A stretch of 46,967 bases of DNA from Bacillota bacterium (GTDB taxonomy: Bacteria; Bacillota_I; Bacilli_A; Izemoplasmatales; Hujiaoplasmataceae): NCBI GenBank assembly GCA_018818595.1, contig JAHIRM010000035.1, positions 1 to 46,967 of the forward strand. The letters are read 5' to 3'. The first letter of the stretch is position 1, and each line of letters opens with the position of its first letter. The position numbers and the translations under genes were made by a program. Positions 1-46,967 of the stretch are shown one piece after another. Below the pieces are notes generated by a model. The model searched no databases, had not been told where the DNA came from, and was given only the letters and a program-made list of their open reading frames with translations.

Positions 1-50
1 AGCAACTGAAGTTTAAAAGCATCTCGCTTTGTATATTCAACATTATTCAT
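1..50 (-). CDS. Possible N-terminal end of a gene leaving the window
   Basis: On the minus strand an ATG at 50-48 opens a frame of 16 codons that runs off the window edge, reading MNNVEYTKRDAFKLQL. No good ribosome binding site is visible upstream of it. The fragment is too short to assign to a family, and an open frame of this length could be chance. Confidence 0.25.
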   Translation of the reverse strand, partial: MNNVEYTKRDAFKLQL

Positions 51-82
51 ACGTCTATTTTATCAAATTTCAACCAAACAAA

Positions 83-101
83 AAAGAGGCTTGGCCTCTT
101 T
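83..101. terminator. GC-rich hairpin before tex
   Basis: AAAGAGGC and GCCTCTTT form a perfect 8-bp stem with a TTG loop. On the minus strand the hairpin is followed by a run of T, so it terminates better in that direction. On the plus strand the T tract is short. Confidence 0.5.
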
Positions 102-190
102 AGTTGAAAAACTTGTTTTTCATTTTTTTATTTTAATTTTGCAAAAAATATGGTATAAAGTATGTGTATGAAGGCGAAAGGTGAAAAAAT

Positions 191-2392
191 ATGGAGTATG
201 TAAATGATTTACTAATTAAGCAAGTTGCTGATAACCAAAACATTAAAATTTCTCAAGTTCAATCGGTATTGGATTTGTTGGCAGAAGGAAATACCGTTCC
301 TTTTATTGCTAGATATCGAAAAGAAATTACAGAATCTCTAGATGAAGAACAAATTCGTGCTATTGAAAAAGAGTATGAATATGGAAAAAGTCTAGACAAA
401 AGAAAAGAAGATATCACCAGATTAATAGATGAAAAAGGTATGCTAACAGAAGAAATTAAAAAAGCAATATTCGATGCAGAAAAATTGGTGGACTTAGAAG
501 ATATCTATCGGCCATATAAAGAAAAGAAAAAAACAAAAGCAACTGAAGCAATCAAAAAAGGATTAGAACCTTTAGCGACTCTTATCCTAACTTTTCCAAT
601 AATCACTGATTTAGATTCTATTGCTAAAGACTATATTACAGAAGAAGTTCCTTCAATTGAAGAGGCTTTTCAAGGCGCTAAATATATCATAGCAGAATTT
701 ATTTCTGATAACGCAAATTATCGTAAGTGGATTCGAGATTATTCTTATCACAACGGAAGATTAGTGACAAGTAAGAAAAAAGATAGTGTAGATGAATATC
801 AAACTTATCAAAATTATTATGACTATACAGAAAACCTAAAAACAATAAAATTACATAGAGTTTTAGCAATTAACAGAGCAGAAAAAGAAAAAGTAATTAC
901 CGTTAAAATTGATGTTTCTCAAGAAGAAATACATCGTTTTTTAAACAAACAAGTCATTGGCAATCACCACTCTTTAGTAGAACCGCTTGTTGAAGACGCA
1001 GTTATAGATGCATATAAAAGGTTAATTAGCGGTTCAATTGAAAGAGAAATACGGAGTGATTTTACTGATAAAGCAGAAGATCAAGCCATTCATATTTTTT
1101 CTGAGAATTTAAGATCGTTATTACTACAACCCCCTTTAAAAGGTAAAATAGTATTAGGAATTGATCCGGCCTTCCGAACTGGATGCAAACTCGCTGTCAT
1201 AGATTCATTTGGCAAATTTTTGGATAAAGGTGTAATCTATCCTCATGAAAGTAGATTAGGAGATATTGCCGATCCAAGGAAAGTAGAATTATCGAAGCAA
1301 AAAGTACAAATATTAATTCAAAAATATGATATTGAAATTATAGCAATTGGAAATGGAACGGCTTCAAGAGAAACAGAAGCTTTTGTAGTCGATTTAATCA
1401 AAGAACTTAAATTAAAATTGCATTATGTTATTGTTAGCGAAGCTGGAGCATCTGTTTATTCAGCATCAGATTTGGCGAGACTTGAATTTCCGGAGTTTGC
1501 TGTAGAAGAAAGATCAGCAGTAAGTATTGCAAGAAGAATGCAAGACCCACTTAGTGAACTTGTAAAAATCGATCCAAAATCAATTGGAGTCGGTCAGTAC
1601 CAACATGATGTATCTCAAGCGAAACTGACGGAATCATTAGATTTTGTAGTTTCAACAGCCGTAAATCAAGTAGGAGTTAACGTAAATACAGCTTCTTCAT
1701 CTTTACTTAGGTTTATTTCTGGGCTTTCAATGAATGTTGCTGAAAATATTGTTTCATATCGAGAGGAATTTGGACCTTTTAAAAATAGATCTTCTATAAA
1801 AAAAGTTCCAAAATTTGGCCCTAAAACGTTTGAACAAGCTATTGGATTCTTGAGAATTTTGGATTCTGAAAATCCATTAGATAAAACTCCGATTCATCCA
1901 GAAAGTTATAAATTAGCATTAAAGGTACTTTCCTATTTAAATCTTGGGGTTAAAGAAATTGGAACAACAAACCTTATTGAAAAAATAAATTTGATAAACA
2001 GAAAAGAATTAGCAGAGGAATTATCAATTAATTTAGTGACTTTAGATGATATTTTAGATGCTTTTATTGCACCTACAAGAGATCTTCGAGACCAGTATCC
2101 TCAACCCCTTTTGAAAAGTGACTTATTGAAATTAGAAGATTTAAAACCGGGAATGGAATTACAAGGAACCGTAAGAAATGTTGTGGATTTTGGAGCGTTT
2201 GTTGATTGTGGAATTAAAGAAGCTGGACTTGTCCACATCTCTAAGATGAGCAGAAAATACATCAATCATCCTCTAGAAGTGTTAAGCGTTGGAAACATTG
2301 TTAAAGTATGGGTTATTTCGGTTGATTTAAATCGAAAAAGACTTCAACTTACCATGTTAGATCCTAGCAATGAAACTCGTTTTGTAAACTAG
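191..2392 (+). CDS. tex: Tex family RNA-binding protein (S1 domain)
   Basis: Tex (transcription accessory protein) is a conserved cytoplasmic nucleic-acid-binding protein whose exact role in bacteria is still loosely defined. The 733 residues match the family's usual length. The helical Tex N-terminal region covers about 1-190. A YqgF-like RNase H fold starts near 320 (VLGIDPAFRTGCKLAVID). Helix-hairpin-helix segments lie near 505-560, and an S1 domain near 650-720 contains VVDFGAFVDCGIKEAGLVH. The ATG at 191 is preceded by GAAAGGTGA with good spacing. The gene appears monocistronic and ends at a bidirectional terminator shared with the next, convergent gene. Confidence 0.95.
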   Translation: MEYVNDLLIKQVADNQNIKISQVQSVLDLLAEGNTVPFIARYRKEITESLDEEQIRAIEKEYEYGKSLDKRKEDITRLIDEKGMLTEEIKKAIFDAEKLVDLEDIYRPYKEKKKTKATEAIKKGLEPLATLILTFPIITDLDSIAKDYITEEVPSIEEAFQGAKYIIAEFISDNANYRKWIRDYSYHNGRLVTSKKKDSVDEYQTYQNYYDYTENLKTIKLHRVLAINRAEKEKVITVKIDVSQEEIHRFLNKQVIGNHHSLVEPLVEDAVIDAYKRLISGSIEREIRSDFTDKAEDQAIHIFSENLRSLLLQPPLKGKIVLGIDPAFRTGCKLAVIDSFGKFLDKGVIYPHESRLGDIADPRKVELSKQKVQILIQKYDIEIIAIGNGTASRETEAFVVDLIKELKLKLHYVIVSEAGASVYSASDLARLEFPEFAVEERSAVSIARRMQDPLSELVKIDPKSIGVGQYQHDVSQAKLTESLDFVVSTAVNQVGVNVNTASSSLLRFISGLSMNVAENIVSYREEFGPFKNRSSIKKVPKFGPKTFEQAIGFLRILDSENPLDKTPIHPESYKLALKVLSYLNLGVKEIGTTNLIEKINLINRKELAEELSINLVTLDDILDAFIAPTRDLRDQYPQPLLKSDLLKLEDLKPGMELQGTVRNVVDFGAFVDCGIKEAGLVHISKMSRKYINHPLEVLSVGNIVKVWVISVDLNRKRLQLTMLDPSNETRFVN

Positions 2393-2464
2393 ATGATTTA
2401 AGATTAATCGAGACATTCAATCAAATAATTGTCTGTTTATGAAAGAATGATAATATATTTAATA

Positions 2465-2492
2465 AAAAAACCCACTTATTTTGTGGGTTTTT
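2465..2492. terminator. Bidirectional terminator between tex and the acetyltransferase
   Basis: AAAAACCCAC and GTGGGTTTTT flank a 7-base loop. A on one side and T on the other let it serve both convergent genes. Confidence 0.8.
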
Positions 2493-2516
2493 ATTAAAAA
2501 AAGCAGAAATTAACTA

Positions 2517-3134
2517 TTAAATTTTAATCATTCCGTAACTTGTAATTTTAGTATTGATTAGTTTTTCTTGGTAGATTAATTTGAAACCATAATGTTCGTA
2601 AATATCTACGTTTTGTGCGTTTTGAGTTTCTAAAAAGGCCACTTCATTATTAGAAGATAGATGCAATAATTTTGGTTTTATAAGTGTGGTTGAAAATCCT
2701 TTGCCTTGAAAAGGAGGCGAAATGACTAACAAGTCTAAACAACAATACGGATCTTTTAAATAAAGTTTATGTAATCGAGTAATCCATTTTTGATATCTAA
2801 CCATTTTAAGAATGGGGCTAAGCCCAACGATTATTGTCATCAGCCCACCTTTAATTAAATCAATAAAACTAAATTTTAAGCGTCTTTCTTTTGAATCTTT
2901 CCATATGACAAACCCTTCTAGTGAATCAGAAGTAGTATACAAATTTTTAAAGTCTAGTTTTAGTTTAAACATAAACAATTGTACTAATTTCTTATATCTA
3001 GAATTTTCATTTGGGAAAAAATGCGAATGTAATGGGTCATTATACATTGCATTCGCAAAAATAATTGAAGCTTTTTTTAAATCATTTGCTTTAACTTTAA
3101 TCACTTGAATCATCTCTTTATAAATATTATTCAT
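2517..3134 (-). CDS. GNAT family N-acetyltransferase
   Basis: This is a predicted acetyl-CoA-dependent acyltransferase of unknown substrate. The C-terminal half carries the GNAT core: LDLLVISPPFQGKGFSTTL contains the Q-x-x-G-x-G/A pyrophosphate loop in the form QGKG, followed by LETQNAQNVDIYEHYGFK, the usual last strand and helix. The N-terminal half (MYNDPLHSHFFPN) resembles acetyltransferases of about 200 residues. The start is uncertain. A TATAAT at 3147-3152 would put the transcript start near 3140, which argues against the GTG at 3143. I chose the ATG at 3134, but the ATG at 3113 (MIQVIKVKANDL) also makes a typical GNAT start. Neither has a strong ribosome binding site. Confidence 0.75.
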   Translation of the reverse strand: MNNIYKEMIQVIKVKANDLKKASIIFANAMYNDPLHSHFFPNENSRYKKLVQLFMFKLKLDFKNLYTTSDSLEGFVIWKDSKERRLKFSFIDLIKGGLMTIIVGLSPILKMVRYQKWITRLHKLYLKDPYCCLDLLVISPPFQGKGFSTTLIKPKLLHLSSNNEVAFLETQNAQNVDIYEHYGFKLIYQEKLINTKITSYGMIKI

Positions 3135-3146
3135 TGCTTTCACTTA

Positions 3147-3152
3147 ATTATA
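3147..3152 (-). promoter_or_regulatory. -10 box of the acetyltransferase promoter
   Basis: The minus strand reads TATAAT here, just upstream of the gene. No convincing -35 box is visible, so this is a tentative promoter. Confidence 0.4.
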
Positions 3153-3310
3153 GCATAACAAATTTTAAAATAGAATAGCATTGACTAACGAAATGTAGTT
3201 TATATTATTTTCTTTTTTCAAATTGTATGAAAAGAAGTCATTCATTTTAATAATAATTTCACAATTTAAAGAAAAGTATTTTATGTTCTGTTTTTTTTAG
3301 CACTTTGTTA

Positions 3311-3316
3311 TATAAT
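3311..3316 (+). promoter_or_regulatory. -10 box upstream of the membrane protein at 3351
   Basis: A perfect TATAAT lies 34 bases before the start codon, with an AGGAGG ribosome binding site between them. The -35 region is T-rich without a clear TTGACA. Confidence 0.45.
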
Positions 3317-3350
3317 AGAGATATAAATTCGTCATAAGGAGGTAATATTT

Positions 3351-4019
3351 ATGGCAAAACTAAAATTCGGTTATGGGTGGTTACTAAAGTGGATTCTTGC
3401 AGCAATTCTAATTTCTGCAGGTGTATTGATGAAAATTTACGAAGTGGACGTGGTTTATGCGACTACAGGAATTGCAATTGTAATTTTTTCTTTATTGCGT
3501 GTTGTTCCTTTACTAAAAACGCTTAAAAAAGAAGTGCTTCGAACCATTAATTTAATTGAAATTATTTTTGATACTATACTAGGAGTTTTAATGGTTTATG
3601 TGGTATTTTCAGGTAAATCAAGTGATGCATTCTGGATTGGAATGTATGGGTATTTATTAGCTTTCTTCTTTTTTGCAAGAGGGCTCATCTATTTCGTTTC
3701 ACTTTACTACTTTGATGAAAAAACAGAAGCCTTAAAATTTTGGTTTCATATGATTTGTATCATCTTGGGTCCTGTTATTATGACTTTAACAGTTCTAGGA
3801 GAAGATATCATCTCAACACTTGGTTGGATAGTTCTATTTATTTCTGTTGGAGGCGGAGTCTATTTGGGATATGATGGATTTGGCGGATACAAAAAATATA
3901 GAGAATCATCTAAAGCATTAAATGAAAGTAAAAAACCAGAAAAAGATTCGAAAATTGAGAAAGATTTACCTAATCCAACTCCAGAAGTTGAGAAGGAAAA
4001 AGAAACTTATATCAATTAA
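3351..4019 (+). CDS. Multi-pass membrane protein, function unknown
   Basis: The 222-residue protein has about six hydrophobic segments (roughly residues 10-28, 35-52, 68-86, 95-115, 130-148 and 155-172), then a highly charged, Lys/Glu-rich C-terminal tail of about 45 residues that is likely cytoplasmic. The paired-helix layout resembles small DUF308/HdeD-like membrane proteins, but I cannot confirm this by eye. The start is well supported by AAGGAGGTAAT. It stands alone between an acetyltransferase on the other strand and two tRNA-Ser genes, so context gives no function. Confidence 0.75.
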   Translation: MAKLKFGYGWLLKWILAAILISAGVLMKIYEVDVVYATTGIAIVIFSLLRVVPLLKTLKKEVLRTINLIEIIFDTILGVLMVYVVFSGKSSDAFWIGMYGYLLAFFFFARGLIYFVSLYYFDEKTEALKFWFHMICIILGPVIMTLTVLGEDIISTLGWIVLFISVGGGVYLGYDGFGGYKKYRESSKALNESKKPEKDSKIEKDLPNPTPEVEKEKETYIN

Positions 4020-4026
4020 AAAATTG

Positions 4027-4055
4027 TTGACAGTTAGCCATAAATAGGGTAATAT
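4027..4055 (+). promoter_or_regulatory. Promoter for the tRNA-Ser genes
   Basis: TTGACA at 4027-4032 and TAATAT at 4050-4055 are separated by 17 bases and lie about 20 bases before the first tRNA. The promoter sits inside a 12-bp inverted repeat (see the entry at 4030-4070). Confidence 0.75.
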
Positions 4056-4070
4056 TAAATGGCTAACTGT
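4030..4070. repeat. 12-bp perfect inverted repeat enclosing a promoter
   Basis: ACAGTTAGCCAT (4030-4041) and ATGGCTAACTGT (4059-4070) are exact reverse complements around a 17-base spacer. The left arm overlaps the -35 box, the spacer holds the -10 box and the right arm covers the likely transcription start. Followed by TTT, the same structure could also end transcription of the upstream gene. Confidence 0.8.
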
Positions 4071-4075
4071 TTTCT

Positions 4076-4166
4076 GGAGTAATACTCAAGAGGCTAAAGA
4101 GGCGCCCCTGCTAAGGGCGTAGGTCGGGGAACCGGCGCGAGAGTTCGAATCTCTCTTACTCCGCCA
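4076..4166 (+). tRNA. tRNA-Ser (anticodon GCU)
   Basis: Acceptor GGAGTAA pairs with TTACTCC. The anticodon stem CGCCC/GGGCG holds the loop CTGCTAA, giving anticodon GCU. A long variable arm, typical of tRNA-Ser, precedes a perfect T arm (GAGAG/CTCTC with TTCGAAT). The 3' CCA is encoded. Confidence 0.95.
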
Positions 4167-4179
4167 GTCTAAAGATAAT

Positions 4180-4203
4180 GGCGATTATTTTTAATCGCCT
4201 TTT
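4180..4203 (+). terminator. Hairpin between the two tRNA-Ser genes
   Basis: GGCGATT and AATCGCC form a 7-bp stem with a 6-base loop, followed by TTTT. It may reduce or separate expression of the second tRNA. Confidence 0.65.
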
Positions 4204-4229
4204 CTAAAGCAATAAAACTTAAAAATTTT

Positions 4230-4320
4230 GGAGGAGTACCCAAGTGGCTGAAGGGGCTGGCTTGGAAAGCTAGTAGATCGTTAATCCGGTGCAGGGGTTC
4301 GACTCCCCTCTCCTCCGCCA
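4230..4320 (+). tRNA. tRNA-Ser (anticodon GGA)
   Basis: Acceptor GGAGGAG pairs with CTCCTCC. The anticodon stem CTGGC/GCTAG holds the loop TTGGAAA, giving anticodon GGA. There is a long variable arm and an encoded CCA end. Confidence 0.95.
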
Positions 4321-4381
4321 TTATTTTTGCCAATGTTTGAAATTTATTAATATGAACCTTTAACTAATTAATTACATCATA

Positions 4382-4421
4382 AAAAAGTATTAGCGCATTT
4401 ATTACGCTAATACTTTTTTTT
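4382..4421 (+). terminator. Terminator after the tRNA-Ser pair
   Basis: AAAAAGTATTAGCG pairs with CGCTAATACTTTTT around a 9-base loop and is followed by a T run. The symmetric A and T flanks make it potentially bidirectional. Confidence 0.85.
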
Positions 4422-4538
4422 ATCGATATATTCTTACTATTCATTTAATTTACGAATATATTTTGTAAAAGCGTTAAGAATGATAATTTTTTTTATTTAA
4501 ATATCAATAATTTAGGGCACAAAGTCAACTCTTTTTAG

Positions 4539-4544
4539 TATAAT
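4539..4544 (+). promoter_or_regulatory. -10 box of the GH127-MFS-GH2 operon
   Basis: A TATAAT lies 26 bases before the GH127 start codon. No clear -35 box is seen. A weak cre-like sequence (TAAAAGCGTTAAGA, 12 of 14 consensus positions) lies at 4466-4479, but I do not rely on it. Confidence 0.45.
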
Positions 4545-4570
4545 AAAATTGTTATACTTAGGAGTTCTAT

Positions 4571-6460
4571 ATGATAAAAGGAAATTGGAGTAAACTTAAA
4601 CTAAATAATATCAATTTATCCGGAATTCACTTAGATATATTAAAAATTCAAAGCGAAGGGTTAACAAAACATATCGGAAGTGTTTTTGAAGATTTATCTG
4701 ATCATTCTGCTTGGCTTGGCGGCACTGGAGAATCGTGGGAAAGAGGTCCTTATTATGTTGATGGATTGATTCCGCTTGCTTATTTATTAAAAGATCAAAA
4801 TCTCATCAATAGCGGAAATAAATGGATTAATTCCATAATTGATTCTCAAGATAAATCAGGATTCTTTGGTCCCAGACAAAATAGTGATTGGTGGCCAAGA
4901 TTGGTAGTAGTAAAAGCACTTGTTTCTTATTATTACGCAAGCCAAGATGAAAGAATACCTTTGTTTTTACATCAATATTATGAGTATTTAATTCAAAACA
5001 TCGATGAGAGTCCTTATGAATTTTGGGGATTTGCCAGAGGATTAGAAGGGAAAGAAGCCCTTGATTTATTAAATCAATTAGGCTCGTTTCCTAAAACGAA
5101 ATTATTAGAAGATAAATTACTTGAAAATACATTAGATTGGCAACTTTTCTTTTATGAATTTCCGTATATTTATCCAACCACAAGGTATTTGAATAAATTT
5201 TTATTTCATGCGATAAAGCCTATCTTAATTTGGATTGATCGTTTGTCTAAAAATAAGAAACAGATGAAAAACAAAACCAGAAATAACATCTTAAAATCAA
5301 GAAAGAGTAAGACTAAATATACTTATTTAACAACTCATGGTGTAAATATTGCTATGTCTTTAAAGTATTTAGTATATATGCAAGAGGACCAAAAGATTGG
5401 AGAAGAAAAATTATTTGAGGCATTAGAAAAAATTCTGTTGTATCACGGGAATGCCCTAGATTTATTTTCTTCTGACGAACACTTAAATGGAACATCTCCA
5501 AGTCAAGGGATTGAACTTTGTGTAATTGTTGAAATGATGTATTCAATGGAAGAAACAATTCGCTTAACGGGTAGTTTTAAAGCGGCAGATTATTTGGAGT
5601 ATTATGCCTATAACGCTTTGTTAACAACCATATCTCAAGACTTTTGTAGTCATCAATATGTTCAACAGATAAATCAACTTGATTGCGAAGTAAAAAAACA
5701 TCCTTTCTTTGATACAGATAAGTACGCTAACACGTTTGGTATTGAACCGAATTTTGGCTGTTGCGCAGCGAACATGCATCAAGGATGGCCGAAAATGATG
5801 ATGTCAGCAATTATGAAGTCCAAGACTTCATTGGCATTCTTTTTATATATTAGTGGAACTTACAGAGTGGATTTTGACGATGGATATGCGCTAATTCAAG
5901 TTGATACGAATTATCCATTTGCAGATTTGGTTAAGATTAAATGTCTTGAGTTAACGACTATTCAGCTTAAAGAGTGGGTTTTTAGAATACCCTATTTAGA
6001 AAGCGCTAAAATTGTGCACAATCAGATAGAGAAAATTATTTCAGAAAAAGAATCGCTTGTAATTAAAAATGTCATGCAAGATGATGAGATAAATTTGTTT
6101 TTTAATTTTGAAATAAAAACGATTACGAATCAAGATAAATCGATTAGTATTCGTAGAGGACCATTACTCTTTGCAAAAAAGATTGAATGTGAAGAATTTT
6201 ATATTAAAGGGTCAAAACCATTTCACGATAGGGGCTACATTGTATCAAGTTACAACAAACAAATTCCTTTCTTAAAAGATGGAAAAGTGATTGTCAAATC
6301 ATTTGAAAAACTGATTGATTCAAATTGTTTTTTTAAGAATAATTTGTCTGTAATTATTGAAGGAGTAAATCCAAATACTTTAGAACATCAAGAAATGCAT
6401 TTAGTTCCATATGGGTTAACTATTTTACGAGAGACACAATTTATAAGGAGAGAAGAATAA
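4571..6460 (+). CDS. GH127-type glycoside hydrolase (beta-L-arabinofuranosidase-like)
   Basis: Family GH127 (formerly DUF1680) includes retaining beta-L-arabinofuranosidases that use a zinc-bound cysteine as nucleophile. Visible hallmarks are an all-helical (alpha/alpha)6 N-terminal two thirds, Glu303 in SDEHLNG (candidate acid/base), the Glu315-Leu-Cys317 pair in GIELCVIVE, and Cys397-Cys398 in FGCCAANMHQGWPKM. Spacing agrees with the family's Glu, Glu-x-Cys and Cys-Cys zinc site. The C-terminal third is beta-rich. There is no signal peptide, so it acts in the cytoplasm on imported oligosaccharides. The start follows TTAGGAG. It overlaps the transporter start by one base, which points to translational coupling. 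GH146 is the main alternative family. Confidence 0.85.
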   Translation: MIKGNWSKLKLNNINLSGIHLDILKIQSEGLTKHIGSVFEDLSDHSAWLGGTGESWERGPYYVDGLIPLAYLLKDQNLINSGNKWINSIIDSQDKSGFFGPRQNSDWWPRLVVVKALVSYYYASQDERIPLFLHQYYEYLIQNIDESPYEFWGFARGLEGKEALDLLNQLGSFPKTKLLEDKLLENTLDWQLFFYEFPYIYPTTRYLNKFLFHAIKPILIWIDRLSKNKKQMKNKTRNNILKSRKSKTKYTYLTTHGVNIAMSLKYLVYMQEDQKIGEEKLFEALEKILLYHGNALDLFSSDEHLNGTSPSQGIELCVIVEMMYSMEETIRLTGSFKAADYLEYYAYNALLTTISQDFCSHQYVQQINQLDCEVKKHPFFDTDKYANTFGIEPNFGCCAANMHQGWPKMMMSAIMKSKTSLAFFLYISGTYRVDFDDGYALIQVDTNYPFADLVKIKCLELTTIQLKEWVFRIPYLESAKIVHNQIEKIISEKESLVIKNVMQDDEINLFFNFEIKTITNQDKSISIRRGPLLFAKKIECEEFYIKGSKPFHDRGYIVSSYNKQIPFLKDGKVIVKSFEKLIDSNCFFKNNLSVIIEGVNPNTLEHQEMHLVPYGLTILRETQFIRREE

Positions 6461-7422
6461 TGAATAACACAGAAAGAATCGGAAAAAGAGTGTGGAGTAC
6501 CATTTTGCTATTCGGTTTATTTGGACAAATAGCTTGGGTTATTGAGAACATGTATTTCAATTTGTTTTTATACAATAAAATTTCAGGAGATCCAAGTGCA
6601 ATTGCGTGGATGGTCGCCGCTAGCGCTATAACCGCAACATTAACTACCGTTTTTATGGGAGCACTTTCTGACAGAGTATCAAAAAGAAAATTATTTATTT
6701 CTGTTGGATACATTTTATGGGGATTAGTGACCTTATCTTTTGCCTTTATTTCAGTTGATGCAGTATCTACTTTCTTTAAATTTGGAGATGCGGTAATCAT
6801 TACAGTAATCATTGTTATTATTATGGATTGTATTATGACTTTTTTTGGTTCAATGGCAAATGATGGAGCGTTCAATGCGTGGGTAACAGATGTGACAAAT
6901 CAAAATAGCCGAGGACGTGTTGAAGGAGTATTAGCGATTTTGCCTCTTATTGCATTACTTATCATATTTGGTGGATTTGACATTTTTGTTCAACAAGACA
7001 AATGGCCATTATTCTTTTTGATATTAGGAGGCCTCATTTCGTTAGGAGGCATTATTGGAATTTTCTTAATTAAAGAATCTAATATAAAAAAATCTGAGAC
7101 AAATTATTGGCAAACATTAGTTTATGGATTTCGTTTGACTACATTAAAAAAACATCAAAATTTGTATTTATATCTTCTTGCTTTAGCAATTTTCGGTATT
7201 TCTACTCAAATATACATGCCTTATTTTATTATTTATATACAAAGGTATTTAGGAATTGATTCATATGCAATCTTATTAGGAGCTATATTGCTTTTGGCTT
7301 CGGTTGTCAGCGTTATTGTAGGCAGAAAAATTAATGCCAAAAATAAAAATCGTTTTTTCTATCCAGCCATGATTGTAATGTTTGTTGGGCTATCTTCTTG
7401 TTTTTTACAAGAGATATATTAA
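6460..7422 (+). CDS. MFS transporter, N-terminal part (frame interrupted)
   Basis: This is the first 320 residues of a major facilitator protein with about nine membrane helices. The loop SDRVSKRK between helices 2 and 3 is the usual MFS motif. It lies between two intracellular glycoside hydrolases, so the likely cargo is an oligosaccharide or glycoside. The frame breaks at a run of six T (7401-7406). One extra T, or a -1 ribosomal slip, would join it to the frame at 7407-7757 and give a normal protein of about 430 residues. The start overlaps the GH127 stop (TAATG) and follows AAGGAG. Confidence 0.75.
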   Translation: MNNTERIGKRVWSTILLFGLFGQIAWVIENMYFNLFLYNKISGDPSAIAWMVAASAITATLTTVFMGALSDRVSKRKLFISVGYILWGLVTLSFAFISVDAVSTFFKFGDAVIITVIIVIIMDCIMTFFGSMANDGAFNAWVTDVTNQNSRGRVEGVLAILPLIALLIIFGGFDIFVQQDKWPLFFLILGGLISLGGIIGIFLIKESNIKKSETNYWQTLVYGFRLTTLKKHQNLYLYLLALAIFGISTQIYMPYFIIYIQRYLGIDSYAILLGAILLLASVVSVIVGRKINAKNKNRFFYPAMIVMFVGLSSCFLQEIY

Positions 7423-7757
7423 TGGTTGGAATAGCAGGGTTTACGATGATGAGTGGTAATTTAATTCTGACAGCAGTCTTGAATGCAAAAGTAAGAGATT
7501 ATACCCCGCTTGATAAAGTTGGACATTTTCAAGGAATTAGAATGATTTTCTTTGTGTTAATTCCGATGGTTATTGGACCTTTTATTGGAGCGAGGGTCAT
7601 ATATAATGCCCAGCTTTCCTATCTAGACCTTGGAGTATTAAAACCAGTACCGACTCCTAATATTTTTATCGCCTCTGCAATCGTAGTTTTATTTGTAATG
7701 ATTCCTCTTTTAATTGTATTTAAAAAAGAAGCAGCACAGAAGGAGATAAAAGAATGA
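7398..7757 (+). CDS. MFS transporter, C-terminal part (downstream of frameshift)
   Basis: This frame supplies the last three or so membrane helices missing from the upstream part (TMMSGNLILTAVLNAKVRDY, FFVLIPMVIGPFIGARV, IFIASAIVVLFVMIPLLIVF). It lacks its own ribosome binding site, so it is unlikely to be expressed as a separate protein from the nominal start at 7398. Sequence continuity with the upstream part is excellent at the shared Phe codons. The end overlaps the GH2 start by four bases (ATGA), as in a normal operon. It could reflect a read error, a recent mutation or programmed frameshifting. Confidence 0.65.
   Translation: MFFTRDILMVGIAGFTMMSGNLILTAVLNAKVRDYTPLDKVGHFQGIRMIFFVLIPMVIGPFIGARVIYNAQLSYLDLGVLKPVPTPNIFIASAIVVLFVMIPLLIVFKKEAAQKEIKE
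7401..7407 (+). other. Slippery heptamer at the MFS frame break
   Basis: T TTT TTA lies in the zero frame exactly as required for -1 ribosomal slippage (X XXY YYZ). A -1 slip here continues with ACA AGA GAT, which is the downstream frame. A one-base loss from a T7 run gives the same sequence. Confidence 0.5.
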
Positions 7758-9517
7758 ATCAACTTTTTACTACTTGGGGAAAAAAGCTTGAAACAAGTAA
7801 TGTATTACAAGAGTATCCCAGGCCACAATTAGAAAGAAATAGCTATTTCAATTTAAATGGATTCTGGGATTATGCAATTACAGATAATCCAGATCAAGAT
7901 GAATATGATGGAAAAATTCTCGTTCCATTTTCTCCAGAAGCCACACTTTCTCAAGTTAATCGCACTCTCAGGCCAAGCGACTATTTGATTTATCATAAGA
8001 TAGTAATTTTGCCTATCGATTTTATTCAAGATAAATTGTTGCTTCATTTTGGTGCGGTGGATCAAGAAGCAAAAGTATATATCAATGATAAATTTGTTGG
8101 AAGTCATTTGGGTGGGTATACACCATTTTCTTTTAATATCAGCGAATTCATTCTGTCAAATCAATTTTCAATAAAAGTAATTGTAAAAGATATTTCAGAT
8201 ACATCTGATAGACAAACTGGTAAGCAAAGAAGTAAAAGTGGAGGAATATTCTATACTTCACAATCTGGTATTTGGCAAACAGTTTGGTTAGAAAGCGTTC
8301 CAAAAAATTATATTAGTAATATAAAGTTAATTCCTCGTTATGATGATAAATCCATTGAGATTCATGTGCTTACAAATTCTAAAACCATTGAGTTTCCTGT
8401 TGAAATTAAACTTTACTATAAAAAAGAATTAAAATTAGAAATCAAATCTCAAAAAAGTTTCATCATACTTCCTATTGATGATTTTTATGCTTGGACGCCA
8501 GACACACCAAATATATATGATATTGAAATTTTATATGACGAAGATAAAATTAAGAGTTATTTTGGAATGCGGAAATTTGAAAGAAAAGAAGATAAAAATA
8601 AAATCATGAGGTTCTATCTTAATAACGAACCATATTTTCTTTCTGGCGTTTTAGATCAAGGATATTTTCCGGACGGATTGTTGACAAATCCAAGTGATGA
8701 TGCTCTGATATTTGATATAAAACGGATAAAAGAGATGGGTTTTAATTTATTAAGAAAACACATAAAAGTAGAACCGTTAAGGTGGTATTACCATTGCGAT
8801 CGACTTGGGATGATAGTTTGGCAAGATATGGTAAGTGGATCAGAAAGAAAAGATATCTTTTTACATGGATTTTTTGCAACATTAGGAATAAATATAAATG
8901 ATAAATTTTATCGGTTGTTTGGTAGAAAAAGCGAGAAAGGAAGAAATCAATTTCTAATAGAATTAAAAGAAACGATTGAGCATTTGAAAAACTGTACTTG
9001 TATTTCAACTTGGGTACCATTCAATGAAGCCTGGGGACAGTTTGATTCTTTAAAAGCCGAAAAAATAATAAGACAACTCGATTCTTCGAGATTAATTGAC
9101 CATGCAAGCGGGTGGTCAGACCAAAAAGGTGGAGATTATTGTAGCAGGCATATCTATTTTACTAAAATTAAGTTTTCAAAAGCAAAAGCCAAAAAAAGGA
9201 TCTTAGCACTTACTGAATTTGGTGGATTTAGTTTTGTGGTAGAAAATCATTGTTATAATCCAGAACGCGTTTTCGGATATAAAAAATATCATAACAAAGA
9301 AGATTTGATGAAAGGAATACAAGAGTTGTATTCTAAGCAGATACTTCCCGAGGTTAAAAAAGGTCTATCCGTTTTGATTTATACACAATTATCTGATGTA
9401 GAAGATGAAGTAAATGGCTTTGTTTCATACGATAGACAAATTCAGAAGGTTGATTGTCAAGTTATTAAAAATTTAAATAATCAAATAAATTTAGTATTTC
9501 ACGAATCTTTAAAATAA
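7754..9517 (+). CDS. Glycoside hydrolase family 2 enzyme
   Basis: GH2 enzymes are retaining exo-hydrolases (beta-galactosidases, beta-glucuronidases, beta-mannosidases, arabinosidases). The protein shows the jelly-roll sugar-binding domain (about 20-180, with PFSFNISEFI), the immunoglobulin-like domain (about 185-270) and the TIM barrel. The acid/base Glu425 sits in PFNEAWGQ and the nucleophile Glu488 in LTEFGGF. At 587 residues it lacks the C-terminal extensions of large beta-galactosidases. It has no signal peptide and therefore works in the cytoplasm. It overlaps the transporter by four bases. Substrate specificity cannot be read from sequence; with GH127 alongside, an arabinose-containing plant or glycoprotein oligosaccharide is a reasonable guess. 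Confidence 0.88.
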   Translation: MNQLFTTWGKKLETSNVLQEYPRPQLERNSYFNLNGFWDYAITDNPDQDEYDGKILVPFSPEATLSQVNRTLRPSDYLIYHKIVILPIDFIQDKLLLHFGAVDQEAKVYINDKFVGSHLGGYTPFSFNISEFILSNQFSIKVIVKDISDTSDRQTGKQRSKSGGIFYTSQSGIWQTVWLESVPKNYISNIKLIPRYDDKSIEIHVLTNSKTIEFPVEIKLYYKKELKLEIKSQKSFIILPIDDFYAWTPDTPNIYDIEILYDEDKIKSYFGMRKFERKEDKNKIMRFYLNNEPYFLSGVLDQGYFPDGLLTNPSDDALIFDIKRIKEMGFNLLRKHIKVEPLRWYYHCDRLGMIVWQDMVSGSERKDIFLHGFFATLGININDKFYRLFGRKSEKGRNQFLIELKETIEHLKNCTCISTWVPFNEAWGQFDSLKAEKIIRQLDSSRLIDHASGWSDQKGGDYCSRHIYFTKIKFSKAKAKKRILALTEFGGFSFVVENHCYNPERVFGYKKYHNKEDLMKGIQELYSKQILPEVKKGLSVLIYTQLSDVEDEVNGFVSYDRQIQKVDCQVIKNLNNQINLVFHESLK

Positions 9518-9558
9518 GAAAATATAATAACAAGTTATTCAAAAAAAATTTCAAACCC

Positions 9559-9587
9559 ATTGATTCAGTTATCGGTTAATGATACAA
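9559..9587 (+). promoter_or_regulatory. Promoter of the membrane protein at 9652
   Basis: TTGATT (9559-9564) and TACAAT (9582-9587) are separated by 17 bases, each with one or two differences from consensus. Confidence 0.6.
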
Positions 9588-9651
9588 TGAATAATAATTA
9601 AAAAAGCATTTAGTTTAAAATTAATTATTATACGGAGGTCATTTTGTAACG

Positions 9652-10149
9652 ATGAAAAAAGAATGGAATCTTAAAATTGGAGAAAATGAACACAAATTTG
9701 AATTTATCCCAAATCATTTTACTGGAAAACCTAAATTTTTTATTGACGGCGAAGAAAGAAGACTTGCGACGAGTTTCAAGACATCCTTTTTAGGGTTAGA
9801 TACCTCTTTTAGTATCGAAGATCAAATTATTCATCTTGTTGTTAGCGGAAACAAAGCAGATATTGCTGTTGATAAGGTTTTTGTAGATAGTAAAAAACCT
9901 TATATTCCCTTAAAGAAGCTTCCTATAATGGGGTGGGTATTTATTAGTGCGTGTTTTGCCATTCCTATTGTAGCCTTAGGAGGATTGGTTCCAACGTTAA
10001 TTGGATTAGGTGGTGCCATTTTTTGTGCTAGATTATCAGGTTCGCCCTATATCAATCCCATTATAAAATTTTTGGGTTGTGTCGCAATTACTGGATTGGC
10101 ATGGGGAGTTTACTTTGTATTCTTGAATTGGATTCTTTCAATTTTATAA
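9652..10149 (+). CDS. Small membrane protein with N-terminal beta domain, function unknown
   Basis: I do not recognise this 165-residue protein with confidence. Residues 1-85 are polar with alternating strands (NLKIGENEHKFEFIPN, KPKFFIDGEERRL). Residues 92-165 form three hydrophobic segments separated by glycine-rich turns (ALGGLVPTLIGLGGAIF). The cytoplasmic domain is followed by membrane helices, with no signal peptide. It has its own promoter, an AGGAGG-type site (ACGGAGGTC) and a downstream terminator, so it is a single-gene unit. The ATG at 9652 is taken although it lies about 13 bases from that site; no other start is closer. Confidence 0.7.
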   Translation: MKKEWNLKIGENEHKFEFIPNHFTGKPKFFIDGEERRLATSFKTSFLGLDTSFSIEDQIIHLVVSGNKADIAVDKVFVDSKKPYIPLKKLPIMGWVFISACFAIPIVALGGLVPTLIGLGGAIFCARLSGSPYINPIIKFLGCVAITGLAWGVYFVFLNWILSIL

Positions 10150-10480
10150 AATTTTCATAAAAGCAAAAAAAGTATATTTTGAAATATGCCCTGTTAAGAA
10201 GATTCTTAAAACGTCTTCTTACAGGGTGATTTTTCTTTTAAAATAAAAACTCAAGAAGAAAGAACGTACTTTTTGTAAAGAGTGATTTGAATTTAAGCGC
10301 TTGGAATTATAATTAAAAAATAGATTGAGACTTGTTTTTGAATGGAAGAAGTAATTTTAATTTTTATAGTGTATTTATAATTTTTCTGCTATGTGATATG
10401 ATTTATAGAGAGTCGGGCTTGATTTTTGTTTTGTTTTAAACTCGATAAATAACAAAACACAAAAGAAAAGGATGAAAAAA
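10150..10480 (+). other. Intergenic region with terminator and leader hairpin
   Basis: This stretch of about 330 bases has no convincing gene. It holds the terminator at 10189-10236 and a possible TATGAT -10 box at 10397-10402. A 9-bp inverted repeat (TGTTTTGTT at 10427-10435, AACAAAACA at 10451-10459) lies just before the ribosome binding site of the acetyltransferase and could fold in its leader RNA. Confidence 0.55.
10189..10236 (+). terminator. Terminator after the 9652 gene
   Basis: CCCTGTTAAGAAGA pairs with TCTTCTTACAGGG (one bulged T) around an 11-base loop and is followed by TGATTTTTCTTTT. Confidence 0.8.
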
Positions 10481-11269
10481 ATGAAACAGATTCAACTGAT
10501 AAAAGTAACGCAAGATAGACTAAAAGAATTTTCAGTTTTATTTGGAATTTTTCCGTATTTTCACAACTATTTGCAGTTTGCGTTATCAAACTTATCTTAC
10601 GATATATGGGTGGATTCGTATGAAAATCTAAAATTTGCCATTATATTTTCTTCTCCAGCATTCTTTTTACTTGGAAATCCCGAGGGCGAAGATGTTACAG
10701 AAATATTAAAGAAAATTGATACTGGAAATTGGATTATTCCTTCAAGCGAGCTCTGGGACGCACCTTTGAAATTCTATTTTGGCAGTAAACTCGAGTCTCA
10801 TCTTAGAACAAAATTTGATTCAAAAAATTTAAATTTAAGTCACTTAGAATCTTTAAAAAAACCACTTCCATCAGGATATGAATTAGTTCGAATCGGAATC
10901 AATCAAATTCAAGATATTCAAGGTATGCTATATAATGATTTGCTTAAGAATTATTTTTCTACAGTAGATTTTTTGGGTAAGGGATTGGGTTTTTGCATCC
11001 TTGAAGATAATCAAGTGATAGGGTTTGCAGCTTCAAATTATCCAATTATTAACGAAGTGCTAGAAGTATATATTAGAGTTGATTTTAACAGTGATCCTAG
11101 GCACCGTCAAAAAGGATTTGGGACGCTTCTTAGCGTCGCTTTAATAGAATATTGTTTAGAACATCATCTGAATCCAGAGTGGGATTCAGCAAATAGCATA
11201 TCAGCACATTTGGCCCTTAAGCTTGGATATGAAGTAGAACAAACTTGGACCATGTATCATATTGTTTAA
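10481..11269 (+). CDS. GNAT acetyltransferase (ZmaR-like family)
   Basis: This is a predicted acetyltransferase of about 262 residues. The C-terminal half is a GNAT domain: LGFCILEDNQVIGFAAS, then the acetyl-CoA loop DPRHRQKGFGTLLSVALIEYC (R/Q-x-x-G-x-G/A in the form QKGFG), then WDSANSISAHLALKLGYE. The long N-terminal domain and the ending match the family that includes zwittermicin-resistance-type acetyltransferases, whose substrates are mostly unknown. An ATG at 10472 lies directly against AAAAGG, so the second ATG at 10481, nine bases from that site, is the better start. It appears to be a single-gene unit. Confidence 0.82.
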   Translation: MKQIQLIKVTQDRLKEFSVLFGIFPYFHNYLQFALSNLSYDIWVDSYENLKFAIIFSSPAFFLLGNPEGEDVTEILKKIDTGNWIIPSSELWDAPLKFYFGSKLESHLRTKFDSKNLNLSHLESLKKPLPSGYELVRIGINQIQDIQGMLYNDLLKNYFSTVDFLGKGLGFCILEDNQVIGFAASNYPIINEVLEVYIRVDFNSDPRHRQKGFGTLLSVALIEYCLEHHLNPEWDSANSISAHLALKLGYEVEQTWTMYHIV

Positions 11270-11343
11270 ATTAATAACAGTCATTTATAACTGAAATATT
11301 AAACATTAAATCAAAAAGAGTTTATGGCATTTTAGAAGAAGTG

Positions 11344-12192
11344 ATGGATAAATTAATGAAGATAACAACCGTATCTTATCAATCGAAATATTCAAAAGAA
11401 GAAAATATAACCACTATTTCTGAATTGGTAACAAAAATTAAAATAGAGCAAGAAACTGATTTTATTTTTTTTGGTGAATTAGCTTTATCAAATTATATCA
11501 TTTCAAAAGATTATCTTGAATTAAATAGTGTTTCGCTAGATGGTAAAGAGATAGAAACAATGAAAAACGTTGCCAAAAAGAACTGCGTTTGTATTTCGTT
11601 TGGATATTCAGAAAAAGCACATGATAATTATTATAATTCTCAAATTGTAATAGATCAAAACGGGTGCGTTGTTTATAATCACAGAAAGAACAATTTAACA
11701 AACAAAGAAAGATTATTTTTTTCTGAAGGAAAGACGCCTGTTAGTTTCTTTGTATTAAATAATTTTCAGTATGCAATATCGATTTGCTTTGATATGTTTG
11801 GACCAACGTTTCATAAACAATATAAAAGCAAACAGGCAACCATTTTTCTGCACGCCTTAACAGATCCACAAGACGCTAAATTTGCCTTAGGATTTTCCGG
11901 AAGAAGTACTTTGGCTTATTATATAGCAGCAAATAGATTCGGAACAGAAAATACAACTTATTATAATGGACATATTGGTATCTATTCTCCTACAGGAAAG
12001 AAAATCGGATTGATGTCGGATCAAGAAGGAATATTGTCTTCTAACATTATCGATAAAAAAAGAAATAAAACATTTTTAAAAATAGTAAATACTTTTAAAA
12101 TTGGAATTCATTTAATTTTGCACTTAAAAAAAGTTATTAATTATCTTGCTTGGAGCACAAAGAATAAAAATACTAAAAATAAGAAAGGGTGA
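11344..12192 (+). CDS. Nitrilase-superfamily carbon-nitrogen hydrolase
   Basis: The superfamily hydrolyses amides, nitriles or carbamoyl groups with a Glu-Lys-Cys triad. All three are present (numbered from the GTG at 11341): Glu46 in FFGELALSNY, Lys116 in YNHRKNNL and Cys149 in ISICFDMFGP. The fold motifs occur in the expected order. The last 40 residues are basic and hydrophobic (IGIHLILHLKKVINYLAW), which is unusual and may give membrane contact. The start is unclear: GTG 11341, ATG 11344 and ATG 11356 are in frame, with GAAGAAG just before. The next gene follows after only three bases, so it is probably co-transcribed with a nucleoside phosphorylase. Deaminated-metabolite repair or nitrogen salvage would fit but is inference. 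Confidence 0.82.
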   Translation: MDKLMKITTVSYQSKYSKEENITTISELVTKIKIEQETDFIFFGELALSNYIISKDYLELNSVSLDGKEIETMKNVAKKNCVCISFGYSEKAHDNYYNSQIVIDQNGCVVYNHRKNNLTNKERLFFSEGKTPVSFFVLNNFQYAISICFDMFGPTFHKQYKSKQATIFLHALTDPQDAKFALGFSGRSTLAYYIAANRFGTENTTYYNGHIGIYSPTGKKIGLMSDQEGILSSNIIDKKRNKTFLKIVNTFKIGIHLILHLKKVINYLAWSTKNKNTKNKKG

Positions 12193-12195
12193 ATT

Positions 12196-12966
12196 TTGTT
12201 GATAAAAAATCAGATACCTATTTTAGAATATGACAACACGTATGAAGGGATAATTCACGCACCTAATCTCATAAAAAAAATTAACATAAGCGAGTATTGT
12301 GTGATAGTATTTTTCCAAGAAATCTTGAAAGAATTTTTAGATGAAGACAAAATATATATTGTCGCAAACTTAAAAAGTGAAGCCGGTATTCATCCTGTAT
12401 ATGAAATGGATTATAAAGGAAGAAAAATATGCTTATTCCATCCGATTTTGGGTGGGCCTTTAGCAGCGGGTTTTTTAGAAGAGTTAAATGCATTGGGATG
12501 TACTAAATTTATTGCATGTGGTGGAGCTGGGGTTTTAGACCCTAAACTAGCTCTTGGGCATTTAATTGTTCCATCAAAGGCACTAAGGGCCGAAGGAACA
12601 TCTTATCATTATTTACCAGCAAGCAGATATGTAGATATTTCTCCGCATGCTTTAGATTGTATTGAATCTGCATTGAAAAATAGAAACATTCCGTATTTAA
12701 AGGGAATTACTTGGACGACAGATGCGTTTTTTCGAGAAACGAAAGATATGGTTCAATACCGAAAAGAAGAAGGATGCATAACGGTTGAGATGGAATGCGC
12801 CTCTTTCGCTGCAGTAGCACAATTTAGAAAAGTGTTGTTTGGTCAAATTCTCTATGCCGGAGATGATTTGTCTAAAGAATTATGGGATTCAAGAAAATGG
12901 CAATCAAGAAAAGATGTCCGTAAAGAATTGGTAGATATATCAATAGAGGCATGTCTTAAATTATAA
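12196..12966 (+). CDS. Nucleoside phosphorylase (PNP/UDP family)
   Basis: The family cleaves purine or uridine nucleosides with phosphate to give base and ribose-1-phosphate. Signature parts are visible: ILGGPLAAGFLEELNALGC, then the phosphate-site stretch FIACGGAGVLDP, the base-site region EGTSYHYLP, and EMECASFAAVA with the ribose-binding Met-Glu-x-Glu-type segment. The 256-residue length is normal. Which nucleoside is used cannot be told. Translation starts at one of two adjacent TTG codons (12196 or 12199) after AGAAAGGGTGA, which overlaps the upstream stop. It probably forms an operon with the nitrilase-type hydrolase. Confidence 0.85.
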   Translation: MLIKNQIPILEYDNTYEGIIHAPNLIKKINISEYCVIVFFQEILKEFLDEDKIYIVANLKSEAGIHPVYEMDYKGRKICLFHPILGGPLAAGFLEELNALGCTKFIACGGAGVLDPKLALGHLIVPSKALRAEGTSYHYLPASRYVDISPHALDCIESALKNRNIPYLKGITWTTDAFFRETKDMVQYRKEEGCITVEMECASFAAVAQFRKVLFGQILYAGDDLSKELWDSRKWQSRKDVRKELVDISIEACLKL

Positions 12967-13111
12967 TAAGCATATTATTAACATTAATGAATAAGAGAGA
13001 TTTAGTCTAAATATTTACTGTTAAATTACGATATTTTATGATACGCCATTTACATATTCATAGCATGAAGATATAATCAAATTAAGATAAGGGTTTCATA
13101 ACATAATAAAA

Positions 13112-13148
13112 TATAAGCGTTTACAAAAATTTATCTTTATGATAATAT
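13112..13148 (+). promoter_or_regulatory. malF promoter with cre-like operator
   Basis: TTTACA (13120-13125) and TAATAT (13143-13148) are 17 bases apart. TATAAGCGTTTACA (13112-13125) matches the cre consensus TGWAANCGNTNWCA at every fixed position except the second and overlaps the -35 box, as expected for a LacI/CcpA-type repressor. It could also bind a MalR-type regulator. Confidence 0.7.
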
Positions 13149-13190
13149 TATTAAAATTAGAAATGACAATGAGATAAAAGGAGCAAATCT

Positions 13191-14861
13191 ATGAAAGAAA
13201 CAGAATCAATTTTTGGTCAACTTCTAAACGCTGGAAAGAAAGTGCTTCTATTTCTGTATAAAAAAATTATTTTAGGAATTTTTAAGTTCTTTAAGCGAAT
13301 TATTATGGGATTTGTAAACTTTTTTATTAATCTTTTTAAAGCCGCTAAAGAACAACCGAAAGCATTTTTTAAAGGACTGAGTAGTTTTTTTCTTATGGGG
13401 CTTGGACAATTAAGAAATAAACAATGGTATAAAGCAATACCTTTGTTTGTTGTAATCATTGTTTTTCTAGCTATTGAAATATCTACTAGCAATTACATAT
13501 ACGCATTAAGTGGTGAAATTTCTCAATTTCCCGCAGAAGATAAGCTCTACTTCTTTCGAGATTATGGAGGATTTTTCACTAAAGGGTTATGGGGATTTAT
13601 CACACTTGGAAAACTTGTTTTAGGTAGTGTATATCGTGGTGAAACCATTGTAATTTTTGATCAAATATTTACATGGAAATCTGCGGATAATTCTCAAGTG
13701 CTTCTGGGACAAGGAGTCATCGCAACGGTTTTAATTTTGATGTTTGTTATTACTTGGATTTTTAGTATTAAAGACGCGTTTCAATCACATCTTAAAATAC
13801 AAGAAACAGGACACAACGAAACTTATCACGAATTTATTAAAAGAGTATGGAATGATTTTTTCGCATATATAATTATCATTCCGTCACTTATTCTGATTTT
13901 TCTATTTATTTTGATTCCGTTTCTCTTTTCATTCTTGGTGGCATTTACAAATTGGACTGGAAGGATCTCGCTTGGACAGGGATTGTTCAAATGGGTCGGG
14001 TTTGAAACATTTAAACAGGTGTTTGAGAATCCCGACTGGTTAAAATTTTTTGGAGATGTATTACTTTGGACGTTATTTTATGCTTTTATGAGTAGCGTAA
14101 CGGTTTATGTATTAGGGTTTATTCAAGCAATGATTATTGAAAGTAAATATGTTATTTTTAAAAAGTTTTGGAGAATGATTTTAATATTGCCTTGGGCGAT
14201 TCCAGGGATGATTTCTTTAATGTTATTTAGAAATGTTTTTGCAGACAATTTTGGACTTATGAATCAGGTATTAGCCCAGGCGGGCGTGACAGACCAGGTG
14301 AAGAACTTTTTAACTTCAATCGGATTAGTCGGTCAACAAACAGCAGGTAATATTATTTGGTTTAATGATCCACTTAATGGGTCACTTGCTAAAACATTAA
14401 TAATAGTCGTTAATCTATGGCTTGGTTATCCATACTTTATGATGTTAATTACCGGAGTTTTAGGCACGATACCAGAAAGCTTATTTGAAGCAGCTGATAT
14501 TGATGGAGCAACTAGTTCACAAAAATTCAGATATATAACTTTTCCTTGGGTACTGCGAGCAACTGCACCGGTAATTATCACAACATTTACTTTTAATTTC
14601 AATAATTTTGGCGCAATTTATTTCTTAAGCGGCGGAGGACCAGGTTATCCAATTGATCAAATTCCTCAATCGGTACGAATTATTGGAGCAGCGCCAGGAC
14701 AAACAGATATTTTAATTTCTTGGATTTATAAACTTTCTTTTCAATCTACAGTAAATCAGTACAGTTTAGCTTCTGTTTATTCAATTTTAATCTTCATCTT
14801 TATAGGACTTTCAGCAATTTACAATTTATCTAAACTGAAATCATTTTGGGAGGAGGACTAA
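13191..14861 (+). CDS. malF: Maltodextrin ABC transporter permease MalF
   Basis: MalF is one of two membrane subunits importing maltose and maltodextrins. The permease core occupies about 220-555, with the EAA loop EAADIDGATSSQKFRYITFP that contacts the ATPase. An extra N-terminal part of about 200 residues is basic and amphipathic at first, contains GLGQLRNKQWYKAIPLF, then further membrane segments. This long form occurs in some Firmicutes and makes the protein 556 residues, compared with 514 in E. coli. The start follows AAGGAGCAAATCT. It overlaps malG by 16 bases when the longer malG frame is used. No MalK ATPase is encoded here, so a shared ATPase elsewhere is expected. Confidence 0.92.
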   Translation: MKETESIFGQLLNAGKKVLLFLYKKIILGIFKFFKRIIMGFVNFFINLFKAAKEQPKAFFKGLSSFFLMGLGQLRNKQWYKAIPLFVVIIVFLAIEISTSNYIYALSGEISQFPAEDKLYFFRDYGGFFTKGLWGFITLGKLVLGSVYRGETIVIFDQIFTWKSADNSQVLLGQGVIATVLILMFVITWIFSIKDAFQSHLKIQETGHNETYHEFIKRVWNDFFAYIIIIPSLILIFLFILIPFLFSFLVAFTNWTGRISLGQGLFKWVGFETFKQVFENPDWLKFFGDVLLWTLFYAFMSSVTVYVLGFIQAMIIESKYVIFKKFWRMILILPWAIPGMISLMLFRNVFADNFGLMNQVLAQAGVTDQVKNFLTSIGLVGQQTAGNIIWFNDPLNGSLAKTLIIVVNLWLGYPYFMMLITGVLGTIPESLFEAADIDGATSSQKFRYITFPWVLRATAPVIITTFTFNFNNFGAIYFLSGGGPGYPIDQIPQSVRIIGAAPGQTDILISWIYKLSFQSTVNQYSLASVYSILIFIFIGLSAIYNLSKLKSFWEED

Positions 14862-14863
14862 TT

Positions 14864-15760
14864 ATGACTTTTAAAGACAAAACAGCCAGATTTTTTCGAA
14901 GACTGACTATAAGAAAAGGCATAACAGGAGTATTAGCTTATGTATGGTTACTTGTAATGGTTGTCATAGTTATGACTCCGGTGTTATGGTTAGTATCTGC
15001 GGCGTTTACAGATGCGACTAGTTTGGAACAAGTCCCAATTATTCCGAAAATTTCAGAATGGAGCTTAGCAAATTACGAAGATTTATTCACATACAAAAGT
15101 ACTACAAGTCAAGTGTTTCCAGATTATGTAAGAGCATTTCTAACTACTTTAGGAATAGCTTCATTAAATACTGTATTAGTAGTAATCTTTTCTTCTTTAA
15201 TGGGATTTAGTTTTTCTAGATACCGATTTAAAGGAAAAAAGAAAGTATTACTTTTAATGATGGCTTTGCAAATGTTTCCTTCTTTTATGGGAATGCTTGC
15301 CATATTCATGTTCTTTAGACAATTTGGGTTATTGAATAATCCTGTTGCACTTACATTAATTTACGTAGCCGGTGCGATTCCATATAATACATTTATTGTT
15401 AGAGGATTTATGAGAAACATACCAAAATCGCTTGATGAGGCAGCTTTTATCGATGGAGCATCGAATTTACAAACATTAACTAAAGTAATTATTCCTCTAG
15501 CAGTTCCGATTATGGGATTTATAGCAGTTAATGCTTTCATGGCGCCTTGGTTAGACTATATCTTGCCATCCGTAGTTATGCCTCAAAGAGATACCGTAGC
15601 GATTTGGTTGTTTAGGTATATGGATCCTAGGGTTTCTACTTATAATCCAATTAAATTTATGAGCGGGGCGCTGTTCTTAGCAGTTCCAATTATGTTAGTA
15701 CAAATTTACATGCAAAAGTATTTGATTTATGGTTTGACTTCAGGAGCAGATAAAGGATAA
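14864..15760 (+). CDS. malG: Maltodextrin ABC transporter permease MalG
   Basis: This is the second membrane subunit of the maltodextrin importer. It has six predicted helices and the EAA loop EAAFIDGASNLQTLTKVIIP. The C-terminus ending in LIYGLTSGADKG is typical of MalG, where the tail contacts the ATPase dimer. I chose the ATG at 14864 because GGGAGGAGG at 14849-14857 lies just before it; a GTG-type start at 14846 would overlap malF and hide that site. The protein is then 298 residues, the usual size. It is co-transcribed with malF. Confidence 0.92.
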   Translation: MTFKDKTARFFRRLTIRKGITGVLAYVWLLVMVVIVMTPVLWLVSAAFTDATSLEQVPIIPKISEWSLANYEDLFTYKSTTSQVFPDYVRAFLTTLGIASLNTVLVVIFSSLMGFSFSRYRFKGKKKVLLLMMALQMFPSFMGMLAIFMFFRQFGLLNNPVALTLIYVAGAIPYNTFIVRGFMRNIPKSLDEAAFIDGASNLQTLTKVIIPLAVPIMGFIAVNAFMAPWLDYILPSVVMPQRDTVAIWLFRYMDPRVSTYNPIKFMSGALFLAVPIMLVQIYMQKYLIYGLTSGADKG

Positions 15761-15809
15761 ACCTGAATTTTCATTACTGCTTTTCAAAAATTATAGGTGA
15801 TAAAATATA

Positions 15810-16637
15810 ATGGACAAAACTAAATTACTTTTTCGAATGCTTTTTGATAATAATGCGCTTTTAAAAGCAAATCTTTATCATATTATTCTAGTAGTCATCA
15901 TCTTTTTTATCAATATAAGTCTCATATGCATTCCAAATTATTTTGGAATGATGGATGGGGTTCAAAGTATCGGTTATTTAGAAGGAATCAATGAAGCATT
16001 TACTGAGATGTATGATGAGGAATTATCTTGTTCTATCAATTCAGAATCTGTTTTATCTTGTGAAGAACCTTATTCATCACAGTTTGGTGATTATCAATTT
16101 ATTTTTCAAGAAGTTATTGATACAACCGATGTAAGTCAATCCACAATTTTCTTTGGACAAGATTATATATATATTGTTTATATTGATGAAGAAAATTTGG
16201 TGTATGATTTAAGTGGAGATTATAAACTATTAAATGAATTCGATTTTTCAGAAATTATGGGAAGTGATTATGGAGACAAAACAAAAGCAGAGTTTTATGA
16301 GTATGTCACCGATGTTTTTTTAACTAATACATACAATTCGAGTATAGGTGATCGGATTTTCACGGTTTACACAACTCAATTTTCTCAAACACTAATTTAC
16401 TTGATGATTGTATCTATTATGTTTATGATTATTAATTATCGAGCCAAATTTAAAAAAATATCTTATTTGTCTGTAATTAAAATTCTTGTATTATCGATGA
16501 CAGGCCCTGCATTACTTACCGCTGTTTTAGGTGTCTTTATCACAGCTTGGGCCAGCATTATGTTTGTTATTATGTTTGCAATTAGACTAATGTTTGTGTA
16601 CTACAAAGTTAATAAAGTTCAAGAAACAATGCAATAG
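15810..16637 (+). CDS. DUF1189 family membrane protein (maltodextrin locus)
   Basis: The 275-residue protein has one membrane helix near residue 22-42, an extracellular domain of about 140 residues rich in acidic residues and tyrosine, and three more helices from about 190 to 265. This matches DUF1189, whose Bacillus subtilis member YvdJ lies next to the mdx maltodextrin genes. Its biochemical role is unknown; placement suggests help in maltodextrin uptake or sensing. Two cysteines in the external loop (EELSCSINSESVLSCEEP) could form a disulfide. The start follows a weak site (TAGGTGA). It probably ends the malFG transcript. Confidence 0.75.
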   Translation: MDKTKLLFRMLFDNNALLKANLYHIILVVIIFFINISLICIPNYFGMMDGVQSIGYLEGINEAFTEMYDEELSCSINSESVLSCEEPYSSQFGDYQFIFQEVIDTTDVSQSTIFFGQDYIYIVYIDEENLVYDLSGDYKLLNEFDFSEIMGSDYGDKTKAEFYEYVTDVFLTNTYNSSIGDRIFTVYTTQFSQTLIYLMIVSIMFMIINYRAKFKKISYLSVIKILVLSMTGPALLTAVLGVFITAWASIMFVIMFAIRLMFVYYKVNKVQETMQ

Positions 16638-16711
16638 ATGTAAACGATATGTAATATAAATCACATCGATATTTAATAAAATATTATTCAATAAATTTCT
16701 AGATGGATTAA

Positions 16712-16731
16712 AGAATAAAACGTTTTATTCT
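16712..16731. promoter_or_regulatory. 20-bp perfect palindrome upstream of malE
   Basis: AGAATAAAACGTTTTATTCT is a perfect palindrome centred on CG, the usual shape of a LacI-family operator. No T tract follows, so a terminator role is less likely. A flanking TTCTAGATG occurs at 16698 and again at 16728. Confidence 0.6.
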
Positions 16732-16760
16732 AGATGTGCATTTGTATTTTATATCTAAAA

Positions 16761-16774
16761 TGTAACCGATAACA
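16761..16774 (+). promoter_or_regulatory. cre site upstream of malE
   Basis: TGTAACCGATAACA matches the CcpA cre consensus TGWAANCGNTNWCA at all fixed positions. It lies upstream of the -35 box, a position compatible with repression by looping or with activation. Confidence 0.75.
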
Positions 16775-16786
16775 CATGTTTTTATT

Positions 16787-16815
16787 TTGTAAGCATTTAC
16801 ATTCTATGTTAAAAT
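16787..16815 (+). promoter_or_regulatory. malE promoter with second operator
   Basis: TTGTAA (16787-16792) and TAAAAT (16810-16815) are 17 bases apart. TGTAAGCATTTACA (16788-16801), a cre-like near-palindrome with one mismatch, covers the -35 box, just as at malF. Confidence 0.7.
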
Positions 16816-16853
16816 GTAATTGTTAAAATAAATAAAATAATAGGAGGATTAAA

Positions 16854-18257
16854 GTGAAAAAATTAGGATTATTTCTTACGCTAGTTATTGCAATGTTTGC
16901 ATTAACAGCATGCAACACGACTCGTGCATATTCAGACTGTTTAACTCCAGACGGAACCGTAGCTTGTTGGAACGCTACCGATTTGAATTTTAGATGGGAA
17001 GACGGCGCGGTAGTTGAAATCGGTGTTGACAGTGATTCAATGGGAGCAGCATTGGTAGAAAAATGGAATGCAGACTTTCCAGCTTTAGCTGACAAATTAG
17101 TTTTTAGAAACTATGGTTCAGCCAATGGTGAAAGCGGCGGTATGCAAGGAATTGAAACCGCTCAAGGCGAAGCTCCAGACGTAGCTCTTGTCATTGACAA
17201 CGAAGTAACTGGTAGAGTTGCTTCAATACTTGGACTTCATGATTATTTTGCTGACTTAGGATCAGAACAAACTCATAAAGTTGTTTATGATACTATTAAC
17301 ACAGTAGGAACATATTACTTGCCAGCATTCTACGATGGAATGGCTTTCTCATGGAATAAAACAATGTTAATTTCATTAGGAATTAGTTTAACAGACGCTA
17401 ACGAAGATGGACTTCCAGATGCAGTAGATACTTGGGAAGAAATTTTTGCAATCGCAGATGCTTGGACTGAAAGACCTACATTTGATGGCAATACTATTCT
17501 TGAAGTATTCCCTATTTCTTTATCTGAAGTATGGAGTGGATACTCTTCAGTTACAGCAGGCGAATGGCAATTATTCGCAGGCGGAGATTTAGCTGACCCT
17601 GAATTTTCAGATGCTAAATTTAAAGCTGGATTAGATTTTATCGTTGAATTTGCTTCTCATGCTATGAGCGTTGATGATACAGGCGCTAAAAAAGCAGCTT
17701 CAGCAATGGGCTGGAGATGGGATGCTTATCTTGATGGAGCTTATCCATTTAGTTTAGTTGGAACTTGGCAAGATGTTGATGGAAAAGAAACTGCAAATGA
17801 ATATGATTTTAAATTCTCTGCAATGCCAACTTATGATGGCGTTCAATTAACTCCATTAATGAAAACCAAAGGTTTTGTTATCAATGGTTATACTGAAAAT
17901 CCATCAGCTTCATCTGAAGTTTTAAGATGGCTTTACACAAAAGATGTTATGGAAACAATCGTTTCTAGTTCATCTTATTTACCAGCTTTAGAAACAGATG
18001 CTGCAATCTATCCAGATATCGCTTCTGAAAACAAAGCAGAATTTGCTTTAGGAATGAGATTTAATACATTAGAACCAGCTGGTTCTTTACCTAATGCAAC
18101 TACAATTAGAGCAATGAACGTATATTATAACATTAATATTCAAGACTACTATGTTGCTGTATGGGATGGAACTAAAACTCCAACCGAAGCTCAAACAGAA
18201 TTAGTGAGCGTTGCAAATGCTTGGATTCTTGAAAACAACGTTGCACCAACTGAATAA
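16854..18257 (+). CDS. malE: Maltodextrin-binding lipoprotein (ABC transporter)
   Basis: This is the extracellular solute-binding protein that delivers maltodextrins to MalFG. A lipoprotein signal peptide with lipobox LTAC puts the lipidated Cys at residue 20. The mature part has the two-lobed family 1 binding-protein features, including GTWQDVDGKE and FVINGYTENPSASSEVLRWLYT. The start is a GTG after a strong AGGAGG at 16842. Unusually for such operons it follows the permease genes and has its own promoter and operators, which allows more binding protein than permease to be made. Codon use is regular and high-expression-like. Confidence 0.9.
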   Translation: MKKLGLFLTLVIAMFALTACNTTRAYSDCLTPDGTVACWNATDLNFRWEDGAVVEIGVDSDSMGAALVEKWNADFPALADKLVFRNYGSANGESGGMQGIETAQGEAPDVALVIDNEVTGRVASILGLHDYFADLGSEQTHKVVYDTINTVGTYYLPAFYDGMAFSWNKTMLISLGISLTDANEDGLPDAVDTWEEIFAIADAWTERPTFDGNTILEVFPISLSEVWSGYSSVTAGEWQLFAGGDLADPEFSDAKFKAGLDFIVEFASHAMSVDDTGAKKAASAMGWRWDAYLDGAYPFSLVGTWQDVDGKETANEYDFKFSAMPTYDGVQLTPLMKTKGFVINGYTENPSASSEVLRWLYTKDVMETIVSSSSYLPALETDAAIYPDIASENKAEFALGMRFNTLEPAGSLPNATTIRAMNVYYNINIQDYYVAVWDGTKTPTEAQTELVSVANAWILENNVAPTE

Positions 18258-18268
18258 ATTTTAAAAAG

Positions 18269-18290
18269 AAGGCTCGCAAGAGCCTTTTTT
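18269..18290 (+). terminator. Terminator after malE
   Basis: AAGGCTC and GAGCCTT form a 7-bp stem with a GCAA tetraloop and a T run. The GH13 gene starts 21 bases later with no visible promoter of its own, so partial read-through is likely. Confidence 0.85.
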
Positions 18291-18310
18291 CTTAGAAAGA
18301 AGATGAATAT

Positions 18311-19951
18311 ATGAAAAAGACGATACTTGTAATTATGATGATTATCATATCGTTTGTTTTTGTTTCGTGCCATGAACAGACAACAACAACTACTCAAGCA
18401 ATTGCCACTACAACCACAAAAGATTTATCATGGAAAATAGATTATGATATGGTAGATACTTCTTCATATTTTTTAAACGATGTAAGTGTTTGTTATCAAA
18501 TTTTTCCTATTTCTTTTGCAGATAGTAATGGGGATGGGTATGGAGACATTAAGGGAATAACAGAAAATATCGATTATTTAAAAAATACACTAAATGTGGA
18601 TTGCCTGTGGATTAATCCCGTAAACACCTCTCCGAGTTATCATAAATATGATGTTACAAATTATTATGAGATTGACCCACAACTTGGAACCATGGCTGAC
18701 TATGAAGAATTATTAGATGTTTCTGAAGAAAATGGCATAAAAATATTAATGGACTTTGTTATTAATCACACATCATATAATCATCCTTGGTTTGATAATT
18801 CTAGAAGTTCTCAAACGAGTGAATATCGAGATTGGTACGTTTGGAATAGTTTAACTGACAAAGTGGCTTACCCAAGTAAAGTCGGCTGGTATTTAAATAA
18901 CGGACAATATTATTACGCTTCTTTTTGGGATCAAATGCCAGAGCTTAATTTTGATAATGAATTTGTAAGAGAAGAAATAAAAAATATTGCTGAATTTTGG
19001 ATTTTAAAGGGTGTTGATGGATTTAGAATAGATGCCGCAAAACATATATATGACTCAAATGAGTATCCAAGTGGAACATCAACCATTACAGAGAACGTTC
19101 AGTTATTCAAAGAATTAAATAGTTTTGTTAAGTCGGTAAATCCTGACGCCTTTATTGTTGGAGAAATCGCTAGTATCAGTTCGGATTATGTTAGTGATTA
19201 TTATGCAGGAATGGATTCGGCATTTAATTTTGAGTTTTCAAGTAAACTAATTTATTCTTTGCAGGCGGGTTATGATTCTTTAGCAATTCAATCTTTGGTT
19301 AATGCAAGAGATGCTTTTGGATTAATTCGAACAGAGTACATCGATTCTGTTTTCCTTACCAATCATGATCAAAATAGAATATTTGATCAAATCGGACAAG
19401 ACATAAATAAAATGAAACTCGCTTCAAGAATTCTCTTAACTTTACCTGGAATTTCTTGGATTTATTATGGAGAAGAATTAGGAATGAGTGGAGTGAAGCC
19501 TGATGAAACAATTAGACAACCTTTTATTTGGGGAGAAGATAGTTCTTATAACACTACCGGAAAAACCGGAGGAATTAGTGATTGGACTGCTTATAATCTA
19601 AGCTTGGATGGCGTTACTTCTCAATTAGAAGATGAAAACTCATTGCTAAATGTTTATATTCAAATGATTTCATTAAAGAAAAGCGAAAGCGTAATACAGT
19701 ATGGAGATATTCAATTAATCGATAATGACGAAAACCGGTTGATGACTTATCTTAGGAGTTATGAGGGAACAACTTATTTAGTCATTCATAATATGAGTTC
19801 TCAAGAAAAAGCTATTACTCATGATTTAGATTCGTTCAATATTATTTATCAAAGCGAAGATTTTTCAAGTGTTGGACAATTGTTTAGTTTTTCTCCTTAC
19901 TCGACAACAATTTTAGAGGTTTATAATTCAGATATTGTGTTTAGAAAATAA
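18311..19951 (+). CDS. Extracellular GH13 alpha-amylase-family lipoprotein
   Basis: This enzyme hydrolyses alpha-glucans outside the cell. A lipobox (FVSC, Cys20) is followed by a Thr-rich linker, then a GH13 barrel. The catalytic residues are Asp241 in GFRIDAAKH, Glu285 in VGEIAS and Asp353 in LTNHDQNR. A calcium-site-like sequence DSNGDGYGDIKG follows the first strand, as in oligo-glucosidase and neopullulanase relatives. No starch-binding module is seen. It lies 50 bases after malE and is probably expressed by read-through of the intervening terminator. Products would be maltodextrins for the MalEFG importer. The exact specificity (alpha-amylase, neopullulanase or cyclomaltodextrinase) is not decided. 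Confidence 0.9.
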   Translation: MKKTILVIMMIIISFVFVSCHEQTTTTTQAIATTTTKDLSWKIDYDMVDTSSYFLNDVSVCYQIFPISFADSNGDGYGDIKGITENIDYLKNTLNVDCLWINPVNTSPSYHKYDVTNYYEIDPQLGTMADYEELLDVSEENGIKILMDFVINHTSYNHPWFDNSRSSQTSEYRDWYVWNSLTDKVAYPSKVGWYLNNGQYYYASFWDQMPELNFDNEFVREEIKNIAEFWILKGVDGFRIDAAKHIYDSNEYPSGTSTITENVQLFKELNSFVKSVNPDAFIVGEIASISSDYVSDYYAGMDSAFNFEFSSKLIYSLQAGYDSLAIQSLVNARDAFGLIRTEYIDSVFLTNHDQNRIFDQIGQDINKMKLASRILLTLPGISWIYYGEELGMSGVKPDETIRQPFIWGEDSSYNTTGKTGGISDWTAYNLSLDGVTSQLEDENSLLNVYIQMISLKKSESVIQYGDIQLIDNDENRLMTYLRSYEGTTYLVIHNMSSQEKAITHDLDSFNIIYQSEDFSSVGQLFSFSPYSTTILEVYNSDIVFRK

Positions 19952-19956
19952 TAAAG

Positions 19957-19988
19957 AAACAAGGTGCATAAATTTGCACCTTGTTTTT
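19957..19988. terminator. Bidirectional terminator between the GH13 gene and pulA
   Basis: AAACAAGGTGCA and TGCACCTTGTTT form a perfect 12-bp stem with a 6-base loop, and T follows on each strand. It lies between convergent genes. Confidence 0.88.
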
Positions 19989-20004
19989 AATTATAAAATT
20001 AAAC

Positions 20005-22869
20005 TTATTTTACTAAAATCTTTTTTCTTGCAATAATGATGGTAGGGATAAGAACAATAACAGCACCTACGCTAATGAAAATTGGTAGCAAATAATTAGT
20101 TTCTGCAGGAGCGCTGTATGTTACAGTTTCTAAACTATACATAATTAACGTTTCATTTGTATCGAGTTCAATTGTTTTTCCACCTTTTTGAACATAAAGC
20201 GTTGAAAGAGTTGAAATGGTTTCATCATTGAAACTTGTAGTAGTGACTTCGCCGATTTCATCGGTTGTAGCAACCACGTTCCACGTTCCAAGTTGCAATG
20301 TGACTTTGCGTTTTTGGTCTCCGTTATTATGTAAAACATAAATAGTCTTCCATTGGTCTGTACTATCGCTTAGTAAATAGGATATGAATCCAGATTCCTG
20401 ATCAGGAATCAGCGTTAAGGATTGTGTGATTTCAGCAGTTGTACTCAATGTAAACACGGGTTTCATTTTTCTAAGCGAGATTAGAGTTTTGTAATAATTA
20501 AAAGTATCAATATTGTCTACCTTTAAATTCCAATCAATTTGGTTGGTTTCATCAGGCGATTTATAGGAATTATGATCAAATAAATTGCTTGAATTACAAG
20601 TATCCCCACCAACCGTACAAGGTTTTGATCGTAAGATTTCAACACCCGCATGTAAGAACGGAATTCCCTGAGAAGTTAAGACAATAGCATTTGCTTGCCT
20701 TTGCATTCGAATAATTTGATCAGCGGGTGCATAGGTACTTAAATATAATTTATCATAAAGAGTATTGTTATCATGTGCCGTTACATAATTAATGGTTTGT
20801 GTTGGTTGAAGAGCCCAAGCTCCTTTTGGAAGAGCCCCAATACCTAAATTTAATTGAGCGGTTCCTCCGGTTACGCCTAACATGACTCTAGAATCAGCAT
20901 AATTGCTTCCTTGAACAAAACCTTTGTCTCCTTCTGTAAAGACAGACCCTTTGATACCATCTCTTGTATCATCGTTAAAAACTGCAATGCCAGGTAATAC
21001 ATCTAAATTTGCATTATAAGCTGCATCGGTTTGGGAAAGCTGACTTGTGCCACCTGTCCATGGTTCTCCAAAAATAATGATTGTATCATCTATTGCATGA
21101 AGTTCTTCGACGATTACATTCATTGTTTCTATGTCATGAAGTTTCATTAAATCAAAACGGAATCCATCTATATGGTATTCGTTTGCATAAAATTTTAAGG
21201 AATCAACCATGTATTTACTAAACATATATCGTTCTGAAGCGGTTTCGTTTCCAGTGCCACTTCCGTTAGAAAATGTTCCATCACTGTTCATTCTATAATA
21301 ATATCCAGGTATTATTAAATCAAAATTGGAGTCAGCGGATTTTCCAGTATGATTGTATACAACATCCATAATCACTCTTACATCATTTGAATGGAATGTT
21401 TGAACTAACTCTTTAAATTCTGTAGTTCTGACTTCTCCATTATAAGGATCTGTTGAATAACTTCCCTCTAGTGAATTAAAGTTTTCTGGCATGTATCCCC
21501 AGTTAAAGATACCATCATAAATACCATAATAAGATTCGTCATTTAATCTAGTTTCATCAATAATACCATGATCAAAAACCGGAAGCAATTGAACGTGTGT
21601 AACGCCTAGTTCTAGAATATGATCTAATCCAGTAGTTACCGAGCTATAGGTTGTGCCTGTTTCGGTTAATCCTAAAAATTTTCCACGATATTCTTCCGTT
21701 CCGTTCCAAGAAGAATGAGATGTAAAATCTCTAACATGTAATTCATAGATAATCGCATCAGTATAAGAAACCATAGTTTCTGGTCTTACATCAGATTCCC
21801 AGTCAGTAGGATTATAGTTATCAAAATTGATGACCATTCCTCGACTACCATTGACCCCAACTGTGAAGGCATAAGGATCAACGAGTTCGTTTTCATCTTC
21901 TCCATTTGTGACAGAGTAGGTATAATATATGCCATCTAAATCACCTAAAACGGTTACGGACCATACCCCTTTATCTCCTAGAATCATTTCTGATACTTGA
22001 TAGGGATCATTCACACCTACAATGCCATCATAATCCGTTTGAGAAGCGGTGTGACCCAGTGTATATAGATTTAATTGAACGGCATCGCTTACAGGAGCCC
22101 AAAGCTTAAAAGTGGTAGAAGCGCTTGAATAAATTGCGCCTAAGTCCCCATCATAACCAAAAGCTTCATTAAAGGCATCGCTTGTATAAAAACCATCAAA
22201 TCCTACTGCAGAAGTTGCTAAATCAACGTCTCCAAAATCTACTTCAAGAGAATAACTTTTGAATAAATCTACCTCTTCTGTAATGTCAAAAGATCCTTCA
22301 TAGCCATTCATAGCAAAATTAGAAATAGCAATTTCATCTTCATCTGCGTAGAGTGTTACATCATCTGCGGTGATTGTTTTTGTAGTAACGAAATACACAG
22401 AGTCCTCGTCGATAAAACTTGCGGAAAGGACTTTGTTTGATACATCCGCATCTTCTAAAGCATAGTAGACTGTTGAGTCGTTTTGAACCAAATAGACATC
22501 TACAGTACCAAATTCATCTGGGTTCGTTAAATCAATGTAGCGGTTAATAGAAACGTCTTTTACCCAATCGGCGGTTCGAACGAGAATCCCAATTGAAGTT
22601 GAATCAACTAAGGGAGTATCTTCTAAAGAAAGAGAGAGAGTTTTTCCAAAGGAATCTTCTCCATTAAAGGTGTAATCTGATCCTCCGCCATCAATTGGTT
22701 CATATGGCCATAACCATAGGCTCCATCCGGTATAAGTGTCATCATACCGAAAATAATGGATGTTTAAAGTAGATGTATCGTATGCTGCGACTTTTGTATG
22801 AGTAGAGAGAATGGTTACACTAACAATACTTAACAAGAAAATCGCAAGTAATTTTTTTAATAATTTCAT
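20005..22869 (-). CDS. pulA: Surface-anchored type I pullulanase
   Basis: The enzyme cuts alpha-1,6 branches of pullulan and starch. From the N-terminus it has a signal peptide (about 1-29), a CBM41 starch-binding domain (about 35-130, with HYFRYDDTYTGWSLWLWPYE), an intervening beta domain, a CBM48 (about 245-330, TTFKLWAPVSDAVQL) and a GH13_14 barrel. The pullulanase signature FNWGYMPENFNSLEGSY is present. Catalytic residues are Asp573 in GFRFDLMK, Glu602 in FGEPWTGG and Asp700 in VTAHDNN. The last 30 residues form a membrane helix with a Lys/Arg tail and no LPXTG sorting motif, so it should sit on the outer face of the membrane. It debranches glucan for the neighbouring importer. Confidence 0.94.
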   Translation of the reverse strand: MKLLKKLLAIFLLSIVSVTILSTHTKVAAYDTSTLNIHYFRYDDTYTGWSLWLWPYEPIDGGGSDYTFNGEDSFGKTLSLSLEDTPLVDSTSIGILVRTADWVKDVSINRYIDLTNPDEFGTVDVYLVQNDSTVYYALEDADVSNKVLSASFIDEDSVYFVTTKTITADDVTLYADEDEIAISNFAMNGYEGSFDITEEVDLFKSYSLEVDFGDVDLATSAVGFDGFYTSDAFNEAFGYDGDLGAIYSSASTTFKLWAPVSDAVQLNLYTLGHTASQTDYDGIVGVNDPYQVSEMILGDKGVWSVTVLGDLDGIYYTYSVTNGEDENELVDPYAFTVGVNGSRGMVINFDNYNPTDWESDVRPETMVSYTDAIIYELHVRDFTSHSSWNGTEEYRGKFLGLTETGTTYSSVTTGLDHILELGVTHVQLLPVFDHGIIDETRLNDESYYGIYDGIFNWGYMPENFNSLEGSYSTDPYNGEVRTTEFKELVQTFHSNDVRVIMDVVYNHTGKSADSNFDLIIPGYYYRMNSDGTFSNGSGTGNETASERYMFSKYMVDSLKFYANEYHIDGFRFDLMKLHDIETMNVIVEELHAIDDTIIIFGEPWTGGTSQLSQTDAAYNANLDVLPGIAVFNDDTRDGIKGSVFTEGDKGFVQGSNYADSRVMLGVTGGTAQLNLGIGALPKGAWALQPTQTINYVTAHDNNTLYDKLYLSTYAPADQIIRMQRQANAIVLTSQGIPFLHAGVEILRSKPCTVGGDTCNSSNLFDHNSYKSPDETNQIDWNLKVDNIDTFNYYKTLISLRKMKPVFTLSTTAEITQSLTLIPDQESGFISYLLSDSTDQWKTIYVLHNNGDQKRKVTLQLGTWNVVATTDEIGEVTTTSFNDETISTLSTLYVQKGGKTIELDTNETLIMYSLETVTYSAPAETNYLLPIFISVGAVIVLIPTIIIARKKILVK

Positions 22870-22888
22870 AAATTTTATATCCCCCTTT

Positions 22889-22912
22889 TGTAACCGATTT
22901 CACTTAATTATA
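22889..22912 (-). promoter_or_regulatory. pulA -10 box and cre site
   Basis: On the minus strand TATAAT occupies 22912-22907. On the plus strand TGTAACCGATTTCA (22889-22902) matches the cre consensus at all fixed positions and covers the transcription start, a typical repressing position. The -35 box is weak. Confidence 0.75.
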
Positions 22913-23046
22913 ACACTATTTTAAAAATATGAAAAATATTACTTGTAGATAGATTAAGAGACCGTTTTCACTTTATAAGGAAGGAATAGATAGATTAACT
23001 ATTTCTCAAGTTTTTTAAATAGTTTAAAAAAGGAGATAGAATCGTA

Positions 23047-23052
23047 TATAAT
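23047..23052 (+). promoter_or_regulatory. Possible -10 box of mutY
   Basis: TATAAT lies about 75 bases before the mutY start. The -35 region is only TTAAAA. An 8-bp inverted repeat (AACTATTT and AAATAGTT) lies just upstream, around 22997-23024. Confidence 0.4.
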
Positions 23053-23128
23053 AAATTGTATAGCTAAAAGGAAAGTCAAAAATCAAACTCAACTCAATTC
23101 ATTGGCTAAAAAAAAGGGGTAAAACAAC

Positions 23129-24172
23129 GTGACATTAACTAAAATAAAATTCTATAACTTGCTAATTAATTGGTATGATATTCAAAAAAGATCTTTGCCT
23201 TGGAGAGATGACCCAACCGCTTTTCGCGTTTGGATTTCCGAAATGATGCTTCAACAAACAAGGGTGGAAACGGTTATTCCATATTTTGCAGAGTTTGTTA
23301 AAAGAATTCCAGAGGTGACAATCCTTGCGAAAATTACTGACGATGAATTGTACAAGTTATGGCAAGGATTAGGCTATTATAATCGAGCAAAAAATCTAAA
23401 AAAAGCAGCAAATATCATTATGAATGAATTCGATGGAGTGATTCCTTCAACGTATGAAGAATTAATAATGCTACCCGGAATTGGTCCTTATTCAGCTGGA
23501 GCTATTTCTTCCATTGCGTTTAATAAAAAATATCCTGCAATTGATGGAAATGTTTTAAGAGTAATCGCAAGAATATTTAAATTTCAAAATGTATTAAATG
23601 ATAAAATCGTAAAAAAGAAAATTGAAGAAAAAGTGAAACAACTTTTACCAGACAAACGTGTTGGTGATTTTAATCAAGCTTTGATGGAAATTGGAGCAAT
23701 TATTTGTTTGCCAAAAGGGAAACCAAACTGTTTAAATTGCCCTTTTCAATTTGACTGTATGGCATATAGAGAAGACTTATTACAAATTATTCCTGCTAAA
23801 AAGATAAATAATGCAAGAAGAATTGAATATAAAACGATTCTTTTACTTCACTATAATGGGTTATATGCAATTCATAAAAGATTGGAAAGAGGATTATTAT
23901 CAAACTTATGGGAGTATCCTAATTTTGAGAATTATTTATCAAAAGAAGAAGTCATACTTCTTTTACAAAATGAAGGATATAGTTATTCTAATATATTTGA
24001 TTTAGAAGAAAAAAAACATATATTTTCTCATTTGGAATGGTACTTGATTGGATACAACATTGAAGTTCTTTCAAAACCAAAGACTGATTTGTATGAATGG
24101 GTCTCGTTACAAGACATTAAGAAGGTTTATTCTATCCCAAAGGCGTTTCAGTATTTTACTCCTCTAAAATAA
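23129..24172 (+). CDS. mutY: A/G-specific adenine DNA glycosylase MutY
   Basis: MutY removes adenine mispaired with 8-oxoguanine. Catalytic Glu38 is in SEMMLQQT, the helix-hairpin-helix LPGIGPYSAGAI spans about 115-126, and Asp139 is in AIDGNVLRV. The iron-sulfur cluster cysteines are Cys193, Cys201, Cys204 and Cys210. The first spacing is seven residues (CLPKGKPNC) instead of the usual six. A C-terminal NUDIX-like domain (about 230-347) reads the 8-oxoguanine. The start is a GTG after AAGGGG. It is unrelated in function to the neighbouring operons and simply precedes the lysine riboswitch. Confidence 0.95.
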   Translation: MTLTKIKFYNLLINWYDIQKRSLPWRDDPTAFRVWISEMMLQQTRVETVIPYFAEFVKRIPEVTILAKITDDELYKLWQGLGYYNRAKNLKKAANIIMNEFDGVIPSTYEELIMLPGIGPYSAGAISSIAFNKKYPAIDGNVLRVIARIFKFQNVLNDKIVKKKIEEKVKQLLPDKRVGDFNQALMEIGAIICLPKGKPNCLNCPFQFDCMAYREDLLQIIPAKKINNARRIEYKTILLLHYNGLYAIHKRLERGLLSNLWEYPNFENYLSKEEVILLLQNEGYSYSNIFDLEEKKHIFSHLEWYLIGYNIEVLSKPKTDLYEWVSLQDIKKVYSIPKAFQYFTPLK

Positions 24173-24240
24173 CTATTTTTATAAAAGTCTTCGTTGGTCA
24201 ATTATCTTTTTGTTACATGTGCGATTGTGTTAAAAGAAGG

Positions 24241-24269
24241 TTGACAACGCTTACATTATTGGGTATAAT
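24241..24269 (+). promoter_or_regulatory. Consensus promoter of the lysine-fermentation operon
   Basis: TTGACA (24241-24246), 17 bases, then TATAAT (24264-24269): a perfect housekeeping promoter. The transcript should begin near 24276, just before the riboswitch. Such a strong promoter leaves control to the RNA element. Confidence 0.92.
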
Positions 24270-24281
24270 GAAGTTAAATTT

Positions 24282-24454
24282 AATACACACAGAGGCGCGA
24301 TATATTGGTATTTTATCGATGAAAATAAGATAAACCTTAGATGCGATAAAAAAAGGAATATATTGCCGAAAGAGATGATGGGTTAATCTGTCAAACTCTT
24401 GGTATGTGAGCGAATGCTTAAATACTGCCATCAATGATGGAGAGCTGTTATATT
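24282..24454 (+). promoter_or_regulatory. Lysine riboswitch (L box)
   Basis: The conserved L-box blocks appear in order: AGAGGCGCG (24291-24299), GCCGAAAG (24364-24371), ACTGCCATC (24424-24432) and GATGGAGAGCT (24436-24446). Five helices can be drawn. P1 is ACAG (24289-24292) with CTGT (24445-24448), extended by AATA (24282-24285) with TATT (24451-24454). P2 is CGATATATT with AATATATTG. P3 is AAGAG with CTCTT. P4 is GGTAT with ATACT, topped by AGC/GCT. P5 is CCATC-AAT-GATGG. The P1 3' strand is shared with the following terminator. Confidence 0.92.
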
Positions 24455-24478
24455 GTAAAAATATAGCGGCTTTTTTTT
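24443..24478 (+). terminator. Riboswitch expression-platform terminator
   Basis: AGCTGTTATATT (24443-24454) pairs over 12 bp, including two G-U pairs, with AATATAGCGGCT (24460-24471), followed by eight T. Its 5' arm contains the P1 3' strand of the aptamer, so terminator and lysine-bound aptamer exclude each other. Confidence 0.9.
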
Positions 24479-24495
24479 GTGGAAGGAGGGCTATT

Positions 24496-24912
24496 ATGAA
24501 AGGATTTACGCTTGAAGAAATAAAAGTCGGTCAGACCGAAACATTTACAAAAACGTTCACACTTGAAGATGTTGAATTGTTTGGTAAAATTACTGGAGAC
24601 TTAAATCCTGCACATATGGACGAAGAATATGCTAAAAACAGTATTTTTAAGAAACGGATCGTTCATGGAATGTTTGTAGGGGCATTGTTTAGCACTATAT
24701 TTGGAGTTAAACTGCCTGGACTTGGAAGTATTTATACAAAACAATCATTAAAATTTACAAAACCCGTGTTTTTTGGAGACACAATTAATGCAAAAGTTAC
24801 AGTAAAAGAGATAATCAGCGAACGAAATAGAGTGGTATTTGAATGTGTTGCGACGAACCAATACGAAGAATGTGTAGTATTGGGAGAAGCAGAAATTATG
24901 CCACCTCGATAA
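24496..24912 (+). CDS. MaoC-like (R)-specific enoyl-CoA hydratase
   Basis: Hot-dog-fold hydratases of this family add water to trans-2-enoyl-CoA to give (R)-3-hydroxyacyl-CoA, as PhaJ does. The active-site segment GDLNPAHMDEEYAKNSIFKKRIVHGMF has the Asp and His of the family (D-x-N-P-x-H). At 138 residues it is a typical single-domain member. The ATG at 24496 follows GGAAGGAGGG directly after the riboswitch terminator, so an earlier in-frame ATG inside the riboswitch is not the start. As first gene of the lysine operon it probably hydrates crotonyl-CoA, the product of Kal. It could act in the reverse direction. Confidence 0.85.
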   Translation: MKGFTLEEIKVGQTETFTKTFTLEDVELFGKITGDLNPAHMDEEYAKNSIFKKRIVHGMFVGALFSTIFGVKLPGLGSIYTKQSLKFTKPVFFGDTINAKVTVKEIISERNRVVFECVATNQYEECVVLGEAEIMPPR

Positions 24913-24921
24913 GGAGGACTA

Positions 24922-25575
24922 ATGAAAGGGTTAATAACTAAAGAAGATTTTAAATCACTTTTAAAAGACGGAATTGTTTTGATGGTTGGTGGATTTTTAA
25001 GCAATGGTAGTCCGGAAAGACTCATCGATTTAGTGCTAGAAAGTAATGTCAAAGATTTGACAATTATTTGCAATGATGGTGGATTTGAAAATTTAGGAGT
25101 CGGGAAATTAATTGCAAAACAGCGTGTTAAAAAATTAATCGCATCTCACATAGGAACAAATCCATTTGTTGGAACGTTAATGCAAACCAATGAAATGGAA
25201 GTGATTTTGGTTCCTCAAGGAACGTTAGTGGAACGAATTAGAGCTGGAGGAGCAGGGCTTGGGGGGATTTTAACACCAACCGGTCTTAATACTTTGGTTG
25301 AAGTAAACAAATGTGTAATTACGGTTCGAGGAATAGATTACTTATTAGAAGAACCTTTAAGAGCGGATATTTCTTTAATTGGAGGAGCAATTGCAGATAA
25401 ATTTGGAAATCTTCAGTTTATTCAAACAATGAGAAATTTTAATCCGGTAATGGCACTTGCTTCAGATCTTGTTGTGGTAGATGCAGTCAAACGAGTTGAA
25501 ATGCTAGATCCTGAGTGTATTATCACTCCTTTTCCTTTGGTTGACTATATTTTGGAGGATGAAACTCATGGATGA
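24922..25575 (+). CDS. atoD: Acyl-CoA:acetoacetate CoA-transferase, subunit A
   Basis: This is the alpha subunit of a 3-oxoacid-type CoA-transferase. Family features are the early glycine-rich segment [23 protein letters not shown] and the conserved [18 protein letters not shown] region. In lysine fermentation this enzyme moves CoA from a C4 acyl-CoA to the acetoacetate released by Kce. The start follows AAGGAGG. Its last eight bases overlap the beta subunit gene, as usual for such pairs. Confidence 0.9.
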
Positions 25576-26209
25576 TAAACAAATAATTGCTAAAAGAATT
25601 TCTTTAGAATTAAAAGATGGAGATTTAGTTAATTTAGGAATTGGAATTCCTACTTTGGTTGCGGATTATATAGACCATAATAAAAATATCACATTTCAAG
25701 CTGAAAACGGAGTGATTGGACTAGGACCATTAACCGAAGAAGAAACAAATCTTGTGAATGCGGGAGGAAATAAAGCTACAATCTTACCAGGAGGATCTTT
25801 TATTGATTCTTTACTATCTTTTTCTTTGATCCGAGGAGGACATATTGATATTACCGTTTTAGGAGCTTTAGAAGTGGATGAAGTAGGAAGTCTTGCTTCT
25901 TGGATTATTCCTGGTAAAAAAGTGCCAGGAATGGGTGGAGCAATGGATTTGGTGGTAGGTGCTAGAAAAGTAATTATCGCAATGACTCATACAAACAAAG
26001 GAAAACCAAAAATATTAAAAGAATGCATGTTACCACTAACGGCATTTAAACAAGCAAATCTAATTGTAACAGAAATGGCGGTCATTTCTGTAGAAAATGA
26101 TGGACTGCATTTGTTAGAAATTCATCCAGATTATACGATTGAAGAGATAAGACAAGCTACGGGAGCCGCTTTAATTATAAAAGATGTCATCCCGATGAAA
26201 GGAATATAA
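25568..26209 (+). CDS. atoA: Acyl-CoA:acetoacetate CoA-transferase, subunit B
   Basis: This is the beta subunit that carries the catalytic glutamate, here in [13 protein letters not shown] (the family's ENG motif forms the glutamyl-CoA thioester). The N-terminal [18 protein letters not shown] and the [14 protein letters not shown] segment are also typical. I chose the ATG at 25568 (MDDKQIIAK), ten bases after GGAGG; an in-frame ATG at 25541 lies within subunit A without a better site. The protein has 213 residues. Confidence 0.92.
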
Positions 26210-26211
26210 AA

Positions 26212-26592
26212 ATGAAAACAATGTTACGTGTTAGAATGTCATTTCAAGATGCTCACTATGGCGGAAATCTAGTTGATGGGGCTCGTATTCTTGGTCTTTT
26301 TGGTGATGTAGCGACTGAATTATTAATTACAAACGATGGAGATGAAGGGTTATTTAGAGCTTATGATCAAGTTGATTTTTTCGCTCCAGTTTATGCAGGA
26401 GATTATTTAGAAGTATATGGTGAAATCACACATATTGGAAACACTTCAAGAAAAATGGAGTTTTCTTGTTATAAAGTTATTCAAGCGATGCCTTCCATTT
26501 CTCCAAGTGCTGCAAGTGTATTAGAAAATAAATTATTAGTCGCAAGCGCCACAGGAACTTGTGTTGTTCCAAAATCACTTCAACGAAAATGA
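26212..26592 (+). CDS. kal: 3-Aminobutyryl-CoA ammonia-lyase
   Basis: Kal removes ammonia from L-3-aminobutyryl-CoA to make crotonyl-CoA in lysine fermentation. It is a small hot-dog protein of 126 residues. The sequence contains the characteristic N-terminal block [20 protein letters not shown] and [17 protein letters not shown], which I recognise from clostridial and fusobacterial Kal. It starts two bases after the CoA-transferase stop and overlaps kce by four bases, which suggests tight coupling. Confidence 0.92.
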
Positions 26593-27410
26593 TGACAAAA
26601 TTAATTATTACTTGCGCCATTACGGGAGCAGAAGTGACGAAGGAACAAAATCCTGCAGTTCCTTATACAATAGATGAAAATGTAAGAGAAGCATATAATG
26701 CTTATCTTGCGGGAGCTAGCATTATTCATTTACATGCAAGAATGGATGACGGTTCACCAACTCAAGATGAAAATCGGTTTCAAGAATTGATTCATGCCAT
26801 TAAAGAAAAATGTCCTGATGTTATTATCCAAGTTTCCACAGGCGGCGCTTTAGGCATGTCAAGAACAGAAAGACTTGCTCCTTTGAACCTAAACCCTGAA
26901 ATGGCAACTTTAGATTGTGGAACACTAAATTTTGGTGGAGATGATATTTTTGTTAATACAGAAAACGATATTATATATTTCGCTAAAACGATGCATGAAA
27001 AAAAGGTTCCTTATGAATTAGAATGTTTTGAAAAAGGGCATGTTGATACAGTGTTAAGGTTATACAGAAAAGGATATATTATCTCGCCCTTACGTTTTAG
27101 TTTTGTTCTTGGAGTAAACGGAGGAATGTCAGGAGAACAAAGAGATTTTCGCTTTTTAAAAGAAAGCATTCCTGAAGAAGCTACTTTTAGTGTGGCTGGA
27201 ATTGGAAAATTCGAATTTTCTTTAGCAGAAGAATCCATTATTCAAGGTGGACACGTTCGAGTTGGTCTAGAAGACAACTTATACATTGAAAAGAACCGAT
27301 TAGCATCTTCAAATGCTGAATTAGTATATAAAATCGTTGATATTGCAAAAAAACATCATCGAGAAATTGCTTCGCCAAAAGAAGCGAGAGAAATTCTAGG
27401 AATGGAGTGA
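26589..27410 (+). CDS. kce: 3-Keto-5-aminohexanoate cleavage enzyme
   Basis: Kce condenses 3-keto-5-aminohexanoate with acetyl-CoA and yields acetoacetate and 3-aminobutyryl-CoA. It belongs to the zinc-dependent BKACE (DUF849) TIM-barrel family. The zinc ligands His-x-His appear in [11 protein letters not shown], and VSTGGALG and [12 protein letters not shown] are further family blocks. The start is one of two consecutive ATG codons at 26589 or 26592; the first gives an ATGA overlap with kal. The length of 273 residues fits the family. An upstream in-frame start at 26559 lies inside kal and is unlikely. Confidence 0.93.
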
Positions 27411-27413
27411 AGT

Positions 27414-28454
27414 ATGAATAAACTATGTAAATATGGAACACATCGAGTTCTTTCTCCTTTAAAAGCATTACCTCAAGGAGCGGATATTCTTGATAATACA
27501 ATGATTTGTCAAGACAATGAAATCTTAATTGATGTAAAAACATTAAATATTGATTCAGCTTCTTTTACACAAATAAAGAACGTGTCAAACGGAAATATAG
27601 AAGCTATGAGTGAAATGATTCTTTCTATTGTATCTATGAGAGGGAAAATGCAAAATCCTGTTACAGGTTCTGGAGGAATGCTTCTGGGAACGGTTAAAGA
27701 AATAGGATCTTCTCTTAAAAAAGATTTGAAAATTGGTGATGAAATTGCATCGTTGGTTTCGTTGTCTCTAACACCGCTAAAGATTCATAAAATTTTACAG
27801 ATTCATCCTGAAAAGGATCAAGTAGACATTATTGGAGAAGCCATCTTATTTGAAACTGGAATTTATGCTAAAATACCTTCAGATTTACCTTCACATTTAG
27901 TTCTTTCTGCTTTAGATGTCGCTGGAGCTCCGGCACAAGTAAACCGTCTTGTAAAGAAAGGACAAAGCGTTTTAATTTTGGGCGCGTCTGGGAAGAGCGG
28001 ATTATTATGTGCATACCAAGCAAGAAAAAACACAGGAGAAAAAGGGAATGTCATTGGAGTAATATATGACGAAAGTCAATTAGAAGAATTACAAAGATTA
28101 GATGTTTGTCATCAAATTATAATTGGCGATGCTAGAAATCCGATGGAAATATATGAAAAAGTGTTACAGGTAAATCAAAACGAACTAGTAGATATTACTA
28201 TTAATGTAGTGAATATTCCAAACACGGAGATGACGTCAATTTTGCCTACAAAAAATACTGGGATTGTATACTTTTTTAGTATGGCAACCTCCTTTACAAA
28301 AGCTGCGCTTGGCGCAGAAGGAATTGCCAGTGAAGCTACAATGATTATTGGAAATGGGTATACGGAAAATCATGCGGAATTGACCTTAAATTTATTAAGA
28401 GAATCGCCTACGTTGTATGATATTTTTATGAAAAGATATGGAAAAGAGGAATAA
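27414..28454 (+). CDS. kdd: L-erythro-3,5-diaminohexanoate dehydrogenase
   Basis: Kdd oxidises 3,5-diaminohexanoate to 3-keto-5-aminohexanoate with NAD. The N-terminus (YGTHRVLSPLKALPQGADILDN) is distinctive of the family, and the nucleotide-binding segment SVLILGASGKSGLLCAYQAR is a Rossmann glycine-rich loop. The 346 residues are the usual length. It follows kce by three bases, with GGAGTGAAGT as ribosome binding site. Confidence 0.93.
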   Translation: MNKLCKYGTHRVLSPLKALPQGADILDNTMICQDNEILIDVKTLNIDSASFTQIKNVSNGNIEAMSEMILSIVSMRGKMQNPVTGSGGMLLGTVKEIGSSLKKDLKIGDEIASLVSLSLTPLKIHKILQIHPEKDQVDIIGEAILFETGIYAKIPSDLPSHLVLSALDVAGAPAQVNRLVKKGQSVLILGASGKSGLLCAYQARKNTGEKGNVIGVIYDESQLEELQRLDVCHQIIIGDARNPMEIYEKVLQVNQNELVDITINVVNIPNTEMTSILPTKNTGIVYFFSMATSFTKAALGAEGIASEATMIIGNGYTENHAELTLNLLRESPTLYDIFMKRYGKEE

Positions 28455-28455
28455 T

Positions 28456-29718
28456 ATGATTCAAACAAATGATGCTTACCTTGAAAGAAAGAAAAAATAT
28501 TTTCCAAACATTTTAGATTCTCAATGGAATGATTGGCATTGGCAAGTGAAAAACAGAATTACAAGTGTTGAAGAATTAAATAAATACTTGAATGTTTCCA
28601 AAGAGGAATCATCAGACATTGCTAATGTGTTAAAAAAATTCAGAATGGCAATTACTCCTTATTATTTGACACTCATTGATCCTGAAAATCCTGATTGTCC
28701 CATTCGCAAGCAAGCAATTCCTGGAATTTCTGAATTATTAATCGGCAAAAACGATATGGTTGATCCACTCGATGAAGATGTAGATTCGCCAGTACCAGGA
28801 CTCACACATAGATATCCTGATAGAGTGTTGTTTTTGATTACGGATATGTGTAGTGTGTATTGTAGGCATTGTACAAGAAGAAGATTTGCAGGGCAAACAG
28901 ACCATCAAGCACCGAGTGAAAGAATTAATAAAGCCATTGAATACATCAAAAACACGCCTCAAATTCGAGATGTTTTATTGTCTGGTGGAGACGCTTTATT
29001 ACTAAGCGATCAAATGTTAGAAAGCATCATTTCAAGACTACGCGAGATTGAACATGTAGAAATTATTCGTTTAGGGACAAGAGTTCCCGTTGTAATGCCT
29101 CAACGAATTACAACAGAACTAGTAGATATGTTAAAAAAATATCATCCAATTTGGGTAAACACCCACTTTAATCATGTTAATGAAATTACTAAAGAAAGCA
29201 AAGAAGCCATTGATAGATTAGCAGATGCTGGAATCCCTTTAGGGAATCAAAGTGTCTTGTTAAGAGGCGTCAATGATTGCTTGCCTACTATGAAGAAATT
29301 AGTAACAAAGTTAGCTCAAATTAGAGTAAGACCTTATTACATATATCAATGTGATCTTTCAGTAGGAATAGAACATTTTCGCACACCAATCTCAAAAGGT
29401 ATTGAAATAATGGAAGGGTTAAGAGGACATGTGTCTGGATATTGTGTCCCTACATTTGTAGTAGATGCGCCAGGTGGTGGAGGTAAAATTCCATTAATGC
29501 CAAACTATATTATTTCTATGGCACCAAACCGGGTAGTTTTAAGGAATTATGAGGGAGTTATTACAACGTATAGCGAACCCACAGATTATGTCAATATTGA
29601 TGATTGCGAAAATGGAAACTCAGATTCAGTTAGAGGTGTAAGCGCACTTTTAAGTGGAAAAAGAATTTCTATTGAACCAAGTTCTTTAGAAAGAAGAAAA
29701 CGGCCATTAAAACAGTAG
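28456..29718 (+). CDS. kamA: L-lysine 2,3-aminomutase
   Basis: KamA is a radical SAM, PLP-dependent enzyme converting L-lysine to L-beta-lysine, the first step of the pathway. The cluster motif CSVYCRHC (C-x3-C-x2-C) lies about residue 132-139 from this start. The GGDALLLSD segment that binds SAM and the C-terminal VDAPGGGGKIPLMPNY block with the PLP-binding lysine are both present. I chose the ATG at 28456 because AGAGGA sits five bases upstream; the ATG at 28438 lies in kdd without a site. The last residues are very basic (ERRKRPLKQ). Confidence 0.95.
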   Translation: MIQTNDAYLERKKKYFPNILDSQWNDWHWQVKNRITSVEELNKYLNVSKEESSDIANVLKKFRMAITPYYLTLIDPENPDCPIRKQAIPGISELLIGKNDMVDPLDEDVDSPVPGLTHRYPDRVLFLITDMCSVYCRHCTRRRFAGQTDHQAPSERINKAIEYIKNTPQIRDVLLSGGDALLLSDQMLESIISRLREIEHVEIIRLGTRVPVVMPQRITTELVDMLKKYHPIWVNTHFNHVNEITKESKEAIDRLADAGIPLGNQSVLLRGVNDCLPTMKKLVTKLAQIRVRPYYIYQCDLSVGIEHFRTPISKGIEIMEGLRGHVSGYCVPTFVVDAPGGGGKIPLMPNYIISMAPNRVVLRNYEGVITTYSEPTDYVNIDDCENGNSDSVRGVSALLSGKRISIEPSSLERRKRPLKQ

Positions 29719-29753
29719 CGAGTCATGTAAGAAATTATGATGTAATTAGTATT

Positions 29754-30707
29754 GTGGGAAATGCTAAAAACGCAGGTAAAACAACCGTGTTAAATAAATT
29801 AATTGATTCGTTCAAAGAAAAAATTATTGGGATAACCTCTATCGGATTAGATGGAGAAAAAATAGATCAAATTACTAGATTGCCAAAGCCAAGAATTAAA
29901 GTGTATCCCAAAATGATTGTTGGAACTGCCAAAAATTGTTTGGAAGAAATAACAGCCACTTACAAAATATTAAAAGAAACCGATATACAAACATCTATAG
30001 GAAAAATCGTTATTATTGAAATTATTGAAGAAGGTTTTTGTTTAGTTGCAGGGCCATCCCTTATAAGTGACATGGAAAAAATAATTCTTAAGTTAAAAGA
30101 ATTTCAATGCGAAAAAATATTTATAGATGGAGCTTTTTCAAGACATACAACCGCAGGTCTTGCTGATGCAACTCTTTTTTGTGTTGGAGCAAATCAAGCA
30201 AATTCCATTGAAGAAGTTATTCAAGATGCTATGATGTCCATTCAAAAATTTCAGTTGCCTCAAATTGAAGAACGGTTTGCGTTCCTTGATAAATATGAAC
30301 ACATTGCATCAATTAATCAATATGGAAAAGTTCATATATTAGATGAATCATCTACCCTAATTCATCCTGAACAAATCATTTCCGAATTGGACAAAAACAC
30401 AAAATATTTGTACATTCCAAATGCGTTAGGGCCAAAAATTATTCATGCTTTGATTAATAACAGAAATGAAATTAAAATTCATTTGATTTTACAAACACCC
30501 ATTAACTTACAAGCAAATGAAAAATTATTAAAACATTTATTTCAATTGAACCAACAAATCTATGTTATACATCCCATTCATTTGATAGCAATTATGATAA
30601 ATCCTTATTCTCCAAAAGGATATTCATTTGATAAAATTCTTTTTAAAGAATTATTTATGCAAAAAACCACATTGCCAATTTTGAATGTGCTTGAAGAAAG
30701 CGAGTAA
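29754..30707 (+). CDS. kamB: KamB-like P-loop protein, probable lysine 5,6-aminomutase reactivase component
   Basis: The protein sits between kamA and kamD, the position of KamB in other lysine fermenters. There it is thought to help reactivate the B12 enzyme; this function is by family and position only. GNAKNAGKT resembles a Walker A loop with one residue more than the strict form, and INPYSPKGYSFDK near the end looks family-specific. The coordinate given is the only conventional start (GTG), but it falls right at the P-loop and cuts off its beta strand. The frame is open back to 29676 and encodes NYDVISIV before the loop, so initiation probably lies upstream, perhaps at ATT 29706. The usual partner KamC (MutS-like) is not in this window. 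Confidence 0.7.
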   Translation: MGNAKNAGKTTVLNKLIDSFKEKIIGITSIGLDGEKIDQITRLPKPRIKVYPKMIVGTAKNCLEEITATYKILKETDIQTSIGKIVIIEIIEEGFCLVAGPSLISDMEKIILKLKEFQCEKIFIDGAFSRHTTAGLADATLFCVGANQANSIEEVIQDAMMSIQKFQLPQIEERFAFLDKYEHIASINQYGKVHILDESSTLIHPEQIISELDKNTKYLYIPNALGPKIIHALINNRNEIKIHLILQTPINLQANEKLLKHLFQLNQQIYVIHPIHLIAIMINPYSPKGYSFDKILFKELFMQKTTLPILNVLEESE

Positions 30708-30709
30708 AA

Positions 30710-32266
30710 ATGAAAAAACTACATTTAAATCAAGATAATATTGACGCATGCCGTCTTTATGCAACGCAAATTACAGATGATGTACAACATTTTATTTATC
30801 AACATACAACCGTAGCTGTTGAACGAAGTGTTTGCCGAATGCTTGGCATTGACGGAATTGATGAATTTGACGTTCCAATTCCGAATGTAATGGTAGATGA
30901 TGTTTTAAAAAACGGGGATTTGTCGTTAGGGATATCTTCGTACATAGCAAGCGCATTAGAACATTTAGGGATATCTTTAGATGAATTTGTTAAACAATAT
31001 AATTTAAAAAAAGTTAAATTATGTGATTATCCTTTATTAACTCCAACTCAAATTAAAAAGACGTTACAACCCTATTTAGAAAAATCATTAGCATTAATCA
31101 AAAAGAACAAACTAGAAAGAGAAAAAATCATTCGTGAATTTCCTGTAAAAAAAACGGAGATATATGTTATCGTTGCTACTGGGAATATTTATGAAGATGT
31201 CATTCAAGCAAAATCTGCAGCAAAAGCCGGCGCAGATATCATTGCAGTTATTCGTTCAACCGGACAATCGTTATTGGATTATGTTCCTTATGGCATAACT
31301 ACTGAGGGCTTTGGAGGAACATACGCCACACAAGCAAACTTTAAAATCATGAGACAAGCACTGGATGAAGTTTCAAAAGAAGAACACAGGTATATAAAAC
31401 TTGTAAATTACGCTTCTGGACTTTGTATGCCTGAAATTGCTGTAATGGCCGCTTTTGAACGACTTGATATTTTACTAAATGATAGTATGTATGGCATTAT
31501 ATTTAGAGATATAAATATGCAAAGAACGTTTATTGACCAATATTTTTCAAGATTGATTAATGCCTATGCAGGAATCATTATAAATACTGGAGAAGATAAT
31601 TATTTAACAACGTCGGATGCGTTTTCTGAAGCACACACCGTTTTAGCTTCTCAGTTTATCAATGAAGAATTTGCAAAAAGAGCACTTTTGAAAGAAGAAT
31701 TAATGGGATTAGGGCACGCATTTGAAATAGAACCAATGATTGAAAATAGCTTTTTATATGAAATTGCACAAGCCCAAATGGCAAGAGAGATTTTTCCAAA
31801 TGCGCCTTTAAAATATATGCCACCAACCAAACATATAAATGGGAATATTTTTAAAGCATATATGCAAAACACAATGTTTAACATAGCCACAACTTTAACA
31901 GGACAATCGATTCATTTATTAGGTATGATGACAGAAGCCATTCATACTCCATTTATGTCGGATCGATTTTTAGCTATTGAAAATGCTAAAATAATTCAAA
32001 CAGCAATGAAGGATTTAGGAGACGAAATTGATTATAAACCAAATGGAATAATCCAAACTAGAGCTCAAGAAGTTCTTCTAAATGCTAAAACGATTCTTAA
32101 AGAGATAAAGGAAAATACCCTATTTCATTCATTAGAAAATGGAGTATTTGCAAATGTGAAAAGATCTTTCACAGGTGGAAAAGGATTAGATGGTGTGATA
32201 AAAAAACACGTTAATTATATTAATGTGGTTCAAGATGCCATAAAGGAGGAACTCAATGAAAATTAA
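30710..32266 (+). CDS. kamD: Beta-lysine 5,6-aminomutase, alpha subunit
   Basis: KamD is the large subunit of the adenosylcobalamin- and PLP-dependent mutase that converts L-beta-lysine to 3,5-diaminohexanoate. Its 518 residues match the family. The TIM-barrel core is seen through ATGNIYEDVIQAKSAAKAGADIIAVIRSTGQSLLDY and YGITTEGFGGTYATQ. The start at 30710 lies two bases after the upstream stop with only a weak site (GCGAG), suggesting translational coupling. It overlaps kamE by 11 bases. Confidence 0.94.
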   Translation: MKKLHLNQDNIDACRLYATQITDDVQHFIYQHTTVAVERSVCRMLGIDGIDEFDVPIPNVMVDDVLKNGDLSLGISSYIASALEHLGISLDEFVKQYNLKKVKLCDYPLLTPTQIKKTLQPYLEKSLALIKKNKLEREKIIREFPVKKTEIYVIVATGNIYEDVIQAKSAAKAGADIIAVIRSTGQSLLDYVPYGITTEGFGGTYATQANFKIMRQALDEVSKEEHRYIKLVNYASGLCMPEIAVMAAFERLDILLNDSMYGIIFRDINMQRTFIDQYFSRLINAYAGIIINTGEDNYLTTSDAFSEAHTVLASQFINEEFAKRALLKEELMGLGHAFEIEPMIENSFLYEIAQAQMAREIFPNAPLKYMPPTKHINGNIFKAYMQNTMFNIATTLTGQSIHLLGMMTEAIHTPFMSDRFLAIENAKIIQTAMKDLGDEIDYKPNGIIQTRAQEVLLNAKTILKEIKENTLFHSLENGVFANVKRSFTGGKGLDGVIKKHVNYINVVQDAIKEELNEN

Positions 32267-32990
32267 ACCTTATGGAGATACTCTAAATGATGGCAAAGTA
32301 GAAATTAGCTTTACTTTACCATTTGAATATGGAGAGGTTGGTATTGAAGCGGCTAAAAACATAGCAAAGCAAATGGGTTTGATGGATCCACAAGTCGTAC
32401 ACGCAGAATCCATTTATGAAGGCTTCAGTTTTTATGTTATATATGGAGCCGTTCCTTTTTCAGTTGACCCAGAGATGATACACATACAAGAAATAAAGAC
32501 ACCTACTTTTTCTAGAGAAGAAATAGAGGATTTGATAGAAAAAGAATTCAATCGAGATCTCGTTTTTATTGGAGCTTCAACCGGAACGGATGCACATACC
32601 GTGGGAATTGATGCCATTATGAATATGAAAGGATTTTCTGGGCATTATGGTCTTGAAAGATATAAACATATTAAGGCCTATAACCTAGGAAGCCAAGTAT
32701 TAAACGAAGAATTTGTAAAACAAGCCAAGTTATTAAAAGCAGATGTATTATTAGTTAGCCAAACCGTCACACAAAAAGATGTTCACCTTAAAAATTTAAT
32801 TGAACTTGTAGAACTTCTCGAAGCAGAAAAAATTCGAGATAAAGTATTACTGATTGCCGGAGGGGCAAGAATCTCTCACGAATTAGCAAAAGAATTAGGG
32901 TATGATGCTGGATTTGGACCTAAGAAATACGCTGAAGATGTAGCCTCCTTTGCAGTATTAGAATTGATTCGAAGAAAAAAAGAAAATTAA
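32256..32990 (+). CDS. kamE: Beta-lysine 5,6-aminomutase, beta subunit
   Basis: KamE carries the cobalamin domain. The base-off B12 motif D-x-H-x-x-G is DAHTVG with His114 as the cobalt ligand. Lys125 in MNMKGFSGHYG is the expected PLP-binding lysine; the His-to-Lys distance of 11 residues equals that of the characterised clostridial enzyme (133 to 144). The length is 244 residues. AAGGAGGAACTCA precedes the ATG, which overlaps the end of kamD. Confidence 0.95.
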   Translation: MKIKPYGDTLNDGKVEISFTLPFEYGEVGIEAAKNIAKQMGLMDPQVVHAESIYEGFSFYVIYGAVPFSVDPEMIHIQEIKTPTFSREEIEDLIEKEFNRDLVFIGASTGTDAHTVGIDAIMNMKGFSGHYGLERYKHIKAYNLGSQVLNEEFVKQAKLLKADVLLVSQTVTQKDVHLKNLIELVELLEAEKIRDKVLLIAGGARISHELAKELGYDAGFGPKKYAEDVASFAVLELIRRKKEN

Positions 32991-33065
32991 AGGGCGTTTT
33001 GTCTTGCAAAATAGAAGAAATGATGCGAAAATAGAATCGAAATTTTTATTTGAGGTGAATCTAAA

Positions 33066-33605
33066 ATGATTACCAAAATCACACAAATATCTACAAAAAA
33101 AGGCGACTTAGGAATGACTTCAAATGCTGTGATGGAAATACTTCCTAAAGATGACATATTATTTCAAACATTAGGAAGTATTGATGAATTAAGTTCTTTC
33201 TTAGGATTAACTTATCATTTCATCCAAATTGAAGAACTTCTTTTCATTCAAAATCACTTAGAAATTATAAGCGCCATTATTGCATCGAATCCAAACCATA
33301 ATAATTACACAAAATTAAAACAAATTACCCAAGAAGATGTTCTTTTTCTTGAAATAGAAAGTCAAAAAGAATTAACGAAGCATCCACTAGAGCCTAAATT
33401 TTGTTTGCCAGGAAGTTCTACTTCGTTAGCGGGAAGCTATCTGGATGTATCAAGATCCGTTTGTAGAAGAGCGGAAAGAGAATTAACCCATTTTGCAATT
33501 AAAAAAATACGAAAAGATTTAAATTATGTTCAAATGTATTTGAACCGATTAAGTGATTTTTTATATATTCTTGCTAGAAATCAATCTAAAATAGAACCGA
33601 AATAA
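33066..33605 (+). CDS. pduO: ATP:cob(I)alamin adenosyltransferase (PduO type)
   Basis: The enzyme makes adenosylcobalamin, the cofactor of KamDE and of glutamate mutase in the next operon. PduO-family motifs are TKKGDLGMT near the N-terminus (ATP binding), VCRRAERE and YLNRLSDFLYILAR near the C-terminus. The length is 179 residues. GAGGTGAA precedes the ATG. It is separated from kamE by 75 bases without a promoter or terminator and is followed by a terminator, so it is the last gene of the lysine operon. Confidence 0.92.
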   Translation: MITKITQISTKKGDLGMTSNAVMEILPKDDILFQTLGSIDELSSFLGLTYHFIQIEELLFIQNHLEIISAIIASNPNHNNYTKLKQITQEDVLFLEIESQKELTKHPLEPKFCLPGSSTSLAGSYLDVSRSVCRRAERELTHFAIKKIRKDLNYVQMYLNRLSDFLYILARNQSKIEPK

Positions 33606-33606
33606 C

Positions 33607-33630
33607 GCATGGAATTACCATGCTTTTTTT
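33607..33630 (+). terminator. Terminator of the lysine operon
   Basis: GCATGG and CCATGC form a 6-bp stem with a 5-base loop followed by seven T. It closes the lysine transcript before the glutamate operon promoter. Confidence 0.85.
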
Positions 33631-33678
33631 CGTTGTTTTCTGAAAGAAAAAGAAAACAGTTAAAAGGGAAATTACCCT

Positions 33679-33728
33679 TTGAAACTTCGATTTTTCTATG
33701 ATATAATGGGGCTGTAAAAACGCTTTCA
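33679..33728 (+). promoter_or_regulatory. Promoter and cre-like site of the glutamate operon
   Basis: TTGAAA (33679-33684) and TATAAT (33702-33707) are 17 bases apart. TAAAAACGCTTTCA (33715-33728) matches TGWAANCGNTNWCA at every fixed position but the second and covers the likely transcription start, so CcpA-type repression is predicted. Confidence 0.75.
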
Positions 33729-33747
33729 AAACGAAGAGGAGATTACT

Positions 33748-34152
33748 TTGAAATCAATTGTGATTGGCGTGATTGGTGCAGATGTTCACGCAGTAGGAAA
33801 CAAAATTATCGAATATACTTTAGAAAACGCAGGATATACAGTTATTAATATCGGCGTTTTGTCTTCACAAGAAGATTTTATCAACGCAGCAATTGAGACG
33901 GATGCTAAACTAATTATGGTATCCTCCCTTTATGGGCACGGGGAAATTGATTGTAGAGGAATGAGAGATAAATGCATTGAGTCTGGCATAGGCGATATTT
34001 TACTTTATGTCGGAGGAAATATAGTTGTTGGAAAACAAAATTTTGAAGAAGTAAAAGAACGATTTTATAAGATGGGATTTAACCGGGTTTATCCACCAGG
34101 GACTCCAATTGATAAGGCATTATCGGATATTTCAGAGGACTTAGGAGAATAA
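33748..34152 (+). CDS. glmS: Glutamate mutase sigma (B12-binding) subunit
   Basis: GlmS is the small cobalamin-binding component of glutamate mutase, which interconverts L-glutamate and threo-3-methylaspartate. The base-off motif is ADVHAVG with Asp12, His14 and Gly17; [11 protein letters not shown] and YVGGNIVVG are the other B12-contact loops. The length of 134 residues is usual. The start is a TTG at 33748, seven bases after AGAGGAG. It is the first gene of the methylaspartate operon, one base before glmL. It is unrelated to the glucosamine synthase also called GlmS. Confidence 0.95.
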
Positions 34153-34153
34153 A

Positions 34154-35536
34154 ATGAGTTATTACTTACTAATTGATTTTGGATCAACGTTTACCAAATT
34201 GACCGCTGTTGATACCGCATTAGAAGATATTATTGGAACCGCTTCGCATTTTACAACTGTGGATCAAGATATTCGTATTGGTTATCATAAAGCGCTTGAA
34301 AATCTATATAATGAAATTGGTAGACAAATAAAATTTGATCAAGTCATTGCCTGTTCTTCGGCAGCTGGCGGCCTTAAAATGGCCGCTATTGGTCTAGTGG
34401 AAGAACTAACAGTGGAAGCTGCGAAAAGAGTTTGTCTTGGGGCAGGGGCAAAAATAGATTTGATTTTTTCACATCATCTTACAAAAAGAGAAGCAAAAGA
34501 ACTTATCACTCAAAAAATCGACATCATTTTACTTGCAGGAGGAGCGGATGGAGGAAATACAGAATGTGTTTTGTTCAATGCAAAACTTTTAGGTGAAATG
34601 AATGTTAAAATTCCGATAGTATATGCCGGAAATAAAACTTGCCAAGATGAAATCGAAGATATATTTAAAAAATATAATTTAGACGGATACATTTGTGATA
34701 ATGTTATGCCAAGAATTAACGTTTTAAATGTGAAATGTGCAAGAGAAAAGATTAGAGAAATTTTCTTACAAAAAATTATTGTCGCTAAAGGTATTAAAAA
34801 AATAGAAGCAGAAATAGATGAAGTTGTGTTACCGACACCAGAAGCAGTTTTATATGCAGCTGAATTGCTTTCAAAAGGCTATCTTCATGAACCTGGATTA
34901 GGAGATATTGTAATTGTGGATATTGGAGGGGCTACTACAGACCTTTATTCAATCTGTAACGCATCCAATCGAAGTGATGTAATTATTCACGGACTTGAAG
35001 AACCATTCGCAAAGAGAACAGTTGAAGGCGATTTAGGGATGAGATATTCTGCTCCAGGGATTATCAAAGCTTTAACAAAAGAAGAAATTCAGTTTATCAA
35101 TCAAGAAAAGGGTGTAGATATAGTTAATGAAGTAGCATTTCGTTATCAAAATGTTAGTTCATTACCAGAAAATCCACACGATGAATTCATAGACCAACTA
35201 TTAGCTGAAATGTGTGCCTATCGTGCAATGCATCGTCATGTTGGTAGGGTGGAAGAAGTATTTACCCCAATGGGAATGATTTATAATCAAATTGGAAAAG
35301 ATTTGACTGATATAGAGTATGTTATCGGAACGGGTGGAGTAGTTATTAATTCTAAAATCCCCACAGCAATTCTTGCTAAAACGACAAATATTTTACACAA
35401 TCATTCAGAACTTCGGCCGATTCATCCTCATTTTATGTTGGATTTTAAATACATATTAGCCGCTATGGGATTATTAAGTCAAAAAGAACCTTTGCTTGCT
35501 TTGAAAATCATGAAAAAATACATGAAAATACTTTAG
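34154..35536 (+). CDS. glmL: Glutamate mutase reactivase GlmL/MutL
   Basis: This is an ASKHA-fold ATPase, thought to exchange damaged cobalamin in glutamate mutase. The phosphate-binding segments are LIDFGSTFTKLTAVD near the N-terminus and IVIVDIGGATTDLYSI near 255. The length is 460 residues. It lies between the genes for the two mutase subunits, the standard order S-L-E. The start follows TTAGGAG, partly inside glmS. It is unrelated to the DNA mismatch-repair MutL. Confidence 0.94.
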   Translation: MSYYLLIDFGSTFTKLTAVDTALEDIIGTASHFTTVDQDIRIGYHKALENLYNEIGRQIKFDQVIACSSAAGGLKMAAIGLVEELTVEAAKRVCLGAGAKIDLIFSHHLTKREAKELITQKIDIILLAGGADGGNTECVLFNAKLLGEMNVKIPIVYAGNKTCQDEIEDIFKKYNLDGYICDNVMPRINVLNVKCAREKIREIFLQKIIVAKGIKKIEAEIDEVVLPTPEAVLYAAELLSKGYLHEPGLGDIVIVDIGGATTDLYSICNASNRSDVIIHGLEEPFAKRTVEGDLGMRYSAPGIIKALTKEEIQFINQEKGVDIVNEVAFRYQNVSSLPENPHDEFIDQLLAEMCAYRAMHRHVGRVEEVFTPMGMIYNQIGKDLTDIEYVIGTGGVVINSKIPTAILAKTTNILHNHSELRPIHPHFMLDFKYILAAMGLLSQKEPLLALKIMKKYMKIL

Positions 35537-35551
35537 AAGAGGGTTTACAAA

Positions 35552-37009
35552 ATGGAACTCAAAAACAAAAAATGGACCGAAGAAGAATTCTTGTTAGAAA
35601 GAAAGAAAGTACTTCTTGATTGGAAGACTGGAAGCGATCCCGCTCTGGATTTAGACAAAGCGATTGCTTTTTTAAAGCAAATTCCAGAACATAAAAATTT
35701 TGCGTTTAAATTAAATAACGCCAAAAAACAAGGGATTACTTTAATTCAACCAAGAGCTGGAGTCCCTGTTTTAGCAGAACATATTAAATTATTGAAACAT
35801 TTAGAAAAAAGCGGAGCTGATTTTCTTCCTTCTACTGTGGATAGTTATACAAGACAAAATAGATATGCAGAAGCGGAAAAAGGTATGAAAGAAAGCGAGC
35901 TAATTGGCAGAGCGCTTCTAAATGGGTTTCCGATAGTGAATCACGGAGTAATGGGTTGTAAATTAGTTATGGAATCCATAAATGTTCCGATTCAAGCAAG
36001 ACATGGTACACCAGACGCAAGATTGTTATCCGAAATTATTCATGCATCGGGTTGGACTTCTAATGAAGGCGGAGGCATTTCTTATAATATCCCTTATGCA
36101 AAATCAGTTCCTTTGGAAACGAGCATTCATAATTGGCAATATTGTGATCGTTTGGTTGGGTATTATGAAGAAAGAGGAATTTCAATTAACAGAGAACCTT
36201 TTGGACCTTTGACTGGAACCTTAGTTCCCCCTTCCATTTCAACTACAATTGCAATCGTCGAATCCATTCTTGCAGCTGAACAAGGAGTAAAAAACATTAC
36301 AGTTGGATATGGTATGGGCGGAAATCTTGTTCAAGATGTTGCTGCAATTAGAATGTTACAAATTCTTACTGAGAGATATCTACTTCAGTTTGGATATCAT
36401 AATATGGAAGTTTCAACCGTGTTCCATCAATGGATGGGTGGATTTCCAGAAGATGAATCTGAAGCGATGGGATTAATTGCAATGAGTTCTACGGTAGCTG
36501 CACTTTCAAAAGCGACTAAAATGATTACAAAAACCCCACATGAATCCATAGGGATTCCCACGATGGAAGTTAACGCGATGGGAATCAAAGCTTCAAAATA
36601 TATAGTGAATATTCTAAAAGATCAATCTATGCCTGAAGGAGATAAACTCTTTGAAGAAATGAATCAAATTGAAAGAGAAGTTCAAAGCTTAATGGATTGT
36701 ATCATTCGAGTTGGGGATGGAGATATTGCAAAAGGAATTGTAAAAGCATTTCAACAAGGTTTAATTGATGTACCATTTGCCCCAAGTAAATTTAATATGG
36801 GGAAGGTTCTTCCAGCAAGAGATAATGAAGGAAATATTCGTATTTTAGAGTTTGGTAATTTAGGGTTTAGTGAAGATATCAAACAATATCATCAATTAAA
36901 AATTCAAGAAAGAGCTGCATTTGAACAACGGCCCATTTCATTTCAATTAACAGTAGACGATGTCTACTCAGTAAGTATGGGAAAATTAATCGGAAGACCA
37001 AAAAAATAG
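35552..37009 (+). CDS. glmE: Glutamate mutase epsilon (catalytic) subunit
   Basis: GlmE forms the TIM barrel in which radical rearrangement of glutamate takes place. Its 485 residues are close to the 483 of the Clostridium cochlearium enzyme. Recognisable blocks are [36 protein letters not shown] (abridged: NHGV and RHGTPDAR), [14 protein letters not shown] and [14 protein letters not shown]. It follows glmL by 15 bases with GAAGAGGG as ribosome binding site. Confidence 0.95.
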
Positions 37010-37031
37010 AAAAAACTAGAAGGGAAATACT

Positions 37032-38273
37032 ATGAAAATTAAAAAAGTGATTTTGAGCGAATCATATACAGGCTTTTTTTTCGATGACCAAAAAGCAATA
37101 AAAAAAGGAGCCACGAATGATGGCTTTCTTTATTTAGGAACTCCTATAATTGAAGGTTTTACGACCGTAAGACAAAAAGGAGAAGCCATTTCGATACAAA
37201 TTATTCTTGAAAATGGAGTTGTAGGTTATGGCGATTGCGCTGCAGTCCAATATTCTGGCACAGGAGGAAGAGATCCTTTATTTATTGCAAAAAATTATAT
37301 GCCTTTTCTTGAAGAAAAAATAATTCCTTTATTGCTTTTGGAAGAAGTGGATTTATTCAAACCTTTAGCAGAAAAGTATGATAGACTGAATTTAGAAGGA
37401 AAAAAACTTCACACCGCATTAAGATACGGCATTACACAAGCATTACTAAGCGTAACAGCGAATTTTCATCATGTAACTATGGCAGAAATTGTGAGAAAGG
37501 AATATCATATTTCTAACAAGCTATATTTACCGGTTCCGATTTTTACTCAAAGCGGAGATGATAGGTATATCAATGTAGATAAAATGATTTTAAAAGAAGC
37601 GGATGTTTTACCGCATGCTTTGATTAATAACGTTGAAACAAAATTAGGAAAAGATGGGGAAATCTTAATTGCATATATTATTTGGTTAAGAGACCGCATT
37701 TTAAAACATAGAAATAATGATACCTATTTACCGGTTCTTCATATCGATGTTTATGGAACAATTGGAAACATTTACGACAATGATATTGATAAAATGATTC
37801 AATATCTTTTAAAACTTGAAGAAACGGCAAAACCATTTAAAATACGAGTAGAAGGGCCCGTTGACACAGGCGATCGCGAAGGAACATTAAGCTATCTAAG
37901 TATTTTAACAAAAAGAATAAATATGTTAGGTTCCACACTAGAAATAGTTGCTGATGAATGGTGTAATACCCTTGAAGACGTAAAACTATTTGCCGATAAC
38001 AATGCAGGGCATATGCTTCAAATTAAAACTCCTGATTTAGGGGGAATCAACAATGTAATCGAAGCAATTCTGTATTGCAATAAAAAGAATATTGGCAGTT
38101 ATTGCGGAGGTACTTGTAATGAAACCAATATTTCAGCTGAAGTCACAACTAATATAGCAATTGCATGTGAAGCCAACCAATGTTTAGCTAAACCTGGAAT
38201 GGGCGTTGATGCTGGATACATGATAGTAAAAAATGAGATGAATCGAGTTATCGCAAGAGCCAATCAATCCTAG
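37032..38273 (+). CDS. mal: Methylaspartate ammonia-lyase
   Basis: The enzyme eliminates ammonia from threo-3-methylaspartate to give mesaconate. It belongs to the enolase superfamily; 413 residues equals the C. tetanomorphum enzyme. Catalytic Lys332 lies in LQIKTPDLGG, and the metal ligands are in HIDVYG (Asp), RVEGPVD (Glu) and VADEWCN (Asp). The N-terminal GDCAAVQYSGTGGRDP is family-specific. It confirms that the mutase feeds the methylaspartate route. The next step, mesaconate hydration, has no gene in this window. Confidence 0.95.
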   Translation: MKIKKVILSESYTGFFFDDQKAIKKGATNDGFLYLGTPIIEGFTTVRQKGEAISIQIILENGVVGYGDCAAVQYSGTGGRDPLFIAKNYMPFLEEKIIPLLLLEEVDLFKPLAEKYDRLNLEGKKLHTALRYGITQALLSVTANFHHVTMAEIVRKEYHISNKLYLPVPIFTQSGDDRYINVDKMILKEADVLPHALINNVETKLGKDGEILIAYIIWLRDRILKHRNNDTYLPVLHIDVYGTIGNIYDNDIDKMIQYLLKLEETAKPFKIRVEGPVDTGDREGTLSYLSILTKRINMLGSTLEIVADEWCNTLEDVKLFADNNAGHMLQIKTPDLGGINNVIEAILYCNKKNIGSYCGGTCNETNISAEVTTNIAIACEANQCLAKPGMGVDAGYMIVKNEMNRVIARANQS

Positions 38274-38284
38274 GAGGAATATTC

Positions 38285-38533
38285 ATGAAAATAGGTATTG
38301 CAGGAACGTTAGAGTCAAGCGATGTCATGATCACCGTTAAAACAAGTCAAGAATTAAAAGTAACAATACATAGTGCTGTTGATGATTTTTTTCATGATCA
38401 AATTGAAAAAGTCATTTTTGATACTTTAAAAGAATTAAACATCAATAAAATTGATGTTCTTTGTGAAGACAAAGGTGCTTTGGATTATACGATTAAATCA
38501 AGACTTATAACTGCAATAAAAAGAATGGAGTGA
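38285..38533 (+). CDS. citD: Citrate/citramalate lyase acyl carrier protein (gamma)
   Basis: This small carrier of 82 residues bears the phosphoribosyl-dephospho-CoA group of the lyase. The modification site is the serine pair in AGTLESSDVMI (residues 11-12), and GALDYTIKSRLITAIKR is the conserved end. AGGAGG lies before the ATG. Position after methylaspartate ammonia-lyase implies a citramalate-cleaving complex. Confidence 0.93.
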   Translation: MKIGIAGTLESSDVMITVKTSQELKVTIHSAVDDFFHDQIEKVIFDTLKELNINKIDVLCEDKGALDYTIKSRLITAIKRME

Positions 38534-38538
38534 CTTAA

Positions 38539-39414
38539 ATGTTAAGAAGTTTACTTTTTATTCCTGGAAACAACCCAAATATGATTCAAAATGCAGATGT
38601 GTTTGGCGCAGATGGAATCATATTTGATTTAGAAGATTCTGTAAACGTTGTTGAAAAAGATAATGCTAGAGTGTTGATAAAAAATTACCTTGCTTTACCA
38701 AGTTTGTTTAGTGGTTTGATTGTCATCAGAATAAATGGAGAAAATTCTCCCTATTTTGAAGATGACTTAGAAAGCATGGTTTGTGATCAAATTGATACAA
38801 TCATGTTACCAAAAGCTAGGATTGATTCAATTATAAAATTAGACAAAATATTATCAAGTATAGAAAAAAAGAAAAATCTTAAAAAAGTAATTGGAATCAT
38901 TCCAATTATTGAAGAGGCTTCATCGGTACTTGAAGTGGATACGATAGCTTCGCTTAATAGAGTGAATGGATTGCTTTTAGGAGCAGAAGACTTATGTAGT
39001 GATTTAGAAATTCCAAGAACCAAAGAAGGAAGAGAAATAGAATATGCAAGATCAAAGGTAATTATGGCCTGCAAAGCATATAAAATAGATTCGATTGACA
39101 CTCCTTTTACTGATGTAATTGATGACGAAGGATTTATGAGAGATGCAAAAAATGCTTGCCTTCTTGGAATGACTTCAAAGGCAGCTATTCACCCAAGACA
39201 TATCGAAGGAATCAATTCTGTTTTTTCTCCAAGTGAAGAATCAATTTTATGGTCAATGAAAATTCTAGAGGGTGAAAAAAAAGCGAAAGAAAAGGGATTA
39301 GGCGTTTTTAGCTTGGATGGGAAAATGATTGATAAACCAATAATTGAAAGAGCGAGTAAAATAATTGAGAAAGCCTCAAAATACAATTTAATGAGGAAAT
39401 ATAATGAAAAATAG
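38539..39414 (+). CDS. citE: Citrate/citramalate lyase beta subunit
   Basis: CitE cleaves the acyl-carrier thioester, releasing pyruvate from citramalyl-ACP or oxaloacetate from citryl-ACP. It is a TIM barrel of the HpcH/HpaI family: RSLLFIPGNNPNMIQNA, then FDLEDSV with metal ligands, IIPIIEEASSV, LGAEDLC and KAAIHPRHIEGIN. The length of 291 residues is typical. GGAGTGA precedes the ATG, and the gene overlaps citF by 11 bases. Sequence alone does not separate citrate from citramalate use. Confidence 0.92.
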   Translation: MLRSLLFIPGNNPNMIQNADVFGADGIIFDLEDSVNVVEKDNARVLIKNYLALPSLFSGLIVIRINGENSPYFEDDLESMVCDQIDTIMLPKARIDSIIKLDKILSSIEKKKNLKKVIGIIPIIEEASSVLEVDTIASLNRVNGLLLGAEDLCSDLEIPRTKEGREIEYARSKVIMACKAYKIDSIDTPFTDVIDDEGFMRDAKNACLLGMTSKAAIHPRHIEGINSVFSPSEESILWSMKILEGEKKAKEKGLGVFSLDGKMIDKPIIERASKIIEKASKYNLMRKYNEK

Positions 39415-40915
39415 TCTTGGAAGATGGATTCCAGATGATGCGAAACCTTTTATATCAAGTCATAACTATTTAACAGAAAAAAGAAAATTCATTGAAGAAA
39501 AGAAGCAGGGTGAAAAAACACTGTTTTTTTCCTCTTACAAAGATGCGTTTCATCATTTCAAGTTAAAATCTGAAATGACTTTTTCTTTTCATCATCATTT
39601 GCGTAACGGAGATTATGTTCTGAATCAAGTGTGCAAAACAGTAGAAGAAGAAGGGCTAACAAATTTGCATTTTGCACCAAGTTCAATTTTTCCAAGTTAT
39701 ATTGGGTTGATTGACTTGATAAAAAACGAACAAATAACTAATATTCATACCAATTATCTTAATGGGCCTGTTTCTTCAATCATAAAAGATGGATTTCTAA
39801 AAGGGAAATTAATTATGAATACGCACGGAGGAAGAGCTAGATCAATCGAAAGCGGAGAATTACCAATTGATGTTGCGTTTTTAGCTTGTCCAACTGTTGA
39901 TAAGTTAGGAAATGGCAGTGGATCACAAGGAAAAAGCGCTTGTGGGACTTTGGGATATGCAATAAGCGATTTAAAATATGCTAAAACAGTATTATTAGTC
40001 ACAGATAATGTGATAGAGCATTTAGATGAATTTCAATTTGATCATAAGTATGTCGATGGAATTATTGTGGTGGATTCTATAGGGGACCCATCTGGAATTG
40101 TTTCCGGAACAACTAAAATCACCAGAGACCCCATTGGGTTAAAAATAGCAAAAGATACTTCCATTTTACTGAATGAATTAGGAGTACTTCAAAATGGTTT
40201 TTCAATGCAAACCGGAGCAGGAGGAACATCTCTTGCTGTAGTTGATTATATAAAAAATATAATGATTAAAAAATCAATTAAAGGATCTTTTGCTTCAGGA
40301 GGAATTACCGGCCATTATGTAGATATGATGAAACACAATTTGTTTAGTCGGCTTTATGATGTTCAATGTTTTGATTTAGAAGCAATCAAATCATTTAAAG
40401 AAAATTCGAATCACATCGCTATTTCTGCTTCAAAATATGGTAATCCTTTTGAAGAAAGTCCTATCGTAAATGATTTAAGCTTTGTAATACTAGGAGCTAC
40501 TGAAATTGATTTAGATTTTAATGTAAATGTTACAACGGATTCCTTGGGAAATATTATAGGTGGAAGCGGAGGTCATTCTGACACGTCAAATGGAGCGAAT
40601 ATAACGATTATTACGTCTGCGCTTACTAAATCTAGAGTTCCGATAATAAAAGAGCGTGTGACCACAATTTCTACGCCTGGAGAAGATGTAGATATACTAG
40701 TGACCGAAAGAGGAATTGCAATCAACCCTAAAAGACAAGATTTAATAAGTAAATTAATTCATTCATCACTAAAAATAGTAACGATTGAAAAATTAATGGA
40801 AATTACGTATAAAATTACTGGAATTCCGAAAGCAATCGAGAAAAGTGATTCTATTATCGGACTAGTTGAATACAGAGATGGAAGCATTATTGATTGTCTA
40901 TATAAATCGAGGTGA
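39404..40915 (+). CDS. citF: Citrate/citramalate lyase alpha subunit
   Basis: CitF is the acyl-transferase subunit that exchanges acetate on the carrier for the incoming dicarboxylic acid. The 503 residues carry SFHHHLRNGDYVLNQV near the N-terminus, MNTHGGRARSIESGELPIDVAFLACP in the middle, GGSGGHSDTSNGA and VTERGIAINPKRQDL near the end. All are typical CitF blocks. The start overlaps citE and follows GAGGAAA. Confidence 0.93.
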   Translation: MKNSLGRWIPDDAKPFISSHNYLTEKRKFIEEKKQGEKTLFFSSYKDAFHHFKLKSEMTFSFHHHLRNGDYVLNQVCKTVEEEGLTNLHFAPSSIFPSYIGLIDLIKNEQITNIHTNYLNGPVSSIIKDGFLKGKLIMNTHGGRARSIESGELPIDVAFLACPTVDKLGNGSGSQGKSACGTLGYAISDLKYAKTVLLVTDNVIEHLDEFQFDHKYVDGIIVVDSIGDPSGIVSGTTKITRDPIGLKIAKDTSILLNELGVLQNGFSMQTGAGGTSLAVVDYIKNIMIKKSIKGSFASGGITGHYVDMMKHNLFSRLYDVQCFDLEAIKSFKENSNHIAISASKYGNPFEESPIVNDLSFVILGATEIDLDFNVNVTTDSLGNIIGGSGGHSDTSNGANITIITSALTKSRVPIIKERVTTISTPGEDVDILVTERGIAINPKRQDLISKLIHSSLKIVTIEKLMEITYKITGIPKAIEKSDSIIGLVEYRDGSIIDCLYKSR

Positions 40916-40920
40916 ATAGT

Positions 40921-41934
40921 ATGTTGATTAAACAAGCTTTATTAGAAGATGAAATATATAAAATCATTCTATTTTTAGAAGAAAACAATTTAAAATACGA
41001 TGAAGATATAGTTGAAACCTATTATATTGAAGAATTCGATAAAATAATTGGTTCTATTTCTAGAAGCAAAGACATCATAAAAGCTCTCGCAGTTGATATA
41101 GACTATCGAGGAGAAAATATTGCAAACATTCTTGTAAGTGAAGTCATGAATTCTATGAGATATAATAATGTTTATCATTTTCAAGTGTATACTAAAACAG
41201 AATATGAAGTTGTATTTACAAGCATGGGATTTAATACTTTGGCTAAAACCGAAAAAGTATGTATTTTAGAATCGGGTAATCCTTCAATAGAAATAGAAAT
41301 ACAAAAAATGAAATTGCAAATTGAAAAGAGATTTCATATCGATGTGTTGGAACACTCGATAGGGGCTATTGTTGTAAATTGTAATCCTATCACTTTGGGT
41401 CACTATCATTTAATAGAAGAAGCCTCAAAAAAACATGAATATTTTATAGTTTTAGTAGTTGAAGAAGATCAATCAATTTTTTCCTTTAAAGAAAGATTTT
41501 CATTAATTTATCTTGCATTGACTTCTTTTGAAAATATTATTATTCTACCATCAACACAATATATTGTATCGGCGTTAACCTTTCCAAGTTATTTTTTAAA
41601 ATCACTTGATGAAGTTGAAAAAGAACATGCAAAATTAGATGCAATTATATTTAAAAATTATTTTATGAAATCATTAAATATAAGAAAGAGATATATTGGA
41701 AGCGAAACAACTTCTGTAATGGTAATGTACAATTCGATTCTAAAAGAAATTTTAAAAGACAAAATAAATATTCAAGAAAGATTTAAATTCAAGAAAGAAA
41801 TTATTAGTGCATCTTTAGTTAGAAAATTAATATTTGAAAATAAAATAAACGAGGCTATGACTTTTGTCCCCGAACAAATAAAAAGCGTATTTGAAAAAAT
41901 GGCAAAGGAAAAATATGAACAATCAGTTCGATGA
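40921..41934 (+). CDS. citC: Citrate lyase ligase (acetylates the lyase carrier)
   Basis: CitC uses ATP and acetate to acetylate the thiol of the CitD prosthetic group and so activates the lyase. The nucleotidyltransferase motif is GAIVVNCNPITLGHYHLIEEAS, with the H-x-x-H-type signature GHYHLI. The N-terminal 120 residues form an acetyltransferase-like domain, as in the family. The ATG at 40921 is preferred over a GTG at 40912 because GAGGTGA, overlapping the citF stop, is correctly spaced before it. The protein has 337 residues. The gene overlaps citXG by 20 bases. Confidence 0.92.
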   Translation: MLIKQALLEDEIYKIILFLEENNLKYDEDIVETYYIEEFDKIIGSISRSKDIIKALAVDIDYRGENIANILVSEVMNSMRYNNVYHFQVYTKTEYEVVFTSMGFNTLAKTEKVCILESGNPSIEIEIQKMKLQIEKRFHIDVLEHSIGAIVVNCNPITLGHYHLIEEASKKHEYFIVLVVEEDQSIFSFKERFSLIYLALTSFENIIILPSTQYIVSALTFPSYFLKSLDEVEKEHAKLDAIIFKNYFMKSLNIRKRYIGSETTSVMVMYNSILKEILKDKINIQERFKFKKEIISASLVRKLIFENKINEAMTFVPEQIKSVFEKMAKEKYEQSVR

Positions 41935-43171
41935 AATTTTACTTGCTCGTGAAGCAAGAAATAATAATATTAAAAATCATCTAATTGATTCGAATGTTGT
42001 TGTCTCAATAAAAGCAAATATTCCAGGAGAAAACAAACAAATTTCAATTGCTTATTTTTTAGTTCACTTATTTTCAAAAGCGATTCATTTTTCAAATGTA
42101 GTATTTCAAAATAAATTTGACGGTCTTGATGGACCGTATTTTTTATATGTATTGAGTAACGCGACAGGAAAAGAAATAAAAGAAAATATGATTGCCATTG
42201 AAGACACGCATGAATTGGGAAGGTTCATTGATATAGATGTATATCAATATAACAAAATTTTCAAAAGAGAAAGTTTTAGAAATTGTTTTTTATGTGAACA
42301 AAATCCAGTAATTTGTAGGAGGTTAAAAAAACATTCAAAAAATGATATTTTTAATAAGATTCAAGATGAAGTGAAAAGATATATTTACGTCAAGATAGAA
42401 AATTTAATTGATTATAGTTTATTGTCAGAATTAGAACTTTCTCCAAAATTTGGATTAGTCACTCCTACCTCTAATGGTTCACATACTGACATGGAATATT
42501 CATTATTGCGAAACTCAATTAAAATTGTTAAACCGTTCTTATTAGAAATGTTTCTGGTTGGGAGTCGAAATTTGCCTTTAGACCAAACATTCAAAATTAT
42601 TAGAGAAATTGGAAAAATAGCAGAAGGCAAAATGTACAAATTCACTCAAGGAATTAATACGTACAAAGGAATAATCTTTAATTTAGGTCTAATTATAACA
42701 GCCTGCGGATACGGCCTTTTTGGCCATTATCCATATATTGCTATATTTGATATTGTTAAGATTATGGCAAAAGATTTAACAGACGAAATTGAAGTGATTT
42801 CCGGAGAACGCAACATGATTGACCACCCAAATTTTGAGTTCACTGGAGCGAGAGGAGAAGCTGAAAGAGGATATTTGACTATTCAAGAGGTGTTGCCTAT
42901 GTTGATTGATGACTTAAGAGAAACAAGAATTCTTGCGTTAATTAGAATCATTCAACTTTCCGAAGATTCCATTTGTTTGAAGAGATGTAAAACGTTTGAA
43001 AACTATTTAACGGTAAAGCGAATGTTTGAAGGTATAAGAAATTTTGATGAAGATTTATTTATTAATATAACCTCGAAATGTATTGAAAAAAATGTTAGTT
43101 TTGGGGGAAGTGCCGATTTATTAGTAGCTAGTATATTTTTGACCAAAATTAAAGACCTATTTGATTATTGA
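41915..43171 (+). CDS. citXG: CitX-CitG fusion for lyase prosthetic group synthesis
   Basis: One protein joins two maturation enzymes. Residues about 1-170 match CitX, which attaches the prosthetic group to apo-CitD (LLAREARNNNIKNHLI, then HELGRFIDIDVY and FRNCFLCEQNPVIC). Residues about 175-418 match CitG, the triphosphoribosyl-dephospho-CoA synthase (LVTPTSNGSHTDMEYSLL, FTQGINTYKGIIFNLG, TGARGEAERGY, FGGSADLLVAS). The ATG at 41915 follows AAAGGA; an in-frame ATG at 41891 is inside citC and lacks a site. It completes the set needed for an active lyase. Confidence 0.92.
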   Translation: MNNQFDEILLAREARNNNIKNHLIDSNVVVSIKANIPGENKQISIAYFLVHLFSKAIHFSNVVFQNKFDGLDGPYFLYVLSNATGKEIKENMIAIEDTHELGRFIDIDVYQYNKIFKRESFRNCFLCEQNPVICRRLKKHSKNDIFNKIQDEVKRYIYVKIENLIDYSLLSELELSPKFGLVTPTSNGSHTDMEYSLLRNSIKIVKPFLLEMFLVGSRNLPLDQTFKIIREIGKIAEGKMYKFTQGINTYKGIIFNLGLIITACGYGLFGHYPYIAIFDIVKIMAKDLTDEIEVISGERNMIDHPNFEFTGARGEAERGYLTIQEVLPMLIDDLRETRILALIRIIQLSEDSICLKRCKTFENYLTVKRMFEGIRNFDEDLFINITSKCIEKNVSFGGSADLLVASIFLTKIKDLFDY

Positions 43172-43630
43172 TTTCTATTATTTTTTGGCTTCCAATTTAA
43201 TGTGATAAACGCTAAATATGGCCATTGTCCGTAGTGATATTTTGAATATTGTTTGATCAATATTTTAATTTTATTATAGATGGTTTTCATTTAATTTTAT
43301 TCATTTTTATTTTTTAACAACTTTTTGTCGCTTATATTTATTTTTTTGATTTTTTATATAATATTCAATCCTTGCTCTTTTATTTGTTACTATTCATTTT
43401 GTATATTTTATTATTTTTTCCTTTTATATTTTTTAATTTTTTTATAGATTTGATAATAGTTTAGTTTAAGTAATTATTTTATTTATTTTAGAATTTTTTT
43501 CTTGACTTTATATTTAATGAATAGTAAAATTGTAATGCAAGATGGAAATCAAAAAAATTAGATTCAATTCTTACGTGATCTACATTTGCATTAATTAATT
43601 ACTATGTTCATTTTTGAAATTCACTTTTTT
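43172..43630. other. T-rich intergenic region
   Basis: About 460 bases without a convincing gene on either strand. The plus strand from about 43260 to 43500 is strikingly rich in T, with many runs of five to seven. A weak AT-only hairpin (AATATTG/CAATATT, 43245-43264, followed by T) may end the glutamate operon. The tRNA promoter lies at the right end. Confidence 0.6.
43502..43530 (+). promoter_or_regulatory. Promoter of the tRNA-Val/tRNA-Thr unit
   Basis: TTGACT (43502-43507) and TAAAAT (43525-43530) are 17 bases apart, about 100 bases before the first tRNA. Confidence 0.65.
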
Positions 43631-43706
43631 GGAGGTTTAGCTCAGCTGGGAGAGCATCTGCCTTACAAGCAGAGGGTCGGCGGTTCGATCCCGTCAACCT
43701 CCACCA
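43631..43706 (+). tRNA. tRNA-Val (anticodon UAC)
   Basis: Acceptor GGAGGTT pairs with AACCTCC. The anticodon stem TCTGC/GCAGA holds CTTACAA, giving anticodon UAC. The D and T arms are regular and the CCA end is encoded. Confidence 0.95.
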
Positions 43707-43707
43707 T

Positions 43708-43784
<77 letters not shown>

Positions 43785-43819
43785 TTTTACTAACTTAAAT
43801 TAGTTGCATAAAAAAGAAT

Positions 43820-43845
43820 AACGCACTGTGATGTGCGTTTTTCTT
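43820..43845 (+). terminator. Terminator after the tRNA pair
   Basis: AACGCAC and GTGCGTT form a 7-bp stem with a 6-base loop followed by T-rich sequence. Confidence 0.8.
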
Positions 43846-43869
43846 TTATTACTAAAGGAGATGGTTTTT

Positions 43870-45282
43870 TTGAAACCTGATTATGAAAAAAAAACCAAAA
43901 TGATTTTAAATGATAACCCCATGTGGAAAGGAATTATTGCTTTAAGCATTCCTGTCTTTTTGGTTAATATTCTAAAAACACTACATGATGTTGTCGATGG
44001 AATTTTTTTAGGACAGGTACCAGATGTTGATGGAGTATCTATTTCTACATCTATGCAAAGCGCAGTAGCTTTAACCTGGCCAATCTTTTTTATTTTTATT
44101 TCATTTGGAATTGGATTAAGTGTTGCAGGCAACGCTTTAATAGGCCAATACGTAGGAAATAATGACAAATTTAATGCTGCAAAATATGCTTCAAACACGA
44201 TTATATTATCAGTATTTTTAGGTGTTGTATTTACTACAGTTTTATTTATTTTTACTCCAAATATTTTATCTTTAATGGGTGCTACCGGGTTAGAACTAGA
44301 CTACGCAATAACATATCTAAGAATTAGAAGTTTTGAACTTCCTTTTCTATTTTTATCATTTGGGTTTCAAGCCGTCCGTCAATCAACTGGTGATACAGTT
44401 ACCCCTGTTAGTATTAGTGCAATAAGTATTTGCATTAATATTATTTTAACTCCAATATTAATTTTCGGATTTAATATGGGTATTAGAGGCGCAGCGATTT
44501 CCACTTTAATTGCTAATATTCTTATGACTCCATTCATTTTATATTATTTTATAAAACCTAAAAACGGAATTAAAGTCATTCTTAAAAAAGAAATATTCAG
44601 CATGAAAATAATCAAAGATATTTTTAGAATTGCCATTCCAGCCTCTACTGGACAAGCAATTCAAGCTTTGGGTTTTGTTATATTAAATTCAATGATATAT
44701 TCGTTTGGAAAGGAAGTTTCTGCGGCCTTTTATATAGGGAATAGAATTAACTCTTTGATAATGTTTCCTGTTTCTGCAATAAGTTCAATTGTAGCTATAT
44801 ATATTGCCCAAAATGTCGGAGCCGGAAATATTCCTAGAGCTAAGCAGGCATTTAAAACAGGAATGTTCTTAGGAGTTACTTTAATGGGAATTGGAGCATT
44901 ATTTATTGTTCCATTTCGATTTATGTTAGTAGGATTGTTTAATCATGATCCAGCTACAGTTGCGTTAGCAGCGGAATATACTTTGTATCTACATATCGGA
45001 TTACCGTTAATGGGTATTTTTCAGACATATTTAGCTACTTTCCAAGGAAGCGGAGATACAAAAAAAGCCTTTGTTATGGCCGTTATTAGACTATGGATTT
45101 TTAGATTACCATTAGTTTTACTATCAATGAAATATACTCAGTTAGGGCCAGCAGGAATTTGGTATTCAATACTAGTAAGTAATGTTATTATGGTTTTCGT
45201 TGGAATGTTTCTTTATTCAAAAATGGAATTTCGACCTAAAATTAGAGAAATGAATCCTGAAAAGCAAGAAGTTTTGGTATAA
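43870..45282 (+). CDS. MATE family efflux transporter
   Basis: MATE proteins export drugs or metabolites in exchange for sodium ions or protons. About twelve membrane helices form two homologous halves; the first starts at IIALSIPVFLVNILKTLHDVVDGIFLGQ and the second at IFRIAIPASTGQAIQALGF. The 470-residue length is normal. The start is most likely TTG 43870, nine bases after AAGGAG. An ATG at 43861 abuts that site, and a start at 43828 would lie inside the terminator hairpin. The exported substrate cannot be inferred. Confidence 0.9.
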   Translation: MKPDYEKKTKMILNDNPMWKGIIALSIPVFLVNILKTLHDVVDGIFLGQVPDVDGVSISTSMQSAVALTWPIFFIFISFGIGLSVAGNALIGQYVGNNDKFNAAKYASNTIILSVFLGVVFTTVLFIFTPNILSLMGATGLELDYAITYLRIRSFELPFLFLSFGFQAVRQSTGDTVTPVSISAISICINIILTPILIFGFNMGIRGAAISTLIANILMTPFILYYFIKPKNGIKVILKKEIFSMKIIKDIFRIAIPASTGQAIQALGFVILNSMIYSFGKEVSAAFYIGNRINSLIMFPVSAISSIVAIYIAQNVGAGNIPRAKQAFKTGMFLGVTLMGIGALFIVPFRFMLVGLFNHDPATVALAAEYTLYLHIGLPLMGIFQTYLATFQGSGDTKKAFVMAVIRLWIFRLPLVLLSMKYTQLGPAGIWYSILVSNVIMVFVGMFLYSKMEFRPKIREMNPEKQEVLV

Positions 45283-45283
45283 T
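45278..45283 (+). promoter_or_regulatory. Possible extended -10 promoter of the phosphodiesterase gene
   Basis: TATAAT preceded by TGG (an extended -10) overlaps the end of the MATE gene. There is no clear -35 box. Confidence 0.35.
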
Positions 45284-45302
45284 ACAGTAAGGTGGTGGTG
45301 AA

Positions 45303-46427
45303 TTGAAACCAATCCAATTTCCAAATTATTCAAATTCTATTATGAATGTCACGATCTCAATTTTAAAACAGTATGGAATACAATCGATATATCCTTCAAT
45401 TGCTGTTCTAGATAAAGAGTTAGAAAAAAATTATAAGAATATAGTATATATTTTGATAGATGCTTTGGGGGATTCCATTTTAAAGAGACATAGTGACGTT
45501 GCTCAAAGCTTGATAAAGGATCAAATCTCAACAATTACATCTGTTTTCCCTCCAACAACCGTTGCTGCGACCACTTCTGTATTAACTGGGTTGCAGCCAA
45601 TAGAAACTGGTTGGTTAGGATGGTGTCAATATGTGAAAGAAGAAAATAAAAATGTTATATTTTTTACTAACAAAGATTATTACGATGATAAAACAGTTTT
45701 TAACTATAATGTTAGCGAAAAAAATGTTCCGGTTCAAAAAATATATGAATTGATTGAACAGGCAAACTTAGATGTTTCTACACGAGAAATTTTCCCTGCA
45801 TTTCGAGATGCAAATCATGATTCTTTTTTAAAACAATGCAAAACCATTATTGAGACTTGCCAAGAAAAAGGCAAACATTTTATTTATACCTATTGGGATA
45901 AGTTAGATACCTATATGCACGAGTTTGGGCCAGGATCTGTTGAAGCTCATAAAATGCTTGATTCCATTAACAAAGGATACGAATATTTAAAAGATAAAAT
46001 TGATGAAGATACAATGATTATTTTAATCGCCGATCATGGACAAATTGATGTTTTACCAATAGAATTTCGAAAATATACCGATTTGTGGAACACTTTTGTT
46101 CACGAACCTTCAGTGGAGTCTAGAGCTACAGCTTTTTTTATTAAGGAAAATAAAAAAGATGAATTCGAAAGATTATTTAATAACTATTTTCGAGAATATT
46201 TTGTTTTATATAAAACAGAAGAAGTTATAAAGATGAATCTATTTGGTGTAGGAAAAGAACATCCAAAATTTCGAGAATTTTTAGGAGATTATTTTGCGAT
46301 AGCAACTGATAATTATTATTTTAAGATGGATAAAAGCAATTTTAGAATGAAAGGACAACATTCTGGGCTTTTAAGCGAAGAAATGATTGTTCCATTAATA
46401 ATGTTTTCTAAGAAAAAAGAAGCCTAA
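45303..46427 (+). CDS. Alkaline-phosphatase-superfamily phosphodiesterase
   Basis: The protein matches type I phosphodiesterase/nucleotide pyrophosphatases, which use two metal ions and a Thr nucleophile. Asp53 in YILIDALGD, the Thr pair 85-86 in FPPTTVAATT, Asp and His in YWDKLDTYMHEFGPG, Asp-His in IADHGQ and a late His in KGQHSGL give the full metal site. There is no signal peptide or membrane helix, so it is cytoplasmic, unlike many homologues. The start is a TTG after AAGGTGGTGG. The substrate is unknown. Confidence 0.85.
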   Translation: MKPIQFPNYSNSIMNVTISILKQYGIQSIYPSIAVLDKELEKNYKNIVYILIDALGDSILKRHSDVAQSLIKDQISTITSVFPPTTVAATTSVLTGLQPIETGWLGWCQYVKEENKNVIFFTNKDYYDDKTVFNYNVSEKNVPVQKIYELIEQANLDVSTREIFPAFRDANHDSFLKQCKTIIETCQEKGKHFIYTYWDKLDTYMHEFGPGSVEAHKMLDSINKGYEYLKDKIDEDTMIILIADHGQIDVLPIEFRKYTDLWNTFVHEPSVESRATAFFIKENKKDEFERLFNNYFREYFVLYKTEEVIKMNLFGVGKEHPKFREFLGDYFAIATDNYYFKMDKSNFRMKGQHSGLLSEEMIVPLIMFSKKKEA

Positions 46428-46456
46428 TGAGGGAGACCCTCATTAGGCTTCTTTTA
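46420..46456. terminator. Strong bidirectional terminator
   Basis: AAGCCTAATGAGGG and CCCTCATTAGGCTT form a perfect 14-bp stem with an AGA loop, flanked by A and T tracts. It overlaps the stop codon of the phosphodiesterase gene and also serves mgsA on the minus strand. Confidence 0.92.
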
Positions 46457-46819
46457 TTAATTTAATGCATGAATGATTAATTCACCAGTAGAGATATTTG
46501 TCGCTAAAGGGATTTTATAAACATCACTAAGACGTAATAGAGCAGACACATCAGGTTCGTGAGGTTGAGCTGTTAGAGGATCTCTAAAAAAGAATATTAA
46601 ATCAATCTTTCCGTTTGCGATTCTGGCCCCGATCTCTTGATCGCCCCCTAAAGGGCCGCTTCTAAAGCATTTTATGTTTAAACCAGTAGCTTCAATAATT
46701 CTTTTTCCAGTAGTACCAGTAGCGTATAAATCGTGTTTTTCTAATACATCTTTATATTTTGCAGCGAATTCTAACATTTCTTGTTTCATTTTATCATGAG
46801 CTATCAAAGCAATTTTCAT
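46457..46819 (-). CDS. mgsA: Methylglyoxal synthase
   Basis: MgsA converts dihydroxyacetone phosphate to methylglyoxal and phosphate, a glycolytic bypass. The N-terminal [21 protein letters not shown], the catalytic loop [14 protein letters not shown] with its Asp, and [20 protein letters not shown] are family hallmarks. The 120-residue length is usual, without the C-terminal extension of the E. coli enzyme. GAGGAG precedes the ATG with good spacing. Confidence 0.96.
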
Positions 46820-46911
46820 ATAGAGATCTCCTCGTATAATATGTAGTGTAGTTTTAGGTTTTACCTATCTACATATTAATTATTTATAAGTTTGAAGTCC
46901 TAGTGTTATAA

Positions 46912-46967
46912 TTAAGTCAAGATGTAACCAGAAGAATCTGCTTCATCTCCTTGCACTTCTAGGTGCC
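46912..46967 (-). CDS. Possible C-terminal end of an upstream gene
   Basis: A minus-strand frame enters from the window edge and ends at a TAA at 46914-46912, reading HLEVQGDEADSSGYILT at its end. Codon choice looks coding-like, but 18 codons are too few to identify a product. It would lie about 90 bases upstream of mgsA. Confidence 0.3.
   Translation of the reverse strand, partial: HLEVQGDEADSSGYILT

What the first reader, a model, noticed from the sequence alone, without database searches (positions are those of the whole stretch)
24282..24495. Lysine riboswitch placed in front of a lysine-degradation operon
The conserved L-box blocks and five helices are visible directly upstream of an operon that ferments lysine. 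Known L boxes mostly switch off lysine biosynthesis or uptake. Here the same sensor heads catabolic genes, so the logic should be reversed. I have a vague memory of L boxes being suggested before lysine catabolic genes, so the placement may not be new; a literature search would settle that.
Basis: partly seen in the sequence, partly recalled or inferred. Interest (0 to 1): 0.85.

Follow-up and report, generated by a model that had tools for sequence, protein, structure and literature searches.

The report
Lysine-activated riboswitch before lysine-fermentation operon
A lysine-sensing RNA sits in front of the genes that ferment lysine and is built so that lysine should turn them on; this placement and logic were already proposed in the literature, and this is a well-supported new example in a Mycoplasma-related lineage.

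Summary
Rfam's lysine riboswitch model scores 73.2 bits (cut-off 30) at 24282-24455 +. It lies 12 bases behind a perfect sigma-70 promoter and directly before an 11-gene operon that holds every curated lysine-fermentation gene tested (kal, kce, kdd, kamA, kamB, kamD, kamE).

The reversed logic is supported by anatomy. The left arm of the leader terminator (24440-24478) is itself the 3' strand of aptamer helix P1, so lysine-stabilised P1 and the terminator exclude each other: lysine should switch transcription ON. The other lysine riboswitch of this genome heads an importer and has the usual OFF layout.

Across relatives the terminator overlaps P1 in 44 of 44 scored catabolic L boxes and in 1 of 63 scored biosynthesis or uptake L boxes, including 25 of 25 scorable genomes that carry both. 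Catabolic L boxes also form their own aptamer group on the best tree (support weak).

It is not a new kind. Mukherjee et al. 2017 list L boxes before kal/kce, and Barrick & Breaker 2007 cite ON-type lysine riboswitches from Rodionov et al. 2003. I found no experimental proof of a natural ON lysine riboswitch in the papers held. The mechanism here is inferred from sequence.

The parts
24241..24269 (+). sigma-70 promoter, TTGACA-N17-TATAAT
   Evidence: 12 of 12 consensus matches; start of transcription inferred at about 24276
24282..24455 (+). lysine riboswitch aptamer (L box, five helices)
   Evidence: RF00168, 73.2 bits, cut-off 30
24289..24292 (+). P1 5' strand, ACAG
   Evidence: pairs with 24445-24448
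24445..24448 (+). P1 3' strand, CUGU, shared with the terminator's left arm
24440..24478 (+). intrinsic terminator: 11-pair core stem 24444-24454 / 24460-24470, loop 24455-24459, U-run 24471-24478
   Evidence: -16.4 kcal/mol, z -6.2; sequence
24483..24489 (+). ribosome binding site AAGGAGG of the first gene
   Evidence: sequence
24496..24912 (+). MaoC-like hydratase (first gene)
   Evidence: PF01575, 82.3 bits; start at 24496
24922..25575 (+). CoA-transferase subunit A
   Evidence: TIGR02429 over cut-off
25568..26209 (+). CoA-transferase subunit B
   Evidence: TIGR02428 over cut-off
26212..26592 (+). kal, 3-aminobutyryl-CoA ammonia lyase
   Evidence: NF052388, 188.7 bits, cut-off 160
26592..27410 (+). 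kce, 3-keto-5-aminohexanoate cleavage enzyme
   Evidence: NF052387, 403 bits, cut-off 382
27414..28454 (+). kdd, 3,5-diaminohexanoate dehydrogenase
   Evidence: NF052381, 247 bits, cut-off 200
28456..29718 (+). kamA, lysine 2,3-aminomutase
   Evidence: TIGR03820, 614 bits, cut-off 525
29754..30707 (+). kamB, lysine 5,6-aminomutase reactivase subunit
   Evidence: NF052386, 281 bits, cut-off 210
30710..32266 (+). kamD, lysine 5,6-aminomutase alpha
   Evidence: NF052384, 819 bits, cut-off 600
32256..32990 (+). kamE, lysine 5,6-aminomutase beta
   Evidence: NF052385, 371 bits, cut-off 280
33066..33605 (+). cobalamin adenosyltransferase (cofactor for lysine 5,6-aminomutase), last gene of the operon
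   Evidence: PF01923, 117.6 bits, cut-off 24; TIGR00636 98.9 bits, just under its cut-off 108.45
33607..33630 (+). terminator at the end of the operon, GCAUGG-AAUUA-CCAUGC-U7
   Evidence: -8.8 kcal/mol, z -3.3

Best explanation
The leader is a transcriptional ON riboswitch for lysine. RNA polymerase starts at about 24276 and makes the aptamer. If lysine binds, the aptamer holds the bases CUGU at 24445-24448 in helix P1. These bases are also the lower left arm of the terminator 24440-24478, so the terminator cannot form and the 11-gene lysine-fermentation operon is transcribed. Without lysine, the right arm (24460-24470) captures that strand as it leaves the polymerase, destroys P1 and the J5/1 side of the binding pocket, and transcription stops at the U-run. 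The contest must be kinetic: the terminated fold is about 14 kcal/mol more stable than the P1 fold in the model, so lysine has to bind before the right arm is made. Shown here: aptamer, promoter, terminator, their overlap, gene content and conservation of the layout. Inferred: lysine binding, direction of regulation, timing, and that the genes form one transcript.
For: Aptamer 73.2 bits. Perfect promoter just upstream. Terminator z -6.2. P1 pairing probability is 0.45-0.77 while the right arm is not yet complete and 0.0 once position 24470 is out; P1-forced fold -45.1, terminator fold -59.2 kcal/mol. The genome's other L box (G000:C2, L001) heads an SBP-permease-ATPase importer; its terminator starts 25 bases after the aptamer, and its P1 3' strand GGCGCU can pair with the terminator's left arm AGCGUC, the classical OFF layout. 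In relatives, terminators overlap P1 in 44 of 44 scored catabolic L boxes and 1 of 63 scored others (Fisher 1.9e-29); in 25 of 25 scorable genomes with both kinds the two differ this way. All 17 further catabolic L boxes, among them Caloramator fervidus, Vallitalea and Christensenella, fold a hairpin that takes in part or all of the P1 3' strand. Downstream genes are the whole lysine-fermentation pathway.
Against: No experiment. The count is not independent: on the aptamer tree the catabolic and other L boxes separate by a single change, so the contrast may be one evolutionary event kept ever since. P1 has only four pairs in the window. In Clostridium rhizosphaerae (L189) the overlapping hairpin has no U-run and another terminator lies further down; in Caloramator (L145) the U-run is weak.
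Confidence: 0.9

Rival explanations
1. It is an ordinary OFF switch that lowers lysine catabolism when lysine is high.
For: Nearly all characterised L boxes are OFF switches (PMC11477304), and the other L box of this genome is laid out as OFF.
Against: An OFF switch needs P1 and terminator to coexist, with an antiterminator between them. Here P1 and terminator share bases and no room for an antiterminator is left. It would also make no metabolic sense.
Confidence: 0.04
2. The aptamer has drifted and binds another ligand of the pathway (for example beta-lysine or 3,5-diaminohexanoate) while keeping the ON layout.
For: Catabolic aptamers share a P2 internal-loop change (GGUA in 57 of 66, AGUA in 68 of 70 of the others) and group apart on the tree.
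Against: The conserved junction blocks AGAGG, GCCGAA, CUGCCA and GGAG are kept, and the changed loop lies in helix P2, away from the five-way junction where lysine binds (general knowledge of the crystal structures).
Confidence: 0.05
3. Relic aptamer plus constitutive attenuator: no regulation by lysine.
For: No experiment excludes it.
Against: The overlap of P1 and terminator is conserved while the sequences vary, and both elements stay intact in dozens of species.
Confidence: 0.02

Closest known systems
Catabolic L boxes before kal/kce in Clostridium sticklandii, Fusobacterium nucleatum, Thermoanaerobacter tengcongensis and T. wiegelii (Mukherjee et al. 2017, PMC5584792)
   Same: Same riboswitch class, same pathway genes, positive regulation stated.
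   Different: Other phyla and shorter operons named; here a MaoC-CoA-transferase-kal-kce-kdd-kamABDE operon in an Izemoplasmatales-like lineage, with the ON layout resolved to bases and compared across species.
ON-type lysine riboswitches predicted by Rodionov et al. 2003 (NAR 31:6748), as cited in Barrick & Breaker 2007 (PMC2258182)
   Same: Ligand binding buries part of the terminator stem in an alternative pairing.
   Different: The 2003 text is not held here, so which species and genes it covers could not be checked.
Classical L boxes of lysC, asd, lysA and lysine importers (RF00168, OFF)
   Same: Same aptamer fold and family model.
   Different: There the terminator lies beyond P1 and an antiterminator reverses the logic; here P1 itself is the antiterminator.
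ON switches for glycine and adenine that bury a terminator arm in the ligand-stabilised aptamer
   Same: Same principle: the aptamer sequesters a terminator arm.
   Different: Different aptamers, ligands and genes.

Membership tests
Lysine riboswitch (RF00168) | Covariance-model score over the curated threshold, full-length match | tested here: met
   73.2 bits against 30, model 1-182
Lysine riboswitch (RF00168) | Conserved junction nucleotides around the lysine pocket | tested here: met
   AGAGG, GCCGAA, CUGCCA, GGAG present in the alignment
Lysine riboswitch (RF00168) | Canonical P2 internal loop (AGUA / GAAAGG) | tested here: not met
   Window has GGUA / AAAAGG; most catabolic L boxes vary here. 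Barrick & Breaker note variants lacking the K-turn, so this is not a bar to membership
Lysine riboswitch (RF00168) | Binds lysine | not testable with these tools
   Needs in-line probing or calorimetry
ON-type transcriptional riboswitch | Terminator shares bases with a helix that the ligand stabilises | tested here: met
   P1 3' strand 24445-24448 lies in the left arm of 24440-24478
ON-type transcriptional riboswitch | Read-through rises with ligand | not testable with these tools
   Needs in vitro transcription
Lysine-fermentation (kam) operon | kamA, kamD, kamE, kdd, kce, kal present together | tested here: met
   All over curated NCBIfam cut-offs, plus kamB

The most novel reading that the evidence does not exclude
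Catabolic ON L boxes are a separate, old aptamer lineage with its own P2 loop that travels with the kal/kce genes across Bacilli and Clostridia, rather than local rewiring of OFF L boxes, and may be tuned to the higher lysine levels of catabolism.
Probability: 0.4. Interest if true: 0.5.

Novelty: new member of a known kind. Interest (0 to 1): 0.4.

Why it matters
It gives many natural lysine-ON switches, some in genomes that also carry lysine-OFF switches, so the same ligand and aptamer fold can be compared under both logics. ON lysine switches are wanted in metabolic engineering and have been made artificially (Zhou & Zeng 2015, cited in PMC10974012). I found no test of a natural one in the papers held.

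Tried and rejected
Rodionov et al. 2003 could not be read (not held). The terminator scan missed the leader terminator, probably because the stem can extend into the U-run; direct folding showed it. A first overlap scan gave three composite hairpins in the non-catabolic set (L013, L040, L060) where P1 and terminator arms were joined; a stricter hairpin finder resolved them. L023 was first classed as non-catabolic because its locus is short; it carries MaoC and has the ON layout, and was moved by hand. L237 was first labelled an OFF control but encodes Kal, and was relabelled. Kal loci from Bacteroidales, Lokiarchaeia, Myxococcales and others that were scanned showed no L box in the stretch held, so the L box is not a general feature of the pathway.

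Full report
What is there. The Rfam lysine riboswitch model matches 24282-24455 on the + strand with 73.2 bits against a curated threshold of 30, over its full length. A promoter that matches the sigma-70 consensus at all 12 positions ends at 24269, 12 bases upstream. Behind the aptamer, 24440-24478 forms a terminator: a core of 11 pairs (24444-24454 with 24460-24470), a 5-base loop and eight U; it folds at -16.4 kcal/mol with z -6.2. A ribosome site AAGGAGG and the ATG of the first gene follow at 24496.

The operon. The genes are a MaoC-like hydratase, two CoA-transferase subunits, kal, kce, kdd, kamA, kamB, kamD and kamE; the seven named lysine-fermentation proteins all pass their curated NCBIfam cut-offs. 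A cobalamin adenosyltransferase follows, which fits the B12-dependent lysine 5,6-aminomutase. A terminator stands right behind it at 33607-33630. The glutamate mutase, methylaspartate lyase and citrate-lyase-like genes further on therefore look like another unit. That the genes from 24496 to 33605 form one transcript is inferred from spacing and strand.

The logic. In classical L boxes the terminator lies beyond helix P1, and an antiterminator uses the P1 3' strand when lysine is absent, so lysine causes termination (established knowledge of lysC leaders). Here the P1 3' strand CUGU (24445-24448) is inside the left arm of the terminator itself. P1 and terminator cannot coexist, so what stabilises P1 prevents termination. 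In the energy model P1 has pairing probability 0.45-0.77 while the right arm is incomplete and zero once 24470 is transcribed; the terminator fold is 14 kcal/mol below the P1 fold. The switch would thus be kinetic: lysine must bind before the polymerase finishes the right arm.

Internal control. The genome has one other L box, at G000:C2:25179-25352, in front of a binding protein, permease and ATPase of an amino-acid importer. Its terminator begins 25 bases after the aptamer, and the P1 3' strand GGCGCU can pair with the terminator's left arm AGCGUC (sequence): the OFF layout.

Comparison. RF00168 was sought in 101 genomes of the window's family, order and class; 78 have it. With the window, 112 L boxes were sorted by what follows: 48 have kal, kce, the CoA-transferase or (L023) MaoC, and 64 do not; the latter head importer binding proteins (38), M20 amidohydrolases (11), lysA-like genes (9), NhaC-like (4) and YfcC-like (1) carriers, with one unassigned. 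These labels of the non-catabolic groups, apart from the importer of the window's own genome, rest on reading the sequences and not on a family search. With one finder for both groups, the terminator's left arm began at or before the P1 3' strand in 44 of 44 scored catabolic cases and in 1 of 63 scored others (Fisher 1.9e-29). Four catabolic leaders were not scored by the stricter finder; three of them (L086, L089, L093) show the overlap with the first finder, and the fourth (L088) has a hairpin GUUAUAUU-GACA-AAUAUAAC followed by ten T, seen by eye. Among 26 genomes with both kinds, all 25 scorable pairs differ in this way.

Further lineages. A scan of genome contigs with a Kal alignment gave 80 named loci; those closest to the window are from Tenericutes, Candidatus Izemoplasmatales and Mycoplasmatota, which places the window's organism near there (inference). 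L boxes precede kal also in Caloramator fervidus, Vallitalea, Clostridium rhizosphaerae, an Oscillospiraceae, a Lachnospiraceae and a Christensenella genome, and in other families of the window's class. All 17 of these fold a hairpin that includes part or all of the P1 3' strand. The hairpin of Clostridium rhizosphaerae has no U-run and a separate terminator lies further down, so its mechanism is unsure; the U-run of Caloramator is weak.

Two kinds of aptamer. With P1 left out of the alignment, the tree of 136 aptamers separates catabolic from other L boxes by one change against about 45 in shuffles; support of the dividing branch is only 60, while a branch holding 60 catabolic rows has 96. 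L boxes before asd, lysC, dapA-like and carrier genes in the clostridial genomes fall with the other OFF L boxes. In the P2 internal loop, 57 of 66 catabolic L boxes read GGUA and 68 of 70 others AGUA. This suggests an old catabolic lineage, but it also means the statistical contrast above may rest on a single event.

What is known. Mukherjee et al. 2017 (PMC5584792) have a section on L boxes before kal and kce in C. sticklandii, F. nucleatum and two Thermoanaerobacter species and call them positively regulated. Barrick & Breaker 2007 (PMC2258182) state that certain lysine riboswitches with ON logic, citing Rodionov et al. 2003, bury pieces of terminator stems. So both placement and logic are known as predictions. 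Eight full-text searches brought up no experimental test of a natural ON lysine riboswitch; the library lacks most subscription papers, so this is weak evidence of absence.

Verdict. A real, well-supported new member of a known kind: a lysine-ON transcriptional riboswitch before a lysine-fermentation operon. The added value is the base-level layout, the paired ON and OFF comparison within genomes, and the sign of a separate catabolic aptamer lineage.

Noticed in passing
L159:3143-3480 and L178:3090-3430: Oscillospiraceae and Lachnospiraceae catabolic leaders carry two terminators in a row; the second is preceded by a near copy of the P1 3' strand region (AUGAAGCGCUAUUG). Double checkpoint or duplication.
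   Followed up: no
L229 (G091:C34:55349-55534): The single importer L box whose terminator overlaps P1 (-17..0): it heads binding protein, permease and ATPase genes, so an ON-type importer, or a misread short hairpin.
   Followed up: partly
L237 and L159 (genome G472): This Oscillospiraceae genome has two L boxes, both followed by kal and both of ON layout.
   Followed up: partly
L189:3191-3480: Clostridium rhizosphaerae kal L box: overlapping hairpin without a U-run and a separate terminator about 70 bases after the aptamer; mechanism unclear.
   Followed up: partly
33748-41934: Next to the lysine operon lies a glutamate fermentation cluster by the methylaspartate route (glutamate mutase S, L, E, methylaspartate ammonia-lyase, citrate-lyase-like genes).
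   Followed up: partly
L169:1-103: A cobalamin riboswitch lies upstream of the lysine-fermentation L box in an Acholeplasmataceae genome, in keeping with the B12 need of the pathway.
   Followed up: no
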